This document shows, piece after piece, positions 1 to 64,000 of a stretch of 64,000 nucleotides of DNA (position 1 is the stretch's first letter; each line of letters begins with the position of its first letter). The position numbers were made by a program, and so were the translations under genes. Source of the DNA: Botryococcus braunii (lineage: Eukaryota; Chlorophyta; Trebouxiophyceae); NCBI GenBank assembly GCA_002005505.1, contig KV908490.1, forward strand, positions 264,658 through 328,657, given 5' to 3'. The notes beneath the pieces were generated by a model. That model was not told where the DNA came from. It worked only from the letters and a program-made list of their open reading frames with translations, and did not search any database.

Positions 1-135
1 GCTCCACAGGCCTCAAAATTACCCCAAAGTTACGTCCCACGCAAGACACAAACACATACAGCCAAGGCTTCACTCTCAATTATCCACAGCACGTCTCCCC
101 AATCACGAGGGCACGCCACATCTTGCACAGCGTAC

Positions 136-468
136 CTTTTCTCGGCATTGCTCCATCTCATTCCGAATTGAGCTCCAAACGTCATTCATCACCTCCTTCA
201 TTTTCGCCCCCTTCATGTTGTCCATGGTGGTATCCATGTCGAAATGCTCCTCCAGTAGCGGCACCGCTTGCGACATAAAGAGGCTCATTAGCGTGCTCAA
301 ATCCAACTTCTTGCCCGCCAAGCGCTTATTGGAGTTGCGGCACTCTTGGATTCGATTCAGCATGCGGTTACACCGCAAGGCCGCCTTAGTGTCACCCACA
401 GCGTTTGCTTGCGCCTCTGCCAGCTTGTAGGCCTGTTTGAATGCCTTCAATTGCGTATCACACGCGCC
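136..468 (-). CDS. Host gene, downstream coding exon (unknown protein)
   Basis: This is a 111-codon exon. I set its upstream edge at TTCAG/GGC (acceptor AG at 470-469) and its downstream edge at AAAAG/GTACGC (donor GT at 135-134). Both edges are in phase 0, which matches the phase-0 donor of the exon at 3401-4166. The peptide is mostly charged and helical (segments such as KLAEAQANAVGDTKAALRCN and DTTMDNMKGAKMKEVMND). I recognise no domain. The gene would continue past position 1, so the C terminus is not seen. An in-frame stop lies just upstream of the acceptor, which fits an exon better than a free-standing gene. Splice sites are inferred, not observed. Confidence 0.4.
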
Positions 469-653
469 CTGAACATGCCATGTCCCCACCGTTACCATTC
501 ATGGAGGTGCAACTTCCCACAAACACCCAGGCAGCAAGCTTCGAAAATTCTCAACTCCCCCAGCTTACGCTATGAGGCCCAATGCCAAAGTCGTGCCTGG
601 CCATCGGCCCATTCCCATTCCAACGCCGTACTTCGGGCCCAATGTGCCCCCTT

Positions 654-990
<337 letters not shown>

Positions 991-1214
991 CCCCCCACCC
1001 ATTGCGCACACCCGCACACACACCCTCCACCATCCACCTCCTCTGAGCCAGTGTGCAAACTGGGTTCGAGAGTACAAGGTGAGCCCACTATACCAATAGG
1101 TGCAACCCAAAAATTCATCCCCCTCCTTTCCTGAATATGCAGCCTGGAGGAGGGTGCAACAGCAAGTAAGCAGACTGGTGCCACCCAAGGGTCAGCCACC
1201 TCACTTCTCCTATA

Positions 1215-1612
1215 TGACCATCAGCATCACCATTACCATCACCCTCAATATCGGCATCAACAGTGGGGCCACACATATTACCATCATTAGCACCACAACA
1301 ACCATATCACCATGACCATCACCATCCCCACACCATGAATATCACCACCGACCTCCCTATCACCAGTACCATGAATATCCCATGCACCAAAATATTCCCA
1401 TCACCTCCACCATGACCTTCACCATCAATATCACCATCACCATCAATGTCAATATCCCCCTGAATTTTTATACTCCCATGAATATCACCATCACCAGTAC
1501 TTTCAGCACATCCATTAATCTCAATGTCACTATCACCACCACAATCAATATCCATAACACCATCCACATCACCATCCATAACAATATTCCCATCACTATC
1601 CACCATTCACCC
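1215..1612. repeat. Degenerate (ACCATC)n tract
   Basis: About 400 bp dominated by ACCATC, ATCACC, AATATC and related hexamers, strongly C/A-biased on the plus strand. It runs directly into the minisatellite. No coding evidence. Confidence 0.85.
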
Positions 1613-1615
1613 TAA

Positions 1616-3064
1616 TTTGCCAATTGGGGAAGGGAGCAACAACTGGGCCCCAGTATGCAGACCGGTGCAACCCAGGACCATCCACCTCCCTCCCCAATAT
1701 GCTAATTGGGAAGGGAGCAACAATTGGGCCCAGCATGCAGACTGGTGCCACCCAGGACCATCCACCTCCCTTCCCCAATATGCCAATTGGGCAAGGGAGC
1801 AACAACTGGGCCCAGTATGCAGACTGGGGCAACCCAGTACCCTCCACCTCCCTCCCCAATATGCCACTTGGGAACGGGAGCAACAACTGGGCCCAGTATG
1901 CCGACTGGTGCAACCCAGGCTCACTTCTTCCCTCCCCAATATGCCACTTAGGGAAGGGAGCAAGAACTGGGCCCAGCATGCATACTGGTGCAACCCAGGA
2001 CCATCCACCTCCCTTCCCCAATATGCCAATCGGGGAAGGGAGCAACAACCTCTGGGCCCAGTATGCAGACTGGTGCCACCCAGGACCATTCCCCTCCCTG
2101 CCCAATATGCCAATTGGTGAAGGGAGCAACAACATCTGGGCCCAGTATGCAGACTGATGCAACCCAGGACCATCCACCTCCCTTCCCCAATATGCCAATT
2201 GGGGAAGGGAGCAACAACTGGGCCCAGTATGCAAACTGGTGCCACCCAGGATCATCCACCTCCCTGCCCAATATGCCAATTGGGAAAGAGTGCAACAATA
2301 TCTGGGCCCAGTATGCAGACTGGTGCAACCCAGGACCATCCACCTCCCTTCCCCAATATGCCAATTGGGGAAGGGAGTAACAACTGGGCCCAGTATGCAG
2401 ACTGGTGCAACCCAGGTTCATCCACCTCCCTTCCCCAATATGCCAATCGGGGAAGGGAGCAACAACCTCTGGGCCCAGTATGCAGACTGGTGCCACCCAG
2501 GACCATTCCCCTCCCTGCCCAATATGCCAATTGGTGAGGGAGCATCAACATCTGGGCCCAGTATGCAGACTGATGCAACCCAGGACCATCCACCTCCCTT
2601 CCCCAATATGCCAATTGGGGAAGGGAGCAACAACTGGGCCCAGTATGCAAACTGGTGCCACCCAGGATCCTCCACCTCCCTGCCCAATATGCCAATTGGG
2701 GAAGAGTGCAACAATATCTGGGCCCAGTATGCAGACTGGTGCAACCCAGGACCATCCACCTCCCTTCCCCAATATGCCAATTGGGGAAGGGAGTAACAAT
2801 TGGGCCCAGTATGCAGACTGGTGCAACCCAGGTTCATCCACCTCCCTTCCCCAATATGCCAATTGGGGAAGAGAGCAACAACATCCGGGCCCAGTATGCA
2901 GACTGGAGCAACCCAGGACCATCCCCCTTCCTTCCCCAATATGCAAAGTAAGGAAGGGAGCAACAACTAGGCCCAGTATGCAGACTGGTGCAACTTAAGA
3001 CCCTCCACCTCATGTCCCCCTTTGGCCATTGAGGAAGGGAGCGACAAGTATCCAGACTAGTGCA
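1616..3064. repeat. 81-bp minisatellite, about 18 copies
   Basis: Tandem units of about 80-83 bp. Each has a CCCCAATATGCCAATTGGGG core, then GGGAGCAACA, GGGCCCAGTATGCAGACTGG and a CCACCTCCCT tail. The core contains an inverted CCCAAT...ATTGGGG pair. Variant units recur about 417 bp apart (compare 2028 with 2445), so there is a five-unit higher-order repeat. It sits in the proposed host intron. Open frames across it are by-products of a unit length that is a multiple of three. Confidence 0.95.
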
Positions 3065-3078
3065 ACCCATGATCCCCA

Positions 3079-3079
3079 G

Positions 3080-3148
<69 letters not shown>

Positions 3149-3207
3149 AAACAATCCCACACACACACACACCCACACACACACACCCATAAACACATAC
3201 TGACACC

Positions 3208-3249
<42 letters not shown>

Positions 3250-3290
3250 CCCACACATCCACATACACACACACCCCCACACATAAGCAC
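3079..3290. repeat. (CA)n microsatellite
   Basis: About 210 bp of CA dinucleotides with short interruptions (CCCAAACAATCC, CCCATAAAC), ending the repeat-filled intron of the host gene. Confidence 0.95.
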
Positions 3291-3400
3291 ACCATCCCTC
3301 ACCCATTGGGACATGACATTCCCATTATATCTCCTTGAATGTATGCCTCAAATTTTCTTACTTGAAGGGCACCACAACACATCACCCATAAGTACCATAC

Positions 3401-4166
3401 CTTGGGGCTGAGGGGCGCAGGCGAAGTAACTTCTGGAGAGCCTTCCCGTTGCCCTCTTCCTCCTGAAGAATGTTTAGATAGGTCCACCATTTGCGTGGCA
3501 AGAGGCTTAGGTGGGGGCCCTATCCCTGAAGGACCCCCCGAAGCTGTAGGCGGTACCCGTGCATCCCAGGTTGGCAGTACCACAGGGACATTCCCCGTGC
3601 CATAATTTCTGAAAACCTTCACTTCTTGCAAAGAAACGAGGCGAGGCAGGAATTTGCCCAATTCCTTGTGATTTAAAAATTCCATGACATCGCCTTCCAG
3701 CAAGCTATGTTGGTTGCGCAAAATTCCGCCAAACATGACTGTTTCATGGGAAAACTGCCTTGTGACTAGCACGCCTTCCCTGTCTAAAGCGAGCAACTCG
3801 ACCAAAGGCACTCCCTCGTCATCTTCGAACTCACACTGAAAACCTGGCAGGTTCTCCGTGACAATAAGTGTTCTGCCGGACGGAGCGATGGAGAACAACG
3901 AGTATCTGCCCGCTGTGGAGTTTGGCGCTGCCATCGAGAAAGGTACCAATTTTTGTGGTGCTTGTTGCAATAAAACATTAAACATGTCATTTGTAATGGT
4001 GTGATATTGCGGGCCAGGGCTATCTCGAGGAGGAGTGGCTTGCCCGCCAGCACCTACTTCTGCCATTGCGAACTCAACAAATAAGTTTGCCAACCAACCC
4101 GGAGGTATGCTATCCTCCTTCAAATATTCAATGAAGGCTTTCAGCAATTTTTCTTTGTGTGCGAGC
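3401..4166 (-). CDS. Host gene, central coding exon (unknown protein)
   Basis: This is 766 bp of open frame on the minus strand. It begins after ATGAAG/G (acceptor AG 4168-4167, phase 2 to 1) and ends at CCAAG/GTATGG (donor GT at 3400-3399, phase 0). The 255-codon peptide is not low-complexity. It has an N-terminal helical part (KAFIEYLKEDSIPPGWLANL), a central hydrophobic/beta-rich part (SLFSIAPSGRTLIVTENLPG) and a proline/glycine-rich tail. I do not recognise a family. Its phase matches the exons on both sides, the main argument that it is real. The next exon to the 3' side would be at 136-468, across an intron of about 2.9 kb made of simple and tandem repeats. Confidence 0.45.
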
Positions 4167-4250
4167 CTTCATTTCCTCGCCCTTGCTTGGCGCCGCAGTT
4201 CTAGAAGCTTACTGTCCACCCTATCACGTGACCGTTCGTAGTGCCTTTAC

Positions 4251-4537
4251 CCTGACGGTGCCGATGGGCTAGAAGACTCACTTCGCGGTGCAACCTCCAA
4301 ACAACAGCAACAACAACAAGCTTGGCCCCATTCTAAATCCCCACGTGATTCCTTCAAAACTTTCTGTCTTTGTTTCATATCGCTTATGTGTCTTGCAACT
4401 ATTGTTATCTCCGAGATATGTATGTCAAACTCGATATGCCGATGCTTTCGTCGTGGGACCCTTGACTTAAGTGGACTGAAATTTGGGAACCGTATGTATG
4501 TGAATTCAACGGTAATTGTCAGGTCTTCGATAAGCAA
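4251..4537 (-). CDS. Host gene, upstream coding exon (5' limit unknown)
   Basis: The open frame on the minus strand ends at a donor-like GTCAGG/GTAAAG (GT at 4250-4249), two bases into a codon. Removing the 84-bp interval 4250-4167 joins it in frame to the exon at 3401-4166. The peptide includes a basic stretch (SRVPRRKHRHIEFDIHIS) and a run of six Cys from a CAA-rich tract. No start codon can be assigned: the frame stays open upstream towards the inverted repeat at 4547-4592. No domain is recognised. Confidence 0.3.
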
Positions 4538-4546
4538 TGGTGTTGT

Positions 4547-4592
4547 GTTCCATGGGTATCGGTGTTCCTTCTAGTCGCGATACCCATGGAAC
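4547..4592. other. 15-bp perfect inverted repeat (hairpin)
   Basis: GTTCCATGGGTATCG at 4547-4561 is the exact reverse complement of 4578-4592, with a 16-nt loop between. It lies just upstream of the 5'-most exon of the minus-strand gene, so it could be a promoter or 5' UTR structure, or a tiny foldback element. No TSD was found. Confidence 0.6.
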
Positions 4593-5447
4593 CCCAGAAT
4601 AGTGTAGTGAATATGACACCCAGCAGTTTGGCTGCTACAAATCAGCAGAAGGTCGAGCAGCATACTCTAGATTCTGAGGCGCGCTGTCGAGAGGGTATGT
4701 ATTTACTTCTTCTAGGATCCACCCTACGTACAATGTTGCCCGTGCGGTAATGCCTTCGCACCACTCTTGATATGCAATAGTTGCGACACATGAAGCAATT
4801 ATTTCATCTTATGTTGGTGGTTGCAGCTGGCATTTCACCTGCCCCACTTATGGTGGCGCAGCGTGCGAAACACTATTGATGTCATGAATGTTCCTCATTA
4901 TCATGGAAGGAGTGGTATATCCGAGGTGGATGCACACCAAGTAAGAGCTACTGCATCACAGTTAGGAACTCTGTTTGAAGGAGCAATGATATGGCGTCTC
5001 TCTAACATCCTCCCATGTCCCTCCATGCCCTCGACCGTCAACCCTTCTGCGGAATAGCTCAGCTTCTACACACCTTTTCCGGCGATGTCTCATGAATAGC
5101 AAGAGAGGGCATCCATTCCCTATCGTAAGAGTTCCCCATGCTTGCAGGGGTCCTCAAGCTTGCATTGCTGGAGGTGCGATGGGCTCCCGGACAGGGTGTC
5201 CGGGCATGGTGTCTCTCGACATCCTCACAAGCTCATCCATTGCTGGAGGTGCGATGGCCTCAAAACCTTGTAGGGAATACCTCTGGAACTTCTGGCCCCT
5301 CATCAAGTACGTGTGCTGGCACGCTGTTCCAGGCTATGTCTCATGGATAATAACTTGGGGCATCCATTTCCTATGGTCCGAGTTCCCTGTGCTCGCAAGG
5401 CATCTCAAGTTCGCAACGTAATTCCAACTCCTATTACATCCATGTCG
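4593..5447. other. Unassigned host sequence with a diverged direct repeat
   Basis: I find no convincing gene. About 90 bp at 5080-5165 recur, diverged, at 5325-5420 (shared GATGTCTCATG, GGCATCCATT and GAGTTCCC). TGCTGGAGGTGCGATGG occurs at about 5167 and 5245. The segment ends at the hAT target-site duplication. Confidence 0.5.
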
Positions 5448-5618
5448 TCGGTATCCAGGGTTCGCGGCGAAAGACAAAAGTCTTTCGCCTACATGGAGGC
5501 GAAACTGGGCGAAGGAAGTTCCGCATCTGGGGGGGTGGGCGAAGGGGCGAAAGGCAAGACGTGTAAGAGTCGATTCAGCGTGTCAAACGACGTATTTCAC
5601 GTTATTTTCAATGTGGCG

Positions 5619-5705
5619 CAGTACATTTGCAGTACAATTTTCAGTTGAGAAATACATATGCAGTACAATTTCCAGTTGAGAAGTACATATGCAGTACAGT
5701 TTTGG
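5619..5705. repeat. 31-bp tandem repeat inside the hAT element
   Basis: Two full units and two partial units built on GCAGTACAATTT, CAGTTGAGAA and TACATAT (full units near 5630 and 5661). They belong to the hAT body. Confidence 0.75.
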
Positions 5706-6041
5706 ATGTACAACGAGAGAATCTTGGCCTGTGGGCTGCGGGTTTCGGGATGATCTGAGATCTCCGATAGCCGGCAACGGCAAGCCCATCTCCTTCATGG
5801 AACTACTGCTGGGGAATTGGGATGGCTTTGACATGCAGAATGCCATTTTTAATAATCTCGTTCAGATCTCTGTAACAGCAAGGACAGTGGGAACACTGCA
5901 CAAACAGTGCGACCGGCTGCAATATTTGAAGTCAGCAGTGATGTTGAGCAACTGCGTTCACAGCACTCTTTTTTAGAGCCTCATTTCCCTGGGTTCTCAA
6001 TTTAATATGCAGCTGCAGTGTGGGATTTATGGATGGGGAGG

Positions 6042-6121
<80 letters not shown>

Positions 6122-6156
6122 CGGGGGGAATGCATGTACCGGGGGGAATGCATGTA
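6042..6156. repeat. (GT)n microsatellite plus 18-bp duplication
   Basis: About 78 bp of pure GT, followed by two copies of TACCGGGGGGAATGCATG. It lies in the left arm of the hAT element, just before the Copia A insertion point. Confidence 0.95.
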
Positions 6157-6214
6157 TGCGCGTGTGTGTCCAAAAACACTAGAGAAGACTCATGAGATTG
6201 ATTGCAGGGTGGGT

Positions 6215-6580
6215 TGTGAAAGGTTATGGGCAATCGGCTTTCCCTGTACAAAGCAGACAGGTCGTCAATAGACGAAGTTACTCCAGCTACAGTCCGTACG
6301 ACTGTCTGCTGAGTGTCACACACAACTGTTGGACAAGACTAGCATCTGGTAATGCCCAGCATCTTTCACAACCAGTTGGTATTCACTCCGGTGGGGCAGC
6401 CTTAAGAGTTCATCCGACAAACGTGTGATCTAGATAGGATTGTACCTTATGTTCGAAAACGTCCAGAATCTGCCGTGTCTCAAGGTACCTTATGTTCTCA
6501 ATGGACCCATATCCTAATAGTGCACACATGAAGATCACTTAAAGCACAAGGCATTCAATAATAATGTTCAGAACTCAACA
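6215..6580 (-). repeat. Copia A 3' LTR
   Basis: A 366-bp LTR. Read on the minus strand it runs from TGTTGAGTTCTGAAC to CCATAACCTTTCACA. It resembles solo LTR H along its length but lacks the H intron and second exon copy: where H has ACAG/GTGCGG, A reads TACAG/GGAAAGCC and goes straight into the tail. Confidence 0.95.
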
Positions 6581-6600
6581 CTTCCCCTTGCCTGCATGCT

Positions 6601-8675
6601 TTAAGTGTATCTTCTCAAACCTAGTGAATCACGATGACCAACAAACACGGGCTTGGCAAGTGGCTTGGTCATAATGTCAGCCACATTGCGAGCAGATTCC
6701 ACATAGAGGATATCTACCTGCCCAAGTGCCATAGCTTCCCTAGCGTAGTGGAAGCTTACTGCAACGTGCTTTGTGAATTTGGAATACAGGGGGTTCCGTA
6801 AATTAGAAATGCATCCTTGGTTGTCACAGAAAATTTTGACCCTCCAAGGTGCAGCCCCTATCTCTTCCAAGAAGCCCCTTAGCCAGTTGGCTTCCTTCAC
6901 AATATGGCCAGCTGCCATAAACTCAGCTTGCACAGTTGAGGTAGCAACTGAGCTCTGCTTCTTGCGTCCCCAAACCACGGCACTACCATAGACTGATAGA
7001 ACATAGCCAGTGGTGGAATACCTGTGGTCCAGGTCCCCAGCATAGTCGGCATCAATATAGCCTTCTAGCTCAGGGCCCTTTCCACCCAGAGTAAGAGCTA
7101 ACTCTCTGGTATCTCTCAAGTACTTCAGCACTCGAATGGCCTCATTCCAGTGTGAGGTAGTGGGTGTCATTCTATACCTTGACAACACTCCAACAGCCTG
7201 AGAAATGTCAGGCCGGGTCGTATTGGCTATGTACAGTAACGATCCAATTAACTCGCAGTATCGATGACCAGGTGGCAGAGGAGTACCAGCCCCATGTGAC
7301 ATACCATCTGAGGACTCGGGTCTGCTGCTAGCCACGAAGTCCTTGGACATGGGGGTATCAACCCCACGTCCATCATCAGCAACGCCAAACTTCTCCACAA
7401 GAGCATCAATCTTGGGAGTGCAACTCATGGAAATAGTGCCCTGAACTCTATTGCGTAGGACCTGACACCCCAGGAAATCATTCACCTCTCCCAAATCATG
7501 GATGGTGAAGTCCTTCTTCAATAACTCTTTCCCCCACTCAATCTCTGCAACCACTCTGGCAACTATGAGAAGATCATCGACATAAACAAGAATAAACGAC
7601 AGATTACCATCAGGGGCCCTCCTGATGTATACCCCAGCGTCGCTCTTGCACACACTATACCCCATCACGCTCAACTTGTCGCTCAAGGTCTTGTGCCAAG
7701 CCCGTGGGGCTTGCTTAAGACCGTAGAGTGCCTTCCTGAGCTTGCACACAACTCTCGTGTTGCCATTCTCAAATCCTGGTGGTTGGGTCACATAGACCTC
7801 TTCCTCCAACTCCCCATTGAGAAAAGCTGTCTTGATATCCACTTGGTGGATCTCAAGATTTTGTGTGGCAGCCACTGCCAGCACAGCTCTCCTAGCACCA
7901 TAGCTGCTGGTAGGTGCAAAAACCTCACCAACATCTATACCAGGAATCTGTCTGCAACCCTGGGCAACCAATCTTGCTTTAAACCGAGTGACATTCCCAT
8001 GTGCATCGTTTTTTGTAGAAAAAATCCAATGAACAGGGATAACTTTCTGCCCATGGGGTCTTTCCACATACTGCATAACCTCATGGGTGTCTAAAGACTC
8101 CATCTCCTCTTGCATTGCCTGCTGCCAAAACTCCCACTGAGGTGAGCGCTGGGCTTCCCTCAAGTTTGAGGGCACGTGAACTTTTCCCAACCTGACAGAA
8201 GGTACACTCTGTACCTTATGCTGTGGTGCAGCAGGGCTGTCAGCCTTACTGGTGCTGTTCCCTTCTCTCTCTCTCTCTCTCCCTGGTTGCCAGAATAAGG
8301 TACATTATGTACCTTATGCTGGGACTGGGCAGTACTGCCGGGATTATCTGATTCCTTCTCAAGTCTCTCTCTCTCTCCTTGACTACTGGACTCATGTGCA
8401 GCACCCTCACATTCTCGCACCTTCCGCAATGCAGAGGGGAGCAGCAGCTCTCTCTCTCTCCTGGACTCACACTTGGGCACACTACCCAGACTTGCCTGAG
8501 CTGCGCCTACAATGTCAGCCTGCACACCATAAGCATGACTAGCCAGTGACTGGGATTGGGCACCAGCTTCCCCTACTGCTGGCATGTCTAACCCACTGCT
8601 CTCATCTCTTACATCTGCACCGAACATAGCCTCGACTGTCTCAACCTGCCCCTGCATATCAGGGAGACCAACCAT
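6601..8675 (-). pseudogene. Copia A linker, reverse transcriptase and RNase H
   Basis: This is the C-terminal half of the Copia A polyprotein. It joins in frame to the N-terminal half when Copia B and one GTTTG repeat are ignored. The RT has QVDIKTAFLNGELEEEVYV, YGLKQAPRAWHK and the catalytic YVDD (about 7570-7586). RNase H has YIDADYAGD, a CDNQGC motif and ADIMTKPLAKPVF near the end. A frameshift splits linker from RT: 8675-8160 is one frame, and RT is open only in another. The switch lies in a GA dinucleotide track (CT on the plus strand, about 8264-8281) within a Glu-Arg-coding stretch, so dinucleotide slippage probably inactivated it. Confidence 0.9.
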
Positions 8676-8680
8676 GTTTG

Positions 8681-9987
8681 TGTTGGAATTTGTGTACTGT
8701 CAGGACAATCCAAGGATGACAAATTCTAACCTGAATAAATTAGCTGTATAGTTGACCATGTGTTCAACTCAAGGGAAACTCTTTAATAAACAGCCAGTGG
8801 TGTTTATGACCACAAGTAGTAATGGATAAAGTATCTAAGAACATGGTAGAGAAGGACTTTCCTGTTGTTTGTGGCTATTAAAAATGAGTTTATCCTAATT
8901 GTTAATAACGTGATAAACTCAATTGGGACAAGGGCCAATTTCCAAGGCTCTGAACCTCAACTCTGATACGAATTCATGAAAAAGGGCCAGAACAGCGCGA
9001 TCCAACGCGCTGATCTGATAATACTAGGAGCGACTGACCGACGTCTCAAGCAGTCAATCCGTTGTGTTTGTGAAACGTCTTTGTTGTCTCAAACACTGAC
9101 TCTCAGTCTGATCTCAATTAACTCTCATCTGTGTTGGCATCGTGGATGCATTGTGTCAGATTAAGAGGAGATCAGAACTGGTAAGGCGCACGTCTGTCGC
9201 TTACGTTATTCTAGCAGCCATAAGTGCTGTCTTTTGTTGACATTAACTAAGAAAATATTCTTGGTAACGTGCAGGCCTGTTAAACTGCTTCACTCATACA
9301 ATGTTGTTGATGTTGAAAGTATTTACTTACTTGGTAAGCAGTTTACGCCGCACGTTGGTTTGCAGACAATTAATCTCTTTATATTGGTTTGCAGACAATT
9401 AATCTCTTTATAATTACCAGCAAGATACTGATTGTGTAACATATACATATACATGCACAGGATGATACATGTATATGTCTCACTTATACAATGTTGTTGA
9501 TGTTGAAAGTATTTACTTACTTGGTAAGCAGTTTACGCCGCACGTTGGTTTGCAGACAATTAATCTCTTTATAATTACCAGCAAGATACTGATTGTGTAA
9601 CATATACATATACATGCACAGGATGATACATGTATATGTCTCATCATCTGTGATTTATAGTATTAAATACAAACTGGATCTTGCAGGTAATCGTTAGATA
9701 GACCAGTGTCGTATCCTACCCGTTGTAAGTCAATCCGTTGTGTTTGTGAAACGTCTTTGTTGTCTCAAACACTGACTCTCAGTCTGATCTCAATTAACTC
9801 TCATCTGTGTTGGCATCGTGGATGCATTGTGTCAGATTAAGGGGAGATCAGAACTGGCCTGTTAAACTGCTTCACTCATACAATGTTGTTGATGTTGAAA
9901 GTATTTACTTACTTGATGATACATGTATATGTCTCATCATCTGTGATTTATAGTATTAAATACAAACTGGATCTTGCAGGATCCACA
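8681..9987 (+). repeat. Copia B 5' LTR with intron-bearing leader
   Basis: Copy 1 of the leader starts at 9052. Exon 1 is 9052-9180, intron 1 is 9181-9274 (GTAAGG...GTGCAG, branch-like TTAACTAAG), exon 2 is 9275-9333, and intron 2 starts GTAAGC at 9334. A tandem duplication then repeats part of exon 2, intron 2 and part of exon 3. Exon 3 ends CTTGCAG/GTAATC at 9686/9687. Copy 2 starts at 9728, directly after TTGTA, and has no introns. One G is missing at its exon 2/3 joint (present in the right LTR). It ends TTGCAG/GATCCACA at the LTR boundary. Confidence 0.9.
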
Positions 9988-9989
9988 AT

Positions 9990-10005
9990 GGTTATGGGCC
10001 CACGC
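9990..10005 (+). promoter_or_regulatory. Copia B primer-binding site (half-tRNA type)
   Basis: GGTTATGGGCCCACGC lies two bases after the 5' LTR. It is complementary to the anticodon arm of eukaryotic initiator tRNA-Met (GCGTGGGCCCATAACC), not to a tRNA 3' CCA end. This matches Drosophila copia, which primes with a cleaved 5' half of tRNA-iMet. Confidence 0.85.
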
Positions 10006-10007
10006 CC

Positions 10008-10325
10008 ATGGAGCGACGACCATCTCTGTTGACGGACGACGAACTTAATCTGCTCCGCGAAGGGCACTTCCACTGCGATCTATGCAATAAGTGGGTGTCA
10101 GGAAAGGTTCCCATTGAAAACGTGAATCGTGCTATTGAACGTGGAATAGTTGTGTTGGAAGACTTTTGCCGAGAAGGTATTGAGCAAGAACGTCACTATC
10201 AGGCAAAGTTTAATCATCACAAGATTAAGCTAGTTCAATCACTTGAAAACTCGAAGTATCCATTTCCTAAGGGTTCGCGTCGAACCTTTTCTCTTGACAC
10301 TTGGGAAGCTAGACTGATCGATTGA
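10008..10325 (+). CDS. Copia B upstream ORF (ORF0-like, unknown)
   Basis: A 105-residue ORF whose ATG begins three bases after the PBS, well before gag (10593). It starts MERRPSLLTDDELNLLREGH, contains a CxxC (FHCDLCNKWV), then a charged helical region rich in His/Lys/Glu. It is not low-complexity and has no stop until TGA. I do not recognise it, and it does not resemble ORF0 of Copia F and G. It could be an accessory protein or a chance leader ORF. Confidence 0.5.
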   Translation: MERRPSLLTDDELNLLREGHFHCDLCNKWVSGKVPIENVNRAIERGIVVLEDFCREGIEQERHYQAKFNHHKIKLVQSLENSKYPFPKGSRRTFSLDTWEARLID

Positions 10326-10592
10326 GAAGTTTACTCTCAAAGGCTTCAAGAACAATATACCACATTAGCTAGATACGAGATCCCGTTGGATTTTTCACAT
10401 CACTGTTTATTGATTGAGTATGCTACCCTCCTTGCATTGAGTAAAGGAGCAGGGAATCGTTGAGTCCTTGGCTTTCACGAGACGAATCACCCTATGAAAC
10501 TCTGAAAGATAAGCTTGCTGAGACGAACGCCTCAATTGTGAATGATTTAGAAGACGGTACAGAGCAAAAGTGCAGGTGTTACATTCCCAGGC

Positions 10593-12337
10593 ATGGCAAC
10601 ATTGGCTACGAACCCTACCCCAGGTAATCCATCAAATCCACAAGTAAATCAACCCTCAGCTGGTAATACTAGTCAGTCTGCCCAGTCAGGTAATAGCATA
10701 GATCAGGCAAACCCTGTTTATTCTAATCTAAAACTGGTTCAGGCGTTAGACCTGGATTGTGAAAATGGTTTTAGATGGCAGAAAGATGTTCTGAATGTCG
10801 CTAGTAGCAAACGTATTAAGATGTGCCTTGATGAAGAGCATCCTAATACAGCTGGAGACTCTCTTGCTATGAGTCTTCTAACTGAGAAAATTCCTGACGT
10901 TTGGGTGGACAGGGCATTGGACATGCCAAACGCAAACCATGCCTATGACTGGCTGCTGCGCAAGTTCACTGGTGGCCACAATGAGGAGTTAATGAGGAAA
11001 TGGTCCAAGGTCTTGGACTATGGGCGTATCGATGAGGGTCAGGAGTACCATTCATATGTTGCTTGGAAGTTCAGGATTGCAAGAGGTCTACAAGCCAATA
11101 ATCACCCATGCTCTGATGGTAGGCTAAAAATGGGGATTGTAGAGGGTTTGCCCAAGCATTTTGACCATGCCAAATCAAATCTCTACACCTCCTGTCTTGG
11201 TGAGGATGAGGACAAGGTCACACTCAATATTCAGGCATGTTCAAGGTTGCTTGGAATTGATGAATTTAAGGCCCCCTCACCATCAGTCAATCTGATCAAT
11301 CCAGTCAGAGGTCCCCCTCGTCCCAGGAACGCTCCAGGATCCAGGCCACAGGGGATGCCAGAAGATCTGCCTGACAACTTCAGGGGCTGCTGGCACTGCT
11401 TGGAAGATGGACATACCAGAAACGTGTGTCCAAAACTTATAGCTGAGAAAGAAAAAAGGGCTGCCCTCATTTCAGCACGCAAGAATCAAGCCAATCCAGT
11501 TGGAGGTATTGCATTGGGGGACTCTTCTGACTCAGGTAATCCATTCTCTAGATGGGTGGTAGACTCAGGAGCCTCAACACACATATGCAATGATGTTAGA
11601 CTCATGCAAAACATTCACTGGTATACACAGCCAAAGGGTCTAAATTTGGCAACTGGTGAACATGTTGCACAACGCAAGGCATGTGGCTCTGTGTGTCTAG
11701 TAGATGAAATGGGGAACATGTGTAAACTTAAAAATGTAGAATATGTACCTACTGCTATTGAAAATTTGTTGTCGGTCTCTAGTGCAGTAACAGATGGCAT
11801 CATGTTTACAAACAATTCACATGGAGAGATTATCAGTATGTATAGCAATACTTCAAAATTCATCTCTGAAGTCAGAAAAGAAAGAGGACTGTATTTTGTT
11901 TACTGCTTGTGCTGCAAAATTCAGCCCTCACATATTGTTGGATACGCTCACAAATGCTCTGAATATGATTTGTGGCATCAACGCTTGGGACATCCAGGAA
12001 GTAAAAACCTGGAACGATTGCAGACTGAGGATATGGTGAAGGGAATAGCTACATCTCTGTCTCCTTGCTTACATGGTCATTCACTGTGTGATGTGTGTGT
12101 GATGGGCAAGCAGACTAAAGAGAGCTACCAAAGATCCCCAGTATCAGCAACTGAACGTCTTCAGCTGTTGCACTTGGATGTAATTGGTGAGCTACCAATT
12201 CCAGGAGCTGAGGGTGAACGCTACATGCTCACAGTACTAGACGATTACTCTAGAGCTGGTGAATCCGTAGCATTGACTTCCAAGTCCCAGGTGGGTGGTG
12301 CTGTTAAGTCAATCATCCTGTACTTGGAAAATCATAC
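10593..12337 (+). CDS. Copia B Gag, protease and N-terminal integrase (5' part)
   Basis: ATG at 10593. A copia-type Gag (VYSNLKLVQALDLDCENGFR... LLRKFTGGHNEELMRKWSKV) leads to the zinc knuckle CWHCLEDGHTRNVC (about 11390-11430) and the aspartic protease WVVDSGASTHICND (about 11554). Next come the GAG-pre-integrase HHCC-like segment (LWHQRLGHPG, about 11970) and the first integrase Asp (LHLDVIGELP, about 12172). The frame is intact up to the gypsy C insertion after CATAC at 12333-12337. It continues in the same frame at 18555. Confidence 0.95.
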
Positions 12338-12539
12338 TATAGCGGCAAAGGAAGAGAGAGAGAGACGAGACACCAGTCAGGTTAGAGCATTCAGCGGAAT
12401 CTGTTACAAGCCGGTCAGCACCGGGACTTCCTTCGACGCCAAGACGCGTGCCACTTTCCAGAGCCTTAATTTCAGGACCCGGTTGCTTCCTGCCCAAAAT
12501 CCTACACATTTCAGGACCTGGCAGCTTCCTGCCGTTACA
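12338..12539 (-). repeat. Gypsy C 3' LTR
   Basis: 202 bp, identical to the right LTR except GGTTGC versus GGCAGC near 12480. It has a GA-rich (GAGAGAGAGAG) segment near one end. Confidence 0.95.
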
Positions 12540-12966
12540 ACTTCCCCCTCCCCTACATGGGAGCGTCCTCGCTCACATCAGAGCAGTCATCACGAGCAAG
12601 ACTCTGTAAGGTAAGAGTTCTTCAAGCAGTGTACATGCCGTCTACACTCAAGCAACAATATTGTTTTACACACATAGCTTAGGCGACAAATTTGTTGAGC
12701 CTCCAATGGTGAGGTACGCCAGGGTACGTCAGTGAGCTTTGTTCATCATCATTCATTGCTTGAAATTGTCATGGCGGGCTTCAAAGTGGATCGATGATCT
12801 ACACTTAACATCATGCGCGCGCGATACAGCTCACCGTACTGAACTTCCCACTTGTATAACAACGGGGTGACACGCGGGGAGCAACTAAGCCCTGCTCCCT
12901 CCCCCCGGCGGGCAGCCATGCTGTACCCGCAACAAACAAGTGCAGGAAAAGATCGCCTCTCCGTGT
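12540..12966 (-). other. Gypsy C 3' untranslated region and polypurine tract
   Basis: The polypurine tract (plus-strand ACTTCCCCCTCCCCTA, 12540-12555) adjoins the LTR. The remaining 410 bp up to the integrase stop contain no ORF that I can support. Confidence 0.8.
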
Positions 12967-14694
12967 CTAAGTCCGCCTCTTCTTAGGCGCAGTATTCGTA
13001 GTTGCTGAGGCATGCGCATTACTTCGCTTCTTAGTACCGTTGCCTGCAGCCGCGACACCTTGCGTGCGCTTCCTTGTTCCCACCTTCTCATTGAGAGCGC
13101 GACCAGCCCAGTACTCCTGGACAACCTCTTGGGCATGTTCTATTAATCCTGCTTCTGGTTCCCATGAGTTTCGCTCAGGCCCGTAGCCTTTCCATTTTAC
13201 CAAGTATTCTTTCTTCGGCGCATGGTGCGCAGCCTTCTTCTCTCGATGCATCAAAATACACTCCACCTCGTATTCCCAATCACCATCAATCCAATCTGGC
13301 GGAGGTGAGGGAGCCACACTGACACCCTTATGATATGGCTTCAACAGCGACACATGAAACACATTGTGAATGGTGTATTCATCAGGCAACTCCAGCCTAT
13401 ATGCAACAGCGCCAATTCTAGCCAAAATCTTGAATGGCCCAATGAAACGAGGCAAAAACTTCTTGGTGCCAGGATGCTTCCAACGAATATTCTTAGTGGA
13501 CAAGAGTACTTCTTGCCCAACTTCATACTCAACATGTCTGCGCCCCTGGTTAGCATAAGTGCGCTGCCTATCTTGTGCCTCAATCAGGTTGCGCTTCGCT
13601 AACGCGAGATCATCATGCAACTTTATAGCAAATCTTTTAGCCGACGGAAAAGTGGTCCCAGAAATCACTGCAAAAGGCTCAATAGGATCCTCCCCATACA
13701 CCAACCGGAATGGAGTTGTGCGAACGGATTCTTGATAAGCATTGTTATAAGCGAATTGTGCGGCTGGCACATGCACATCCCAATCATGTTGTGTAGGACT
13801 AACATAATGCCGCAACATGTCTTCCACAATGCGATTCACACGCTCAGTTTGGCCATCAGTCTGTGGATGATAAGCCGTTGAAAAGACAGACCTCGTGCCC
13901 AAAATTTAAAACAACGCTTTAGTGAAGGCACTCGTGAACACCGTTCCGCGATCAGTCAACACCTCTTTAGGCATACCGTGCAGCTTAAACACACGATCCA
14001 CAAACACATCAGCAAGACCTTCAGCAGACAGCTGATCAGTTGTTGGGATGAAATGCGCATATTTAGACAGTCGGTCCACAACCACAAGGATAGCATCATT
14101 CCCGTTCACCGTTTTGGGTAAGTCAGTAATAAAATCCATGGAGATGCTTTCCCACCTTCGTGAAGGAATTGGTAGAGGCTGCAGCAGACCAGCTGGCAGT
14201 GAGGTATCCACCTTGTTGCGCTGGCACGCATCGCAAACGCGAAGAAAATCTTCAACACCTTCCCTCAGCTTCGGCCACCAAAAATACCGTTGTATTTTCT
14301 CCAACATTTTAGTCCGGCCCACATGGCCTGCCTGTGGCACTTCATGGTTTTCTTTGAGAATGGCTTCTTTGAGCTCTTTATCTTTACCAGCTGCCATTTC
14401 GGGAACATACATTGCTTTTCCACGGAACCAGTAACCATCTTTAGCGACCAACTTCGCTCTTTGTCTTTTACGCCCATCCCTTAGAAGATGATCCTTCTCA
14501 TACGCGGTCCGTATGCGGTGCAACCAGTCTTCCCCATCGGGGCACCACATGGTGAACCCATCCGGGCACGCGTCGCCCGAGTCACTTGCTGCTCCAGGGA
14601 CCACCCCACCTAATGGCGGGGCCGTACCGCCTCCAGTGGAATGCGCCCCCTTGCGCGTAAGTACAGCACACCTAATACGATGACCTATGCCGCG
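12967..14694 (-). pseudogene. Gypsy C integrase with chromodomain
   Basis: The integrase has a zinc-binding region (HEVPQAGHVGRTKM... CDACQRNK), catalytic Asp in SMDFITDLPK and VLTDRGTVFTS, and STAYHPQTDGQTERVN with the catalytic Glu. The C terminus has a CHROMO domain (YEVECILMHREKK... YLVKWKGYGPERNSWEPE, about 13280-13130) and a basic tail ending PKKRRT, which marks a chromovirus. A TAA at 13906-13908 replaces what is probably Gln. The link to RNase H is broken at the G8 run (14695-14702): RT and integrase differ by one base of frame. Confidence 0.9.
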
Positions 14695-17600
14695 CCCCCC
14701 CCATCGCGACCCTATGCTGAACAGAGCCCCTAGGAGTGTGCACCAAAGAACTAACGACGAACGCTGGATTCCTACTCAAAGGGTCCGCAACATTAGTACG
14801 ACCGGGCTCATACTTCCACTCTATAGAGTACATCTGGAGCAACTCCGACCACCTGGCTTGCCGAGGGCTCAAAACCGATTGGGACGGCAAAAACGTGTTT
14901 GCTGCATGATCAGTGACCACTTCAAAGGGTTTCCCAAGGAGATAACATCGCCAATCAGTCAATGCCATACACACTGCAGCCAACTCTTGCTCGGTGACAT
15001 GATAATTTCTCTCAGCATCAGAAAATTTCCGGCTCATATAGGCACATGGGCGTCCATTTTGCTCAAGCACAGCACCAACACCATTCTTTGAGGCATCACA
15101 CACGACCCGAAACTTAGGCGCATCCGGGGAGAGATCAGGGATTGCCAACACTGGGGCATTTGTGATGGCCCACTTCAACCCATCCGGATCAATCTTGATT
15201 CCATGCTTCCCCACAATAAAGCCAAGATAGCGTAGTTCAGGCTGACAAAAAGAACACTTCTTTAGCTTCACAAACAATTTCGCTTCACGTAGGCACTCGA
15301 ACACTTTTTGCAAATGCTCTTTATGCTCTTCCTCGGTTTTAGAGAAGATCAAAACATCATCAAGGTACACTACCACAAAGCCTTCAGCCACAAAGTCATG
15401 GAATACGCGATTCATCATACGTTGAAAAGTAGCGGGGGCATTTGTCAAACCGAAGGGTAGAACTTTGAACTCATAATGGCCAAAAGGGACACGGAAAGCA
15501 GTTTTGGGAACATCTTCCTCTTGCAAGCGAATTTGGTGATAGCCAGAGAGTAAATCAAGACTTGTAAAGCACACAGCACCTTGCAGTTTATCAAGCAACT
15601 CATCAATCCGCGGGAGAGGATAACGATCAGGGACAGTAATGCGGTTTAACGCACGATAGTCGATAACCATACGCAACGTGTCATCCTTTTTCTTCACAAA
15701 CAGAACAGGGCTGCTAAACGGACTGCAACTTGGTTGAATCAATCCCTGCTCAAGAAGTTCAGCAACCTGTCTCTGTGCTTCTTGCAACTCAGGCAAAGCT
15801 AAACGGTAACCAGGTCGGGATGGAGGAACATGTTCACTATACAATGGGATAGTGTGGAACAGATGTCTGTCAGGAGGTAGGCCTTCTAATTTCTCAGAAA
15901 AGACATCACTGAACTCAGCACGAAGATGTTGACAAATGGGGTGATTCAATCCACTTTTATCAGAAGGGACATCGGCCTTGTTTGTAGGCCCAAAAGCAGG
16001 TTCGAACTCTTTAACATCATGATCATAATCGCTATGCCCTTCGTTACGCGCTTCGTTGCCCTCTTGCCTATCAACATGTTCATGCCCTTGCTCATCCGAG
16101 CGTGTCTCGTTATCATGCCCTTCATTCTTGCTTACCATGCCCACAAACACTGGACAGCCTTGCTTCATACAGCGCGCCAAATGCCTCGCAGAGATGACAG
16201 GGGACTTCTTTCTAGCGCTCTTAGCAGTAGCAGAAATAGACTTAACAATCACGCCTCGCCCTCTGTTCCAAAATGTACACGTATCTTCCGCTACATCAAT
16301 CTTGGCCTTATAACGCTTAAGGAAATCCATGCCCAACAAGACATCACAGTCACCAGCCAACTTTGGTAGCACATAATAAGTATGCACACAAGGCAAAGAC
16401 TTGAAAACTGTTCTCAACTTCACTTGATGCACCACTTTTGCAATGTCACCCGTGGCCACTTCCACTTCCAATTCATCCACTTGTTGCGGGGTTATGTTCA
16501 CTTTCTTCAGAAATTCTGCCGAGATGAATGAGAGTTCTCCCCCGGTATCAACTGCACAATCAGCGGTTGCCCCTGCAACCATACCGTGCAAGACCATTTG
16601 CGCTTCGGGGTGTTCTTTTCTCACCATTGATATACTGGGCCTCTTCTTGTCATACCACACTTCAAAAGACCACGGAGCCACAATTCTCTCTTCCCCATGC
16701 GCACTTTTCAAAGCTACACTTTCGTTGCGCCTCCCCTCCATAATTCTCTCTTTACTTTTTAAAAGGGGAGCAACACTTACTGCCTTAGCCACTCGTTTGG
16801 GCAAAACAAAATAAGCGCCAATCTGACGGGCATTCTTCTTCAGGGCATTATACTCGGAGAGCACTTCATGGGCTTTTTCGGGCTTAAGCACGAACGCATA
16901 CACATGACCATCTTGCAGGTTCACTTGGGGTAGATCTTCACAAACAAGGATTTCAATTCCAGGTCCCCATTCCAAACAAACATGAGCAGCCACAAGTTTT
17001 GAGAAAGATAAGTCTTCATACCAGCCAAAGCGCCCACGCCCACGAGATGATCCACGCCCACTCGGTGCATTGCCGCGACCAGAATTTGGGGGACCGGCGT
17101 GATGTGCTGGGGCTTGGGGTACCTGCGCAGATCCTTGCGAGAACCCGGGAGTCATAGGGCACTCGGACTGTTTGTGGCCAGGGAGGCCACACCCATAACA
17201 AGTGAGCGGCATGGACTGGGATGGAAAAGACCCATGATGAAAACCCGGGACATGGCGATGATGCGAGCGATCACCGCGATCAAAACCGCGACCACGAGCA
17301 CGAAACCCACGAGCCTTAAACACACCGCGCGGACGACCAAACCCACGATCGAAACGACCAAACCCACGATAAGCATGGTGATTCGAAGGAAACATATCGG
17401 AACCGCGCGAACGAAACCCTTCAGCGACAGTATCATCGAGCCCGTGAGCGATCTGGTAGAGCTCCATATACGAATCGAAAGCACGGCCAGTTTTGTGGTT
17501 AATTCGACACTGAGAATGCAACGATGCACGCAACCCATTCAGAAAATTCGTAACCTTCTCATTCTCCGTGACCTCCCCACCAGGCATGGAATTCAGGTCG

Positions 17601-18295
17601 GCAAGAGCGGAGTTAAACGCCAAGGCATACTCCTGAACAGACTTCGAACCTTGACGAACCCCCTGCCAGTGGCGGCGGGCCTCCGTCACCCCTACATTCT
17701 TGTCATAAAAACCAAACAGGAATTGCTGAAAATCTTCGAAAGTAGGGGAAGGATGGGTTACTACATACGAGGACCAGTGACCCTGAATGCTTGTAGAGAG
17801 AAATGAGACGCCAACGCGAAGCTTTTGCTGGTCATCGTTGATTCCCTGTGCCTCAACATAATTCTTAACAATAGCAACCCAGTGCCTAGTGTTATTTCCC
17901 GTGAACACCGGCGGCTTGCCTAACGCATTAGACGGAAGCTTGTGCGACACCGCAGGATCACGAGCAACCTCCGTCATAAAAACCTTTCGCGCATAACTTG
18001 TAGCCCAGACAGGACGAAAAGCAGCAAGAGCACCTATCTTTAGAAATTTAACAGTAGCGACATAAAACTGGGCAATCGAACTAATGATCAGATCCGTATG
18101 ATCGCCGACATCGTAGTTATCGCGCGCCACCTCGACCTTACACTTCGCCATCAGTTCATCAAAATCCTTCTTACGAAACCTTGGGTAGTCACTATCAAGC
18201 GTGAGATCCAGTGCATCAAGCTCGGCAACATCGCTGGCCGCACCCAACTTCTCACAATACGACGTAACCAACGTGGTGAAAGTAGCTGCCGACAT
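14672..18295 (-). CDS. Gypsy C Gag-protease-RT-RNase H polyprotein
   Basis: ATG at 18295 (MSAATFTTLVTSYCEK), 1207 codons without a stop. The retrotransposon Gag domain (HWQGVRQGSKSVQEYALAFN) is followed by an Arg/Gly-rich basic stretch and the zinc knuckle CYGCGLPGHKQSEC (about 17200-17160). Then come the protease with DTG (CAVDTGGELSFIS, about 16550), RT with MVIDYRALNRITVPDRYPLP and catalytic YLDD (about 15355-15370), and RNase H with VVCDASKNGVGAVL and TDHAANTF. It ends shortly after the G8 run at 14695-14702, which shifts integrase into another frame. Confidence 0.95.
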   Translation of the reverse strand: MSAATFTTLVTSYCEKLGAASDVAELDALDLTLDSDYPRFRKKDFDELMAKCKVEVARDNYDVGDHTDLIISSIAQFYVATVKFLKIGALAAFRPVWATSYARKVFMTEVARDPAVSHKLPSNALGKPPVFTGNNTRHWVAIVKNYVEAQGINDDQQKLRVGVSFLSTSIQGHWSSYVVTHPSPTFEDFQQFLFGFYDKNVGVTEARRHWQGVRQGSKSVQEYALAFNSALADLNSMPGGEVTENEKVTNFLNGLRASLHSQCRINHKTGRAFDSYMELYQIAHGLDDTVAEGFRSRGSDMFPSNHHAYRGFGRFDRGFGRPRGVFKARGFRARGRGFDRGDRSHHRHVPGFHHGSFPSQSMPLTCYGCGLPGHKQSECPMTPGFSQGSAQVPQAPAHHAGPPNSGRGNAPSGRGSSRGRGRFGWYEDLSFSKLVAAHVCLEWGPGIEILVCEDLPQVNLQDGHVYAFVLKPEKAHEVLSEYNALKKNARQIGAYFVLPKRVAKAVSVAPLLKSKERIMEGRRNESVALKSAHGEERIVAPWSFEVWYDKKRPSISMVRKEHPEAQMVLHGMVAGATADCAVDTGGELSFISAEFLKKVNITPQQVDELEVEVATGDIAKVVHQVKLRTVFKSLPCVHTYYVLPKLAGDCDVLLGMDFLKRYKAKIDVAEDTCTFWNRGRGVIVKSISATAKSARKKSPVISARHLARCMKQGCPVFVGMVSKNEGHDNETRSDEQGHEHVDRQEGNEARNEGHSDYDHDVKEFEPAFGPTNKADVPSDKSGLNHPICQHLRAEFSDVFSEKLEGLPPDRHLFHTIPLYSEHVPPSRPGYRLALPELQEAQRQVAELLEQGLIQPSCSPFSSPVLFVKKKDDTLRMVIDYRALNRITVPDRYPLPRIDELLDKLQGAVCFTSLDLLSGYHQIRLQEEDVPKTAFRVPFGHYEFKVLPFGLTNAPATFQRMMNRVFHDFVAEGFVVVYLDDVLIFSKTEEEHKEHLQKVFECLREAKLFVKLKKCSFCQPELRYLGFIVGKHGIKIDPDGLKWAITNAPVLAIPDLSPDAPKFRVVCDASKNGVGAVLEQNGRPCAYMSRKFSDAERNYHVTEQELAAVCMALTDWRCYLLGKPFEVVTDHAANTFLPSQSVLSPRQARWSELLQMYSIEWKYEPGRTNVADPLSRNPAFVVSSLVHTPRGSVQHRVAMGGARHRSSY

Positions 18296-18330
18296 TATAC
18301 CCAACAGGTAGATTAGCAAAACCTTGCTTT

Positions 18331-18344
18331 ACTCGCCGATACCA
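18331..18344 (-). promoter_or_regulatory. Gypsy C primer-binding site
   Basis: On the minus strand, TGGTATCGGCGAGT lies three bases after the 5' LTR. TGGT pairs with a tRNA 3' ACCA. The same 12-13 bases are found in gypsy D and Copia E, so all three probably use one tRNA, likely initiator Met (plant tRNA-iMet ends GATACCA). Confidence 0.8.
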
Positions 18345-18347
18345 CCT

Positions 18348-18549
18348 TATAGCGGCAAAGGAAGAGAGAGAGAGACGAGACACCAGTCAGGTTAGAGCAT
18401 TCAGCGGAATCTGTTACAAGCCGGTCAGCACCGGGACTTCCTTCGACGCCAAGACGCGTGCCACTTTCCAGAGCCTTAATTTCAGGACCCGGCAGCTTCC
18501 TGCCCAAAATCCTACACATTTCAGGACCTGGCAGCTTCCTGCCGTTACA
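18348..18549 (-). repeat. Gypsy C 5' LTR
   Basis: 202-bp copy bordering the PBS on its left and the TSD CATAC on its right. Confidence 0.95.
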
Positions 18550-18554
18550 CATAC

Positions 18555-21210
18555 TAATCACAATGTTAAGGTGGTTAGGTCTGATAGGGGAAGTGAGTTT
18601 GTAAATGCTGACTTGCTTGACTTTTTTCAGTCTAAAGGGATCAGACATGAAACGTCTGCTCCTTATACCCCTCAACAAAATGGAAGAGCAGAACGTTTTA
18701 ACAGATCCTTGAAGGAGAAAGTTAGAATGCTTCTTTTGCAGGCAAAAGCACCACAAGGCATGTGGGCGGATGCACTTCCAACAGCTGTTAGGTTGTTGAA
18801 TCTCAGAGCAGTAAAGGGGAAGACAGCCACCCCCTATGAACTGCTGTTTGGGAGGAAACCATCAGTGCACTACTTAAGAGTGAGGGGATGCTTGGCGTTT
18901 ATCAAAATACCAGATAAGGATCTTTCAGCCTTTTCGGCTAGATCTGAGGCTGGAATGTTTGTGGGATATGAGCCTGCATCAAAGGCCTACAGAGTTAAGG
19001 TGGGGAACAAGGTAAAGGTGTCAAAGAACGTCAAATTCTTTGAAGATAAACTAGGAATTCATGCTCTCAATCCCAGTAATTCTCTCACTGCTGAATTCTC
19101 CCATGAGATAAATTTTGATCAAGTTCCATGCACTGATGATGGGGATGATTGGGATTTTGTACCGGTAGACCTCACTGGTGCATTGGAATTAAACAGGGAA
19201 GCTGGAAGGGGTATTGTCCCAACTCTCCCAGCTAACATGGAAGTCATGCACAGGATGAATGATATCCTGAGAGGCTTGGGAACAGCGGAAGAGAGTGGTC
19301 CGAGTAGGTTATCTGGGCCAGGAGCTCCAAGGGAAGGAGTAGTGGGCACTGGGAACATGCAAAATCCAGTGTCACATGCATCAGACAGTTCAGGTGAAGA
19401 ATTAGATAATCAACCTTCTGCTGAAACCAGTGACTCATTTGAGGAAATACAAGGTGGTGCCAGGAATGGTGGAGGCAGATACGAACTGAGGCAAACGTTG
19501 GCAGAACCAGACAGGTATGTTCCGGGTACATACCACATTGGGGAAGCGCCAGTCACATATGCATCAGAAATAATCCCTCCAAATCAAAATGGTGCACAAG
19601 AGCAAGTGAAATTATCATCCAAGAATATCAAGGTTCCAGAGGACTGGTGGGAGGCTAAAAAATTCCCACAGTGGCCATATTGGTTAGAAGCCATGAACGA
19701 AGAGATGGATTCTATAGACTCTCATGAAACGTTTGAATATTGTGAGAGACCCTCTGATGCCAAAATTATTCCTCTAAAATGGGTCTATGCTCTAAAGACT
19801 GACAGTTTTGGTGATATTGTCAGATTTAAGGCGAGACTGGTGGCACAAGGTTGCAAGCAAAGGCCAGGTGTTGACTACTTTGAAACCTTCGCTCCAGTAA
19901 GTACACACACATCTAGGAGGGTGCTGTTAAATCTAGCTACGTCAAATGGGTGGAAAGTTCACCAAGTTGATGTGAAAACAGCATTCCTAAATGGAACACT
20001 GGATGAGGAAGTGTACGTAGCCCAACCTCCCTGTTTCTTTAATGGCGATTCTAATGTTGTGTGCAAGCTACTAAGATCTTTGTATGGTCTGAAGCAAGCA
20101 CCACGTGCATGGCACAAGTGTCTGGTTGAAGAGCTTGGAAAATTTGGGTTTATAGCCTGTCAAAGTGATCCAGCGCTCTTCATTAACAAGGAGTCATTCA
20201 AGTCATACGTATACTTGTTGGTATGTGTGGTTGATTTGCTGATTGTGAGTGAGGATGTGGAATGTATTCAGTGTGTTAAGCAACAGCTGACTAGTATATT
20301 CTCAATTCACGATCTTGGTGAGATAAAGTCATTTTTGGGCTGTGAAATCAAGATAAATGAATCCTCACATACTCTGAAAATGACCAATGTTCTAAAAATT
20401 GAGAAATTGGTGGAAGAATATGGGCTGCCTGATCAGGGGAAGGAGGTTGATACACCCATGTCAGGTTCCTTCTTGCCTACCCAAATGCCTGAACCTCCTA
20501 AAGGGATGACTGGAGAGCAGATTGGATCAGGAATTCCCTTACCAGAAGGTCACAGGTATTTAGAATTAATTGGTTCACTACAGTATTTGTCAACAACTAC
20601 AAGGCCTGATATTTCTCAAGCTGTGGGGATGTTGAGCAGATTTAGAGGACAGCCAACAACATCCCATTGGAATGGAGCAATTAGAGTACTGAGGTACCTC
20701 AACTGCACCAAATACATGGGAATTAAGTATACTGGATCAAATCAAAATGAACTGGTATGCTTTGTGGATGCAGATTTTGCAGGTGATCTGGACAGTAGAA
20801 AATCCACAACTGGGTTTGTGTTTCTATTGAACGGATCTGCTGTATCCTGGTCAAGTAAGAGGCAAACTTCCATAGCAACATCCACTGTGGAGTCTGAATA
20901 CATTGCTGTGAGTGCAGCAGTGAAAGAAGCCATGTGGGTGGGAAGTATGCTCTGTGAGTTGGGAGAAGAGATCACATGTGTAACCATGTATTGTGATAAT
21001 CAGGGGTGTGTGTCAAACCTGAGAAATCACATGGTCTCTAAACACACTAAACACATCAGTGTGAGTTACCATCATGCACGAGAGAAGGTGGTTTGGGGTC
21101 AGATTGATCCTACATATGTGCCAACTACTGAAAATGTAGCTGACATGTTCACAAAGCCACTAGCATCTACTGTGTTTGAAAGGCATCGTAACAAGTTGGG
21201 AATGCAGTAA
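18555..21210 (+). CDS. Copia B integrase core, RT and RNase H (3' part)
   Basis: Continues the frame from 12337. It carries integrase VVRSDRGSEF (second Asp) and APYTPQQNGRAERFN (Glu), an acidic linker, then RT (QVDVKTAFLNGTLDEEVYV, LYGLKQAPRAWHK) and RNase H (FVDADFAGDLDSRKSTTGF, CDNQGCVSNL, ADMFTKPLAST). The RT active site is altered. Where relatives read YVDD, B reads CVVD (20224-20235), so the Tyr and the first catalytic Asp are both replaced. QPPGF is also changed to QPPCF. The RT is predicted inactive even before the gypsy insertion is considered. Confidence 0.95.
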
Positions 21211-21248
21211 CTAATTGTTGGCATGTCCTGAAAGTACAAGGGGAAGAT

Positions 21249-22354
21249 TGTTGGAATTTGTGTACTGTCAGGACAATCCAAGGATGACAAATTCTAACCT
21301 GAATAAATTAGCTGTATAGTTGACCATGTGTTCAACTCAAGGGAAACTCTTTGATAAACAGCCAGTGGTGTTTATGACCACAAGTAGTAATAGATAAAGT
21401 ATCTAAGAACATGGTAGAGAAGGACTTTCCTGTTGTTTGTGGCTATTAAAAATGAGTTTATCCTAATTGTTAATAACGTGATAAACTCAATTGGGATAAG
21501 GGCCAATTTCCAAGGCTCTGAACCTCAACTCTGATACGAATTCATGAAAAAGGGCCAGAACAGCGCGATCCAACGCGCTGATCTGATAATACTAGGAGCG
21601 ACTGACCGACGTCTCAAGCAGTCAATCCGTTGTGTTTGTGAAACGTCTTTGTTGTCTCAAACACTGACTCTCAGTCTGATCTCAATTAACTCTCATCTGT
21701 GTTGGCATCGTGGATGCATTGTGTCAGATTAAGAGGAGATCAGAACTGGTAAGGCGCACGTCTGTCGCTTACGTTATTCTAGCAGCCATAAGTGCTGTCT
21801 TTTGTTGACATTAACTAAGAAAATATTCTTGGTAACGTGCAGGCCTGTTAAACTGCTTCACTCATACAATGTTGTTGATGTTGAAAGTATTTACTTACTT
21901 GGTAAGCAGTTTACGCCGCACGTTGGTTTGCAGACAAGTAATCTCTTTATAATTACCAGCAAGATACTGATTGTGTAACATGCACAGGATGATACATGTA
22001 TATGTCTCATCATCTGTGATTTATAGTATTAAATACAAACTGGATCTTGCAGGTAATCGTTAGATAGACCAGTGTCGTATCCTACCCGTTGTAAGTCAAT
22101 CCGTTGTGTTTGTGAAACGTCTTTGTTGTCTCAAACACTGACTCTCAGTCTGATCTCAATTAACTCTCATCTGTGTTGGCATCGTGGATGCATTGTGTCA
22201 GATTAAGAGGAGATCAGAACTGGCCTGTTAAACTGCTTCACTCATACAATGTTGTTGATGTTGAAAGTATTTACTTACTTGGATGATACATGTATATGTC
22301 TCATCATCTGTGATTTATAGTATTAAATACAAACTGGATCTTGCAGGATCCACA
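21249..22354 (+). repeat. Copia B 3' LTR, reference form of the intron-bearing LTR
   Basis: Copy 1: exon 1 21620-21748 (129 bp), intron 1 21749-21842 (94 bp, GTAAGG...TGCAG), exon 2 21843-21901 (59 bp), intron 2 21902-21987 (86 bp, GTAAGC...CACAG), exon 3 21988-22052 (65 bp) followed by GTAATC. TGTAA is at 22090-22094. Copy 2 is 22094-22346 (253 bp), equal to 129+59+65, with both introns precisely absent. The tail GATCCACA closes the LTR. I infer that copy 2 is a reverse-transcribed copy of the spliced leader. Confidence 0.93.
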
Positions 22355-25300
22355 GTTTGGCTCACTCACAATTGTCTGACCTGGGTCAGGGGCATGCAAT
22401 GGGATGTCAGAATGCTCTCTCCTAGCCACGCGCTGTACATAACGCTGCTCCCTTGTAAGGGTGGTCCCTGGAGGAAGGGGAATTTGTGACATCCCCTGCA
22501 TTCGCAACCCCTCTTGTACCTTCTGCATTTTTTCTACCTGGGATTGAGTTTCTACACCCCCCCTGGCCAGATTCTGCATATGCTCAAGCACCGACCACGA
22601 GTGCTGAGATGGTTCTGGGGTCCCAACAGTAGAATCCAGGCTGGTGGGGGTTCCTTGGTCATGTGCTGCTATGGTCCCGTCTCCAGACTGATCCCCAGCA
22701 CAAAGTCCAGAGGTCCCAGGAGCCCCAGTGGAAAGCGTCTCCACTCCATGGTCATCCTCCTCATCCCAGAACGTGGGTGGAGCAGCAGAGGGAATTGCTT
22801 GAGGCGTTGCCAGATTCTCACTGCCAAGGGGGGGTGATATCCTAGAATCATAGACAGGCCCAGGCTGGACCTTTGATAGACCCACTCTCTCAGCCCCCCT
22901 CAAGTGCTCGATAAAGCTGACGTCCCTACTCTCCTTCCACACTCCATTCCCCACGTACACACGATACGCTTTAGACTGGGGACAATAACCAGTAAACATC
23001 CCAGGGATGGTCTTGGGCCCAAAAACAGACCTTTGGCCACTGGGAATGTGCACATGGGCTACACAGCCAAACGTGCGCAGCACAGACACATCAGGTTTGA
23101 CACCAAAGAATAATTCCATGGGGGTCAGGGACCTGCCTGAAGTAGGACCCACATTGTAGAGGAGGGTAGCTGTCTCAAGCGCCTCCTTCCAAAGGGAAGG
23201 GTCTGCTGCAGCATGGACCAACAGAGTCCTTGTTCGCTCCTTCAGGGTCCTATTCATCCTCTCCGCCACCCCATTCTGCTGAGGCGTGTAGGGCTCCATC
23301 TTAGTGCCCTGCTGAGCACAAAACTCTTTGAATTGCTGGTTCAGGAACTCTGAACCCCTGTCAGTCCTCACACACTTCACAACCGTGCCTCGTTGGGTCT
23401 GCCAAAAACGGAGCAGGTCTATCACAGCCTTTGGGATGCAATCCTTTGACTTCACAGGCAGGGAGGCAACTTGGTGTGAACTTTCATCCACTACAGTGAC
23501 CCAATATCGTTCACCTGTGATGGCAGGAGGTGATATGGGACCCACAGTATCCACATGGACTCTATCGAGTGGGTGATGTGCAGGCCTGGAAGATACAGGG
23601 AAAGGAGGTCTGGAGTGTTTCCCTTGTATACACGATTCACAGTGCTTGGGGCACTCAGAGCAGGGAGCAAGGGAGATATTGATTCCTGTAACCAGATCTT
23701 CCTTGGAGAACCTCTGCATGCTGCTGGCACCAGGATGACCTAACCTAGCATGCCACAGAGATCTCTCGCTACACACGTGTCCTTTCCTAAGATGAGACGC
23801 CTCAGCCATGTGATCAATATGTCTGCAGCCAACTTGCTGCCCTCTGACAGGACTAACAAACTCCAAAAAAAACAGACCTCGTGCGCGGGTGATATCTCCA
23901 CACCACCCTTCAGGTCCCTTCATGGCTGTGTAACCACCTGCAGTGTCAGTCACGAAAGATGCTCCATCCTGAATTGCACCAGTGACTGAAATGAGGTTGG
24001 TATCCGCAGAAGGAACACACTGCACATTGTGCAGCCAGAATACTTCGTGCCTTGCATTCACAAGGCATACAGACCCAGATGCAATGATTCCTCCCTTGGC
24101 GTCTGAGGTTGCCAAGTGCAGAGGAAGAGGCTGTCTATGCATAACTGGATTATGGAGCAATGAGAGATCATTGACTATATGCACAGAGGCACCACTATCT
24201 ATTAACCAAGATGTGCTGCTAGCTCCATGCGAAGTTGGGGCAAGCACATTGAGAGAGATAAACATTGCCTCACCAGAAGGAGGGGGTGGAGGTGGTAAAT
24301 GCCACCCCGGAAACGTGTGTTGACTTGTTGGATAGTTATATGCTGAAGGTGGTCCAGGGCTGGAAGCGGATGAAGGCGGGCCACCCCGGCCAGATCCATG
24401 GTCCCACCAGGCTTGAGGAGACGACTGTGGGCCTCCCTGGCCCCAGTAAGCTGCAGGCCCAACGCTTGCCGCTTGCATGTTTTGATGCAGAGCCTGCAGC
24501 TGCCTGAGTGGTCCGCAGTCAGTCATGAAGTGGCCCTTTGCCTTGCAGAAGTGGCATGTAAGCTCCTCTCTGGGCCTTCTTGCCCTGCCAGGTCCACGCC
24601 CCCTGCCACCAAAAGTAGTTGCAGAGGGGCCAGCGGGAGGCTGTTCGTTTGCTGGTAGTGCTGCTCCAACTCCCGGTACTGCTCCCACTCCTGGTGCAGC
24701 TCCAGCGCTTGATGACGCTCCAGCTACCCCCCCAGAGGGACCAGCCACTGCTGCAGCTGCCATGGCCTGAGGTGTTCCCTCTGCAGGTGGGTCCTTGTAC
24801 CCACGGCTGGCTACGGCGCGCAGGATTCTTTGAATCAGCTCCAATGGCGGCTTGTCGGTTGCCATAACCTCCAGGGACTCGAGCCTCAGCACAGGAGGGA
24901 GGCCCTTCACCATCAGCTCCCCAACATTGTGGTCCAAGAGGATGAACGCGTTGTTTCTGACACTTGTAGCCAGATCCATCATTCTGTAGAGGTAGACCTT
25001 GAGTGTCTCCCCTGTCTTGATGCCCTGCTCCATTTCCTTGTACCACTCAAGGTTGATGTCTTGGTTGCTCCCTCCAGTGTGACTGTTCTTCACCCACGTG
25101 ATGAAGTCGAACGCTGCTTTGTGGCATGAGATCTGAGAATGCCAGATGACTGGAACTGACTGGATCAGCCACTGCTTGATGGCTGAGTTCTCCACCGACC
25201 CTGGCATTGGCCTCTCCAAAGCCGCTCTGACCCCCTTGGTGTTTGCGCACGCCTCCAAAGCTTCATACCAAAATTCAAAATTGCGCCCTCCATCATCAAG

Positions 25301-25486
25301 CATGATAGTCATCTTTGGATTAGAGGTATTGGGGATGTAGGCTGCCTTGTCAATCTCCACCTTTGGTTCTGCAGTGGCTGATTGTGTCCCGGTCATAGAC
25401 TGCCCTGGAGTGGCCCCACTGACTTCTCCAGGTTGAGACATTGCTGTTTCACTGCTACTTTCCTTTTCTTTGCCCCTTTTTGTCAT
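22355..25486 (-). CDS. Copia A Gag, protease and integrase (5' part)
   Basis: ATG at 25486 (MTKRGKEKESSSETAMSQP). A copia Gag domain (about 25300-24800) leads to the zinc knuckle CHFCKAKGHFMTDC (about 24560), a Pro/Gly-rich spacer and protease WLIDSGASVHIVND (about 24200). The GAG-pre-integrase segment is LWHARLGHPG. The integrase has VHVDTVGPISPPAITGER, CVRTDRGSEFLN and PYTPQQNGVAERMN. Three residues normally before PYTPQQ (Thr-Ser-Ala in relatives) are missing. The frame runs to the Copia B insertion and resumes at 8675. Confidence 0.95.
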
Positions 25487-25860
25487 ACTATTGTCACTTC
25501 ACCAGCCAAACTTACTCATAAACTTCTGGAATGCAGCAATACCCTACAATTCCCCCCATGTCATGGAAATTTACCAGCCAGTCTTGCACAGTAGTAGCAG
25601 ATATGTTCCCCTCAGAAGTTTGCGCCGGAGTCCGGCCCGACTCACTCAGTGCTTCTAGACAACGTCTATGAATGATAAAGCACAGCTAAAACTTCAATTA
25701 TGAATTTCCCAGAAAGGTAAACTGTGAGTAAGATAATGGTCATGGTACACTCGAGTTCCCTTGCGCCGCTGCGCCATGCTCGAGCTCCTTTGTTGACGCT
25801 TACGTCTGACCCATCCGTAGACGACCTTCACTCCTGCTTTTACTTGGCTCAGCTGGAAGG
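25487..25860 (-). other. Copia A untranslated leader
   Basis: About 375 bp between PBS and gag start codon. Only very short ORFs occur, so unlike B, F and G this element has no obvious ORF0. Confidence 0.7.
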
Positions 25861-25876
25861 GCGTGGGCCCATAACC
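25846..25876 (-). promoter_or_regulatory. Copia A primer-binding site (half-tRNA type)
   Basis: Starting at 25876, the minus strand reads GGTTATGGGCCCACGC directly after the LTR. Read as tRNA on the plus strand, similarity continues into a D-arm-like CTCAGCTGGAAG, so pairing may exceed 25 nt. The last LTR bases include GCCCATAACC. This forms a perfect 10-bp inverted repeat with the PBS (GGTTATGGGC) around a 7-nt loop. Confidence 0.8.
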
Positions 25877-26242
25877 TGTGAAAGGTTATGGGCAATCGGC
25901 TTTCCCTGTACAAAGCAGACAGGTCGTCAATAGACGAAGTTACTCCAGCTACAGTCCGTACGACTGTCTGCTGAGTGCCACACACAACTGTCGGACAAGA
26001 CTAGCATCTGGTGATGCCCAGCATCTTTCACAACCAGTTGGTATTCACTCCGGTGGGGCAGCCTTAAGAGTTCATCCGACAAACGTGTGATCTAGATAGG
26101 ATTGTACCTTATGTTCGAAAACGTCCAGAATCTGCCGTGTCTCAAGGTACCTTATGTTCTCAATGGACCCATATCCTAATAGTGCACACATGAAGATCAC
26201 TTAAAGCACAAGGCATTCAATAATAATGTTCAGAACGCAACA
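25877..26242 (-). repeat. Copia A 5' LTR
   Basis: 366 bp, same length as the left LTR and differing at about four positions. TSD TGGGT follows at 26243-26247. I find no TGTAA in it. Confidence 0.95.
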
Positions 26243-26507
26243 TGGGTGCACCATCAGGGTGTTAGTTTGTGGCGTTGTTTAGTGTGTATGCTACCAGTTG
26301 ATGGCCAATTCAATGAATCCAGTTAGTCTATGGTGAAAAAACGTTTTGGGGCATGTAAGCTACACAGATGGACTCAGAAGCTTTTCGCTTACAAGGATAT
26401 GCTATCAGAAAACTTTCGCCTGGCCTGAGTAGTTTCGCCTCAGGCCCATCCTGGAGTTTCGCCTTTCGCGCCGCGTCATTCTTTTCGCCGCGAACAGTGT
26501 CGGTATC

Positions 26508-26964
26508 TTCCAGGCTCCACTCCCACCATCGCCATCCCACCAGTGTTCGACAGCCTCTTGAAAACCCGTACGGCTAAACCCCTGTGGGTCCGGAACACCG
26601 CCTGGGACGTACCCCTACGCCTCTGAAGGGAAAGTGGGAAAACATACGGGTTACCCGTATGTCGAAGTCAAAGCTGCGTGGGTCGTACTTTTGCGATATT
26701 TGCGCAAAATTAGGCCGCGATTATCCTGAGGCCGCTCAGGATATTCCTCGAAGCACTAGCAGTGATCCCGTATGCATCCAAAGCACATTTTTCAGCTATA
26801 TCAGCACATTTGAACTTTATTGCACCCGACATATGTTTGCTTCGTTTCCATCTCCTCATATTGCTTTCGTCGACAATGTTTTCCGGATGGCGCGTCTGTG
26901 AACGTAGAAAAATCAACTCCGGATGCCCCAATCTTTTGCCAATGCACTAATCAGTAAACATGAA
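26508..26964. other. Host spacer between the two nests
   Basis: 457 bp between the hAT TSD and the first base of Copia E. An ATG at 26659 (plus strand) opens 80 codons starting MSKSKLRGSYFCDICAKLGR with a CxxC motif. A GCTCAG/GATATT acceptor-like site lies within it. It may be the 5' end of a host gene disrupted by Copia E, but no family is recognised. A 21-bp palindrome (26642-26662) overlaps the ATG. Confidence 0.35.
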
Positions 26965-27870
26965 TGTCAGAAAAATAGACACTAACATGTATACCTTAGG
27001 TATTTGAGCAACATGTAGGGTCATTTCATATTAGCATGTTTGTGAGCCACATCAATTCATTTCAAGGGTTTATAATACTTAGAATGCTCATAAACAATAA
27101 AGTACAATCAGAGTTCACTTGGGTGTATTTGTACTGTAAGGTACTTTGAGGTTGATTGACACTCATAGTGGTTTATAGAGGCCCTGGTACAATTTCGGCC
27201 TGTTTTCTGCCAGTTTCTAGTAAGGTATACTTATTCCGGATCTCATCGATCGTGAGACTTTAAGTCCTGCGGTCCTTGGTGTTTGATTCGAGGTTCGTAT
27301 CGGGGGTGAGTTAAAGTTCCGAGTCACTTAGATTCGAGACTATCATCGACCGAGATTCGTACTGTTCATCGACGACCATGTCGATTCATAACGTACGTTG
27401 AAATTCCAGTGCAAAGTACTGATGGCATGCAAACTTGATCGTGCCCGTACGCTTTTAAGATCTGGAGTTGCAAACCTGTCAGGAGGCTAATAAATGTTTA
27501 GTCTCCCTAGTTAGTATAAATAGGAAGTGCTCAAAGGGTCAGTCAGTCTTGAGTTCCCTTATCAAGCTCCTGTCCCGTTTGCTTGGTCGTGTTTCGTCCA
27601 CTTCTACAAGCTTTTGTTTGGGTACAGTTCACTTACTCTAAAAGAGTGTGAGTTACAGGTAATTGCAACATCATTAGATTAGTGGTTATTGTAACAAGTC
27701 TTGAGTTCCCTTATCAAGCTCCTGTCCCGTTTGCTTGGTCGTGTTTCGTCCACTTCTACAAGCTTTTGTTTGGGTACAGTTCACTAACTCTAAAGAGTGT
27801 GAGTTACAGGGAGTAACATTCCAATTTCAATTTCTACAAATTCTGTTTTGATGATGCCATTACGCTAAAA
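26965..27870 (+). repeat. Copia E 5' LTR with duplicated leader exon
   Basis: The exact 3' edge is uncertain (between 27859 and 27870). Copy 1 of the leader block is 27545-27658 (114 bp), ending GTTACAG and followed by GTAATTG. TGTAA is at 27690-27694. Copy 2 is 27697-27809 (113 bp), ending GTTACAG and followed by GGAGTAAC. This is the arrangement seen in B, F, G, H and J. Confidence 0.85.
27516..27545 (+). promoter_or_regulatory. Copia E core promoter (TATA box and predicted start)
   Basis: TATAAATA begins at about 27517, 28 bp before the first base of leader copy 1 (27545). That is the expected TATA-to-start distance. It independently supports placing the transcription start at the beginning of copy 1. 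Confidence 0.65.
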
Positions 27871-27882
27871 TGGTATCGGCGA
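27871..27882 (+). promoter_or_regulatory. Copia E primer-binding site (3'-tRNA type)
   Basis: TGGTATCGGCGA, matching the PBS of gypsy C and D. Copia E thus uses a conventional tRNA 3' end, unlike Copia A, B, F, G and J. Confidence 0.75.
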
Positions 27883-28222
27883 ATAAATCGCTTATGGTAT
27901 TATCGTCTCCCGGCGCACGGGATCTTTCTACGTAAAGAAGCCTCGCGGCTTTCTACGTTTTGTTTACATAACACTCTTTAAAGACTCAAAGAACACCTAA
28001 ACCTACACGGGATCTGCTCAGACCACCGTGTTAGGCAGAAGGACTCTTGCTGTCTTCTGGTGGGTACTTTGGTTGGACTTCTCGATTGTTTAAGCCCTTG
28101 AGGCTTAGACAGTGGGAGAGAAGTTGGTCATTGGTGGTGGCAGCTTTCCTTTGGGAAGGCTGGGGTGGTCGCTGGAGAGCTCTACTTGCTAGAGCTTGTG
28201 TTGACTACGTTCCTTTTATGCA
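27883..28222 (+). other. Copia E untranslated leader
   Basis: 340 bp between PBS and the first gag ATG. No ORF is supported. TTTCTACGTAAAGAAGCC and CGGCTTTCTACG form short inverted/direct motifs. Confidence 0.6.
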
Positions 28223-29669
28223 ATGAGTGGCACATATACTGTGCCACCCTATGCTAATGTTGAAGAATCATATGAAGTACCAATTGTGATTGAGGATGAT
28301 CCCTCAACCGTTTACAATAATGAAAGCTTTGAACAATCATATTCTACTCAGAGAGACTCAAGGGGCTACACCTCTAGTGCAGGTGCAGGTGCCAACAGCT
28401 CAACGGAGGACAGTGAAGCTGAGGGGCGCCACGCAGGGGACGTAAGTGATGAGTATCTATACGGGGATTATGATCACTCTGAGTCTCTTCCTGCTGATCC
28501 TGCTGGTCAACCCCTAGCTGTATCTGTTCCTGCTGTAAGCTCAGGCACCTCTCCTCCTAGCGGTATGCCTCCCAACCTCCCTTTAGATCCTAGCAGTGTC
28601 AAAAGAGCAGTCAGGATTAATCCTGTGCCTGTTTCAAGCGCTCCTAGGGTTCTGCGCAGACCTCCACAGTCTGCAGTTTCAGGGTCCAGGACACTTACTA
28701 GTGGTCCTTTACAAGTGCCCGTTTCACAATATTCTGCTGTGACAATCCAGCCAGCTAGTGTTCCAGTTATTACTGGTGATGCAATCGTTCCAGCAGCAAC
28801 TTTAGCTGGTTCACAGACAACTGTGTATTTACCACTGGCTACTGGGGGCATGATCCCCATTTCACTACCTGCCGCAACGCTGAACCAGATCTCTAACCCA
28901 TCTTTGGTTCAGCCAGCTAGTGTGCAGGTACCATCCAACTTTGGAGTGTCAACGTCAGCTTCAGCAATTCCAGCTGGAGGCCCTCCTGGTGGTGGCTACC
29001 CATACAACACAGGCAGCAGTCCTCCTGGAGGTGGGCCACCATACAGTGGGGGTCCCCCTGGAGGAGCAAGCTCGATTTGGCATCCTCCACCAGTCTCAGG
29101 CAACTACCCGCAATACCCTGTTTATCCGGGCTCTTGTGGGAATGTTCCTGGTGGCTTTGGTGGGGGTGGTCCTGGTGGTCCTGGAGGACCAGGCGGTCAT
29201 GGTGGACCAGGTGGTGGTGGTTGGGGTGGTCCTCCTTTTAGTCAGGGGCCACCATATAGTGTTGGGCAAGGTCAATTTCCAAACGTAGGTATTCCTGGTC
29301 TGCCCATCATAAATCCAACCACTGGTCCTTCGTTCTCTTCTCATCAGAAGTGAACTCCAAAGATTGAGTGAGTCAAGTTAAATGATACCAATTGGTTGAC
29401 ATGGACAAAGCAAGTGTATGCTATGCTGTGGGAAATGAATGTCAACTACTGTGTTCATGATGATTATCAGGGAGCTTATGATGATTTCAAAGCTCAAACC
29501 ATTATCACTCAAGCATGTACTGAGCAATATTCTGTTCAGATTACTGACTTGACAAGTGCTTACCATATGTGGAACAAGCTGCTGCAGGTGTTTAACGCTA
29601 GAGCAGCAGCTAGGCTCATGAGCCTCCACAGGGAGCAAAAGTTATTTGCCATGAAGCCAGGTGAAAAAC
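28223..29669 (+). pseudogene. Copia E Gag, N-terminal part
   Basis: ATG at 28223 (MSGTYTVPPYANVEESYEVP) opens a long Ser/Pro- then Gly/Pro-rich extension (GGGGPGGPGGPGGHGG near residue 310) up to TGA at 29351. Six codons later comes a second TGA (29369). The same frame then carries a typical copia Gag core (KLNDTNWLTWTKQVYAMLW... YHMWNKLLQVF). Without the stops, Gag would have an unusually long low-complexity N terminus of about 375 residues. Copia F entered after AAAAC at 29665-29669. The Gag core resumes at 44340. Confidence 0.8.
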
Positions 29670-30364
29670 TGTTAGGTTATGGGCTTGGCGTATTCCTGTG
29701 TGGTGGCAGCACGGAGGGTGTTAGACCAGTGTCGGCTCTACTGTGTGAAGAGAAGTAGAGAAAGAGACACCGTCAATCAAGGACTGATTGGCAACGTGAG
29801 TGAAGCACCCGAAGTGCTGTGATAGTCCCAATCAAGTCTATTACAACATGCACTCTATCACTCTCGTAACAACGGAATTCAAACTACCCTAGTCTGTTCT
29901 CACTCAGTTCTGGGTGGTCTCATTGTCCGATGAATGGAAAGTCAAGCGCATACACCTAACATAATAAACTAAAAGCATTCAGAGTCTCAAACAAGCTATC
30001 CTAACTACGCACACATTACCTGTGTGGTGGCAGCACGGAGGGTGTTAGACCAGTGTCGGCTCTACTGTGTGAAGAGAAGTAGAGAAAGAGACACTGTCAA
30101 TCAAGGACTGATTGGCAACGTGAGTGAAGCACCCGAAGTGCTGTGATAGTCCCAATCAAGTGCCTTGCCTTGCTGCGCAGCCACCACTACCTTCTTGCAA
30201 CAAACGTGTGTGTAACTTGCGTTATTGCTATCCACATTCAAATGTACATAACCTAGTGCTGAGTCACGTCTCGGCCCGATTTGTCTTGTATTATTATCTC
30301 TGGCGGAATTGCCAATATTACTCCTGTGAGGGAAAGGCACTAAATATTATTATCTATTACAACA
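29670..30364 (-). repeat. Copia F 3' LTR
   Basis: Read on the minus strand, leader copy 1 is 30161-30020 and copy 2 is 29837-29696 (142 bp each), with TGTAA between them just before copy 2. One visible difference from the 5' LTR is C for T near 29772. Confidence 0.95.
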
Positions 30365-30382
30365 CTTCCCCTTGCCTTTTCC

Positions 30383-33300
30383 TCACAGAAACTTAGCAAG
30401 TCCCAGTGAGTTACGATGACCCTGAAACACCAACTTAACCAGTGGCTTGGTAAAGATGTCAGCTATGTTTCTAGCAGATTGAACATATTTAAAGTCAACC
30501 TGCCCCTTTGCAATTGCTTCACGTGCAAAATGACAGCTGATTGCAATGTGTTTTGTGTGTTTTGAATACACAGGATTCCTCAGGTGATTGATGCACCCTT
30601 GGTTATCACAATGGATTTTCACTATCCAAGGCAATACTCCAATTTCCTCCAGGAATCCTCTCAACCAGTTAGCCTCCTTCACTACAGCACTTGCTGCCAT
30701 GAACTCAGCTTCTACTGTTGATGTGGCTACCGCAGATTGCTTCTTGCTCCCCCACACCACAGCACCTCCAAATACAGTAAGGACAAAACCAGTGGTGGAA
30801 AACCGGTGGTCTTGATCACCCCCATAATCTGCATCAACATATCCCTCCAACTCTGTTTCTTTTCCACCAAGGATAAGAACCAGGTCTCGGGTTCCCTTGA
30901 GATATTTAAGCACACGGACTGCCTCATTCCAGTGTGCTGTGGTGGGGGACATACGATACCGAGACAACACTCCTACAGCCTGAGCTATATCAGGACGAGT
31001 TGTGTTTGCTATATACAGTAGGGATCCTACGAGCTCGCAATAACGATGCCCGGGAGGAAGGAGACTCCCAGCACCAATACTATTACTCCCATCCTTGGGA
31101 GCTGGCATCTGAGACATCACAAAATCTTTCGTCATTGGGGTGTCTGGCCCAACTGACTCAAGATCTAAGCCAAACTTCTCCACGAGTGCATCTATTTTGG
31201 GAATGCAGCTCAAGGAGATTAGCCCCTTTTCTCTATCTCTTGTTACCTGACATCCCAAGAAGTCTTTCACCTCTCCCAAATCATGAATGGTGAATTCCTT
31301 CTTGAGAAGTCCTTTTACTCTCTCAACCTCTGACATTCCCTTGGACACAATCAGGAGATCATCAACATATATCTGCACATAGGATTTACCACCATCCTCG
31401 GAGCATTTCACATACACACCAGCATCACTCATACACACCTCATATCCCATGATTTCCAGCTTCTCATTCAGGGTTTTATGCCAAGCACGAGGAGCTTGCT
31501 TCAGGCCATACAGGGCCTTCTTCAAGCGACACACAGTATTGCGATCACCATTCTCAAAGCCTGGAGGTTGTGTGACGTACACTTCCTCCTCCAACTCTCC
31601 ATTGAGGAAGGCAGTCTTGACATCTACCTGATGAATTTCAAGCCCCTCCCTGGCAGCAACTGCCAGTAATGCTCTCCTGGCCCCATAGCTGCTGGTTGGA
31701 GCAAATACCTCCATGACATCTACTCCAGGGATTTGCCTGCATCCTTGTGCTACTAATCTAGCCTTAAATCTCACCACATTTCCATGAGCATCCATCTTCA
31801 CTGAGAAGATCCAATGCACAGGAATTACTTTATGACCATGAGGTCTTGGAACATACTCCATAACCTCATGGGTATCAAGTGAATTCTGTTCTTCTTGCAT
31901 GGCTGCCTTCCAATATTCCCACTGTGGGGACATCTGAGCCTCTCTTAAATTAGAGGGAACATGAATCTTGCCAAATCTTACACCAGTGTGCTTCCCCTCA
32001 TTTTCCAAACTCTTTGGAGACTTGTCACTTGCAACATCTGAACCCACTACTCTTCCACTGACACTCGCCGCACTACAGCTAGCAATTCTCTCAGCAGTGT
32101 CTGGGCTCTCTCTCATTCTTCTCTCTCTGGAGGATTCACACTGTGCACTGCTCAGCTTTGAGCTCCTCACACTCCCATCATCTTCCCAAGCACAGGTACC
32201 TCCCAAGAAGCCTTTGTAATCAGGATACTTTCCACACTGTCTGGGCTTCTGGTTCACCTCCACATTCACACTCTTACATGTCACTTGGGGCTCTGGCTCC
32301 AAGGGTCTCTCACAAGCAGTTGAGGAGGAGCACTGTGCAGTGCTGAGCTTCCCCTCATCCTCATATTGGGAGGGTCCGGAACTCTCACACCTTGTCACTT
32401 CAGGATGTGACCTCTCCTCCCTCACAGGATCCTCCCATGCACAGGTACCTCTCAGCTTGCACTGGTAATTTGGCACACTCTCACATTGTCTGTGCAGCTG
32501 ATTCACCTCCTCATCATGTCTCTTACATGGGTACTGGGAGGCTGTCCCAGTACTGCTCTCACATGCATTACTGACTTTTCCTGAGAAGTTAGAGACGCAC
32601 TTCTCAAGTCTGTGGCTGTCACCACTTTCCCTCCCCTGTTCACGTGGCAGGAGAAGGGAGCCAGTCTCTCTCAAATCAGATTCATCCCTTACAAACATCT
32701 CATTCACTGGGCAGGACCCTTCCATGCAACTCAGCTCCCCGGGACCATTTTCAGCCGAGTTTGAGGCGGCTCCTCTCACAGCACTAACATTCAGAACGGG
32801 TCTCTCATGGTGAAGTCCCTCTGCCTGCACTTCCCCTGGTCCCAGTGACAGTGTGTCACTTTCAGTAATCCCCTCTTCTCCCTTGCACTCTCCCACCTCC
32901 TGTGACAGCAGGAGTTCCTTTGTTTGAGTGCGTTGCTCAAGCCTTTGAGCCCGGGTTAAACCACCCGAAGGTAAATTCGAATTCTTCAGTGCGGCAGGCC
33001 TCAGCAACTCCTGGGCTCCCAGCATTTGTTGCTGTAGTTCGTCATCAGGAAGAGTGCCCCGAGCTAGCTCCAGTGCTGCTTCGGTGGTCTGTTGGATGTT
33101 CTGCGGGACTCCCTCTCTTCGATGATCAGGCTCGGGCTCAGCCTTCTCAGGGGGTCCTTGGCCGTCTGGAACAGTGGTCTGCTGAAGATTAGGAGCTGGT
33201 TCTGCCTCACATTCTGCTTCCTGAGTCTCTGCCTCAGCAGACCTTGGACTGGGAGAGATAACTGACACAGGGAACTGACGGGAAGCATGGTTCTCAGAGG

Positions 33301-35782
33301 GACTGGGGCAGTGGAACTCCAGGGATTGGGTTGGAAGTTCACTCATGCCAACTCTGGAGGCTCCCCTGAGATGTTCCACAAATACAACATCCCTACTCTC
33401 TCTCCACACCCCTCCCCCCATGTATAGGCGGTAGGCCTTGGAAGATGCAGAATATCCTGTGAGCATGCCTGGAGCAGTTTTGGGAGCAAATACAGGTCTC
33501 TGTACGTCTGGTATGTGGACATAAGCCAAGCAGCCTCAGGTGCGCAGAAGTGACACATCTGGCTTGTAACCCCAAAATAATTCAAGAGGAGTAAGGTTCC
33601 TGCCTGAACAAGGGCCCATATTAAGCAGGGTACAAGCTGTCTCGAGCGCCTCCTTCCAGAGGGTTGGGCTTGCTGCTGCGAAGGCAAGGATAGTCCGGGT
33701 TCTCTCCTTCAGCGTGCGGTTTGCTCGTTCTGCTACTCCATTTTGCTGTGGGGTGTAGGGGGCTGAGGTCTCCAGCTTAGTTCCCTGAGATGCACAGAAC
33801 TCCTTGAACTTGGCATTTATAAATTCTGTGCCCCGATCACATCTGATGCACTTCACTGTCGTTTTCCTTTGGGTTTGCCAGTATACCAACAGGTCTCTGA
33901 CTGCAGCACTTATGGTGTCCTTGGATTTAACTGGAATGACAGCTTTCCACTGTGAGGATTCATCCACCACTGTAACCCACAGACGTTCCCCAGTGATGGC
34001 TGCAGGAGTGATGGGACCCACTGTGTCAATGTGCACTCTGTCAAGGGGTTCAAGGGCAGGTCTGCTGCTAGTCCCGAAAGAGGGTCTGACTGTCTTTCCC
34101 TCAATACATGCCTCACAGTGCACTGGACAATTATCACAAGGAAAGAGGGAAGTGTCAATTCCAGTCACCAGTTCCTCCTTTGCAAGGCGCTGCATCCATG
34201 GTTCTCCTGGGTGTCCCATCCTGCTGTGCCACAGGTAGCGTCTGGAGCAGTTGTGAGAGGTGTTGCTGGATTTTGAGGTTTTGGCTGTATTGACAGTCAG
34301 CTTGGGGTGACTGCTTCCCCTGACTGCCACTAAATGATGGATATAGTACAGGCCCGTTTCAGCAACAACCGAAACCCTCCAACTGTTTGGACCACTGACA
34401 TGCACAAATGCCCCAACACTGTCTGTGTGGAATACTGCACCATCCCTCAAGGCAGCTGAGACAGACAGGATATTTGTACTGGCTGAAGGAACACATTGCA
34501 CGTGGTGAATCCAAAAGGGGATGCCTTGGGGGCTTAAGACACAGACTGATCCAGAGGCAATAATGCTCCCAGTAGCATCAGATGTAGCTAGATGCAATGG
34601 AATTGGTTTGGAATGAACAGTGGGATTATGCAGAAGGGCTGGATCATTCACAAGGTGGACTGATGCTCCACTATCCACCAGCCAGGAGTGCAGAGGGGGT
34701 TTGCCCAAGGTCCGGTCCAAGATATTGTGGGACACTGCATAGTGCCTACCTTCAGGTGGGGGAGGAGGAGGAGCAGGCGGTTGGAACCAGGCAGGAAATG
34801 CATCCGCCTGAGGGTGAGCCATCTGAGCAGCAGGTGGAGGAAGACCTCCCATGAGTGGCTGCCCCTGGCTCCACATACCCTGCAGCTGCTGCACTGCTGC
34901 CACAACGTTTCTGTGGGTCTCCTCATCTCTGTGTCGCTTACGGCAATCCCTCCAGTAATGCCCCTTTTTATTGCAATACTTGCACACTCCTCTGGTATCA
35001 GACTGTCCGGTTGAGGGCGAAGGACTGGCTCCACTGAATGCTCCAGGGGTGCTGACTCTGTTGCTGCCCTGAGGTACAGCCAAAACTCGTGGCTGACGTG
35101 GGGCAGTCTCATCAAACCCCAGAGCAACGGCTGTGGTCCTCAGCAGGTCTGCCAGCTTGTTGAGTGGGGTCCCTGCTGCTGTTGAGAGGCTGCCTGTCTC
35201 CTTGGCTGCTTCAGATAGACCCTGCACAATTTGGGTAGCTACAAAGCTATCCAGAAGAGGATGATTATTCCTCTGAAGACATGCCTTCAGATTCAGCATG
35301 CGACTCACATATTGGGAAATGGTCTCGTCGTGCTTCATCCCCTGACTCATCTCCAACAGCCAGTCCATGTTGGCTTGGAGATTATAACCCCCAATGAACT
35401 TCCTACAGATATATTCATATGCAACATATGCAGAGGATAAATCAGATAATTCCCCGTGCCACTCTTCGGGTACAGATTCATACAGCAACAGCAGTGCTGC
35501 AGCATCATGCGTGGTCCCAGGCATGTCCTCAAGTACTGCAGGCAGTGATCCCTTGGCCTCATTTGCTGCAAGGTACGCATTCTTCCAAATCATAATGTTG
35601 TGTCCCTTTTCTTTTAGCTTGATATGTACCTTCACAAGTGTAGGAATCACCTTTGGCAACTCATCACCTTCTCCCCTGGACGTGCTGGGAGTGCAAGGCT
35701 CTCTCACAGGTGTTGAGGTAGTGGTCTCACTCACAGACGCAGAGGTTCCACTAGATGACTGACTCTTCTTCTTAGAAGTCAT
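30383..35782 (-). pseudogene. Copia F Gag-PR-IN-RT-RNase H polyprotein (one internal stop)
   Basis: ATG at 35782 (MTSKKKSQSSSGTS). Gag has KEKGHNIMIWKNAYLAANEA and zinc knuckle CKYCNKKGHYWRDC (about 34960). Next are protease WLVDSGASVHLVND (about 34680), LWHSRMGHPG, and integrase VHIDTVGPITPAAITGER, CIRCDRGTEF and PYTPQQNGVAERAN. A TGA at 33533-33535 sits where relatives have Phe, in RT-Phe-GCLA. The frame continues through a long linker with two copies of a Cys-rich module (about 32530-32378 and 32282-32129), RT with YVDD (about 31353-31373), and RNase H (YVDADYGGD, CDNQGCINHL, ADIFTKPL). It is otherwise intact. Confidence 0.93.
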
Positions 35783-35833
35783 AGTGTACACACTGAATGT
35801 CAGTTTCTAGCGTCAGAGGTACACTTAAACCAC

Positions 35834-36134
35834 TTACTCCACAATGCCTTCAAGGTCTGAATCAGTTTCCCACTCAGACTCGTCACGAATGTTAGGGATC
35901 AGCAAATCTTGAAAGGCCTTCACTGGAATAGTTGCCAGTGCAGACTCAACCGCCAAATATGCAGTGTGCTCAGCAAATTCTTGCTCTCTGTTGAGCCACT
36001 TCGTTACACTACAATACCTCCGAAATTTCTCTTTGGTGATGAAATCTGGTTCCAACTTAACGAATGATTGTTCCCAAGGAGTGAACTTGTATGCTGGATA
36101 CGTGGGAAATCTTAAACCAAACCACGCTGGCAGG
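35834..36134 (-). CDS. Copia F ORF0, C-terminal part
   Basis: Continues the frame from 43382 across Copia J. It contains WFGLRFPTYPAYKFTPWE, a helical region with HTAYLAVESALATI, and an acidic end (DESEWETDSDLEGIVE), then a stop about 50 nt before the gag ATG. It is clearly related to Copia G ORF0 (RFPVYPAYKVTVWE, KAAYTAVETALASF). Total ORF0 length is about 165 residues. Function unknown. Confidence 0.75.
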
Positions 36135-36139
36135 GGGAG

Positions 36140-37018
36140 TGTTGAATGAATTGGTCAATACTGTACTTAGTGACATCCCCTGTCACATGCCATCAACAGC
36201 AGTGTAAACTATAGCCGTTATAGCCCTTTATGAACGGTATAGATCATACTCGTACCTCAATGACATAACACGTGACTTGTACGATATGCGTTCTCAATAG
36301 ACATTACGTATGGTAGTACTTTAGGATCCCTGCAGTCCGAGCCATCCCTGGGCAGCCCAGGAACGGCTCGGTACTTGTCCGAAGCATGTTGGTATCCTTG
36401 ACCAACCTCTACTGTTGGAGAGTGCTGTGTGCTGTTCCTGGAAACGTTGTAGCGTGGACGGTTTTTCCCACAGGCTACGAAGTGACGCTGCCGTCGTGCC
36501 ATCACTGCAGGTGTGTTTAGGATTCTCAAAGCCGTTCCAGATATGATTGTGCTCAAACATTCAGACCAGTTAGATATTACTGCTGTGTGCATTGATGAGA
36601 GTGCATGACGAGAGCGCACTGAATGTTTGACCTCATTGAGACTTATGTTGACGTCCACCGTTGTGGCGGTAAGATAGTTTCACTGTACAAACATCACAAA
36701 GAGACCTTGCTGAGTTACTGATGAACTATTATTGTATTCTAGTGACGTAAAGTAGACATCGCAAGGCCTCTTTGGTGCTGAACTCTGCTATCAGGCAAGG
36801 CGTAGTGTTACGTGGTCTTTAGCAAGAGTGAGAGCAGTTAAGATCATTTGTAAGACTTGTCCGAAGCATGTTGGTATCCTTGACCAACCTCTACTGTTGG
36901 AGAGTGCTGTGTGCTGTTCCTGGAAACGTTGTAGCGTGGACGGTTTTTCCCACAGGCTACGAAGTGACGCTGCCGTCGTGCCATCACTGCAGGTGACGCC
37001 GCAAGCAGAAATGCTTGA
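36140..37018 (+). repeat. Copia J 5' LTR
   Basis: Leader copy 1 is 36373-36510 (138 bp), ending ACTGCAG and followed by GTGTGT. TGTAA is at 36849-36853. Copy 2 is 36855-36992 (138 bp), ending ACTGCAG and followed by GTGACGCC and a 26-bp tail to the LTR end. Confidence 0.95.
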
Positions 37019-37034
37019 GGTTATGGGCCCACGC
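37017..37034 (+). promoter_or_regulatory. Copia J primer-binding site (half-tRNA type)
   Basis: GGTTATGGGCCCACGC starts at 37019, at the LTR edge. Reading the complement as tRNA gives GCTCAGCTTGGAAAGC before GTGGGCCC, again resembling the D arm next to the anticodon arm of tRNA-iMet. Confidence 0.8.
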
Positions 37035-37326
37035 TTTCCAAGCTGAGCTTGCAGTGACGCACGACAGATTTCCAGGGAGAAAAGGGGTTTCGGACCCCGC
37101 TTCGAGACTGCGAGCTTCACTGACGAGTGAGGTCTGGCCGTTCAAACATATCGAGCTAGTCACGTAAAATTATTCCTTCTGTAGTGCTGGAAGGAATTGT
37201 TGTACAGTAGCAACTGGGCTGGGAAAGCAGAAGTACTTCTGGGACTGATCAACTCAGTGTCAGAGCTAGGAAGAAGTGCTTCCAGGGGAAGTCATTTAAG
37301 GCTTGGAGTGAAGAACTGGCTTGATC
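37035..37326 (+). other. Copia J untranslated leader
   Basis: About 290 bp. No ORF0 is visible here, in contrast to F and G. Confidence 0.7.
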
Positions 37327-38187
37327 ATGAAAACTAGAAGCAGACAAGTGATCATGAAAACGAGAAGTAAGCGCACTGCAACGGAGTCTGGATCAGCTGG
37401 GTCTGGCTCCTCCATCAGTGCATCACCCAGCCAGCCAGCAAACTCCACTGCGCAGAGTGGAGAGATGTGCATCGCAATGACGAAAACCGGTGGCGTCGTC
37501 ACCACGAATGTCAAATGTCCAGTGACTCTGGACAGAGAGGGAGTGGAATTTCCACTCTGGGATCTGGCATATGTGGCAGCCTGTGGCCTCAAAAGGTGCA
37601 AGGCAGCCATTGAAGCTCCAATGCCAGACACAGAGGAGAATGCAGCAGCGCTCCTAATGCTGATTGAGAGCGTCCCCAAGGCGTGGGGTGCCAAGCTGGC
37701 TGCAATGCAAGTGGCAGCCAATGCCTACCAGTGGGTTCGAGAGCGTTTTACTGGAGGGGCAGACCAGGAGGTAACAGCACGCTGGCTGGAGCTCCTACAC
37801 ACCAGCATGGGAGAGACAGAAACGTTGGAGGACTACTACAACAGGAAGGTGGCACTCTTCCATGCACTCAAGCGAAATGGGCACTCCATCATGGAGAGAG
37901 AAGCCAAGCTGGCAATCATCAAGGGCCTGCCAGAGGAAGCGAAGGAGACTGGGATGTTCTCCTCATCTGGTGGGAAGGATCTGGAGGGACTGTGGGAGAT
38001 CATCTCCACCACAGCCAAGGGACTGGGCTTCAACGACCAGGTCCCCAGAGTCACCCCTGTGGCCAGGGCAGCCATCACACCAGCCTACTCCACCACACCA
38101 GGGACTGCAAGCCCACAGGAGACCCAAGCTGGAGGCCAGGGGGGGCCAAGCTTCATCGACCAAGGTGGAGGGACGGGACCGGCGTGA
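37327..38187 (+). CDS. Copia J Gag
   Basis: ATG at 37327 (a second in-frame ATG lies at 37354). The Gag domain includes VTLDREGVEFPLWDLAYVAA, ERFTGGADQEVTARWLELL and AKLAIIKGLPEEAKETG. This frame ends at TGA 38185 without a zinc knuckle. The knuckle is in the next frame, entered at the G7 run 38139-38145. In relatives A, F and G the same junction is in one frame. Deleting one G would fuse gag and pol here. Confidence 0.92.
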   Translation: MKTRSRQVIMKTRSKRTATESGSAGSGSSISASPSQPANSTAQSGEMCIAMTKTGGVVTTNVKCPVTLDREGVEFPLWDLAYVAACGLKRCKAAIEAPMPDTEENAAALLMLIESVPKAWGAKLAAMQVAANAYQWVRERFTGGADQEVTARWLELLHTSMGETETLEDYYNRKVALFHALKRNGHSIMEREAKLAIIKGLPEEAKETGMFSSSGGKDLEGLWEIISTTAKGLGFNDQVPRVTPVARAAITPAYSTTPGTASPQETQAGGQGGPSFIDQGGGTGPA

Positions 38188-41100
38188 CAACAGGCGCTGC
38201 CGCTACTGCAACAAGCTAGGCCATTTTGAGAGGAACTGCCTCAAGAAGGAGGCGGACGAGAAGATGCAACAGAACCTGCAGCAAGTCATGGCTGCAATGG
38301 CCAATCTGCTTCCGCAATTCCAAAATCAAGCGTCGGCTGCAGTGGCTCGACCTCCGGAGGGCAGCGGGAACGGCAACAACTTTTTCCCCGGGGGATATCC
38401 ACCACCCTCTGGTATGTCTGCCATGATTTCTCTGAATGTCTTAACACCAACACGCGTCATGCCAGAAGCGAGAAGTTTTCTGGTGGACAGTGGAGCCACC
38501 ATCCACCTAGTCAATGATCTGTCCCTGTTACATTCCCCCACCCTGCACAGAAATCCCATTCCTTTGCATATGGCTACGTCAGATGCCACGGGACAGATAA
38601 TTGCAACTGGTTCCCTGTGCTTGAGCAGTGCAGAACAGCAACCCCTGTGGCTTCACAATGTGCATTGTGTTCCTTCAGCTACAGCTAATCTGATTTCAGT
38701 GACAGCTGCTATACGTGATGGGGCTAGTTTTGTGACAGACAGTGTGGGAAGTTACACTGGTATGCGTGGCGCTCAAAACTGGTCTTGTTCAGTTGCACAG
38801 AGAAATGGCCTGTATTTCTTGCAGAAGGTCAGTCCAGTCAGAAACCCTGTCTCTGTGTTTGTTAACACAGCCAGAGCACCAGTCGCTCATGATTGCAGAT
38901 TGAGAGCACTGTGGCACAGTAGACTGGGGCACCCAGGGGAGGTTAATATGAGGCGACTGCAGTCTGAAGATTTGGTCCTGGGCATCCCTGTATCTCTCTC
39001 CCCTTGCGCAAACTGTCACTCTTCGTGTGAAGCGTGCATTCAAGGAAAGCACAGTCGTCCCCCTTTTGGAACCAGTTCCAGAGCAGCCACTGAGCCCCTT
39101 GAGAGAATTCATTTGGACACAGTTGGCCCCATCTCCCCTACAGCTATTACTGGGGAGCGCTTCTTTGTCACGATTGTGGATGAGGCTACGCACTACGTCA
39201 TAGCCCTGGCAGTAAAAACCAAGGATGCAATCAGCAGTGCAGTCAGAGACCTCCTGATTTTTTGGCAGAGGCAGTTGAACCGCTCTGTTAAGTGCATTCG
39301 TACTGACAGGGGGACAGAATTCCTCAACAGTACATTGAAGGGTTTCTGTACGCAGGAGGGAATTAAATTTGAGACCTCTGCAGCATACACGCCTCAGCAA
39401 AATGGCGTTGCTGAACGGATGAACCGAACAATCAAGGAGAAGGCCAGAACACTCATGTTGCATGCAGCTGCCAAACAGTCACTCTGGAAGGAAGCAGTGG
39501 AGACAGCCTGCATCCTGTACAATATGGGACCTGTGACTGGACGTGACAAGACGCCTTATGAAGCCTTCCATGGGGTAAAGCCCGATGTATCCCTGCTCAG
39601 GACTTTTGGCTGTCTAGCACATGTGCACATACCTGATCACCAAAGGGGAGTGTTTGAGTCTAAGACCTCCCCTGGTCTCTTCACAGGGTATTCCAGTGTG
39701 TCAAAGGCATATAGAATTTATATGGGAAACGGGATTTGGAAAGAAAGCAGAGATGTTACCTTTCTGGAGCACTTAAGGGGCGCAGACAGAGTGGGGCTTA
39801 GCACCATGTCTCCTGTGAGTCCAAATGCAGTCCAGCAGCCCTTTGCCTTGCCTTTTGTACAACAGGAGGGCCAGCAGTCCTTGGGTCAGTTGTCTTTTTG
39901 GGACTCAGATGATCCTGAGCCTCTCTGCAACCGAGAGGTCAACGTGCAGCAGTCCGGACCTGACTCCCCCTGTGCAACCACCCCCTGTGCAACTACCCCA
40001 TGTGCAATCAACCCCTGTGAGAATTCTGAGACTACAAGTGTCAACGTGGACGGGGAGCCCACTTCCTCGGAGCTGAGCCATACGCAGTCCGGCCACAGCT
40101 GGTCCGTACTCGGACACATGGAGAACCTGGCGCGAGGAGGCGAGGAGACCAAGTCACACATGCAACGTTTGAATAATGTGCAAGAATGTGTTCGAATGGA
40201 AGTTGGGGCCATGGGTGTCCGAGGGCAAGACGGGCTGACCCGGCAGCAACGGTATGATCAGAGAGTAGCAGCACGTGAGACTGCAGCTGAGGTCACTGTG
40301 GAACATGATGGAGATGTGAGTGATGGAGAGAATAGGAGAATGTCAGAGGCCATTTGCCCAGGGGAAGCAACGGAAGCTCAGCCTAATGGACAGGACTTGG
40401 CCAGGCTGGAGGGCATGTCTGATCATGTAAGCGCTGAGAGTGAGGCAAGAGAGGTCAGTTTGGAGATTTCCAATCAGACACTTGATGGACAAAGGGAGTC
40501 TTCAGATGGCCAGGCTCTGCGTGCTTGTGAGGGACACACTGGGGAGTCACAGGTGTGTTGTGAGAGTACAAGCGTGGATGAGAGAGACACCACTGCAGGG
40601 TGTCGCACAGTGCCAGATTATGCTGCGCCTTTGAGTGATGAGTGCGTTTGGGACATGACGAGTGATGTAAGACCCAGATTGAGTGGAGCAGCATGTGAAT
40701 CCTCCAAGGAGAGAAAGCTGCAGACACCTCCAGAGTGGGAGAGAGTCAGAGAGGTGTGTAACGCAGTAACCTCGAGCGAAAGAGTAGTGGAAGCACGTGC
40801 GTGTGAGCCTAGAGAGGATAGCCATGTTGTGCATGATCACAATCTGAATCCTGTAAAGGGTAAGATACCTGGGGTGAGGTGGTCCAAGGTGCCAATCCCT
40901 GGAAACCTCAGGGAGGCGCAAAGATCCCCTCAGTGGGAATTCTGGCGCCAGGCAATGCAAGAGGAGCAAGATTCTCTTGATGCGCACGAGGTGATGGAGT
41001 ACGTTGAGAGACCCAGGGGACACAAGGTGATCCCTGTGCATTGGATCTTCTCTGTGAAGACTGATGCACATGGGAACGTGTTGAGATTTAAGGCTCGGCT

Positions 41101-42472
41101 TGTAGCCCAGGGCTGTAGACAGATTCCTGGAGTTGATGTAGATGAGGTCTTTGCACCTACCAGTAGCTATGGGTCCAGGAGGACTTTGCTAGCAACTGCT
41201 GCAGCAAAGAACATGGAAATTCACCAGGTGGATATAAAGACCGCCTTTTTGAATGGTGAATTAGAGGAGGAGGTGTATGTGACACAGCCTCCTGGATTTG
41301 ATAATGGCAACCCCAACATTGTGTGCAGACTGCGTAAGGCCCTTTATGGCCTGAAGCAGGCTCCCAGGGCTTGGCACAAGACCCTGAATGAGAAGCTGCT
41401 GAGTATGGGATATGAAGTGTGTAAGAGCGATGCGGGAGTTTACATAAAGAGACACGAGGATGGGGAGCTGTCATACATGCTTGTGTATGTTGATGATCTT
41501 TTGATTGTGGCAATGGGTGCGGAAGAGATAGAATGGGTGAAAAAGGAGCTGTTGGCAAGCTTCAAGATTCATGACCTTGGTGAAGTCAAGGACTTCTTGG
41601 GCTGCCAGATCCTGAGAGATAGAGAGAATCGGTGCTTATCACTGAGCTGCGTGCCTAAGATTGATGCACTGTGTGAGAAGTTTGGGGTGAGTGCTGAGTC
41701 ACGTACAGTCGATACTCCCATGAGTAAAGACTTTGTGATGTCTGGGATGCCGCAGGTTACAGTGGGTGAGACCAGCTTTGGGTCTGGGACTCCACTGCCT
41801 CCCGGGCATAGATATTGTGAGCTTGTTGGGTCTCTGTTGTATATTGCTAATACAACTCGACCTGATATAGCTCAGGCTGTGGGTGTTCTGTCCCGTTACC
41901 GGAACGCTCCCACCACTGCCCACATGAATGAGGGCTTGAGGGTATTGAGGTATCTTCAGTCTACTCGAGAGTGTGTCTTAGTGCTGGGAGGGAAAGGGCC
42001 TGTGTTAGAAGGTCATGTTGATGCAGATTATGCTGGCGATATTGACAGCAGGCATTCTACCTCGGGATATGTGCTATCAGTGTTTGGCAGTGCTGTGGTC
42101 TGGGGTAGTAAGAAGCAACACTCAGTTGCTACCTCCACTGTGGAGGCAGAATTCATGGCAACCAGTCTGGCTATTAAGGAGCTTAACTGGCTGCGTGGGT
42201 TCATGGAGGAAATCGGAACTCCTCCTTGGTCAGTGAAGCTATACTGTGACAATCAGGGGTGCATTGCTAACCTGAAAAACCCACTGTATAGCAAGTATAC
42301 TAAGCACATTGCAGTGTGCTTCCACTTTGCACGTGAAGCTATTGCAAAGGGGCAGGTTACACTCTGCTATGTGGAGTCTGCAAGGAACAAGGCAGACATG
42401 CTGACAAAGCCTCTCGCTCGCCCTGCCTTCCAGATGCACAGGCGAGGGTTTGGACTTGTGAAGATGACATAG
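38140..42472 (+). CDS. Copia J Pol: zinc knuckle, PR, IN, RT, RNase H
   Basis: Open from the G7 run to the TAG at 42472, about 1440 residues with no stop. It has zinc knuckle CRYCNKLGHFERNC (about 38200), protease FLVDSGATIHLVND (about 38478), GAG-pre-integrase LWHSRLGHPG (about 38910), and integrase IHLDTVGPISP, CIRTDRGTEFLN and AYTPQQNGVAERMN (39109-39415). The linker has a Cys-rich module (about 40550-40700). RT has QVDIKTAFLNGELEEEVYV and YVDD (about 41487). RNase H has HVDADYAGDIDSRHS, CDNQGCIANL and ADMLTKPLAR. Catalytic residues are all present. It lacks its own start, so it needs a +1 shift or RNA slippage from gag, or the assembly has one extra G. Confidence 0.93.
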
Positions 42473-42497
42473 GTGACAGGGTGCTGTCAAGGGGAAG

Positions 42498-43376
42498 TGT
42501 TGAATGAATTGGTCAATACTGTACTTAGTGACATCCCCTGTCACATGCCATCAACAGCAGTGTAAACTATAGCCGTTATAGCCCTTTATGAACGGTATAG
42601 ATCATACTCGTACCTCAATGACATAACACGTGACTTGTACGATATGCGTTCTCAATAGACATTACGTATGGTAGTACTTTAGGATCCCTGCAGTCCGAGC
42701 CATCCCTGGGCAGCCCAGGAACGGCTCGGTACTTGTCCGAAGCATGTTGGTATCCTTGACCAACCTCTACTGTTGGAGAGTGCTGTGTGCTGTTCCTGGA
42801 AACGTTGTAGCGTGGACGGTTTTTCCCACAGGCTACGAAGTGACGCTGCCGTCGTGCCATCACTGCAGGTGTGTTTAGGATTCTCAAAGCCGTTCCAGAT
42901 ATGATTGTGCTCAAACATTCAGACCAGTTAGATATTACTGCTGTGTGCATTGATGAGAGTGCATGACGAGAGCGCACTGAATGTTTGACCTCATTGAGAC
43001 TTATGTTGACGTCCACCGTTGTGGCGGTAAGATAGTTTCACTGTACAAACATCACAAAGAGACCTTGCTGAGTTACTGATGAACTATTATTGTATTCTAG
43101 TGACGTAAAGTAGACATCGCAAGGCCTCTTTGGTGCTGAACTCTGCTATCAGGCAAGGCGTAGTGTTACGTGGTCTTTAGCAAGAGTGAGAGCAGTTAAG
43201 ATCATTTGTAAGACTTGTCCGAAGCATGTTGGTATCCTTGACCAACCTCTACTGTTGGAGAGTGCTGTGTGCTGTTCCTGGAAACGTTGTAGCGTGGACG
43301 GTTTTTCCCACAGGCTACGAAGTGACGCTGCCGTCGTGCCATCACTGCAGGTGACGCCGCAAGCAGAAATGCTTGA
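42498..43376 (+). repeat. Copia J 3' LTR
   Basis: 879 bp. Leader copies at 42731-42868 and 43213-43350. I see no difference from the 5' LTR. Confidence 0.95.
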
Positions 43377-43381
43377 GGGAG

Positions 43382-43573
43382 AGGTCGTCCAACGTACAGA
43401 TGAAACACGTAGTCTTTTACAATGGCAGCCCGTTCGTCAGGAGTCCGATCTCCTTGCTGTCCTCCGTTTCTGATTCTATCGTTGTACGAAGGTGGACCGG
43501 TTCTTAACCGAGCAGGAACGTTGACGTTGGTAGTCTTGCGAGCAGTCTGCTTCGGTCTGCGGCGCTTGGCCAT
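43382..43573 (-). CDS. Copia F ORF0, N-terminal part
   Basis: ATG at 43573 (MAKRRRPKQTARKTTNVN), about 50 nt after the PBS. It contains DRTPDERAAIVKDYVFHLYV, matching RTPEERAFIVKDFV in Copia G ORF0. It is cut by Copia J at TSD GGGAG and continues at 36134. The basic N terminus suggests nucleic-acid binding, but that is inference. Confidence 0.7.
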
Positions 43574-43623
43574 ACAGCTTCTCGTCTCCGATTCTTGAGC
43601 CAGCCACACACTCAACGGGAGAG

Positions 43624-43639
43624 TGGTGGGCCCATAACC
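43624..43639 (-). promoter_or_regulatory. Copia F primer-binding site with LTR-PBS hairpin
   Basis: On the minus strand GGTTATGGGCCCACCA follows the LTR directly. The LTR end carries GCCCATAACC, giving a perfect 10-bp stem with GGTTATGGGC around the 5-nt loop TAACA. Confidence 0.8.
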
Positions 43640-44334
43640 TGTTAGGTTATGGGCTTGGCGTATTCCTGTGTGGTGGCAGCACGGAGGGTGTTAGACCAGT
43701 GTCGGCTCTACTGTGTGAAGAGAAGTAGAGAAAGAGACACTGTCAATCAAGGACTGATTGGCAACGTGAGTGAAGCACCCGAAGTGCTGTGATAGTCCCA
43801 ATCAAGTCTATTACAACATGCACTCTATCACTCTCGTAACAACGGAATTCAAACTACCCTAGTCTGTTCTCACTCAGTTGTGGGTGGTCTCATTGTCCGA
43901 TGAATGGAAAGTCAAGCGCATACACCTAACATAATAAACTAAAAGCATTCAGAGTCTCAAACAAGCTATCCTAACTACGCACACATTACCTGTGTGGTGG
44001 CAGCACGGAGGGTGTTAGACCAGTGTCGGCTCTACTGTGTGAAGAGAAGTAGAGAAAGAGACACTGTCAATCAAGGACTGATTGGCAACGTGAGTGAAGC
44101 ACCCGAAGTGCTGTGATAGTCCCAATCAAGTGCCTTGCCTTGCTGCGCAGCCACCACTACCTTCTTGCAACAAACGTGTGTGTAACTTGCGTTATTGCTA
44201 TCCACATTCAAATGTACATAACCTAGTGCTGAGTCACGTCTCGGCCCGATTTGTCTTGTATTATTATCTCTGGCGGAATTGCCAATATTACTCCTGTGAG
44301 GGAAAGGCACTAAATATTATTATCTATTACAACA
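43640..44334 (-). repeat. Copia F 5' LTR with duplicated leader exon
   Basis: On the minus strand, copy 1 is 44131-43990 (142 bp), ending CACACAG and followed by GTAATG. TGTAA is at 43815-43811. Copy 2 is 43807-43666 (142 bp), ending CACACAG and followed by GAATACGCC and a 26-bp tail. Each copy contains AGCAC-UUCGG-GUGCU, a small hairpin. Confidence 0.93.
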
Positions 44335-44339
44335 AAAAC

Positions 44340-45015
44340 CATCTGACTACGTGTTAAGATGCAGGAAAATTGCAAACAACCTCAAATCACTAGGAGAGCG
44401 GTGTTCTGAGGTTTGCCAGTGCTCCATGATCATAGAAGGCCTCACTGCAGAGTATGAGGTAGATAGGCGTTTACAGCTGTCTGTGTGCAACAACCTTCAA
44501 AATGTGCACCAACTCCAGCATGATCTTGAGTTAACATATATGGACCTTCAAGCAAAGAAGCCATATAATCCTCCAAACACCTCAAACCCCAAACCTCATA
44601 GAAATCAGGGTGGGCGTGGTCAGCCTGCGGGCAGGCAAGGTGGTTCAGGTGGGGCTGGTTCAGGTGCTCACCAGGCAGAAGTGCCTAACAATACTAACCG
44701 TGAAAATTCAGGAACAGGACAACCTGCGTTTCAACAGCAGGGAAGGCCTGTACTAATATGCAAGTATTGCAGGAATCCAGGACACAGAAAGACAACGTGT
44801 CCTAAGCTTGCAGCTCAGGAGAGGAGGGCACAAACTAATTGTGTACAGAGGGATACAGTAATTTCCCAACCCTCTCTACCTGCTTGGTTAATTGATTCAG
44901 GTTCAACTGATCACATTTCTCCTTCGAGTGACAACATGATAAATTATGTCAAGTTTGATGTGCCACAACGACTGATTGTGGCAAATGGCAAGTCAGAGGA
45001 AATTATAGGTGAAGG
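44340..45015 (+). pseudogene. Copia E Gag C-terminal part, zinc knuckle and protease start
   Basis: Continues the E frame after Copia F: Gag helical region (SLGERCSEVCQCSMIIEGL), Gly-rich spacer, zinc knuckle CKYCRNPGHRKTTC (about 44760) and protease WLIDSGSTDHISP (about 44885). It is cut by Copia G after GAAGG (45011-45015) and resumes at 55140. Confidence 0.88.
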
Positions 45016-45745
45016 TGTAAACTTCTGAGCTTGGCGTTTCCTGTATGACCCGGCACGAGGGTGTTTAGCCTGGCGACACTCTTGTTGTGTGTCGAGTAAC
45101 AAGCAGTGTCGACTGTGAATAAGGTGACTTGACTGGCAACAGTGAAGTAGCAAACACCCGAAGTGCTTTTGATGTCCCAATCAAGTCTTACAATGCTTAT
45201 TGCTTTCTCTCATCACTCAGCAATTCAAACTACTCTATCTACGAAGTTACTGATAGTCTGCATTACCGATGTCCGATGAGCTAAAACATTAGCACCTTTC
45301 TAATACACATTATCTAGACCCTTTCCTAATCCATTGTTCTTGTGCACGTCATGTCCTGACAACAGTTTACCTGTATGACCCGGCACGAGGGTGTTTAGCC
45401 TGGCGACACTCTTGTTGTGTGTCGAGTAACAAGCAGTGTCGACTGTGAATAAGGTGACTTGACTGGCAACAGTGAAGTAGCAAACACCCGAAGTGCTTTT
45501 GATGTCCCAATCAAGTGCCTCATTCCTTCGAGCCAGGAGCATATAGCTTTTCGAGCAAACCGTGTCCGATCACCTCATCCTCCCTTATTAACGTATAATT
45601 GGTCTAGATTCGTTCTGGCAGAACTCCTAGGTTCTGCCACCTATTACTCATTCTAATAAATGTTCTCACTGGTAATTGGAACTGATCTGGCCACTATTAC
45701 TCTTCTGAGGGAAAGGCACCAAAATATTCTATCACTATTATAACA
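45016..45745 (-). repeat. Copia G 3' LTR
   Basis: Leader copy 1 is 45516-45371 and copy 2 is 45186-45041 on the minus strand, with the same boundaries as the 5' LTR. Confidence 0.95.
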
Positions 45746-45763
45746 CTTCCCCTTGCCTTTTCC

Positions 45764-46478
45764 TCACAAAAACTTGGCCAAACCCAGAGCCTCACGATGT
45801 CCTTGAAATACCTGCCTTGCCAAAGGCTTTGTGAATATATCTGCCACATTCCTTGCAGAAGGAACGTATTTCACATCAACTTGACCCAATGCAATAGCTT
45901 CCCCCGCAAAGTGGAAGCTGATAGCGATGTGCTTAGTATGCTTAGAGAACACTGGATTTCTGAGATGATTGATGCATCCCTGATTATCACAGTGAATTTT
46001 TACAATCCATGGAGAAATCCCAATTTCCTCAAGGAATCCCTTCATCCAATTGGCCTCTTTGACAGCTGCACTTGCTGCCATGAACTCAGCTTCTACAGTG
46101 GATGTGGCAACTGCAGACTGCTTCTTGCTCCCCCAAACTACAGCTCCACCAAACACTCTGATGACATATCCTGTAGTGGAAAATCGATGATCTTGATCCC
46201 CACCATAATCTGCATCAACAAAACCCTCTAGCTCTGTGTCCTTCCCTCCAAGGACCAAAACGAGATCTCTGGTTGCCTTCAGATATTTCAACACTCTGAT
46301 GGCTTCATTCCAGTGAGCAGTAGTAGGGGTAATCCTATACCGGGAAAGCACTCCCACCGCCTGTGAAATATCAGGCCTAGTGGTATTTGCAATGTACAAC
46401 AGTGACCCAACCAGTTCACAGTACCTGTGTCCGGGTGGAAGTGGGCTTCCAGCGCCAATGCTGTCACTGTTGTCCTTG
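45764..46478 (-). pseudogene. Copia G RT end and RNase H
   Basis: The C-terminal part of the polyprotein after element K, beginning KDNSDSIGAGSPLPPGHRYC. It carries LLYIANTTRPDISQAVGVLS, RNase H FVDADYGGDQDHRFSTTGY, STVEAEFMAAS, CDNQGCINHLRN and ADIFTKPLARQVF. It joins in frame to 49707 when K and one CTTG are removed. Confidence 0.92.
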
Positions 46479-47269
46479 CACCCAAGGACAAATATTTTGT
46501 GCAACACTGCCTTCGAGGGAAAGTGCTATAGCGCATGTGCCAGGCATGGGATTCACCCAAGTTTAATGTATTGTCAAGGCTGTTCGTTGGGCTACCTCAC
46601 GGGGAGATTGTATTTCTGTTTGCAGCAGTGTGCTTTCTTACATGCCTAATTAAAGATGGCCCCCTGATTTGCAGCTCTCAACTTTAGGGGCCCTAATCCA
46701 ACAACACACCACCTAGTCCGAGCCTCCCGTGCCAAAGGACAAACCGCTTTTCCCCGGCCCCCATAGAGGCACTCAAAGGAGCTCAGGTCCCTCCCTTGCC
46801 ACCCACCCCTGACACAAAATTGCTTCTCAAATCTATCAACAACAAAGCCCAAGCAATATGCTGCAAAACGCGAGCTTTTCTAACGAAAACGGTGTCAACT
46901 TGTGAAAATCGTGTACAGATGCGAGGGAAGAAGGAGTGCGCTTAAAACTAAGAACACGCAATCAATAGCCCTATTCACACAACATGAAGGGTGTCTTTCT
47001 TGAAACGTAGTCACTGCGCTTGTGTGTGGTGCTGTCGAGAAGTGGCCCCCCTTTTCGAATCATTCAGTCAACCTGCCACGCCGGCACGCACGGCTAATTT
47101 TGTCAAGTACACAAGTCCGGGGCAGGCACAAACTCATATCTCAAAAATAGCTTATAGAGTACTGATTCCAAAGGGGCCACTATCCCTCTACAAATTCCCA
47201 CATTTTGCCAATCAATCCGTCAAAACGGGGGACCTCCAAAAAACTGCACAAAATATTTGTCCTTGGGTG
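46479..47269 (+). repeat. Element K, left 791-bp TIR unit
   Basis: MITE-like unit with perfect 25-bp inverted ends. It differs from the right unit at only one position I could find (CATTCAG versus CAATCAG near 47064). No coding content is supported. Confidence 0.9.
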
Positions 47270-47436
47270 TAGCACACGAGGACATGCCCCTCTCATTGCT
47301 GCCACGTGCATGTATACTGGCCCCTTTACATAGCATTGAAGCTACATGTTGTAAGGACTTGGCATGCAATATTTGAGGTTACATCATGGCGTACGTGAGA
47401 CGTAACTGACTTCGGGCGTTACACATCAGGTAGGAC

Positions 47437-47841
47437 TTGGCCGCCGTGGAAATGGGGTGGCCGCTAGATGTCCGAAGTGCAGGGGCTCGATTCTACATGC
47501 AAGCAAATTACAATGCAGCCAAAGCTGGAGAAATGCTTGTTGCCCATCTGAAGGGTGCTGCGCCTCCAAGGCCTGGACAGCTCTGCAAGCGATGGTGGAC
47601 CAAATTGGACAAGTACGGAAGCACGAAAGATAGGCCCCGATGCGGACGCCTTCGCAGAGTGCCGGCAGCCTTGGCAAAAGAGATTGCAGACAAAATTGTT
47701 GGAAAACTCAACCCAGCTGGTCAGTCGGTATACCACACATGTCGTAAGGGATTCCTTCACGCCCACCCCACCATCAAACAGCGAGTGGACCAGCTAGGAG
47801 TACACAGGAGGACCTTGGAGCGTGCCATCCGAGCAGCGTAA
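47437..47841 (+). CDS. Element K transposase-like helix-turn-helix protein (fragment)
   Basis: 134 residues. The segment KRWWTKLDKYGSTKDRPRCG resembles the paired helix-turn-helix of Tc1/mariner/IS630 transposases, where a GS..DRPRSGRP-type turn is typical. A second helix-turn-helix-like part (HPTIKQRVDQLGVHRRTLER) follows. The frame ends before any catalytic domain, so it is either a truncated transposase or the first exon of a decayed one. The start codon is not certain. Confidence 0.55.
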   Translation: MAAVEMGWPLDVRSAGARFYMQANYNAAKAGEMLVAHLKGAAPPRPGQLCKRWWTKLDKYGSTKDRPRCGRLRRVPAALAKEIADKIVGKLNPAGQSVYHTCRKGFLHAHPTIKQRVDQLGVHRRTLERAIRAA

Positions 47842-48250
47842 GGTGGGGATCCGCAAGCTTCTCAACAACCATCAGATGGAGAAGAGGAGAGCAGCTGGCT
47901 TGTGCAGGTCAAGAATAATCCCGGGAAGGCTGCAAAGGGCATGATTCAAGCTGAGTTTTGTGACAAGATGAAGGAGATGGTGACGGAGAATGGTGTACGC
48001 CTCCATGACAAGCTTCCAACAGAGAAGGCAAGACATTATGGAGGAAAGCCTCCTCTTATCCCACGACAATGCAGCCTTCCATGAATGCCCAGAACTCCTT
48101 CTATGGATGAGTGCTGGGCCACATGCAAAGAGGTCTGGGAAGAAGTCAATTTGGGGGACGTTGTGGGCAAGAATGTAGACAGATTGCTGGATTTGTGCCA
48201 TCACGTGGCTAAAGAGAGCAAGGGCAATTGGGCCCCAAAGGCTTTGTCAT
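47842..48250 (+). pseudogene. Element K decayed transposase catalytic region
   Basis: In shifted frames the sequence encodes LLSHDNAAFHECPELLLWMS (about 48050-48115). This resembles the HDNA.xH segment around the second catalytic Asp of IS630/Tc1/mariner-type transposases. Several frame changes and stops separate it from the helix-turn-helix ORF. The rest of the interior, up to 48911, shows nothing I can assign. Confidence 0.4.
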
Positions 48251-48911
48251 GACGTGCGCCAGAGAAGATGAGCAAATTTTAACGTTTACTTAACAAAGGC
48301 CTTTGCTCACATCTGTGTGGACCACCACCTTATTAAAAAATCATGGACGGTGAGGTACAATAACAATCAAATTACTCGCACGTGCGGGACGGGGTACTGG
48401 CTAGCGTACGCTTCCTTCCTTGGCATGCTTGGCCTTGAACATTCTTGTAACCCTGCAAAAACAATGTTGCTGATAGCAAAGATGGTGCAGCTCGTCCATC
48501 CCTAGACCATTTAGGGGGAATGGGTCATGAGATCGACTCCAAGGATGAGAATCTATAGGTAGTAGCACGTGGGCTACACATGCCAACGTCACACCCTCTT
48601 TAGACGTATCACATCCCATTGTTTGGGCAAAAAAAGTTGGTAAAAGGATTTTTGAGTTATTAGAGCTTTGTGACAAACCCATAATATCTGTAAAAAATGA
48701 TCGTGCCCGTCGATGGGGTCGCGCACGTGGCCAATCCTGATCCATTCGCAAGACACGGAGCGGTATAAAAAAGAATTCGAACTGAGTGGTAATGATAAAC
48801 TGTGAATGTAATCATTTTAAGTGCTTTGTGTGCTTTTTAGAGAGTGCCGCTTGCCATATCCGGCGGTTTCCGCTAAAAAATCGACCTCTGTTTTGTCTTA
48901 CTTGCCTACGA

Positions 48912-49702
48912 CACCCAAGGACAAATATTTTGTGCAACACTGCCTTCGAGGGAAAGTGCTATAGCGCATGTGCCAGGCATGGGATTCACCCAAGTTTAAT
49001 GTATTGTCAAGGCTGTTCGTTGGGCTACCTCACGGGGAGATTGTATTTCTGTTTGCAGCAGTGTGCTTTCTTACATGCCTAATTAAAGATGGCCCCCTGA
49101 TTTGCAGCTCTCAACTTTAGGGGCCCTAATCCAACAACACACCACCTAGTCCGAGCCTCCCGTGCCAAAGGACAAACCGCTTTTCCCCGGCCCCCATAGA
49201 GGCACTCAAAGGAGCTCAGGTCCCTCCCTTGCCACCCACCCCTGACACAAAATTGCTTCTCAAATCTATCAACAACAAAGCCCAAGCAATATGCTGCAAA
49301 ACGCGAGCTTTTCTAACGAAAACGGTGTCAACTTGTGAAAATCGTGTACAGATGCGAGGGAAGAAGGAGTGCGCTTAAAACTAAGAACACGCAATCAATA
49401 GCCCTATTCACACAACATGAAGGGTGTCTTTCTTGAAACGTAGTCACTGCGCTTGTGTGTGGTGCTGTCGAGAAGTGGCCCCCCTTTTCGAATCAATCAG
49501 TCAACCTGCCACGCCGGCACGCACGGCTAATTTTGTCAAGTACACAAGTCCGGGGCAGGCACAAACTCATATCTCAAAAATAGCTTATAGAGTACTGATT
49601 CCAAAGGGGCCACTATCCCTCTACAAATTCCCACATTTTGCCAATCAATCCGTCAAAACGGGGGACCTCCAAAAAACTGCACAAAATATTTGTCCTTGGG
49701 TG
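48912..49702 (+). repeat. Element K, right 791-bp TIR unit
   Basis: Direct repeat of 46479-47269, same length, same perfect 25-bp terminal inverted repeats. Confidence 0.9.
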
Positions 49703-49706
49703 CTTG

Positions 49707-51545
49707 GACATAGGTCGCTGTGTGGCTACAAAATCTTTGGTCATAGGGGTGTCAGGCCCCACAGACTCCAGATCCAGCCCAAATTTCTCAACCAATGCAT
49801 CAATCTTAGGGATGCAGCTTAATGAAATCAGCCCTTTATCCCTATCTCTCATCACTTGACAGCCCAGGAAATCTTTTACCTCTCCTAAATCATGGCTGGT
49901 GAACTCTTGCTTGAGTAACCCCTTCACTCTCTCAATCTCTCTCATTCCCTTGGAAACAATCAGTAGATCATCTACATAAATCAACACAAATGACTTTCCT
50001 CCATCGACTGAGCACTTCACATAGACCCCAGCATCACTCTTGCACACTTCATAGCCCATGGTATGCAGCTTCGCATTAAGGGTCTTATGCCATGCCCTTG
50101 GAGCTTGCTTCAGGCCATACAATGCCTTCTTCAAGCGACACACTGTGTTCCCATCCCCATTTTCAAACCCAGGAGGTTGTGTGACATACACCTCCTCCTC
50201 TGATTCTCCATTCAGGAAAGCAGTCTTGACATCCACCTGGTGAATTTCAAGACCCTCTTGTGCAGCCACTGACAGTAAGGCTCTCCTGGATCCATAACTG
50301 CTAGTTGGTGCAAAGACTTCCATGACATCTACTCCAGGAATTTGCCTGCATCCTTGAGCTACCAGCCTAGCCTTGAACCTCAGCACATTGCCATGGGCAT
50401 CCATTTTCACTGAAAAGATCCAATGGACTGGAATTACTTTATGACCACGAGGTCTCGGGACATACTCCATGACCTCGTGGGCATCCAGAGAATTCTGCTC
50501 TTCTTGCATAGCAGCCTTCCAATATTCCCACTGAGGGGACTTCTGTGCCTCCCTCAAGCTGGAAGGCACACTAATCTTCCCAAACCGTACCCCTGTGTGC
50601 TTCCCCTGATCTGGCTTGCTCTCACTCTCTCTTTCACCCACTACTCTTTCGCTGACTGACGCTGCACTGCACCAGGGTGCAGTTTGTGAGGAGTCCGACT
50701 TTCCTCGCTGCTCTCTCTCTCTCTTAGACTCACAGTTCGCCCTTTCGAGCTTACTGCTTCGCACTCTCACATCATCCTCCCAGACACAGGTATCTCTCGG
50801 AAAGCTCTTGTAATTGGGCAAATTCTCACACTGTCCAAGCTTCCGATTCACCTCCTCATCCACACTCTTACATGACTGACGTGCTTCAGCCTCGTCAGAG
50901 CTCGCACAGGCAATTGAACCACTCTGCACAGCTTGGACACTTGGTCTGTCTTGGTGATGTGCCCATGTCTCTCTCTCTCTCTGTCTGCTCCCTGCCAAAC
51001 ATGAGCGCTGGGGCGCAGGCCCAGCAGCACACTCACAAGCATGGCCCACACTTGTGTGGCTGGCACCACATTGTCTTTGGGCATTACAGACAGAGCTCAC
51101 GTCTCTAACAATTTCCTCAGGTACTGAATAGGTCCCACCCAGGCAACTCAGCTCACTTGGACCATTCTCAGTCTGATCAGAGACTGTCCCCCTCTCATCG
51201 CTCACATGTGATGCAGGTCTCTCAGGATCCTGACCTTTTTCCTGCACTTCCCCTGGTCCCTGTGACTCGGTGTCACATTCAGTCAACCCCACTCGCTCAC
51301 AGCTCTCTCCCTTCTCCTGTGCCAGCAGGAGCTCGCGAGCAGCAGTGCGATGCTCATAACGTTGTGATCTTGTCAATCCATCCGGCGGCTGACCTTCGTT
51401 GTCAGGCCGCGGATCTCGGAGTGTCTGCTGTGCTCGCCCCAAACACCGTTGATGTTCTCCACTGTCGGGATTCCCTCTTGCCATTCGATGAAGAGTCGCC
51501 AACATGCTGGACTGGTCCTGGTCCAGCGGATGAATTCCTCCCGGT
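49707..51545 (-). pseudogene. Copia G linker and RT
   Basis: Read from about 51545 down. The linker has one Cys-rich module (about 50880-50725: CKSVDEEVNRKLGQCENLPN... TCVWEDD... NCESKRERE). RT has QVDVKTAFLNGESEEEVYV, YGLKQAPRAWHK and intact YVDD (about 49962-49981). Upstream, the region between integrase and linker (RTFGCLA... through the HLRGA segment) is missing compared with F and J. The join near 51545-51555 changes frame. Downstream it is cut by element K after DFVATQRPMSK. Confidence 0.9.
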
Positions 51546-53796
51546 GATCCAGTAGAAGGGAGACATCAGGTTTATATCCCATAAACATTTCACGGGGGGT
51601 AAGAGGCCTGCCTGAGCTGGGTCCCATGTTCAGAAGGGTGCAGGCTGTCTCCAGTGCCTCTTTCCACATCACAGGACTGGCAGCTGCAAAGTTGAGAAGT
51701 GTCCTGGTTCGCTCCTTGAGGGTCCTGTTGGCTCGCTCTGCTATCCCATTCTGTTGCGGGGTATATGGCGCTGACATCTCCAACTTAGTGCCCTGAGATG
51801 CACAGAACTCCTTGAATTTGGCATTAATAAATTCAGTGCCCCTGTCACATCGAATGCATTTCACAGTGGTTCTTCGTTTTGTCTGCCAAAACAGGACAAG
51901 ATCCCTGACAACAGCTCCGATAACATCCTTGGATTTAACTGGCAAGGCTACTTTCCATCCTGATGCTTCATCAATAACTGTCACCCAAAACCGTTCTCCA
52001 GTGATTGCAGCTGGAGATATGGGACCCACAGTATCAATGTGAATTCTGTCAAGAGGGTTCACTGCAGGTCTGGAACTTTCCCCAAAAGGTGGGCGGGCAT
52101 GCTTCCCCTCAATACAGGCTTCACAGTACTTGGGGCATTTTTCACAAGGGGGAAGATGTGTGTCTAGGCCAGTGACTAATTGCTCGCTGCTCAACCGCTG
52201 CATCCATGGTTCTCCAGGGTGTCCCAATCTGCTGTGCCACAGGAACCGTCTAGTGCAGTCGTGCTTCAGGCTTTTCTTACATTTTCTCTTCAGGGCTGCT
52301 GTCACTGGGCCTGGGGTTTTACTTGCAATCACAGGTAAACAGTTGTGTACATAGTACAGACCATTCTCTGCACTCACTGGCATCCTCCACCCATTTGGGC
52401 CTGTCACTGCTGTAAAGCTTCCCACACCGTCTGTGGCAAGGCAGGCACCATCACGAAGGGTAGCAGATACTGACAGGATATTGGTTGTAGCTGAAGCAAC
52501 ACACTGCACATGATGCAGCCACACTGGTACGTGCTGTGGGGACAATAGACAAACTGAGCCAGTGGCAATGATTCCTCATGTTGCGTCTGAAGTGGCAAGT
52601 TGAAGGGGAATAGGCTTGGTATGTACAGTGGGGGCATGTAGCAGGGCCAGGCTGTTCACAAGGTGCACTGACGCTCCACTATCCACAAGCCAAGACTGTT
52701 TGGACTGTTTATTGCAGTGAGAGTCCAGCACATTGTATGACACTACGTATGGCATACCTTCTGAAGGGGGAGAGGGAGGACCATGCGGTGGATGCAACAG
52801 TGGGAATGCTCCAGCTCCAGGGAAGGCATGCTGCACAGTTGGGGGTGGCTGAGGTGCTCCAGGAAATTGCCCTTGAGGCCACATGCCAACTAGCTGCTGT
52901 ACAGCTGCAACTACGTTCCTCTGGGTGTCTGCATCCCTCTGCCTCTTGCGGCAGTCTCGCCAGAAGTGTCCCCTTCTGTGACAGCAGTTGCAGGTCCCCT
53001 TTACCTCTCCCTTTGCGTCCCCCTCTGCTGGCTGCTTGGGTTGGTTCAGCGCACATGCTGTTGGTGCAGGTACAGGGGCAGGTGGGGTAGGCTGAGCCAT
53101 CATGACCACTGCCTGTTGCTCCCCATCATCATTATACCCTGAGGCCTCTGCTGTGGTGGAGATCAGGTCTGCCAGCTGATCCAAAGGCTGAGCAACTGCA
53201 GTGGGTAGCAATCCTGGTGGGTTGGCTGCTGCTGGAAGTCCCTGCACTATCTGGGTTGCCACATGACCATCCAGGAGATCATGTCCGTTACGTTTCAGGC
53301 AGCTCTTCAGATTGATCATCCTGCATACATACTGGGATATAGTTTCTCCTCTCTTGATGCCCCTTGCCATCTCCTTCAGCCAGTCTGCATTGGCTTGGGT
53401 GTTGTATCCACCAACAAATCTCTTGCAGATAAATACATAGGCATCATAAGCAGAGGGCTTGCTAGACAGCTCCCCCAACCATTCCTCTGGTACTGATTCA
53501 TACATCAGTAGCATAGCAGCAGCATTGTGAATAGTACCAGGCATGGCTTCTTGAATAGCAGGCAGGGAACCTTTTGCACTATTAGCAGCGGTGAATGCAT
53601 TGTCCCACACTATAAAATTCTGACCATGACGCAATAGCTTGATATGGACCTTTACTTGCGTGGCAATAACCTTGGGAAGACTATCTCCCTCACCCTTGGA
53701 GGTACTGGGTGTGCATGGCTCTCGCGTGGGGGTTGATGTTGATTCCTCGTCCGCTGACTTTGATGCTTCACTGGTGCTTGAACCCTTCTTTGCCAT
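51546..53796 (-). pseudogene. Copia G Gag, protease and integrase (one stop, 3' deletion)
   Basis: ATG at 53796 (MAKKGSSTSEASKSADEEST), 17 nt after the ORF0 stop. Gag has LLRHGQNFIVWDNAFTAANS and zinc knuckle CNCCHRRGHFWRDC (about 52990-52945). Protease WLVDSGASVHLVNS (about 52690) is followed by TGA at 52573-52575, replacing the Gly of TSDATG in relatives. In the same frame come LWHSRLGHPG, IHIDTVGPISPAAITGER, CIRCDRGTEF and PYTPQQNGIAERAN. After YKPDVSLL the expected C-terminal integrase region is deleted. Confidence 0.92.
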
Positions 53797-53813
53797 TTTG
53801 CTGAAGGATCTTC

Positions 53814-54338
53814 TCAGTCTTCGTCGCGTTCTGAAAATTTCGAGTCTCCGTCCTCGTCCTGGCTGTCTGTTTCGGTGCACCACTCCTCTGGACTGTATCC
53901 CTTTACGCTCCCCAATAAAGAAAGAAGAAAGTCCTCGTCGAACGAGGCGAGAGCAGTCTCCACAGCTGTGTACGCTGCCTTTTCTGCCCAGAACTCTTCC
54001 TGGTCCGGACCTCCAACCTGACGCAGGTGTCGTTCAAATAGTGCTCGGGTTACAAATCCTGGGTCGCCGTTGATGAAAGAACACTCCCAGACTGTGACTT
54101 TGTAGGCAGGGTAAACTGGAAATCTCAGTTTAAACCACTGTGGAGGGTCGAGTCTGCCCTGTCCGTAGGCTCGGCTGACGAAGTCCTTGACGATGAACGC
54201 TCGTTCCTCAGGTGTTCGTGGTCCAGTCTCTCCACCAGCTCTTCTCAAACTGTCATACGTCGGTGGTTGAGGTGGAGGAGGTCTCACAGGTCTTGATGAG
54301 CCCGAGCCCATTCTCCCGCTCTGTCTCGTTCGTCCCAT
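53814..54338 (-). CDS. Copia G ORF0 (novel upstream protein)
   Basis: 174 residues from ATG 54338, starting about 65 nt after the PBS and ending 17 nt before gag. The N terminus is basic and Pro-rich (RPVRPPPPQPPTYDSLRR). The conserved core has RTPEERAFIVKDFVSRAYG, WFKLRFPVYPAYKVTVWE and KAAYTAVETALASF. The C terminus is acidic (DSQDEDGDSKFSERDED). It matches Copia F ORF0 along most of its length. Canonical copia elements have no ORF here. No known domain is recognised. Confidence 0.8.
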   Translation of the reverse strand: MGRTRQSGRMGSGSSRPVRPPPPQPPTYDSLRRAGGETGPRTPEERAFIVKDFVSRAYGQGRLDPPQWFKLRFPVYPAYKVTVWECSFINGDPGFVTRALFERHLRQVGGPDQEEFWAEKAAYTAVETALASFDEDFLLSLLGSVKGYSPEEWCTETDSQDEDGDSKFSERDED

Positions 54339-54404
54339 CGCAGATCCTTTCTTTCGGGTCACACATCTCAAGTGCTCAGAGTATGAGTTGGTGGGCCCAT
54401 AACC

Positions 54405-55134
54405 TGTAAACTTCTGAGCTTGGCGTTTCCTGTATGACCCGGCACGAGGGTGTTTAGCCTGGCGACACTCTTGTTGTGTGTCGAGTAACAAGCAGTGTCG
54501 ACTGTGAATAAGGTGACTTGACTGGCAACAGTGAAGTAGCAAACACCCGAAGTGCTTTTGATGTCCCAATCAAGTCTTACAATGCTTATTGCTTTCTCTC
54601 ATCACTCAGCAATTCAAACTACTCTATCTACGAAGTTACTGATAGTCTGCATTACCGATGTCCGATGAGCTAAAACATTAGCACCTTTCTAATACACATT
54701 ATCTAGACCCTTTCCTAATCCGTTGTTCTTGTGCACGTCATGTCCTGACAACAGTTTACCTGTATGACCCGGCACGAGGGTGTTTAGCCTGGCGACACTC
54801 TTGTTGTGTGTCGAGTAACAAGCAGTGTCGACTGTGAATAAGGTGACTTGACTGGCAACAGTGAAGTAGCAAACACCCGAAGTGCTTTTGATGTCCCAAT
54901 CAAGTGCCTCATTCCTTCGAGCCAGGAGCATATAGCTTTTCGAGCAAACCGTGTCCGATCACCTCATCCTCCCTTATTAACGTATAATTGGTCTAGATTG
55001 GTTCTGGCAGAACTCCTAGGTTCTGCCACCTATTACTCATTCTAATAAATGTTCTCACTGGTAATTGGAACTGATCTGGCCACTATTACTCTTCTGAGGG
55101 AAAGGCACCAAAATATTCTATCACTATTATAACA
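54405..55134 (-). repeat. Copia G 5' LTR with duplicated leader exon
   Basis: On the minus strand, copy 1 is 54905-54760 (146 bp), ending CATACAG and followed by GTAAAC. TGTAA is at 54581-54577. Copy 2 is 54575-54430 (146 bp), ending CATACAG and followed by GAAACGCC and a 25-bp tail. A TATATG lies about 27 bp before copy 1. Confidence 0.93.
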
Positions 55135-55139
55135 GAAGG

Positions 55140-55484
55140 CACCATGCAAGTGTTCCTCGAGTCTGGCAGTTCATTGTTCCTGCACAATGTCAAGCATGTT
55201 CCCTCTAGTAAGAAGTATCTTCTGTCAGTGGGCAAAGCTTATTTAGATGGTATCAATGTCAATATCATGGGTATTGGGTGTTATCTTACAGATTCTAATG
55301 GGTACCATTTGGGAAATGCTGAGCATGCCTTCCCTTATCAGTGGCTGGTGGACTTAGCTCTACCAGACAAGCATGTTTCTTTCCATCCAGAAACTAAGTT
55401 TATGGAGGCATGCAATGTTCAGGTGATTCACAGGGATGCAGACCTGTGGCATCAGAGGCTGGGGCACTTGTCTCCAGCCTATAT
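55140..55484 (+). pseudogene. Copia E protease end and GAG-pre-integrase
   Basis: Continues the E frame after Copia G: FLHNVKHVPSSKKYLLSVGK, then DLWHQRLGHLSPAY of the GAG-pre-integrase domain. It is cut by solo LTR H after TATAT (55480-55484) and resumes at 56183. Confidence 0.88.
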
Positions 55485-56182
55485 TGTTGAGTTGTGAACA
55501 TACATCGAATGCCTTGTGCTTTAGGTGATCTTCAAATGTACATTATTAAGATACGGGTCCACTATCCACATAAGGTACCTCAAGACACGTTCGGATGAGG
55601 TCTATTTCGAACATAAGGTACAATCTGATTTAGATTACGCGTTAGTGTGAAAGGAATATTAAAGCTGCGATCACCGCATAGTCGAGCAACTGGTTTGGAA
55701 AGATACTGGGCACATAAGGATGCCAGTCTTGTTCATGCAGTTGCATGTGTCTAAAGAGCAGACAGTCGTCAAGGACTGTAGCTGGAGAGGCACGAACTTA
55801 CGACCTCTCTGCTTGCTTACAGGTGCGGTGACGCAGGGTGTGTATTGGTAATGTGTTCATGTTTGATTGCTTGTTTGTAAGTGAACCATCTTAGTGGATA
55901 ATCAAGTCTCCCAAACAGCTAAGGGACGGAGTCTTGATTGAGTATAGGAAGGTACTTGCTTTCAGCCGTCAGGAGCTTATCCGTGTGTAGATGCTCATTG
56001 ACAGATCAACATGTAATGGAACTGGTTTGGAAAGATACTGGGCACATAAGGATGCCAGTCTTGTTCATGCAGTTGCATGTGTCTAAAGAGCAGACAGTCG
56101 TCAAGGACTGTAGCTGGAGAGGCACGAACTTACGACCTGTCTGCTTGCTTACAGGATACGCCACTGCCCATAACCTTTTACA
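55485..56182 (+). mobile_element. Solo LTR H (Copia A-related family)
   Basis: 698 bp, TGTTGAGTTG...CTTTTACA, TSD TATAT (55480-55484 and 56183-56187). Leader copy 1 is 55688-55822 (135 bp), ending CTTACAG and followed by GTGCGG. TGTAA is at 56012-56016. Copy 2 is 56020-56154 (135 bp), ending CTTACAG and followed by GATACGCC and a tail containing GCCCATAACC. No internal region or second LTR exists, so it arose by LTR-LTR recombination. Removing it restores the E frame. Confidence 0.92.
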
Positions 56183-57075
56183 TATATGGTAAGAATGATG
56201 AAGGGCAAAATGGTAAAGGGAATGAAACTCCCCTCTTCTGATTTCTCAAGTTCAATAGGCATAAAAGGTGTCTGCAGTGCTTGTTTGCATGGGAAGCAAA
56301 CTGTGCAACCTTTTAAATCAACAGGCACTGCTTGCACTAGTAAGCTAGAGGTTGTGCATATGGACCTTATGGGCCCAGTTTCACCTGAAACGTATGATGA
56401 TGAAAAATATGCACTTAATGTCTTAGATGGATTTTTTGAGATGTCAGCAACTATCCTACTCAAGTCAAAAGCAGATGCATCAAGAGAGGCAGTTAATTTA
56501 TTGACCGAGTGGCAGACCCAGCACGAGTGCAAGGTTAAGTTTATCAGGACCGACAATGGTACTGAGTTTTCTGGCTTAAAAAAGTTCTGCAGGAAAAATG
56601 GTGCAGTCCACCAAAAGACTGCACCATATGCCCATCAACAAAATGGGAAAATTGAGAGGCTGAACAGGACTCTGCAGGAGAAAGCAAGAGCCATGCTGAC
56701 TGCCTCGAGCCTACCTCCAGAATATTGGGGTGACTCTCTCTTAACTGCAAACTATGTTAGAAATTTGTCTGCAATTTCAAATCATGATAAAACCCCATTT
56801 GAGATGTGGTTTGGCACTGTTCCTGATGTCAGTCACGTGTTTTTGGGAGCAAGTGCCATGTCATGATTGAAAAGTCCAAAAGGGGTGGTAAATTTAGCCT
56901 TGTCAGTAAGGAGGGTATTTTCTTGGGCTATGATGGGCACATCAAGAATTATCGTGTTCTCATAGATTCCAAAGTCACAGTGTGTGCAAGACAATTTGTC
57001 AAGTTTGAGGAGGCCTTGTCTGATGATGATGAAATGCCTGATCTCCTTGATGTGGTGAATGAGAAAGAGGATTTT
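56183..57075 (+). pseudogene. Copia E integrase
   Basis: Carries the GAG-pre-integrase end (CSACLHGKQTVQPF), then integrase VHMDLMGPVSPE, FIRTDNGTEFSG and APYAHQQNGKIERLN, so Asp-Asp-Glu are all present (the usual PYTPQQ is PYAHQQ). A frameshift occurs at the T5 run 56838-56842, after FGTVPDVSHV. The following frame (MIEKSKRGGKFSLVSKEG... FLGYDGHIKNYRV) is the expected continuation. Gypsy D enters after ATTTT (57071-57075). Confidence 0.9.
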
Positions 57076-57404
57076 TGTTGTGAATTAAACTCAGAACAGA
57101 GGTTCAGTAATTCGAAATTGGATATTGTGGACTCGACGGCGAGGCCGTCCCAGGGCACCCATCGGCCCTGCCAGCCTTTCGGGATCCTTTGGGATCCCTT
57201 ATGCTGGTCTCACAGCTCATCCTGATTTATAGGACATGCTGTCCACCTCAACCGCCACCTGGCAGGGGTGTCCAAGGTTCCGCCACTTGCAGCAGAGCCG
57301 CACCGTGGCACCTCCTTTGTGCCGGTGGTACCTTACCGGCTGATCAGATACCGCAGTACCCTGTCGGGGTACCGCCTGATCAGATCGGTACCCACCGCAC
57401 AACA
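57076..57404 (-). repeat. Gypsy D 3' LTR
   Basis: Rich in palindromic hexamers (GGTACC, TGATCA, GGATCC). CTGATCAGAT occurs twice about 40 bp apart within mirrored TACCG/CGGTA contexts, so strong secondary structure is likely. Confidence 0.95.
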
Positions 57405-58013
57405 TCCCTCCCCACTTAGTTCGTTGCCATCCTCGGCAACACTAACAGAGGCCACCCTTCTGTAGAGGAGGAATTCTGCCGAAGCCAACCCAACGGTCTA
57501 ACCGTTGCAAGCACAAAGTTTGCACTCCATCTTTATCCAAAGACACAACCTTTTACAAGGTCACAGCACCCCTCAAAGGTAAGGTCCCCCGGTGCTCTGC
57601 GAACCCAGACTTCGCCAAGGAATCAACAAATCAACATGTTGACCTTCCGTGTTCATGATAGGTTTAGGGTCCAGCCGGCCAGGCGTTATGCGCTCTTTTA
57701 CGCACTAAAGCTACGACACTGGTTTTGAGGGTCGCCACGCCCCCCGTCCACCCACATGAACTCCCCAGTTTTAGTGCAGTGTGCATGCACTCAGCCACAG
57801 GGAGGAAGCCCGCGAACAAGCGTCACATCCCTCGTCCAACCAGTTGTACACAACGCAGAGCGTCCCCCACGTCTGAGATGATCACGGACAATATGCAAAG
57901 CCGCGCCCCGCAAAGCTCTGCCTGTGGATTTGGATGTTTTCACTGTCAGAAACATCCCGCGTTACAGATCAATCCTCACAGCCCCCACCCGGGACCCGTC
58001 GTAGGTGACTGAT
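57405..58013 (-). other. Gypsy D 3' untranslated region
   Basis: The polypurine tract adjoins the LTR. The other ~590 bp before the integrase stop hold no ORF that I can support. Confidence 0.75.
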
Positions 58014-59612
58014 TCAACTGGAAGAATTGGGTTTTGACCGCGCAGCGTCCGAGGTAACGCGCCTCGCTCTGCCTGGTCGGGCCCTTGACTGTCCCCAATA
58101 TGCATTGACCAATTCTTCACAGTTTTCAAGGATGACCTCAGCTGGCTCCCAAGAATTGTGTTCCTGGGCAAAGCCTTTCCAGGCCACGAGGAACTCCAGC
58201 TGTGTTTGCCGCACCCTATGTTGCAAAATATGGGCAACCTCGTACTCCGGCTCACCATTTACAATGTCAGGCATTGGAGGTGGTTGCACACGTCCTCCCG
58301 CCACGTACTTCTTCAGCAAAGAACAATGGAAAGCATTGTGCCATCGGAGGTTATCGGGGAGATCCAACTGATACGTCGTTTCATTAATGATACCCGTCAC
58401 AGTAAATGGCCCCATGAACCTTGGCAATAGCTTCTTTCCCAAAACAGTCTTTGGCTGAGCGTACCTCGTCGCTAGAAGCACTTGCTCCCCCAAGACGAAA
58501 GTCACCAAGGACCGGTGCGCATCTGCGTCCGCCTTGGCCCGGCTGGCAGCTGCTTCCAGGCAAAGCTTTGCCCTCTTCCACAGCTCTTGCAGCCTGCACT
58601 CAACCCCTTGTGCGCGTGGGACCTTGCTTCGAAACTCTGGGTGACCGGGAACTCGTGGGTGTCTACCATAATTCAGAAAGAATGGCGTCGATTGAATCGA
58701 CTCATGGTAGGCATTATTCACTGCGAATTCCGCCATAGAGAGATGTGTGTCCCAGTCTTTGCCATCCGGCGCAACATAGTGTCTCAACACATCTTGCATC
58801 ACCCTGTTGGTCCTCTCCGTCTGCCCATCCGTTTGCGGATGATACGCAGAAGAGAAAGCTTGCTTGATACCCAACAATTTGCACAAGTCCATAAAGAATT
58901 TGCCAGTGAACCGAGGATCTCTATCAGAAACAATTGTTTTAGGCATGCCAAACACTTTAAACACATGATCAAGGAACAGCCGAGCTGCCCCTTCCGCTGT
59001 GATAGTGTTTGTTGTCGGCACGAACTTAACCATTTTAGAGAACCTATCCACTACCACCAAACCTGCATCATTGCCCTGCTGAGTACATGGGAGGGCCATC
59101 ACAAAATCCATTGAAATGTGCTCCCATGGAACTTCTGCGATGGGCAAAGGCAAGAGCAGACCGTGTGGCTTACCGGACAACGGCTTGTTTCGCTGACATG
59201 AATCGCAGGATTTAACATACCTGCAAACATCATCATACAAGGTAGGCCAATAAAAACCACGCTGTACCAGCTTCGCGCGGTCTTGCGTTGCCCGAAGTGT
59301 CCAGTATACGCTCCATCATGGCACGATGCCACAACATGGTCTCGTAACCCAGGCACATCCGGCACAAACACACTCTTAGTTTCATCACTGGTGTCACACC
59401 AAAATACACCATCCACTTTGTCCACCCTAGTCAGCCTGCCCATTTGCCGTACCTCGTCTAAGGTTAGTCTTTCACTCGCATCTTTGATCTTGGCAAGCAA
59501 GTCCGACGATCCCTCCGTCCACAGCCTGGTAAAAGCATCTGCTCCTAAGCTATGTTCAACATTAGGCCTATCAGGAACACCAGAAAAAGCTGGAGACCCG
59601 TCCCCCCCCCCC
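58014..59612 (-). pseudogene. Gypsy D integrase with chromodomain (frameshifted)
   Basis: From the G11 run (59602-59612) the frame reads LGGGDGSPAFSGVPDRPNVE... DASERLTLDEV... DGAYTGHFGQRKTA. One base of frame then changes near 59271-59282. It resumes with YDDVCRYVKSCDSCQRNKP, catalytic SMDFVMALP, IVSDRDPRFTGKFF and SSAYHPQTDGQTERTN. A CHROMO domain (YEVAHILQHRVRQTQLEFLV... NSWEPAE) lies near the C terminus. It is a chromovirus integrase broken by two frame changes. Confidence 0.9.
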
Positions 59613-62600
59613 AACAGGAGATCGCGATGCCGAACGTAGGGCAGCGCGAATAGAATTAAGGACAGCAGATGGGCGACGGGACAAGGGATCTGCACAATTT
59701 GTGCGTCCTGGACGATACTCCCAAACAAAATCAAAGCGCTGCAAGAATTCCGACCACCTAGCCTGGCGAGTGGACAGGTTGCGCATGGTAGGCAAATATG
59801 TGTTTGGATTGTGATCTGTAACAACAGTGAACTTTACACCTTCAAGATAGCATCGCCAAGTTTGCAGAGCATGAACAACAGCAAGCAATTCCTGCTCACC
59901 CACAGGGTAGTTTCGTTCCGCAGAACTAAGCACCCTTGACTCGAAAGCCACAGGGCGACCAGCCTGCATCAAGATTGCCCCCAATGCGACCCCAGACGCG
60001 TCGGCCACAACTTCAAAAGGACAAGAAAAATCTGGTATCTGGAGTACCGGTGCAGAGGTTAGAGCCATTTTCAGGTTCCTGAACGCCTCTTCTTGCACCT
60101 GGTTCCATGCCCAAACAGCCTGGTCCTTTAGTAAGTCCATTAAGGGCCGTGCAATTGAGGAGTATCCAAGGATGAACTTACGAAAATAATTCGTCAGGCC
60201 TAAAAAACAGCGCACATCGTGGACATTCAAAGGCGGTGGCCAGCTGTTAACCGCATCTACTTTGCGGGGATCAGCTCGCACGCCTTCACCACTAACCATG
60301 TGCCCTAGGAATGCAACCTCAGCCTGAAAGAATGAGCACTTCTTTAGCTTACAATACAGCTTATGTTCACGCAACAATTGTAAGACCAAGCGCAAGTGCT
60401 CTTCGTGCTCCTCTGCATTCCTACTGTAGACCAAGATATCATCCATGTATACCAAAGCACATTTCCCTATCAATGATTTCAGCACGTCATTCATGACCTT
60501 CTGAAATGTAGCGGGCGCATTTGTGAGTCCGAAGGGCAATACCCGAAACTGATACAAACCTTGTGGCGTGATGAATGCCGTTTTGGGGACGTCCTCGGGT
60601 GTGATCCGCACTTGATGATATCCTGACATCAAGTCTAATGAAGAAAACACCTTGGCCCCATTTAGTTGGTCTAGAAGATCATCCACTCGTGGCAAAGGGT
60701 ATTGGTTTCTCTCTGTAATTTTGTTCATTCCCCTATAATCCACCACCATTCGCAACGTGCCTTCCTTCTTGCGGACAAAGAGGATAGGAGACGCAAAAGG
60801 AGAGCTGCTGGGCTCAATGAAACCTTTGGCAAGCAAATCCTGTAGGGTCCTAGTCACCTCCTCACGCTCAACTGGGGAGAGACGATACATTCCACGAACA
60901 GGGGGCACTGGATTATTGCCGGTGGGAATTGCGTGCGCAACATTCCTCTCAGGTGGGAGAGAGTTTGGCAACTCATCAGGGAAGCAATCACAGAATTCTG
61001 TTACAATGGCTTTCACGCGAGGGTTTTCAATCCCCCCCGACTTTAGCCCCACATTCACATCCCCGCCATTCTCAGAAGAATCCACCGCTGAGAGTTCTTC
61101 CTGGGACACTACTACCGCAAAGCCTGTGCCTCCACCCTTGAGAACGCGTCTAGCCTGTACAGCAGTGATTGTTTCGCACCCTGGCGTGGGCGCTTCATCC
61201 ATTGCCACCCTGACACGCATGTTCCCTACCGTGAAATGTGCAATTCGTGTACGCCAGGACAAATTTGCGTCTGTCAAAGCTAAAAACGTGTCTCCGAGAA
61301 TAATCTCATGCGAGCTCAAATTAGCCACTAGACAGGGAACAGAAACATCATGTCCATGTACTCGCAAAGGCACATTACAAAAAGCAGTTGTTTCTTCTTC
61401 CATCCCATCAGGCATTACTATCCCTCGTGGAGCCATGTCTACTTCTCGCAGCCCAAATTTCTTTACAGCCGCACGTGAGATGAAACATGAAGTTGCACCA
61501 CTGTCGAGGAGACATCTCACGCGGCCTGTCCGTCCTTGGATCCCTGCGAGCATCACAAAGGTCAGTTTCCCGACCTTTGGAGGCTCGCCTGACCCAGATG
61601 CACGGAAAGCCAACGCAGCCATAGAGCATGTAAACAACAACTCACGGGAACCGTGTTGCATTGTAGCCAATGTGCGCTTCACACCAGACAAACGACTGCG
61701 AGGCACCGAGCACTCATGCACAGGAATGGAGGGAGCTACCTTCTTTGGGCAGTTCTTGGCGATATGACCAATCTGACCGCATTTATAGCAGCGTGGGCCC
61801 TTAGGCCTTGGCTCGTCAGGTTTATCGCTGGATGGCGCAGCCTTGCCCTTCCCTTTATGCACTCCTGCATTTTTGGGACCCAGGTCGGTCTGCTTCGCCT
61901 TATGCGAACTATCCTGCTCACGGTCTGGCAATGCACATAGGGCGTCAATATACGATTGCACAGGAGCCTGTGTGCCCGCAAACTTTAAGCGTAACTGGTT
62001 AGCAATTGCGTTGGGTAGCCCACGGAGTAATCTGTGCACGTCGTCGGCGACTGAGCGCCCTGGCCCCAGCCTCGCCAAAAGTGTCTGAAAACGACTAACA
62101 TATGCTGTTGTACTCCCTGAGGAGTCAAGGGTAAGGGCATCGAACTTGGGAAGTATGAATTCCGGAGACTCCAGCCGTCCAAAATGGGCGTGCATGAAGG
62201 CTTCCAGCGTTTCCCACGACAACAACACCCCCACCTCCAGCGTATTCACAAAGGACAACCACAAAGTAAGCGCAGGCCCCACAAAGCTTGCCACTGCACG
62301 TCGAACATGCGCATCCTGTTGGATATCTGTCAACGGAACCGGAAACTTCGCTCTGGCTTGCGCAATCCATTCTCGTGGAGCCAACTGTGATTCATAGCCT
62401 TGAAATTCAACAATTTTGGACACTGCAGGCATATAGGCTTTAGACGACTCACCTTGCGCACGTTGCGCTTGCACCTCCTCCGTCAGATTGTTGGCTGCCT
62501 CAACCTGCTGCTGTACCACATTTACCAAAGCTTGAACAGCATTTACAAGGGTCCGTTCTTCCACAATCGCATTCTGCACCTCACGCACAGGACTGCCGTC

Positions 62601-62624
62601 CGCCATCGGCACATCGTCCGACAT
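59571..62624 (-). CDS. Gypsy D Gag-protease-RT-RNase H polyprotein
   Basis: ATG at 62624 (MSDDVPMADGSPVREVQNAI), 1017 residues. It has a coiled-coil-like N terminus, Gag (FMHAHFGRLESPEFILPKFD), zinc knuckle CYKCGQIGHIAKNC (about 61785), and protease CLLDSGATSCFISRAAV (about 61510, DSG instead of DTG). RT has MVVDYRGMNKITERNQYPLP and YMDD (about 60438-60455). RNase H has VVADASGVALGAIL and TDHNPNTYLP. The frame ends shortly after the G11 run. Confidence 0.95.
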   Translation of the reverse strand: MSDDVPMADGSPVREVQNAIVEERTLVNAVQALVNVVQQQVEAANNLTEEVQAQRAQGESSKAYMPAVSKIVEFQGYESQLAPREWIAQARAKFPVPLTDIQQDAHVRRAVASFVGPALTLWLSFVNTLEVGVLLSWETLEAFMHAHFGRLESPEFILPKFDALTLDSSGSTTAYVSRFQTLLARLGPGRSVADDVHRLLRGLPNAIANQLRLKFAGTQAPVQSYIDALCALPDREQDSSHKAKQTDLGPKNAGVHKGKGKAAPSSDKPDEPRPKGPRCYKCGQIGHIAKNCPKKVAPSIPVHECSVPRSRLSGVKRTLATMQHGSRELLFTCSMAALAFRASGSGEPPKVGKLTFVMLAGIQGRTGRVRCLLDSGATSCFISRAAVKKFGLREVDMAPRGIVMPDGMEEETTAFCNVPLRVHGHDVSVPCLVANLSSHEIILGDTFLALTDANLSWRTRIAHFTVGNMRVRVAMDEAPTPGCETITAVQARRVLKGGGTGFAVVVSQEELSAVDSSENGGDVNVGLKSGGIENPRVKAIVTEFCDCFPDELPNSLPPERNVAHAIPTGNNPVPPVRGMYRLSPVEREEVTRTLQDLLAKGFIEPSSSPFASPILFVRKKEGTLRMVVDYRGMNKITERNQYPLPRVDDLLDQLNGAKVFSSLDLMSGYHQVRITPEDVPKTAFITPQGLYQFRVLPFGLTNAPATFQKVMNDVLKSLIGKCALVYMDDILVYSRNAEEHEEHLRLVLQLLREHKLYCKLKKCSFFQAEVAFLGHMVSGEGVRADPRKVDAVNSWPPPLNVHDVRCFLGLTNYFRKFILGYSSIARPLMDLLKDQAVWAWNQVQEEAFRNLKMALTSAPVLQIPDFSCPFEVVADASGVALGAILMQAGRPVAFESRVLSSAERNYPVGEQELLAVVHALQTWRCYLEGVKFTVVTDHNPNTYLPTMRNLSTRQARWSEFLQRFDFVWEYRPGRTNCADPLSRRPSAVLNSIRAALRSASRSPVGGGGRVSSFFWCS

Positions 62625-62680
62625 GATCGTTATGCGCAGCGGAATAAAATAGCAAAGCTCAACGACAGGCGAGAAATCAA

Positions 62681-62693
62681 CTCGCCGATACCA
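62681..62693 (-). promoter_or_regulatory. Gypsy D primer-binding site
   Basis: TGGTATCGGCGAG on the minus strand, two bases after the 5' LTR. It is the same site as in gypsy C and Copia E. Confidence 0.8.
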
Positions 62694-62695
62694 GA

Positions 62696-63024
62696 TGTTG
62701 TGAATTAAACTCAGAACAGAGGTTCAGTAATTCGAAATTGGATATTGTGGACTCGACGGCGAGGCCGTCCCAGGGCACCCATCGGCCCTGCCAGCCTTTC
62801 GGGATCCTTTGGGATCCCTTATGCTGGTCTCACAGCTCATCCTGATTTATAGGACATGCTGTCCACCTCAACCGCCACCTGGCAGGGGTGTCCAAGGTTC
62901 CGCCACTTGCAGCAGAGCCGCACCGTGGCACCTCCTTTGTGCCGGTGGTACCTTACCGGCTGATCAGATACCGCAGTACCCTGTCGGGGTACCGCCTGAT
63001 CAGATCGGTACCCACCGCACAACA
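62696..63024 (-). repeat. Gypsy D 5' LTR
   Basis: 329 bp, no difference from the left LTR seen by eye, hence a recent insertion. Confidence 0.95.
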
Positions 63025-63668
63025 ATTTTCCTGTAGATTCTGAAACTGCAATCAATGGAGAAGATGTGCATGAAACTTCTGAAGACTTGTCTCCTCTTTC
63101 TTTGGCCCCTTTGGGCACTGATCCAAGTGTCATAAGGTTTGATCAATTAAACCTTGAAAGGGCTAAATTTATAAGTCAAGATAATGCTAACCTTGGAGAA
63201 AATCAGGGCACTGCAGATCCTGAATCCCATGGCTCGGACCCGCGTCCCGTTAAGGATGTTCCACAAGTGGTCCTCCAACAAGGTATAGTTAATCAGGCTC
63301 CTGATTTCCAACTTGAGCCTGTTGAGTTTGATTTTCAAGGTGCTGGTGTTTCACACTCACCTGCTGGTCTCTTTGGGGGCAGATATCCTGACAGAGTTAG
63401 GAATACTGTGCAACAAAATGAGGTAAATTTAGCTGAAATTTTCAGTGGTTATATTCAAGTTCAGAAAGACACACTGATTATTGAGCCAGCAACATATATT
63501 GATGCAATAAATTCACCTGAGAGTGACAAGTGGGTTAGTGCAATGCAAGATGAAATGAATTCATTGAAGGCATTAGGCACTTGGTCATATGTTGTTGCAG
63601 ATTTCTTCACTAAGGTACTTTCTAAGGTCACTTTTGCCAAGCTTAGAGCAATGGCAGGTATTAAATAA
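63025..63668 (+). pseudogene. Copia E linker and fused RT/RNase H ends (internal deletion)
   Basis: After gypsy D the E frame continues through an acidic linker to the start of the RT domain (SPESDKWVSAMQDEMNSLKA, LGTWSYV). It then jumps directly, in frame, to the last residues of RNase H (ADFFTKVLSKVTFAKLRAM) and a stop. Nearly all of RT and RNase H is deleted near 63593-63600. E therefore lacks its own polymerase. Confidence 0.88.
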
Positions 63669-63719
63669 GTTGTGGCTTACTTTCAAACAATATTTCTGAG
63701 AGATGTTTCTCCCTACACA

Positions 63720-63958
63720 TGAGGGGAGGCGTTAGAAAAATAGACACTAACATGTATACCTTCGGTATTTGAGCAACATGTTGGGTGATTTCATATTAGC
63801 ATGTTTGTGAGCCACATCAATTCATTTCAAGGGTTTATAATACTTAGAATGCTCATAAGCAATAAAGTACAATCATAGTTCACTTGGGTGTATTTGTACT
63901 GTAAGGTACTTTAAGGTTAATTGACACTCATAGTGGTTTATATAGGCCCTGGTACAAT
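63720..63958 (+). repeat. Copia E polypurine tract and start of 3' LTR
   Basis: GAGGGGAGGC (63721-63730) precedes the LTR, which begins at 63730 and matches 26965-27203 with about nine differences. The match stops after CCCTGGTACAATT. Confidence 0.85.
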
Positions 63959-64000
63959 TCTATATTAGAAGGGGTGATGGGACGCGCTTTCTTCTCTTTG
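63959..64000. other. Unassigned end of window
   Basis: The last ~42 bases do not match the 5' LTR of Copia E beyond 27203. They probably start another insertion into the 3' LTR, or the 5' LTR carries an extra segment. Too short to decide. Confidence 0.4.

Follow-up and report, generated by a model that had tools for sequence, protein, structure and literature searches.

An LTR element should lose any R-region intron to splicing in a single replication cycle. How, then, can a Copia element carry introns in its LTRs? The question is raised by an insertion of a family termed here Copia B, which spans positions 8681-22354 of the window (the entire 64,000-nucleotide stretch of DNA that was analyzed, C162:264658-328657, part of a 176-Mb assembly). 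The insertion is flanked by the target site duplication (TSD) GTTTG and is interrupted by a second element (LTRs at 12338-12539 and 18348-18549) that is Gypsy-like by reading of its frames.

The 3′ LTR of Copia B contains two copies of one leader sequence (Table 1). Copy 1 is composed of three exons (E1, E2 and E3) separated by two GT-AG introns, and copy 2 consists of three consecutive parts that are 100% identical to these exons, with introns 1 and 2 missing exactly to the base. The preliminary description of this locus, which presented copy 2 as the exact sum of the copy 1 exons, is thereby confirmed. Its second observation also holds: the 5′ LTR (8681-9987) has the same design save for one G lost from copy 2 and a local duplication of about 200 bp at intron 2. 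Its inventory was correct for introns 1 and 2, but it missed a third GT-AG pair (22053-22346), the TGTAA motif bordering copy 2, and four further families with the same outer design.

Table 1 Features of the Copia B insertion and of related LTRs in the window (window coordinates).
Feature	Position	Strand	Remarks
3′ LTR, Copia family B (TGTTGG...CCACA)	21249..22354	+	TSD GTTTG
5′ LTR, same Copia B insertion	8681..9987	+	local duplication at intron 2
Copy 1 exon 1 (129)	21620..21748	+	first base is the putative transcription start
Intron 1 (94; GTAAGG...GTGCAG)	21749..21842	+	CTAA motif within last 50 bases in 56/56 long LTRs
Copy 1 exon 2 (59)	21843..21901	+	
Intron 2 (86; GTAAGC...GCACAG)	21902..21987	+	
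Copy 1 exon 3 (65)	21988..22052	+	CTTGCAG at end
Putative outer intron 3	22053..22346	+	GTAATC donor, linker, whole copy 2, CAG acceptor
TGTAA, putative poly(A) signal	22090..22094	+	overlaps first base of copy 2; 55/56 long LTRs
Copy 2, intronless E1E2E3	22094..22346	+	rewritten with transposition
LTR tail GATCCACA (U5 end)	22347..22354	+	
Primer binding site TGGTTATGGGCCCAC	9989..10003	+	
Family C 5′ LTR (edges by reading)	36140..37018	+	copy 1 36373-36510; GT...CAG intron 36511-36992; copy 2 36855-36992
Family D 5′ LTR (aligned-repeat range)	43636..44334	-	copy 1 44131-43990; copy 2 43807-43666
Family D 3′ LTR (aligned-repeat range)	29666..30364	-	copy 1 30161-30020; copy 2 29837-29696
Family E 5′ LTR	54405..55134	-	copy 1 54905-54760; copy 2 54575-54430
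Family E 3′ LTR	45016..45745	-	design as in family E 5′ LTR
Family F solo LTR	55485..56182	+	TATAT flanks both sides; copy 1 55688-55822; copy 2 56020-56154
Family G LTR, single exon copy (conventional short form)	6215..6580	-	about 75% like F

In several features, the element resembles Ty1/copia, and we file its design as a variant of that group. A RVT_2-type reverse transcriptase (RT; PF07727, 207.9 bits) is encoded in 18571-21207, and an integrase lies upstream of it in the same frame (core end at residues 2-52, RT at residues 386-630), its match to rve_3 being just above and that to rve below the cut-off. The LTRs have TG...CA ends and 5-bp TSDs (GTTTG in the window, matching TSDs in eight more family-B pairs). 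The tRNA primer site GGTTATGGGCCC follows the 5′ LTRs of B and of four related families of the window (C, D, E and G). This site (TGGTTATGGGCCCAC/GGTTATGGGCCC) resembles that of Drosophila copia, which is primed by a half initiator-Met-tRNA. RVT_2, an integrase preceding the RT, a GAG-pre-integrase, the 5-bp TSD and a primer site beside the LTR are all shared with Ty1/copia, whereas the storage of introns and of a spliced copy of the element's own leader in the LTR is not. Ordinary copia LTRs are plain U3-R-U5. In Copia B there is no single co-linear R, since copy 1 holds introns and the spliced form is stored downstream (given the putative limits of R), which marks a variant within copia, not an exclusion from it. 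The named relatives of the Pol frame include the green algae Micractinium and Chromochloris as well as land plants and an arachnid, and a scan of viral contigs found no close relatives. A 105-amino-acid frame just past the primer site and upstream of gag (10008-10325) has no Pfam match at E ≤ 0.001.

The third GT-AG pair encloses the whole of copy 2. Copy 1 ends in CAG and continues with GTAATC; copy 2 ends in CAG and continues with GATCCACA. A splice from the GT at 22053 to the CAG at 22346 would place GATCCACA directly after E3, in a context identical to that of copy 2, and then the primer site. Without this outer splice, the strong-stop cDNA would hold both copies and the LTR would grow. 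Splicing, the start site and the poly(A) site of Copia B are predicted here from sequence.

The design recurs throughout the genome. The spliced E1/E2 junction has 55 exact matches genome-wide and the unspliced E1/intron-1 junction has 64, as opposed to none for a reversed control pattern in the same exact search, so the design exceeds what chance would produce (first genome search: 40 of 167 candidate places scored, at least 45 matches). Segmentation of 64 family-B LTRs, with classes assigned by hand from the order of parts, gave 56 long, 6 short, 1 extended and 1 partial LTR. The long design comprises U3, the intron-bearing leader E1-i1-E2-i2-E3, a 41-bp linker and the spliced E1E2E3; the short form is U3-E1E2E3-tail. 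The long class includes seven cut or damaged members (L013b, L047, L049, L056, L059, L060, L069). Excluded before counting were truncated or split LTRs (L057, L066, L067, L068), L046, whose locus is that of L074, and incomplete inverted pieces within L020, L025, L031 and L041. As L011/L012 and L059/L060 share flanks and may represent allelic or duplicated contigs, these counts are not all independent.

Splice signals are preserved across the long LTRs. The donor GT is present in 56/56 for all three introns, and the acceptor AG in 55/56 for intron 1, 53/56 for intron 2 and 51/56 for the outer intron, the failures being due to cut or deleted ends (L013b, L059, L060, L069), point changes (L035, L062) or a lost base (L073). 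Intron 1 has diverged more (0.075 substitutions per site) than the copy 1 exons (0.026-0.047), and intron 2 (0.041), the linker (0.038) and U3 (0.036) have changed no faster than the exons (all in 45 LTRs). Segments of copy 2 unrelated to the GT-AG borders, which according to the preliminary description would speak against a spliced origin, were found in odd single cases only, and these resemble later damage: copy 2 of L050 has 32 extra nucleotides, and L059 and L060, with their flanks in common, carry deletions. We considered alternative splicing as the source of the extra stretch in L050 and rejected it, because the stretch is not intron 2 and resembles a local duplication.

If a spliced cDNA had been added to the LTR once and then inherited passively, as the preliminary description held in calling copy 2 a permanent part of the LTR, the exact exon sums and the common order of parts in 56 long LTRs would be explained, yet the two copies should since have diverged independently. 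We examined exon changes on a tree derived from U3, the introns and the linker of 55 LTRs (nine truncated or odd ones were left out), pruned to 47 long LTRs for the count. On internal branches, 27 of 35 changes occurred in both copies. The 8 one-sided changes are confined to three sites (113, 149 and 150) around the divergent tip L073 and are read as placement ambiguity. Terminal branches, on the other hand, carry 128 one-sided and 21 two-sided changes; L073 accounts for 9 of the two-sided ones and L055 for 5. The preliminary description suggested that the two parts should co-vary among genomic copies, and they do: at the 27 sites with a variant in at least two LTRs, copy 1 matches copy 2 in 1241 of the 1269 LTR-by-site cells, compared to a maximum of 1042 in 2000 permutations, a comparison in which relatedness remains, unlike in the tree count and in the pair test below. 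With one-sided changes almost all terminal, and with families D and E (described below) in agreement, we consider a single past event extremely unlikely. The origin of copy 2 by reverse transcription of spliced RNA, also part of the preliminary description, is supported. Its permanence does not survive: copy 2 is renewed with transposition.

The timing of this renewal is revealed by twelve LTR pairs, nine of which are the 5′ and 3′ LTRs of one insertion according to their matching TSDs (for the 5′ LTR of the window, exon 2 was trimmed to its first 59 bases owing to the local duplication). These nine pairs contain 26 private one-sided changes and 0 two-sided ones, and no difference between copy 1 and copy 2 is common to both LTRs of any of the nine. 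Among the remaining pairs, the head-to-head LTRs L013a/L013b, which are not a TSD pair, display 5 private changes and 1 shared copy difference; L011/L012, which share flanks and are not a TSD pair either, show no change; and L018/L028, separate insertions on one contig with different TSDs, are set apart by 4 sites changed in both copies and 1 changed in a single copy. Resident copies thus drift apart and agree again after transposition, which places the copying within the replication cycle. On the DNA evidence, copy 2 acquires the exon sequence of copy 1, minus the introns, with transposition.

The same data bear on whether gene conversion or unequal exchange between the repeats maintains their likeness at the DNA level. 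Direct repeats recombine easily, and the six short LTRs and the extended L061 are the expected products of an E1-E1 exchange; indeed, the C261 insertion (shared TSD AAAAG) has a normal 5′ LTR (L022) and an extended 3′ LTR (L061), the growth of which, on the 3′ side only, may be a later event. However, conversion would have to stop precisely at both borders of a 59-bp exon, repeatedly, and none of the 64 LTRs has a copy 1 that lacks exactly one intron or a two-unit arrangement in which copy 2 has gained an intron. Furthermore, no homogenization is seen in resident insertions (0 of 26 changes in nine pairs). We therefore find this explanation very unlikely.

Several unusual LTRs that we initially took as proof of spliced cDNA were dropped for related reasons. 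The short LTRs (L048, L053/L054, L064/L065 and L071), which sit at three separate places in the topology of the FastTree tree, could be read as spliced cDNA that landed on copy 1, but an E1-E1 exchange gives the same product. The extended L061 was set aside on the same ground. In L074, the end of exon 2 stands, by reading, in place of the intron-2 acceptor, joined through a microhomology of 2 bp, and copy 2 itself could have supplied the junction. Two further observations concern the arrangement of these LTRs. L010 (5′, long) and L071 (3′, short) lie on different contigs, have the flank GGTAC in common and differ at 1 position in U3, and may belong to one insertion. In L013, L020, L025, L031 and L041, family-B LTRs adjoin whole or partial inverted LTRs, with no spacer in 4 of the 5 cases.

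Self-comparison of the window uncovered internal LTR repeats in four further families, C-F. Two Gypsy-like elements and family G have LTRs free of such repeats. The layout in C-F consists of an exon, GT, a linker, TGTAA, 1-3 nucleotides, the same exon ending in CAG, and a tail; the exon and the putative outer intron measure 138 and 482 nucleotides in C, 142 and 324 in D, 146 and 330 in E, and 135 and 332 in F (with one mismatch in F). The primer site is present after the 5′ LTRs of C, D and E. F is a solo LTR without Pol in the window and is filed as Copia owing to its likeness to G only. By best local match, with pieces assigned by position, the Pol of B is 49-52% identical to those of C, D, E and G, which are 61-75% identical among themselves (best local match). 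Given their common exon starts and related Pol proteins, families C, D and E are not independent of one another.

Joint change of the two copies is also seen outside family B. The family D sample comprises 22 LTRs (20 stretches chosen from 42 listed and two in the window), in which all 4 variant sites shared by at least two LTRs (37, 83, 100 and 121) are changed in both copies; five more two-sided sites occur in L121 only, and one-sided changes are all single cases. Family E (6 LTRs: 4 of 40 listed and two in the window) has five two-sided sites, two of them in one LTR and one only in the window's own pair, and two one-sided sites, both in L127. In family C, the query of 882 bases is matched in full by 24 of the 30 fetched LTRs (the window's own two are among the 30) and over 881 bases by the other 6, and two intact exon copies are present in 30/30; such near-identity provides no test of joint change. 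It is a sign of a recent burst, and family C may be the most active.

Family D is informative about the RNA start. Both copies begin with ACTTGATTGGG in 22/22 LTRs. Copy 1 is preceded by GGC in 20 LTRs and by GGT in 2 (L119 and L120), and copy 2 by TAG in 16, TAC in 2, TTG in 1 and AG in 1, whereas L119 and L120 again have GGT. The matching GGT would fit a start a few bases further upstream in that lineage; L119 and L120, which are on one contig, may be the two LTRs of a single insertion. At the other end of the RNA, the last base of TGTAA is the first base of copy 2 in B, and in C-F the motif precedes copy 2 by 1-3 nucleotides. The main poly(A) signal of Chlamydomonas is TGTAA, located 14 nucleotides upstream of the cut on average (PMC3439250), and by analogy it is the putative poly(A) signal of these elements. 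The genome is probably that of a green alga, as suggested by light-harvesting genes (35 matches to PF00504 in the assembly, with one such exon being closest to Lhca3-type photosystem I antenna chains in the PDB) and by some of the named Pol relatives; the RuBisCO large subunit had no match in this assembly. Transcription could instead start at copy 2, in which case copy 1 would be a duplicated stretch of U3 without a role and splicing would be unneeded. With a poly(A) site just inside copy 2, the same LTR would be rebuilt. We judge this very unlikely, because changes in copy 1 would then have no route into copy 2, and such a start leaves both the GT-AG borders and the missing introns unaccounted for.

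Splice-coupled strand transfer is probably what lets the Copia B LTR keep its introns. The renewal of copy 2 is evident from the DNA, and we propose the following steps for it. Transcription would start at the first base of copy 1. The 5′ leader would lose introns 1 and 2 and the outer intron, and the RNA would begin with E1E2E3-GATCCACA-primer site, as suggested by the exact borders. At its 3′ end, the RNA would be cut about 14 nucleotides past TGTAA, a few nucleotides inside copy 2. Because this part of the RNA lacks the acceptor of the outer intron, that intron would stay unspliced there and survive. Primed by a half initiator tRNA bound to the primer site, the minus strong-stop cDNA would be the complement of the spliced leader. 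It would pair via the first few exon nucleotides with the RNA 3′ end and be extended across the linker and the unspliced copy 1 into U3. The new LTR would thus obtain its intron-bearing copy 1 from the parental 3′ LTR and its copy 2 from the spliced parental 5′ leader.

Among the points counted against this model are the following: (i) the predicted RNA 3′ end of family B includes introns 1 and 2 in full, and their splicing there should at times yield LTRs of the form U3-E1E2E3-linker-copy 2, which are absent (0/64); (ii) at site 28, a variant is present in copy 1 only in L014 and L073, which are far apart in the tree, although this variant may be recurrent; and (iii) of the introns, only intron 1 has changed faster than the exons. 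We think it likely that copy 2, in effect U5, is not directly inherited but is rewritten each cycle as spliced-leader cDNA, that the outer intron is kept since the RNA 3′ end precedes its acceptor, and that this is common to distant Copia families of one genome, probably a green alga's.

Spliced LTR elements and intron-keeping Penelope-like elements are already known. HIV-2/SIV has an R-region intron in its LTR leader, a position comparable to the putative one in Copia B; there, the unspliced RNA is the genome, and no spliced copy is known to be stored in the LTR. In plants, splicing of the RNAs of the LTR elements Ogre, EVADE and BARE1 is described as yielding subgenomic or short GAG RNAs (PMC12786077), whereas the introns of Copia B are within the LTR and its spliced RNA would be the replicating template. 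Retrotransposition of Penelope-like elements apparently permits intron retention; these elements belong to a different class, and what is discussed for them is an antisense template rather than the transfer of a spliced strong-stop cDNA (PMC3846280). A literature search by title and start of abstract, with most subscription journals outside its coverage, returned no LTR in which the spliced form of its own leader is stored. If the proposed mechanism is correct, the design is a way round the loss of R-region introns in which splicing becomes a required part of replication. Each LTR would then record the start and the spliced leader of its parental RNA, making transcript structure readable from DNA. 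Long LTRs whose internal repeats would be annotated as tandem duplications could also be explained in this way.

The window holds other repeats as well. Two 791-bp copies (46479-47269 and 48912-49702) are 99.9% alike, have inverted ends CCAAGGACAAATATTTTGTGCA and resemble a DNA transposon or MITE, and a long tandem repeat array occupies 1598-3075. Finally, the tails of the D, F and G LTRs (e.g. 43636-43660) hold CCCATAACC, which reads as the primer site core GGTTATGGG in reverse complement, so that the LTR end and the primer site could form a hairpin in these three families.
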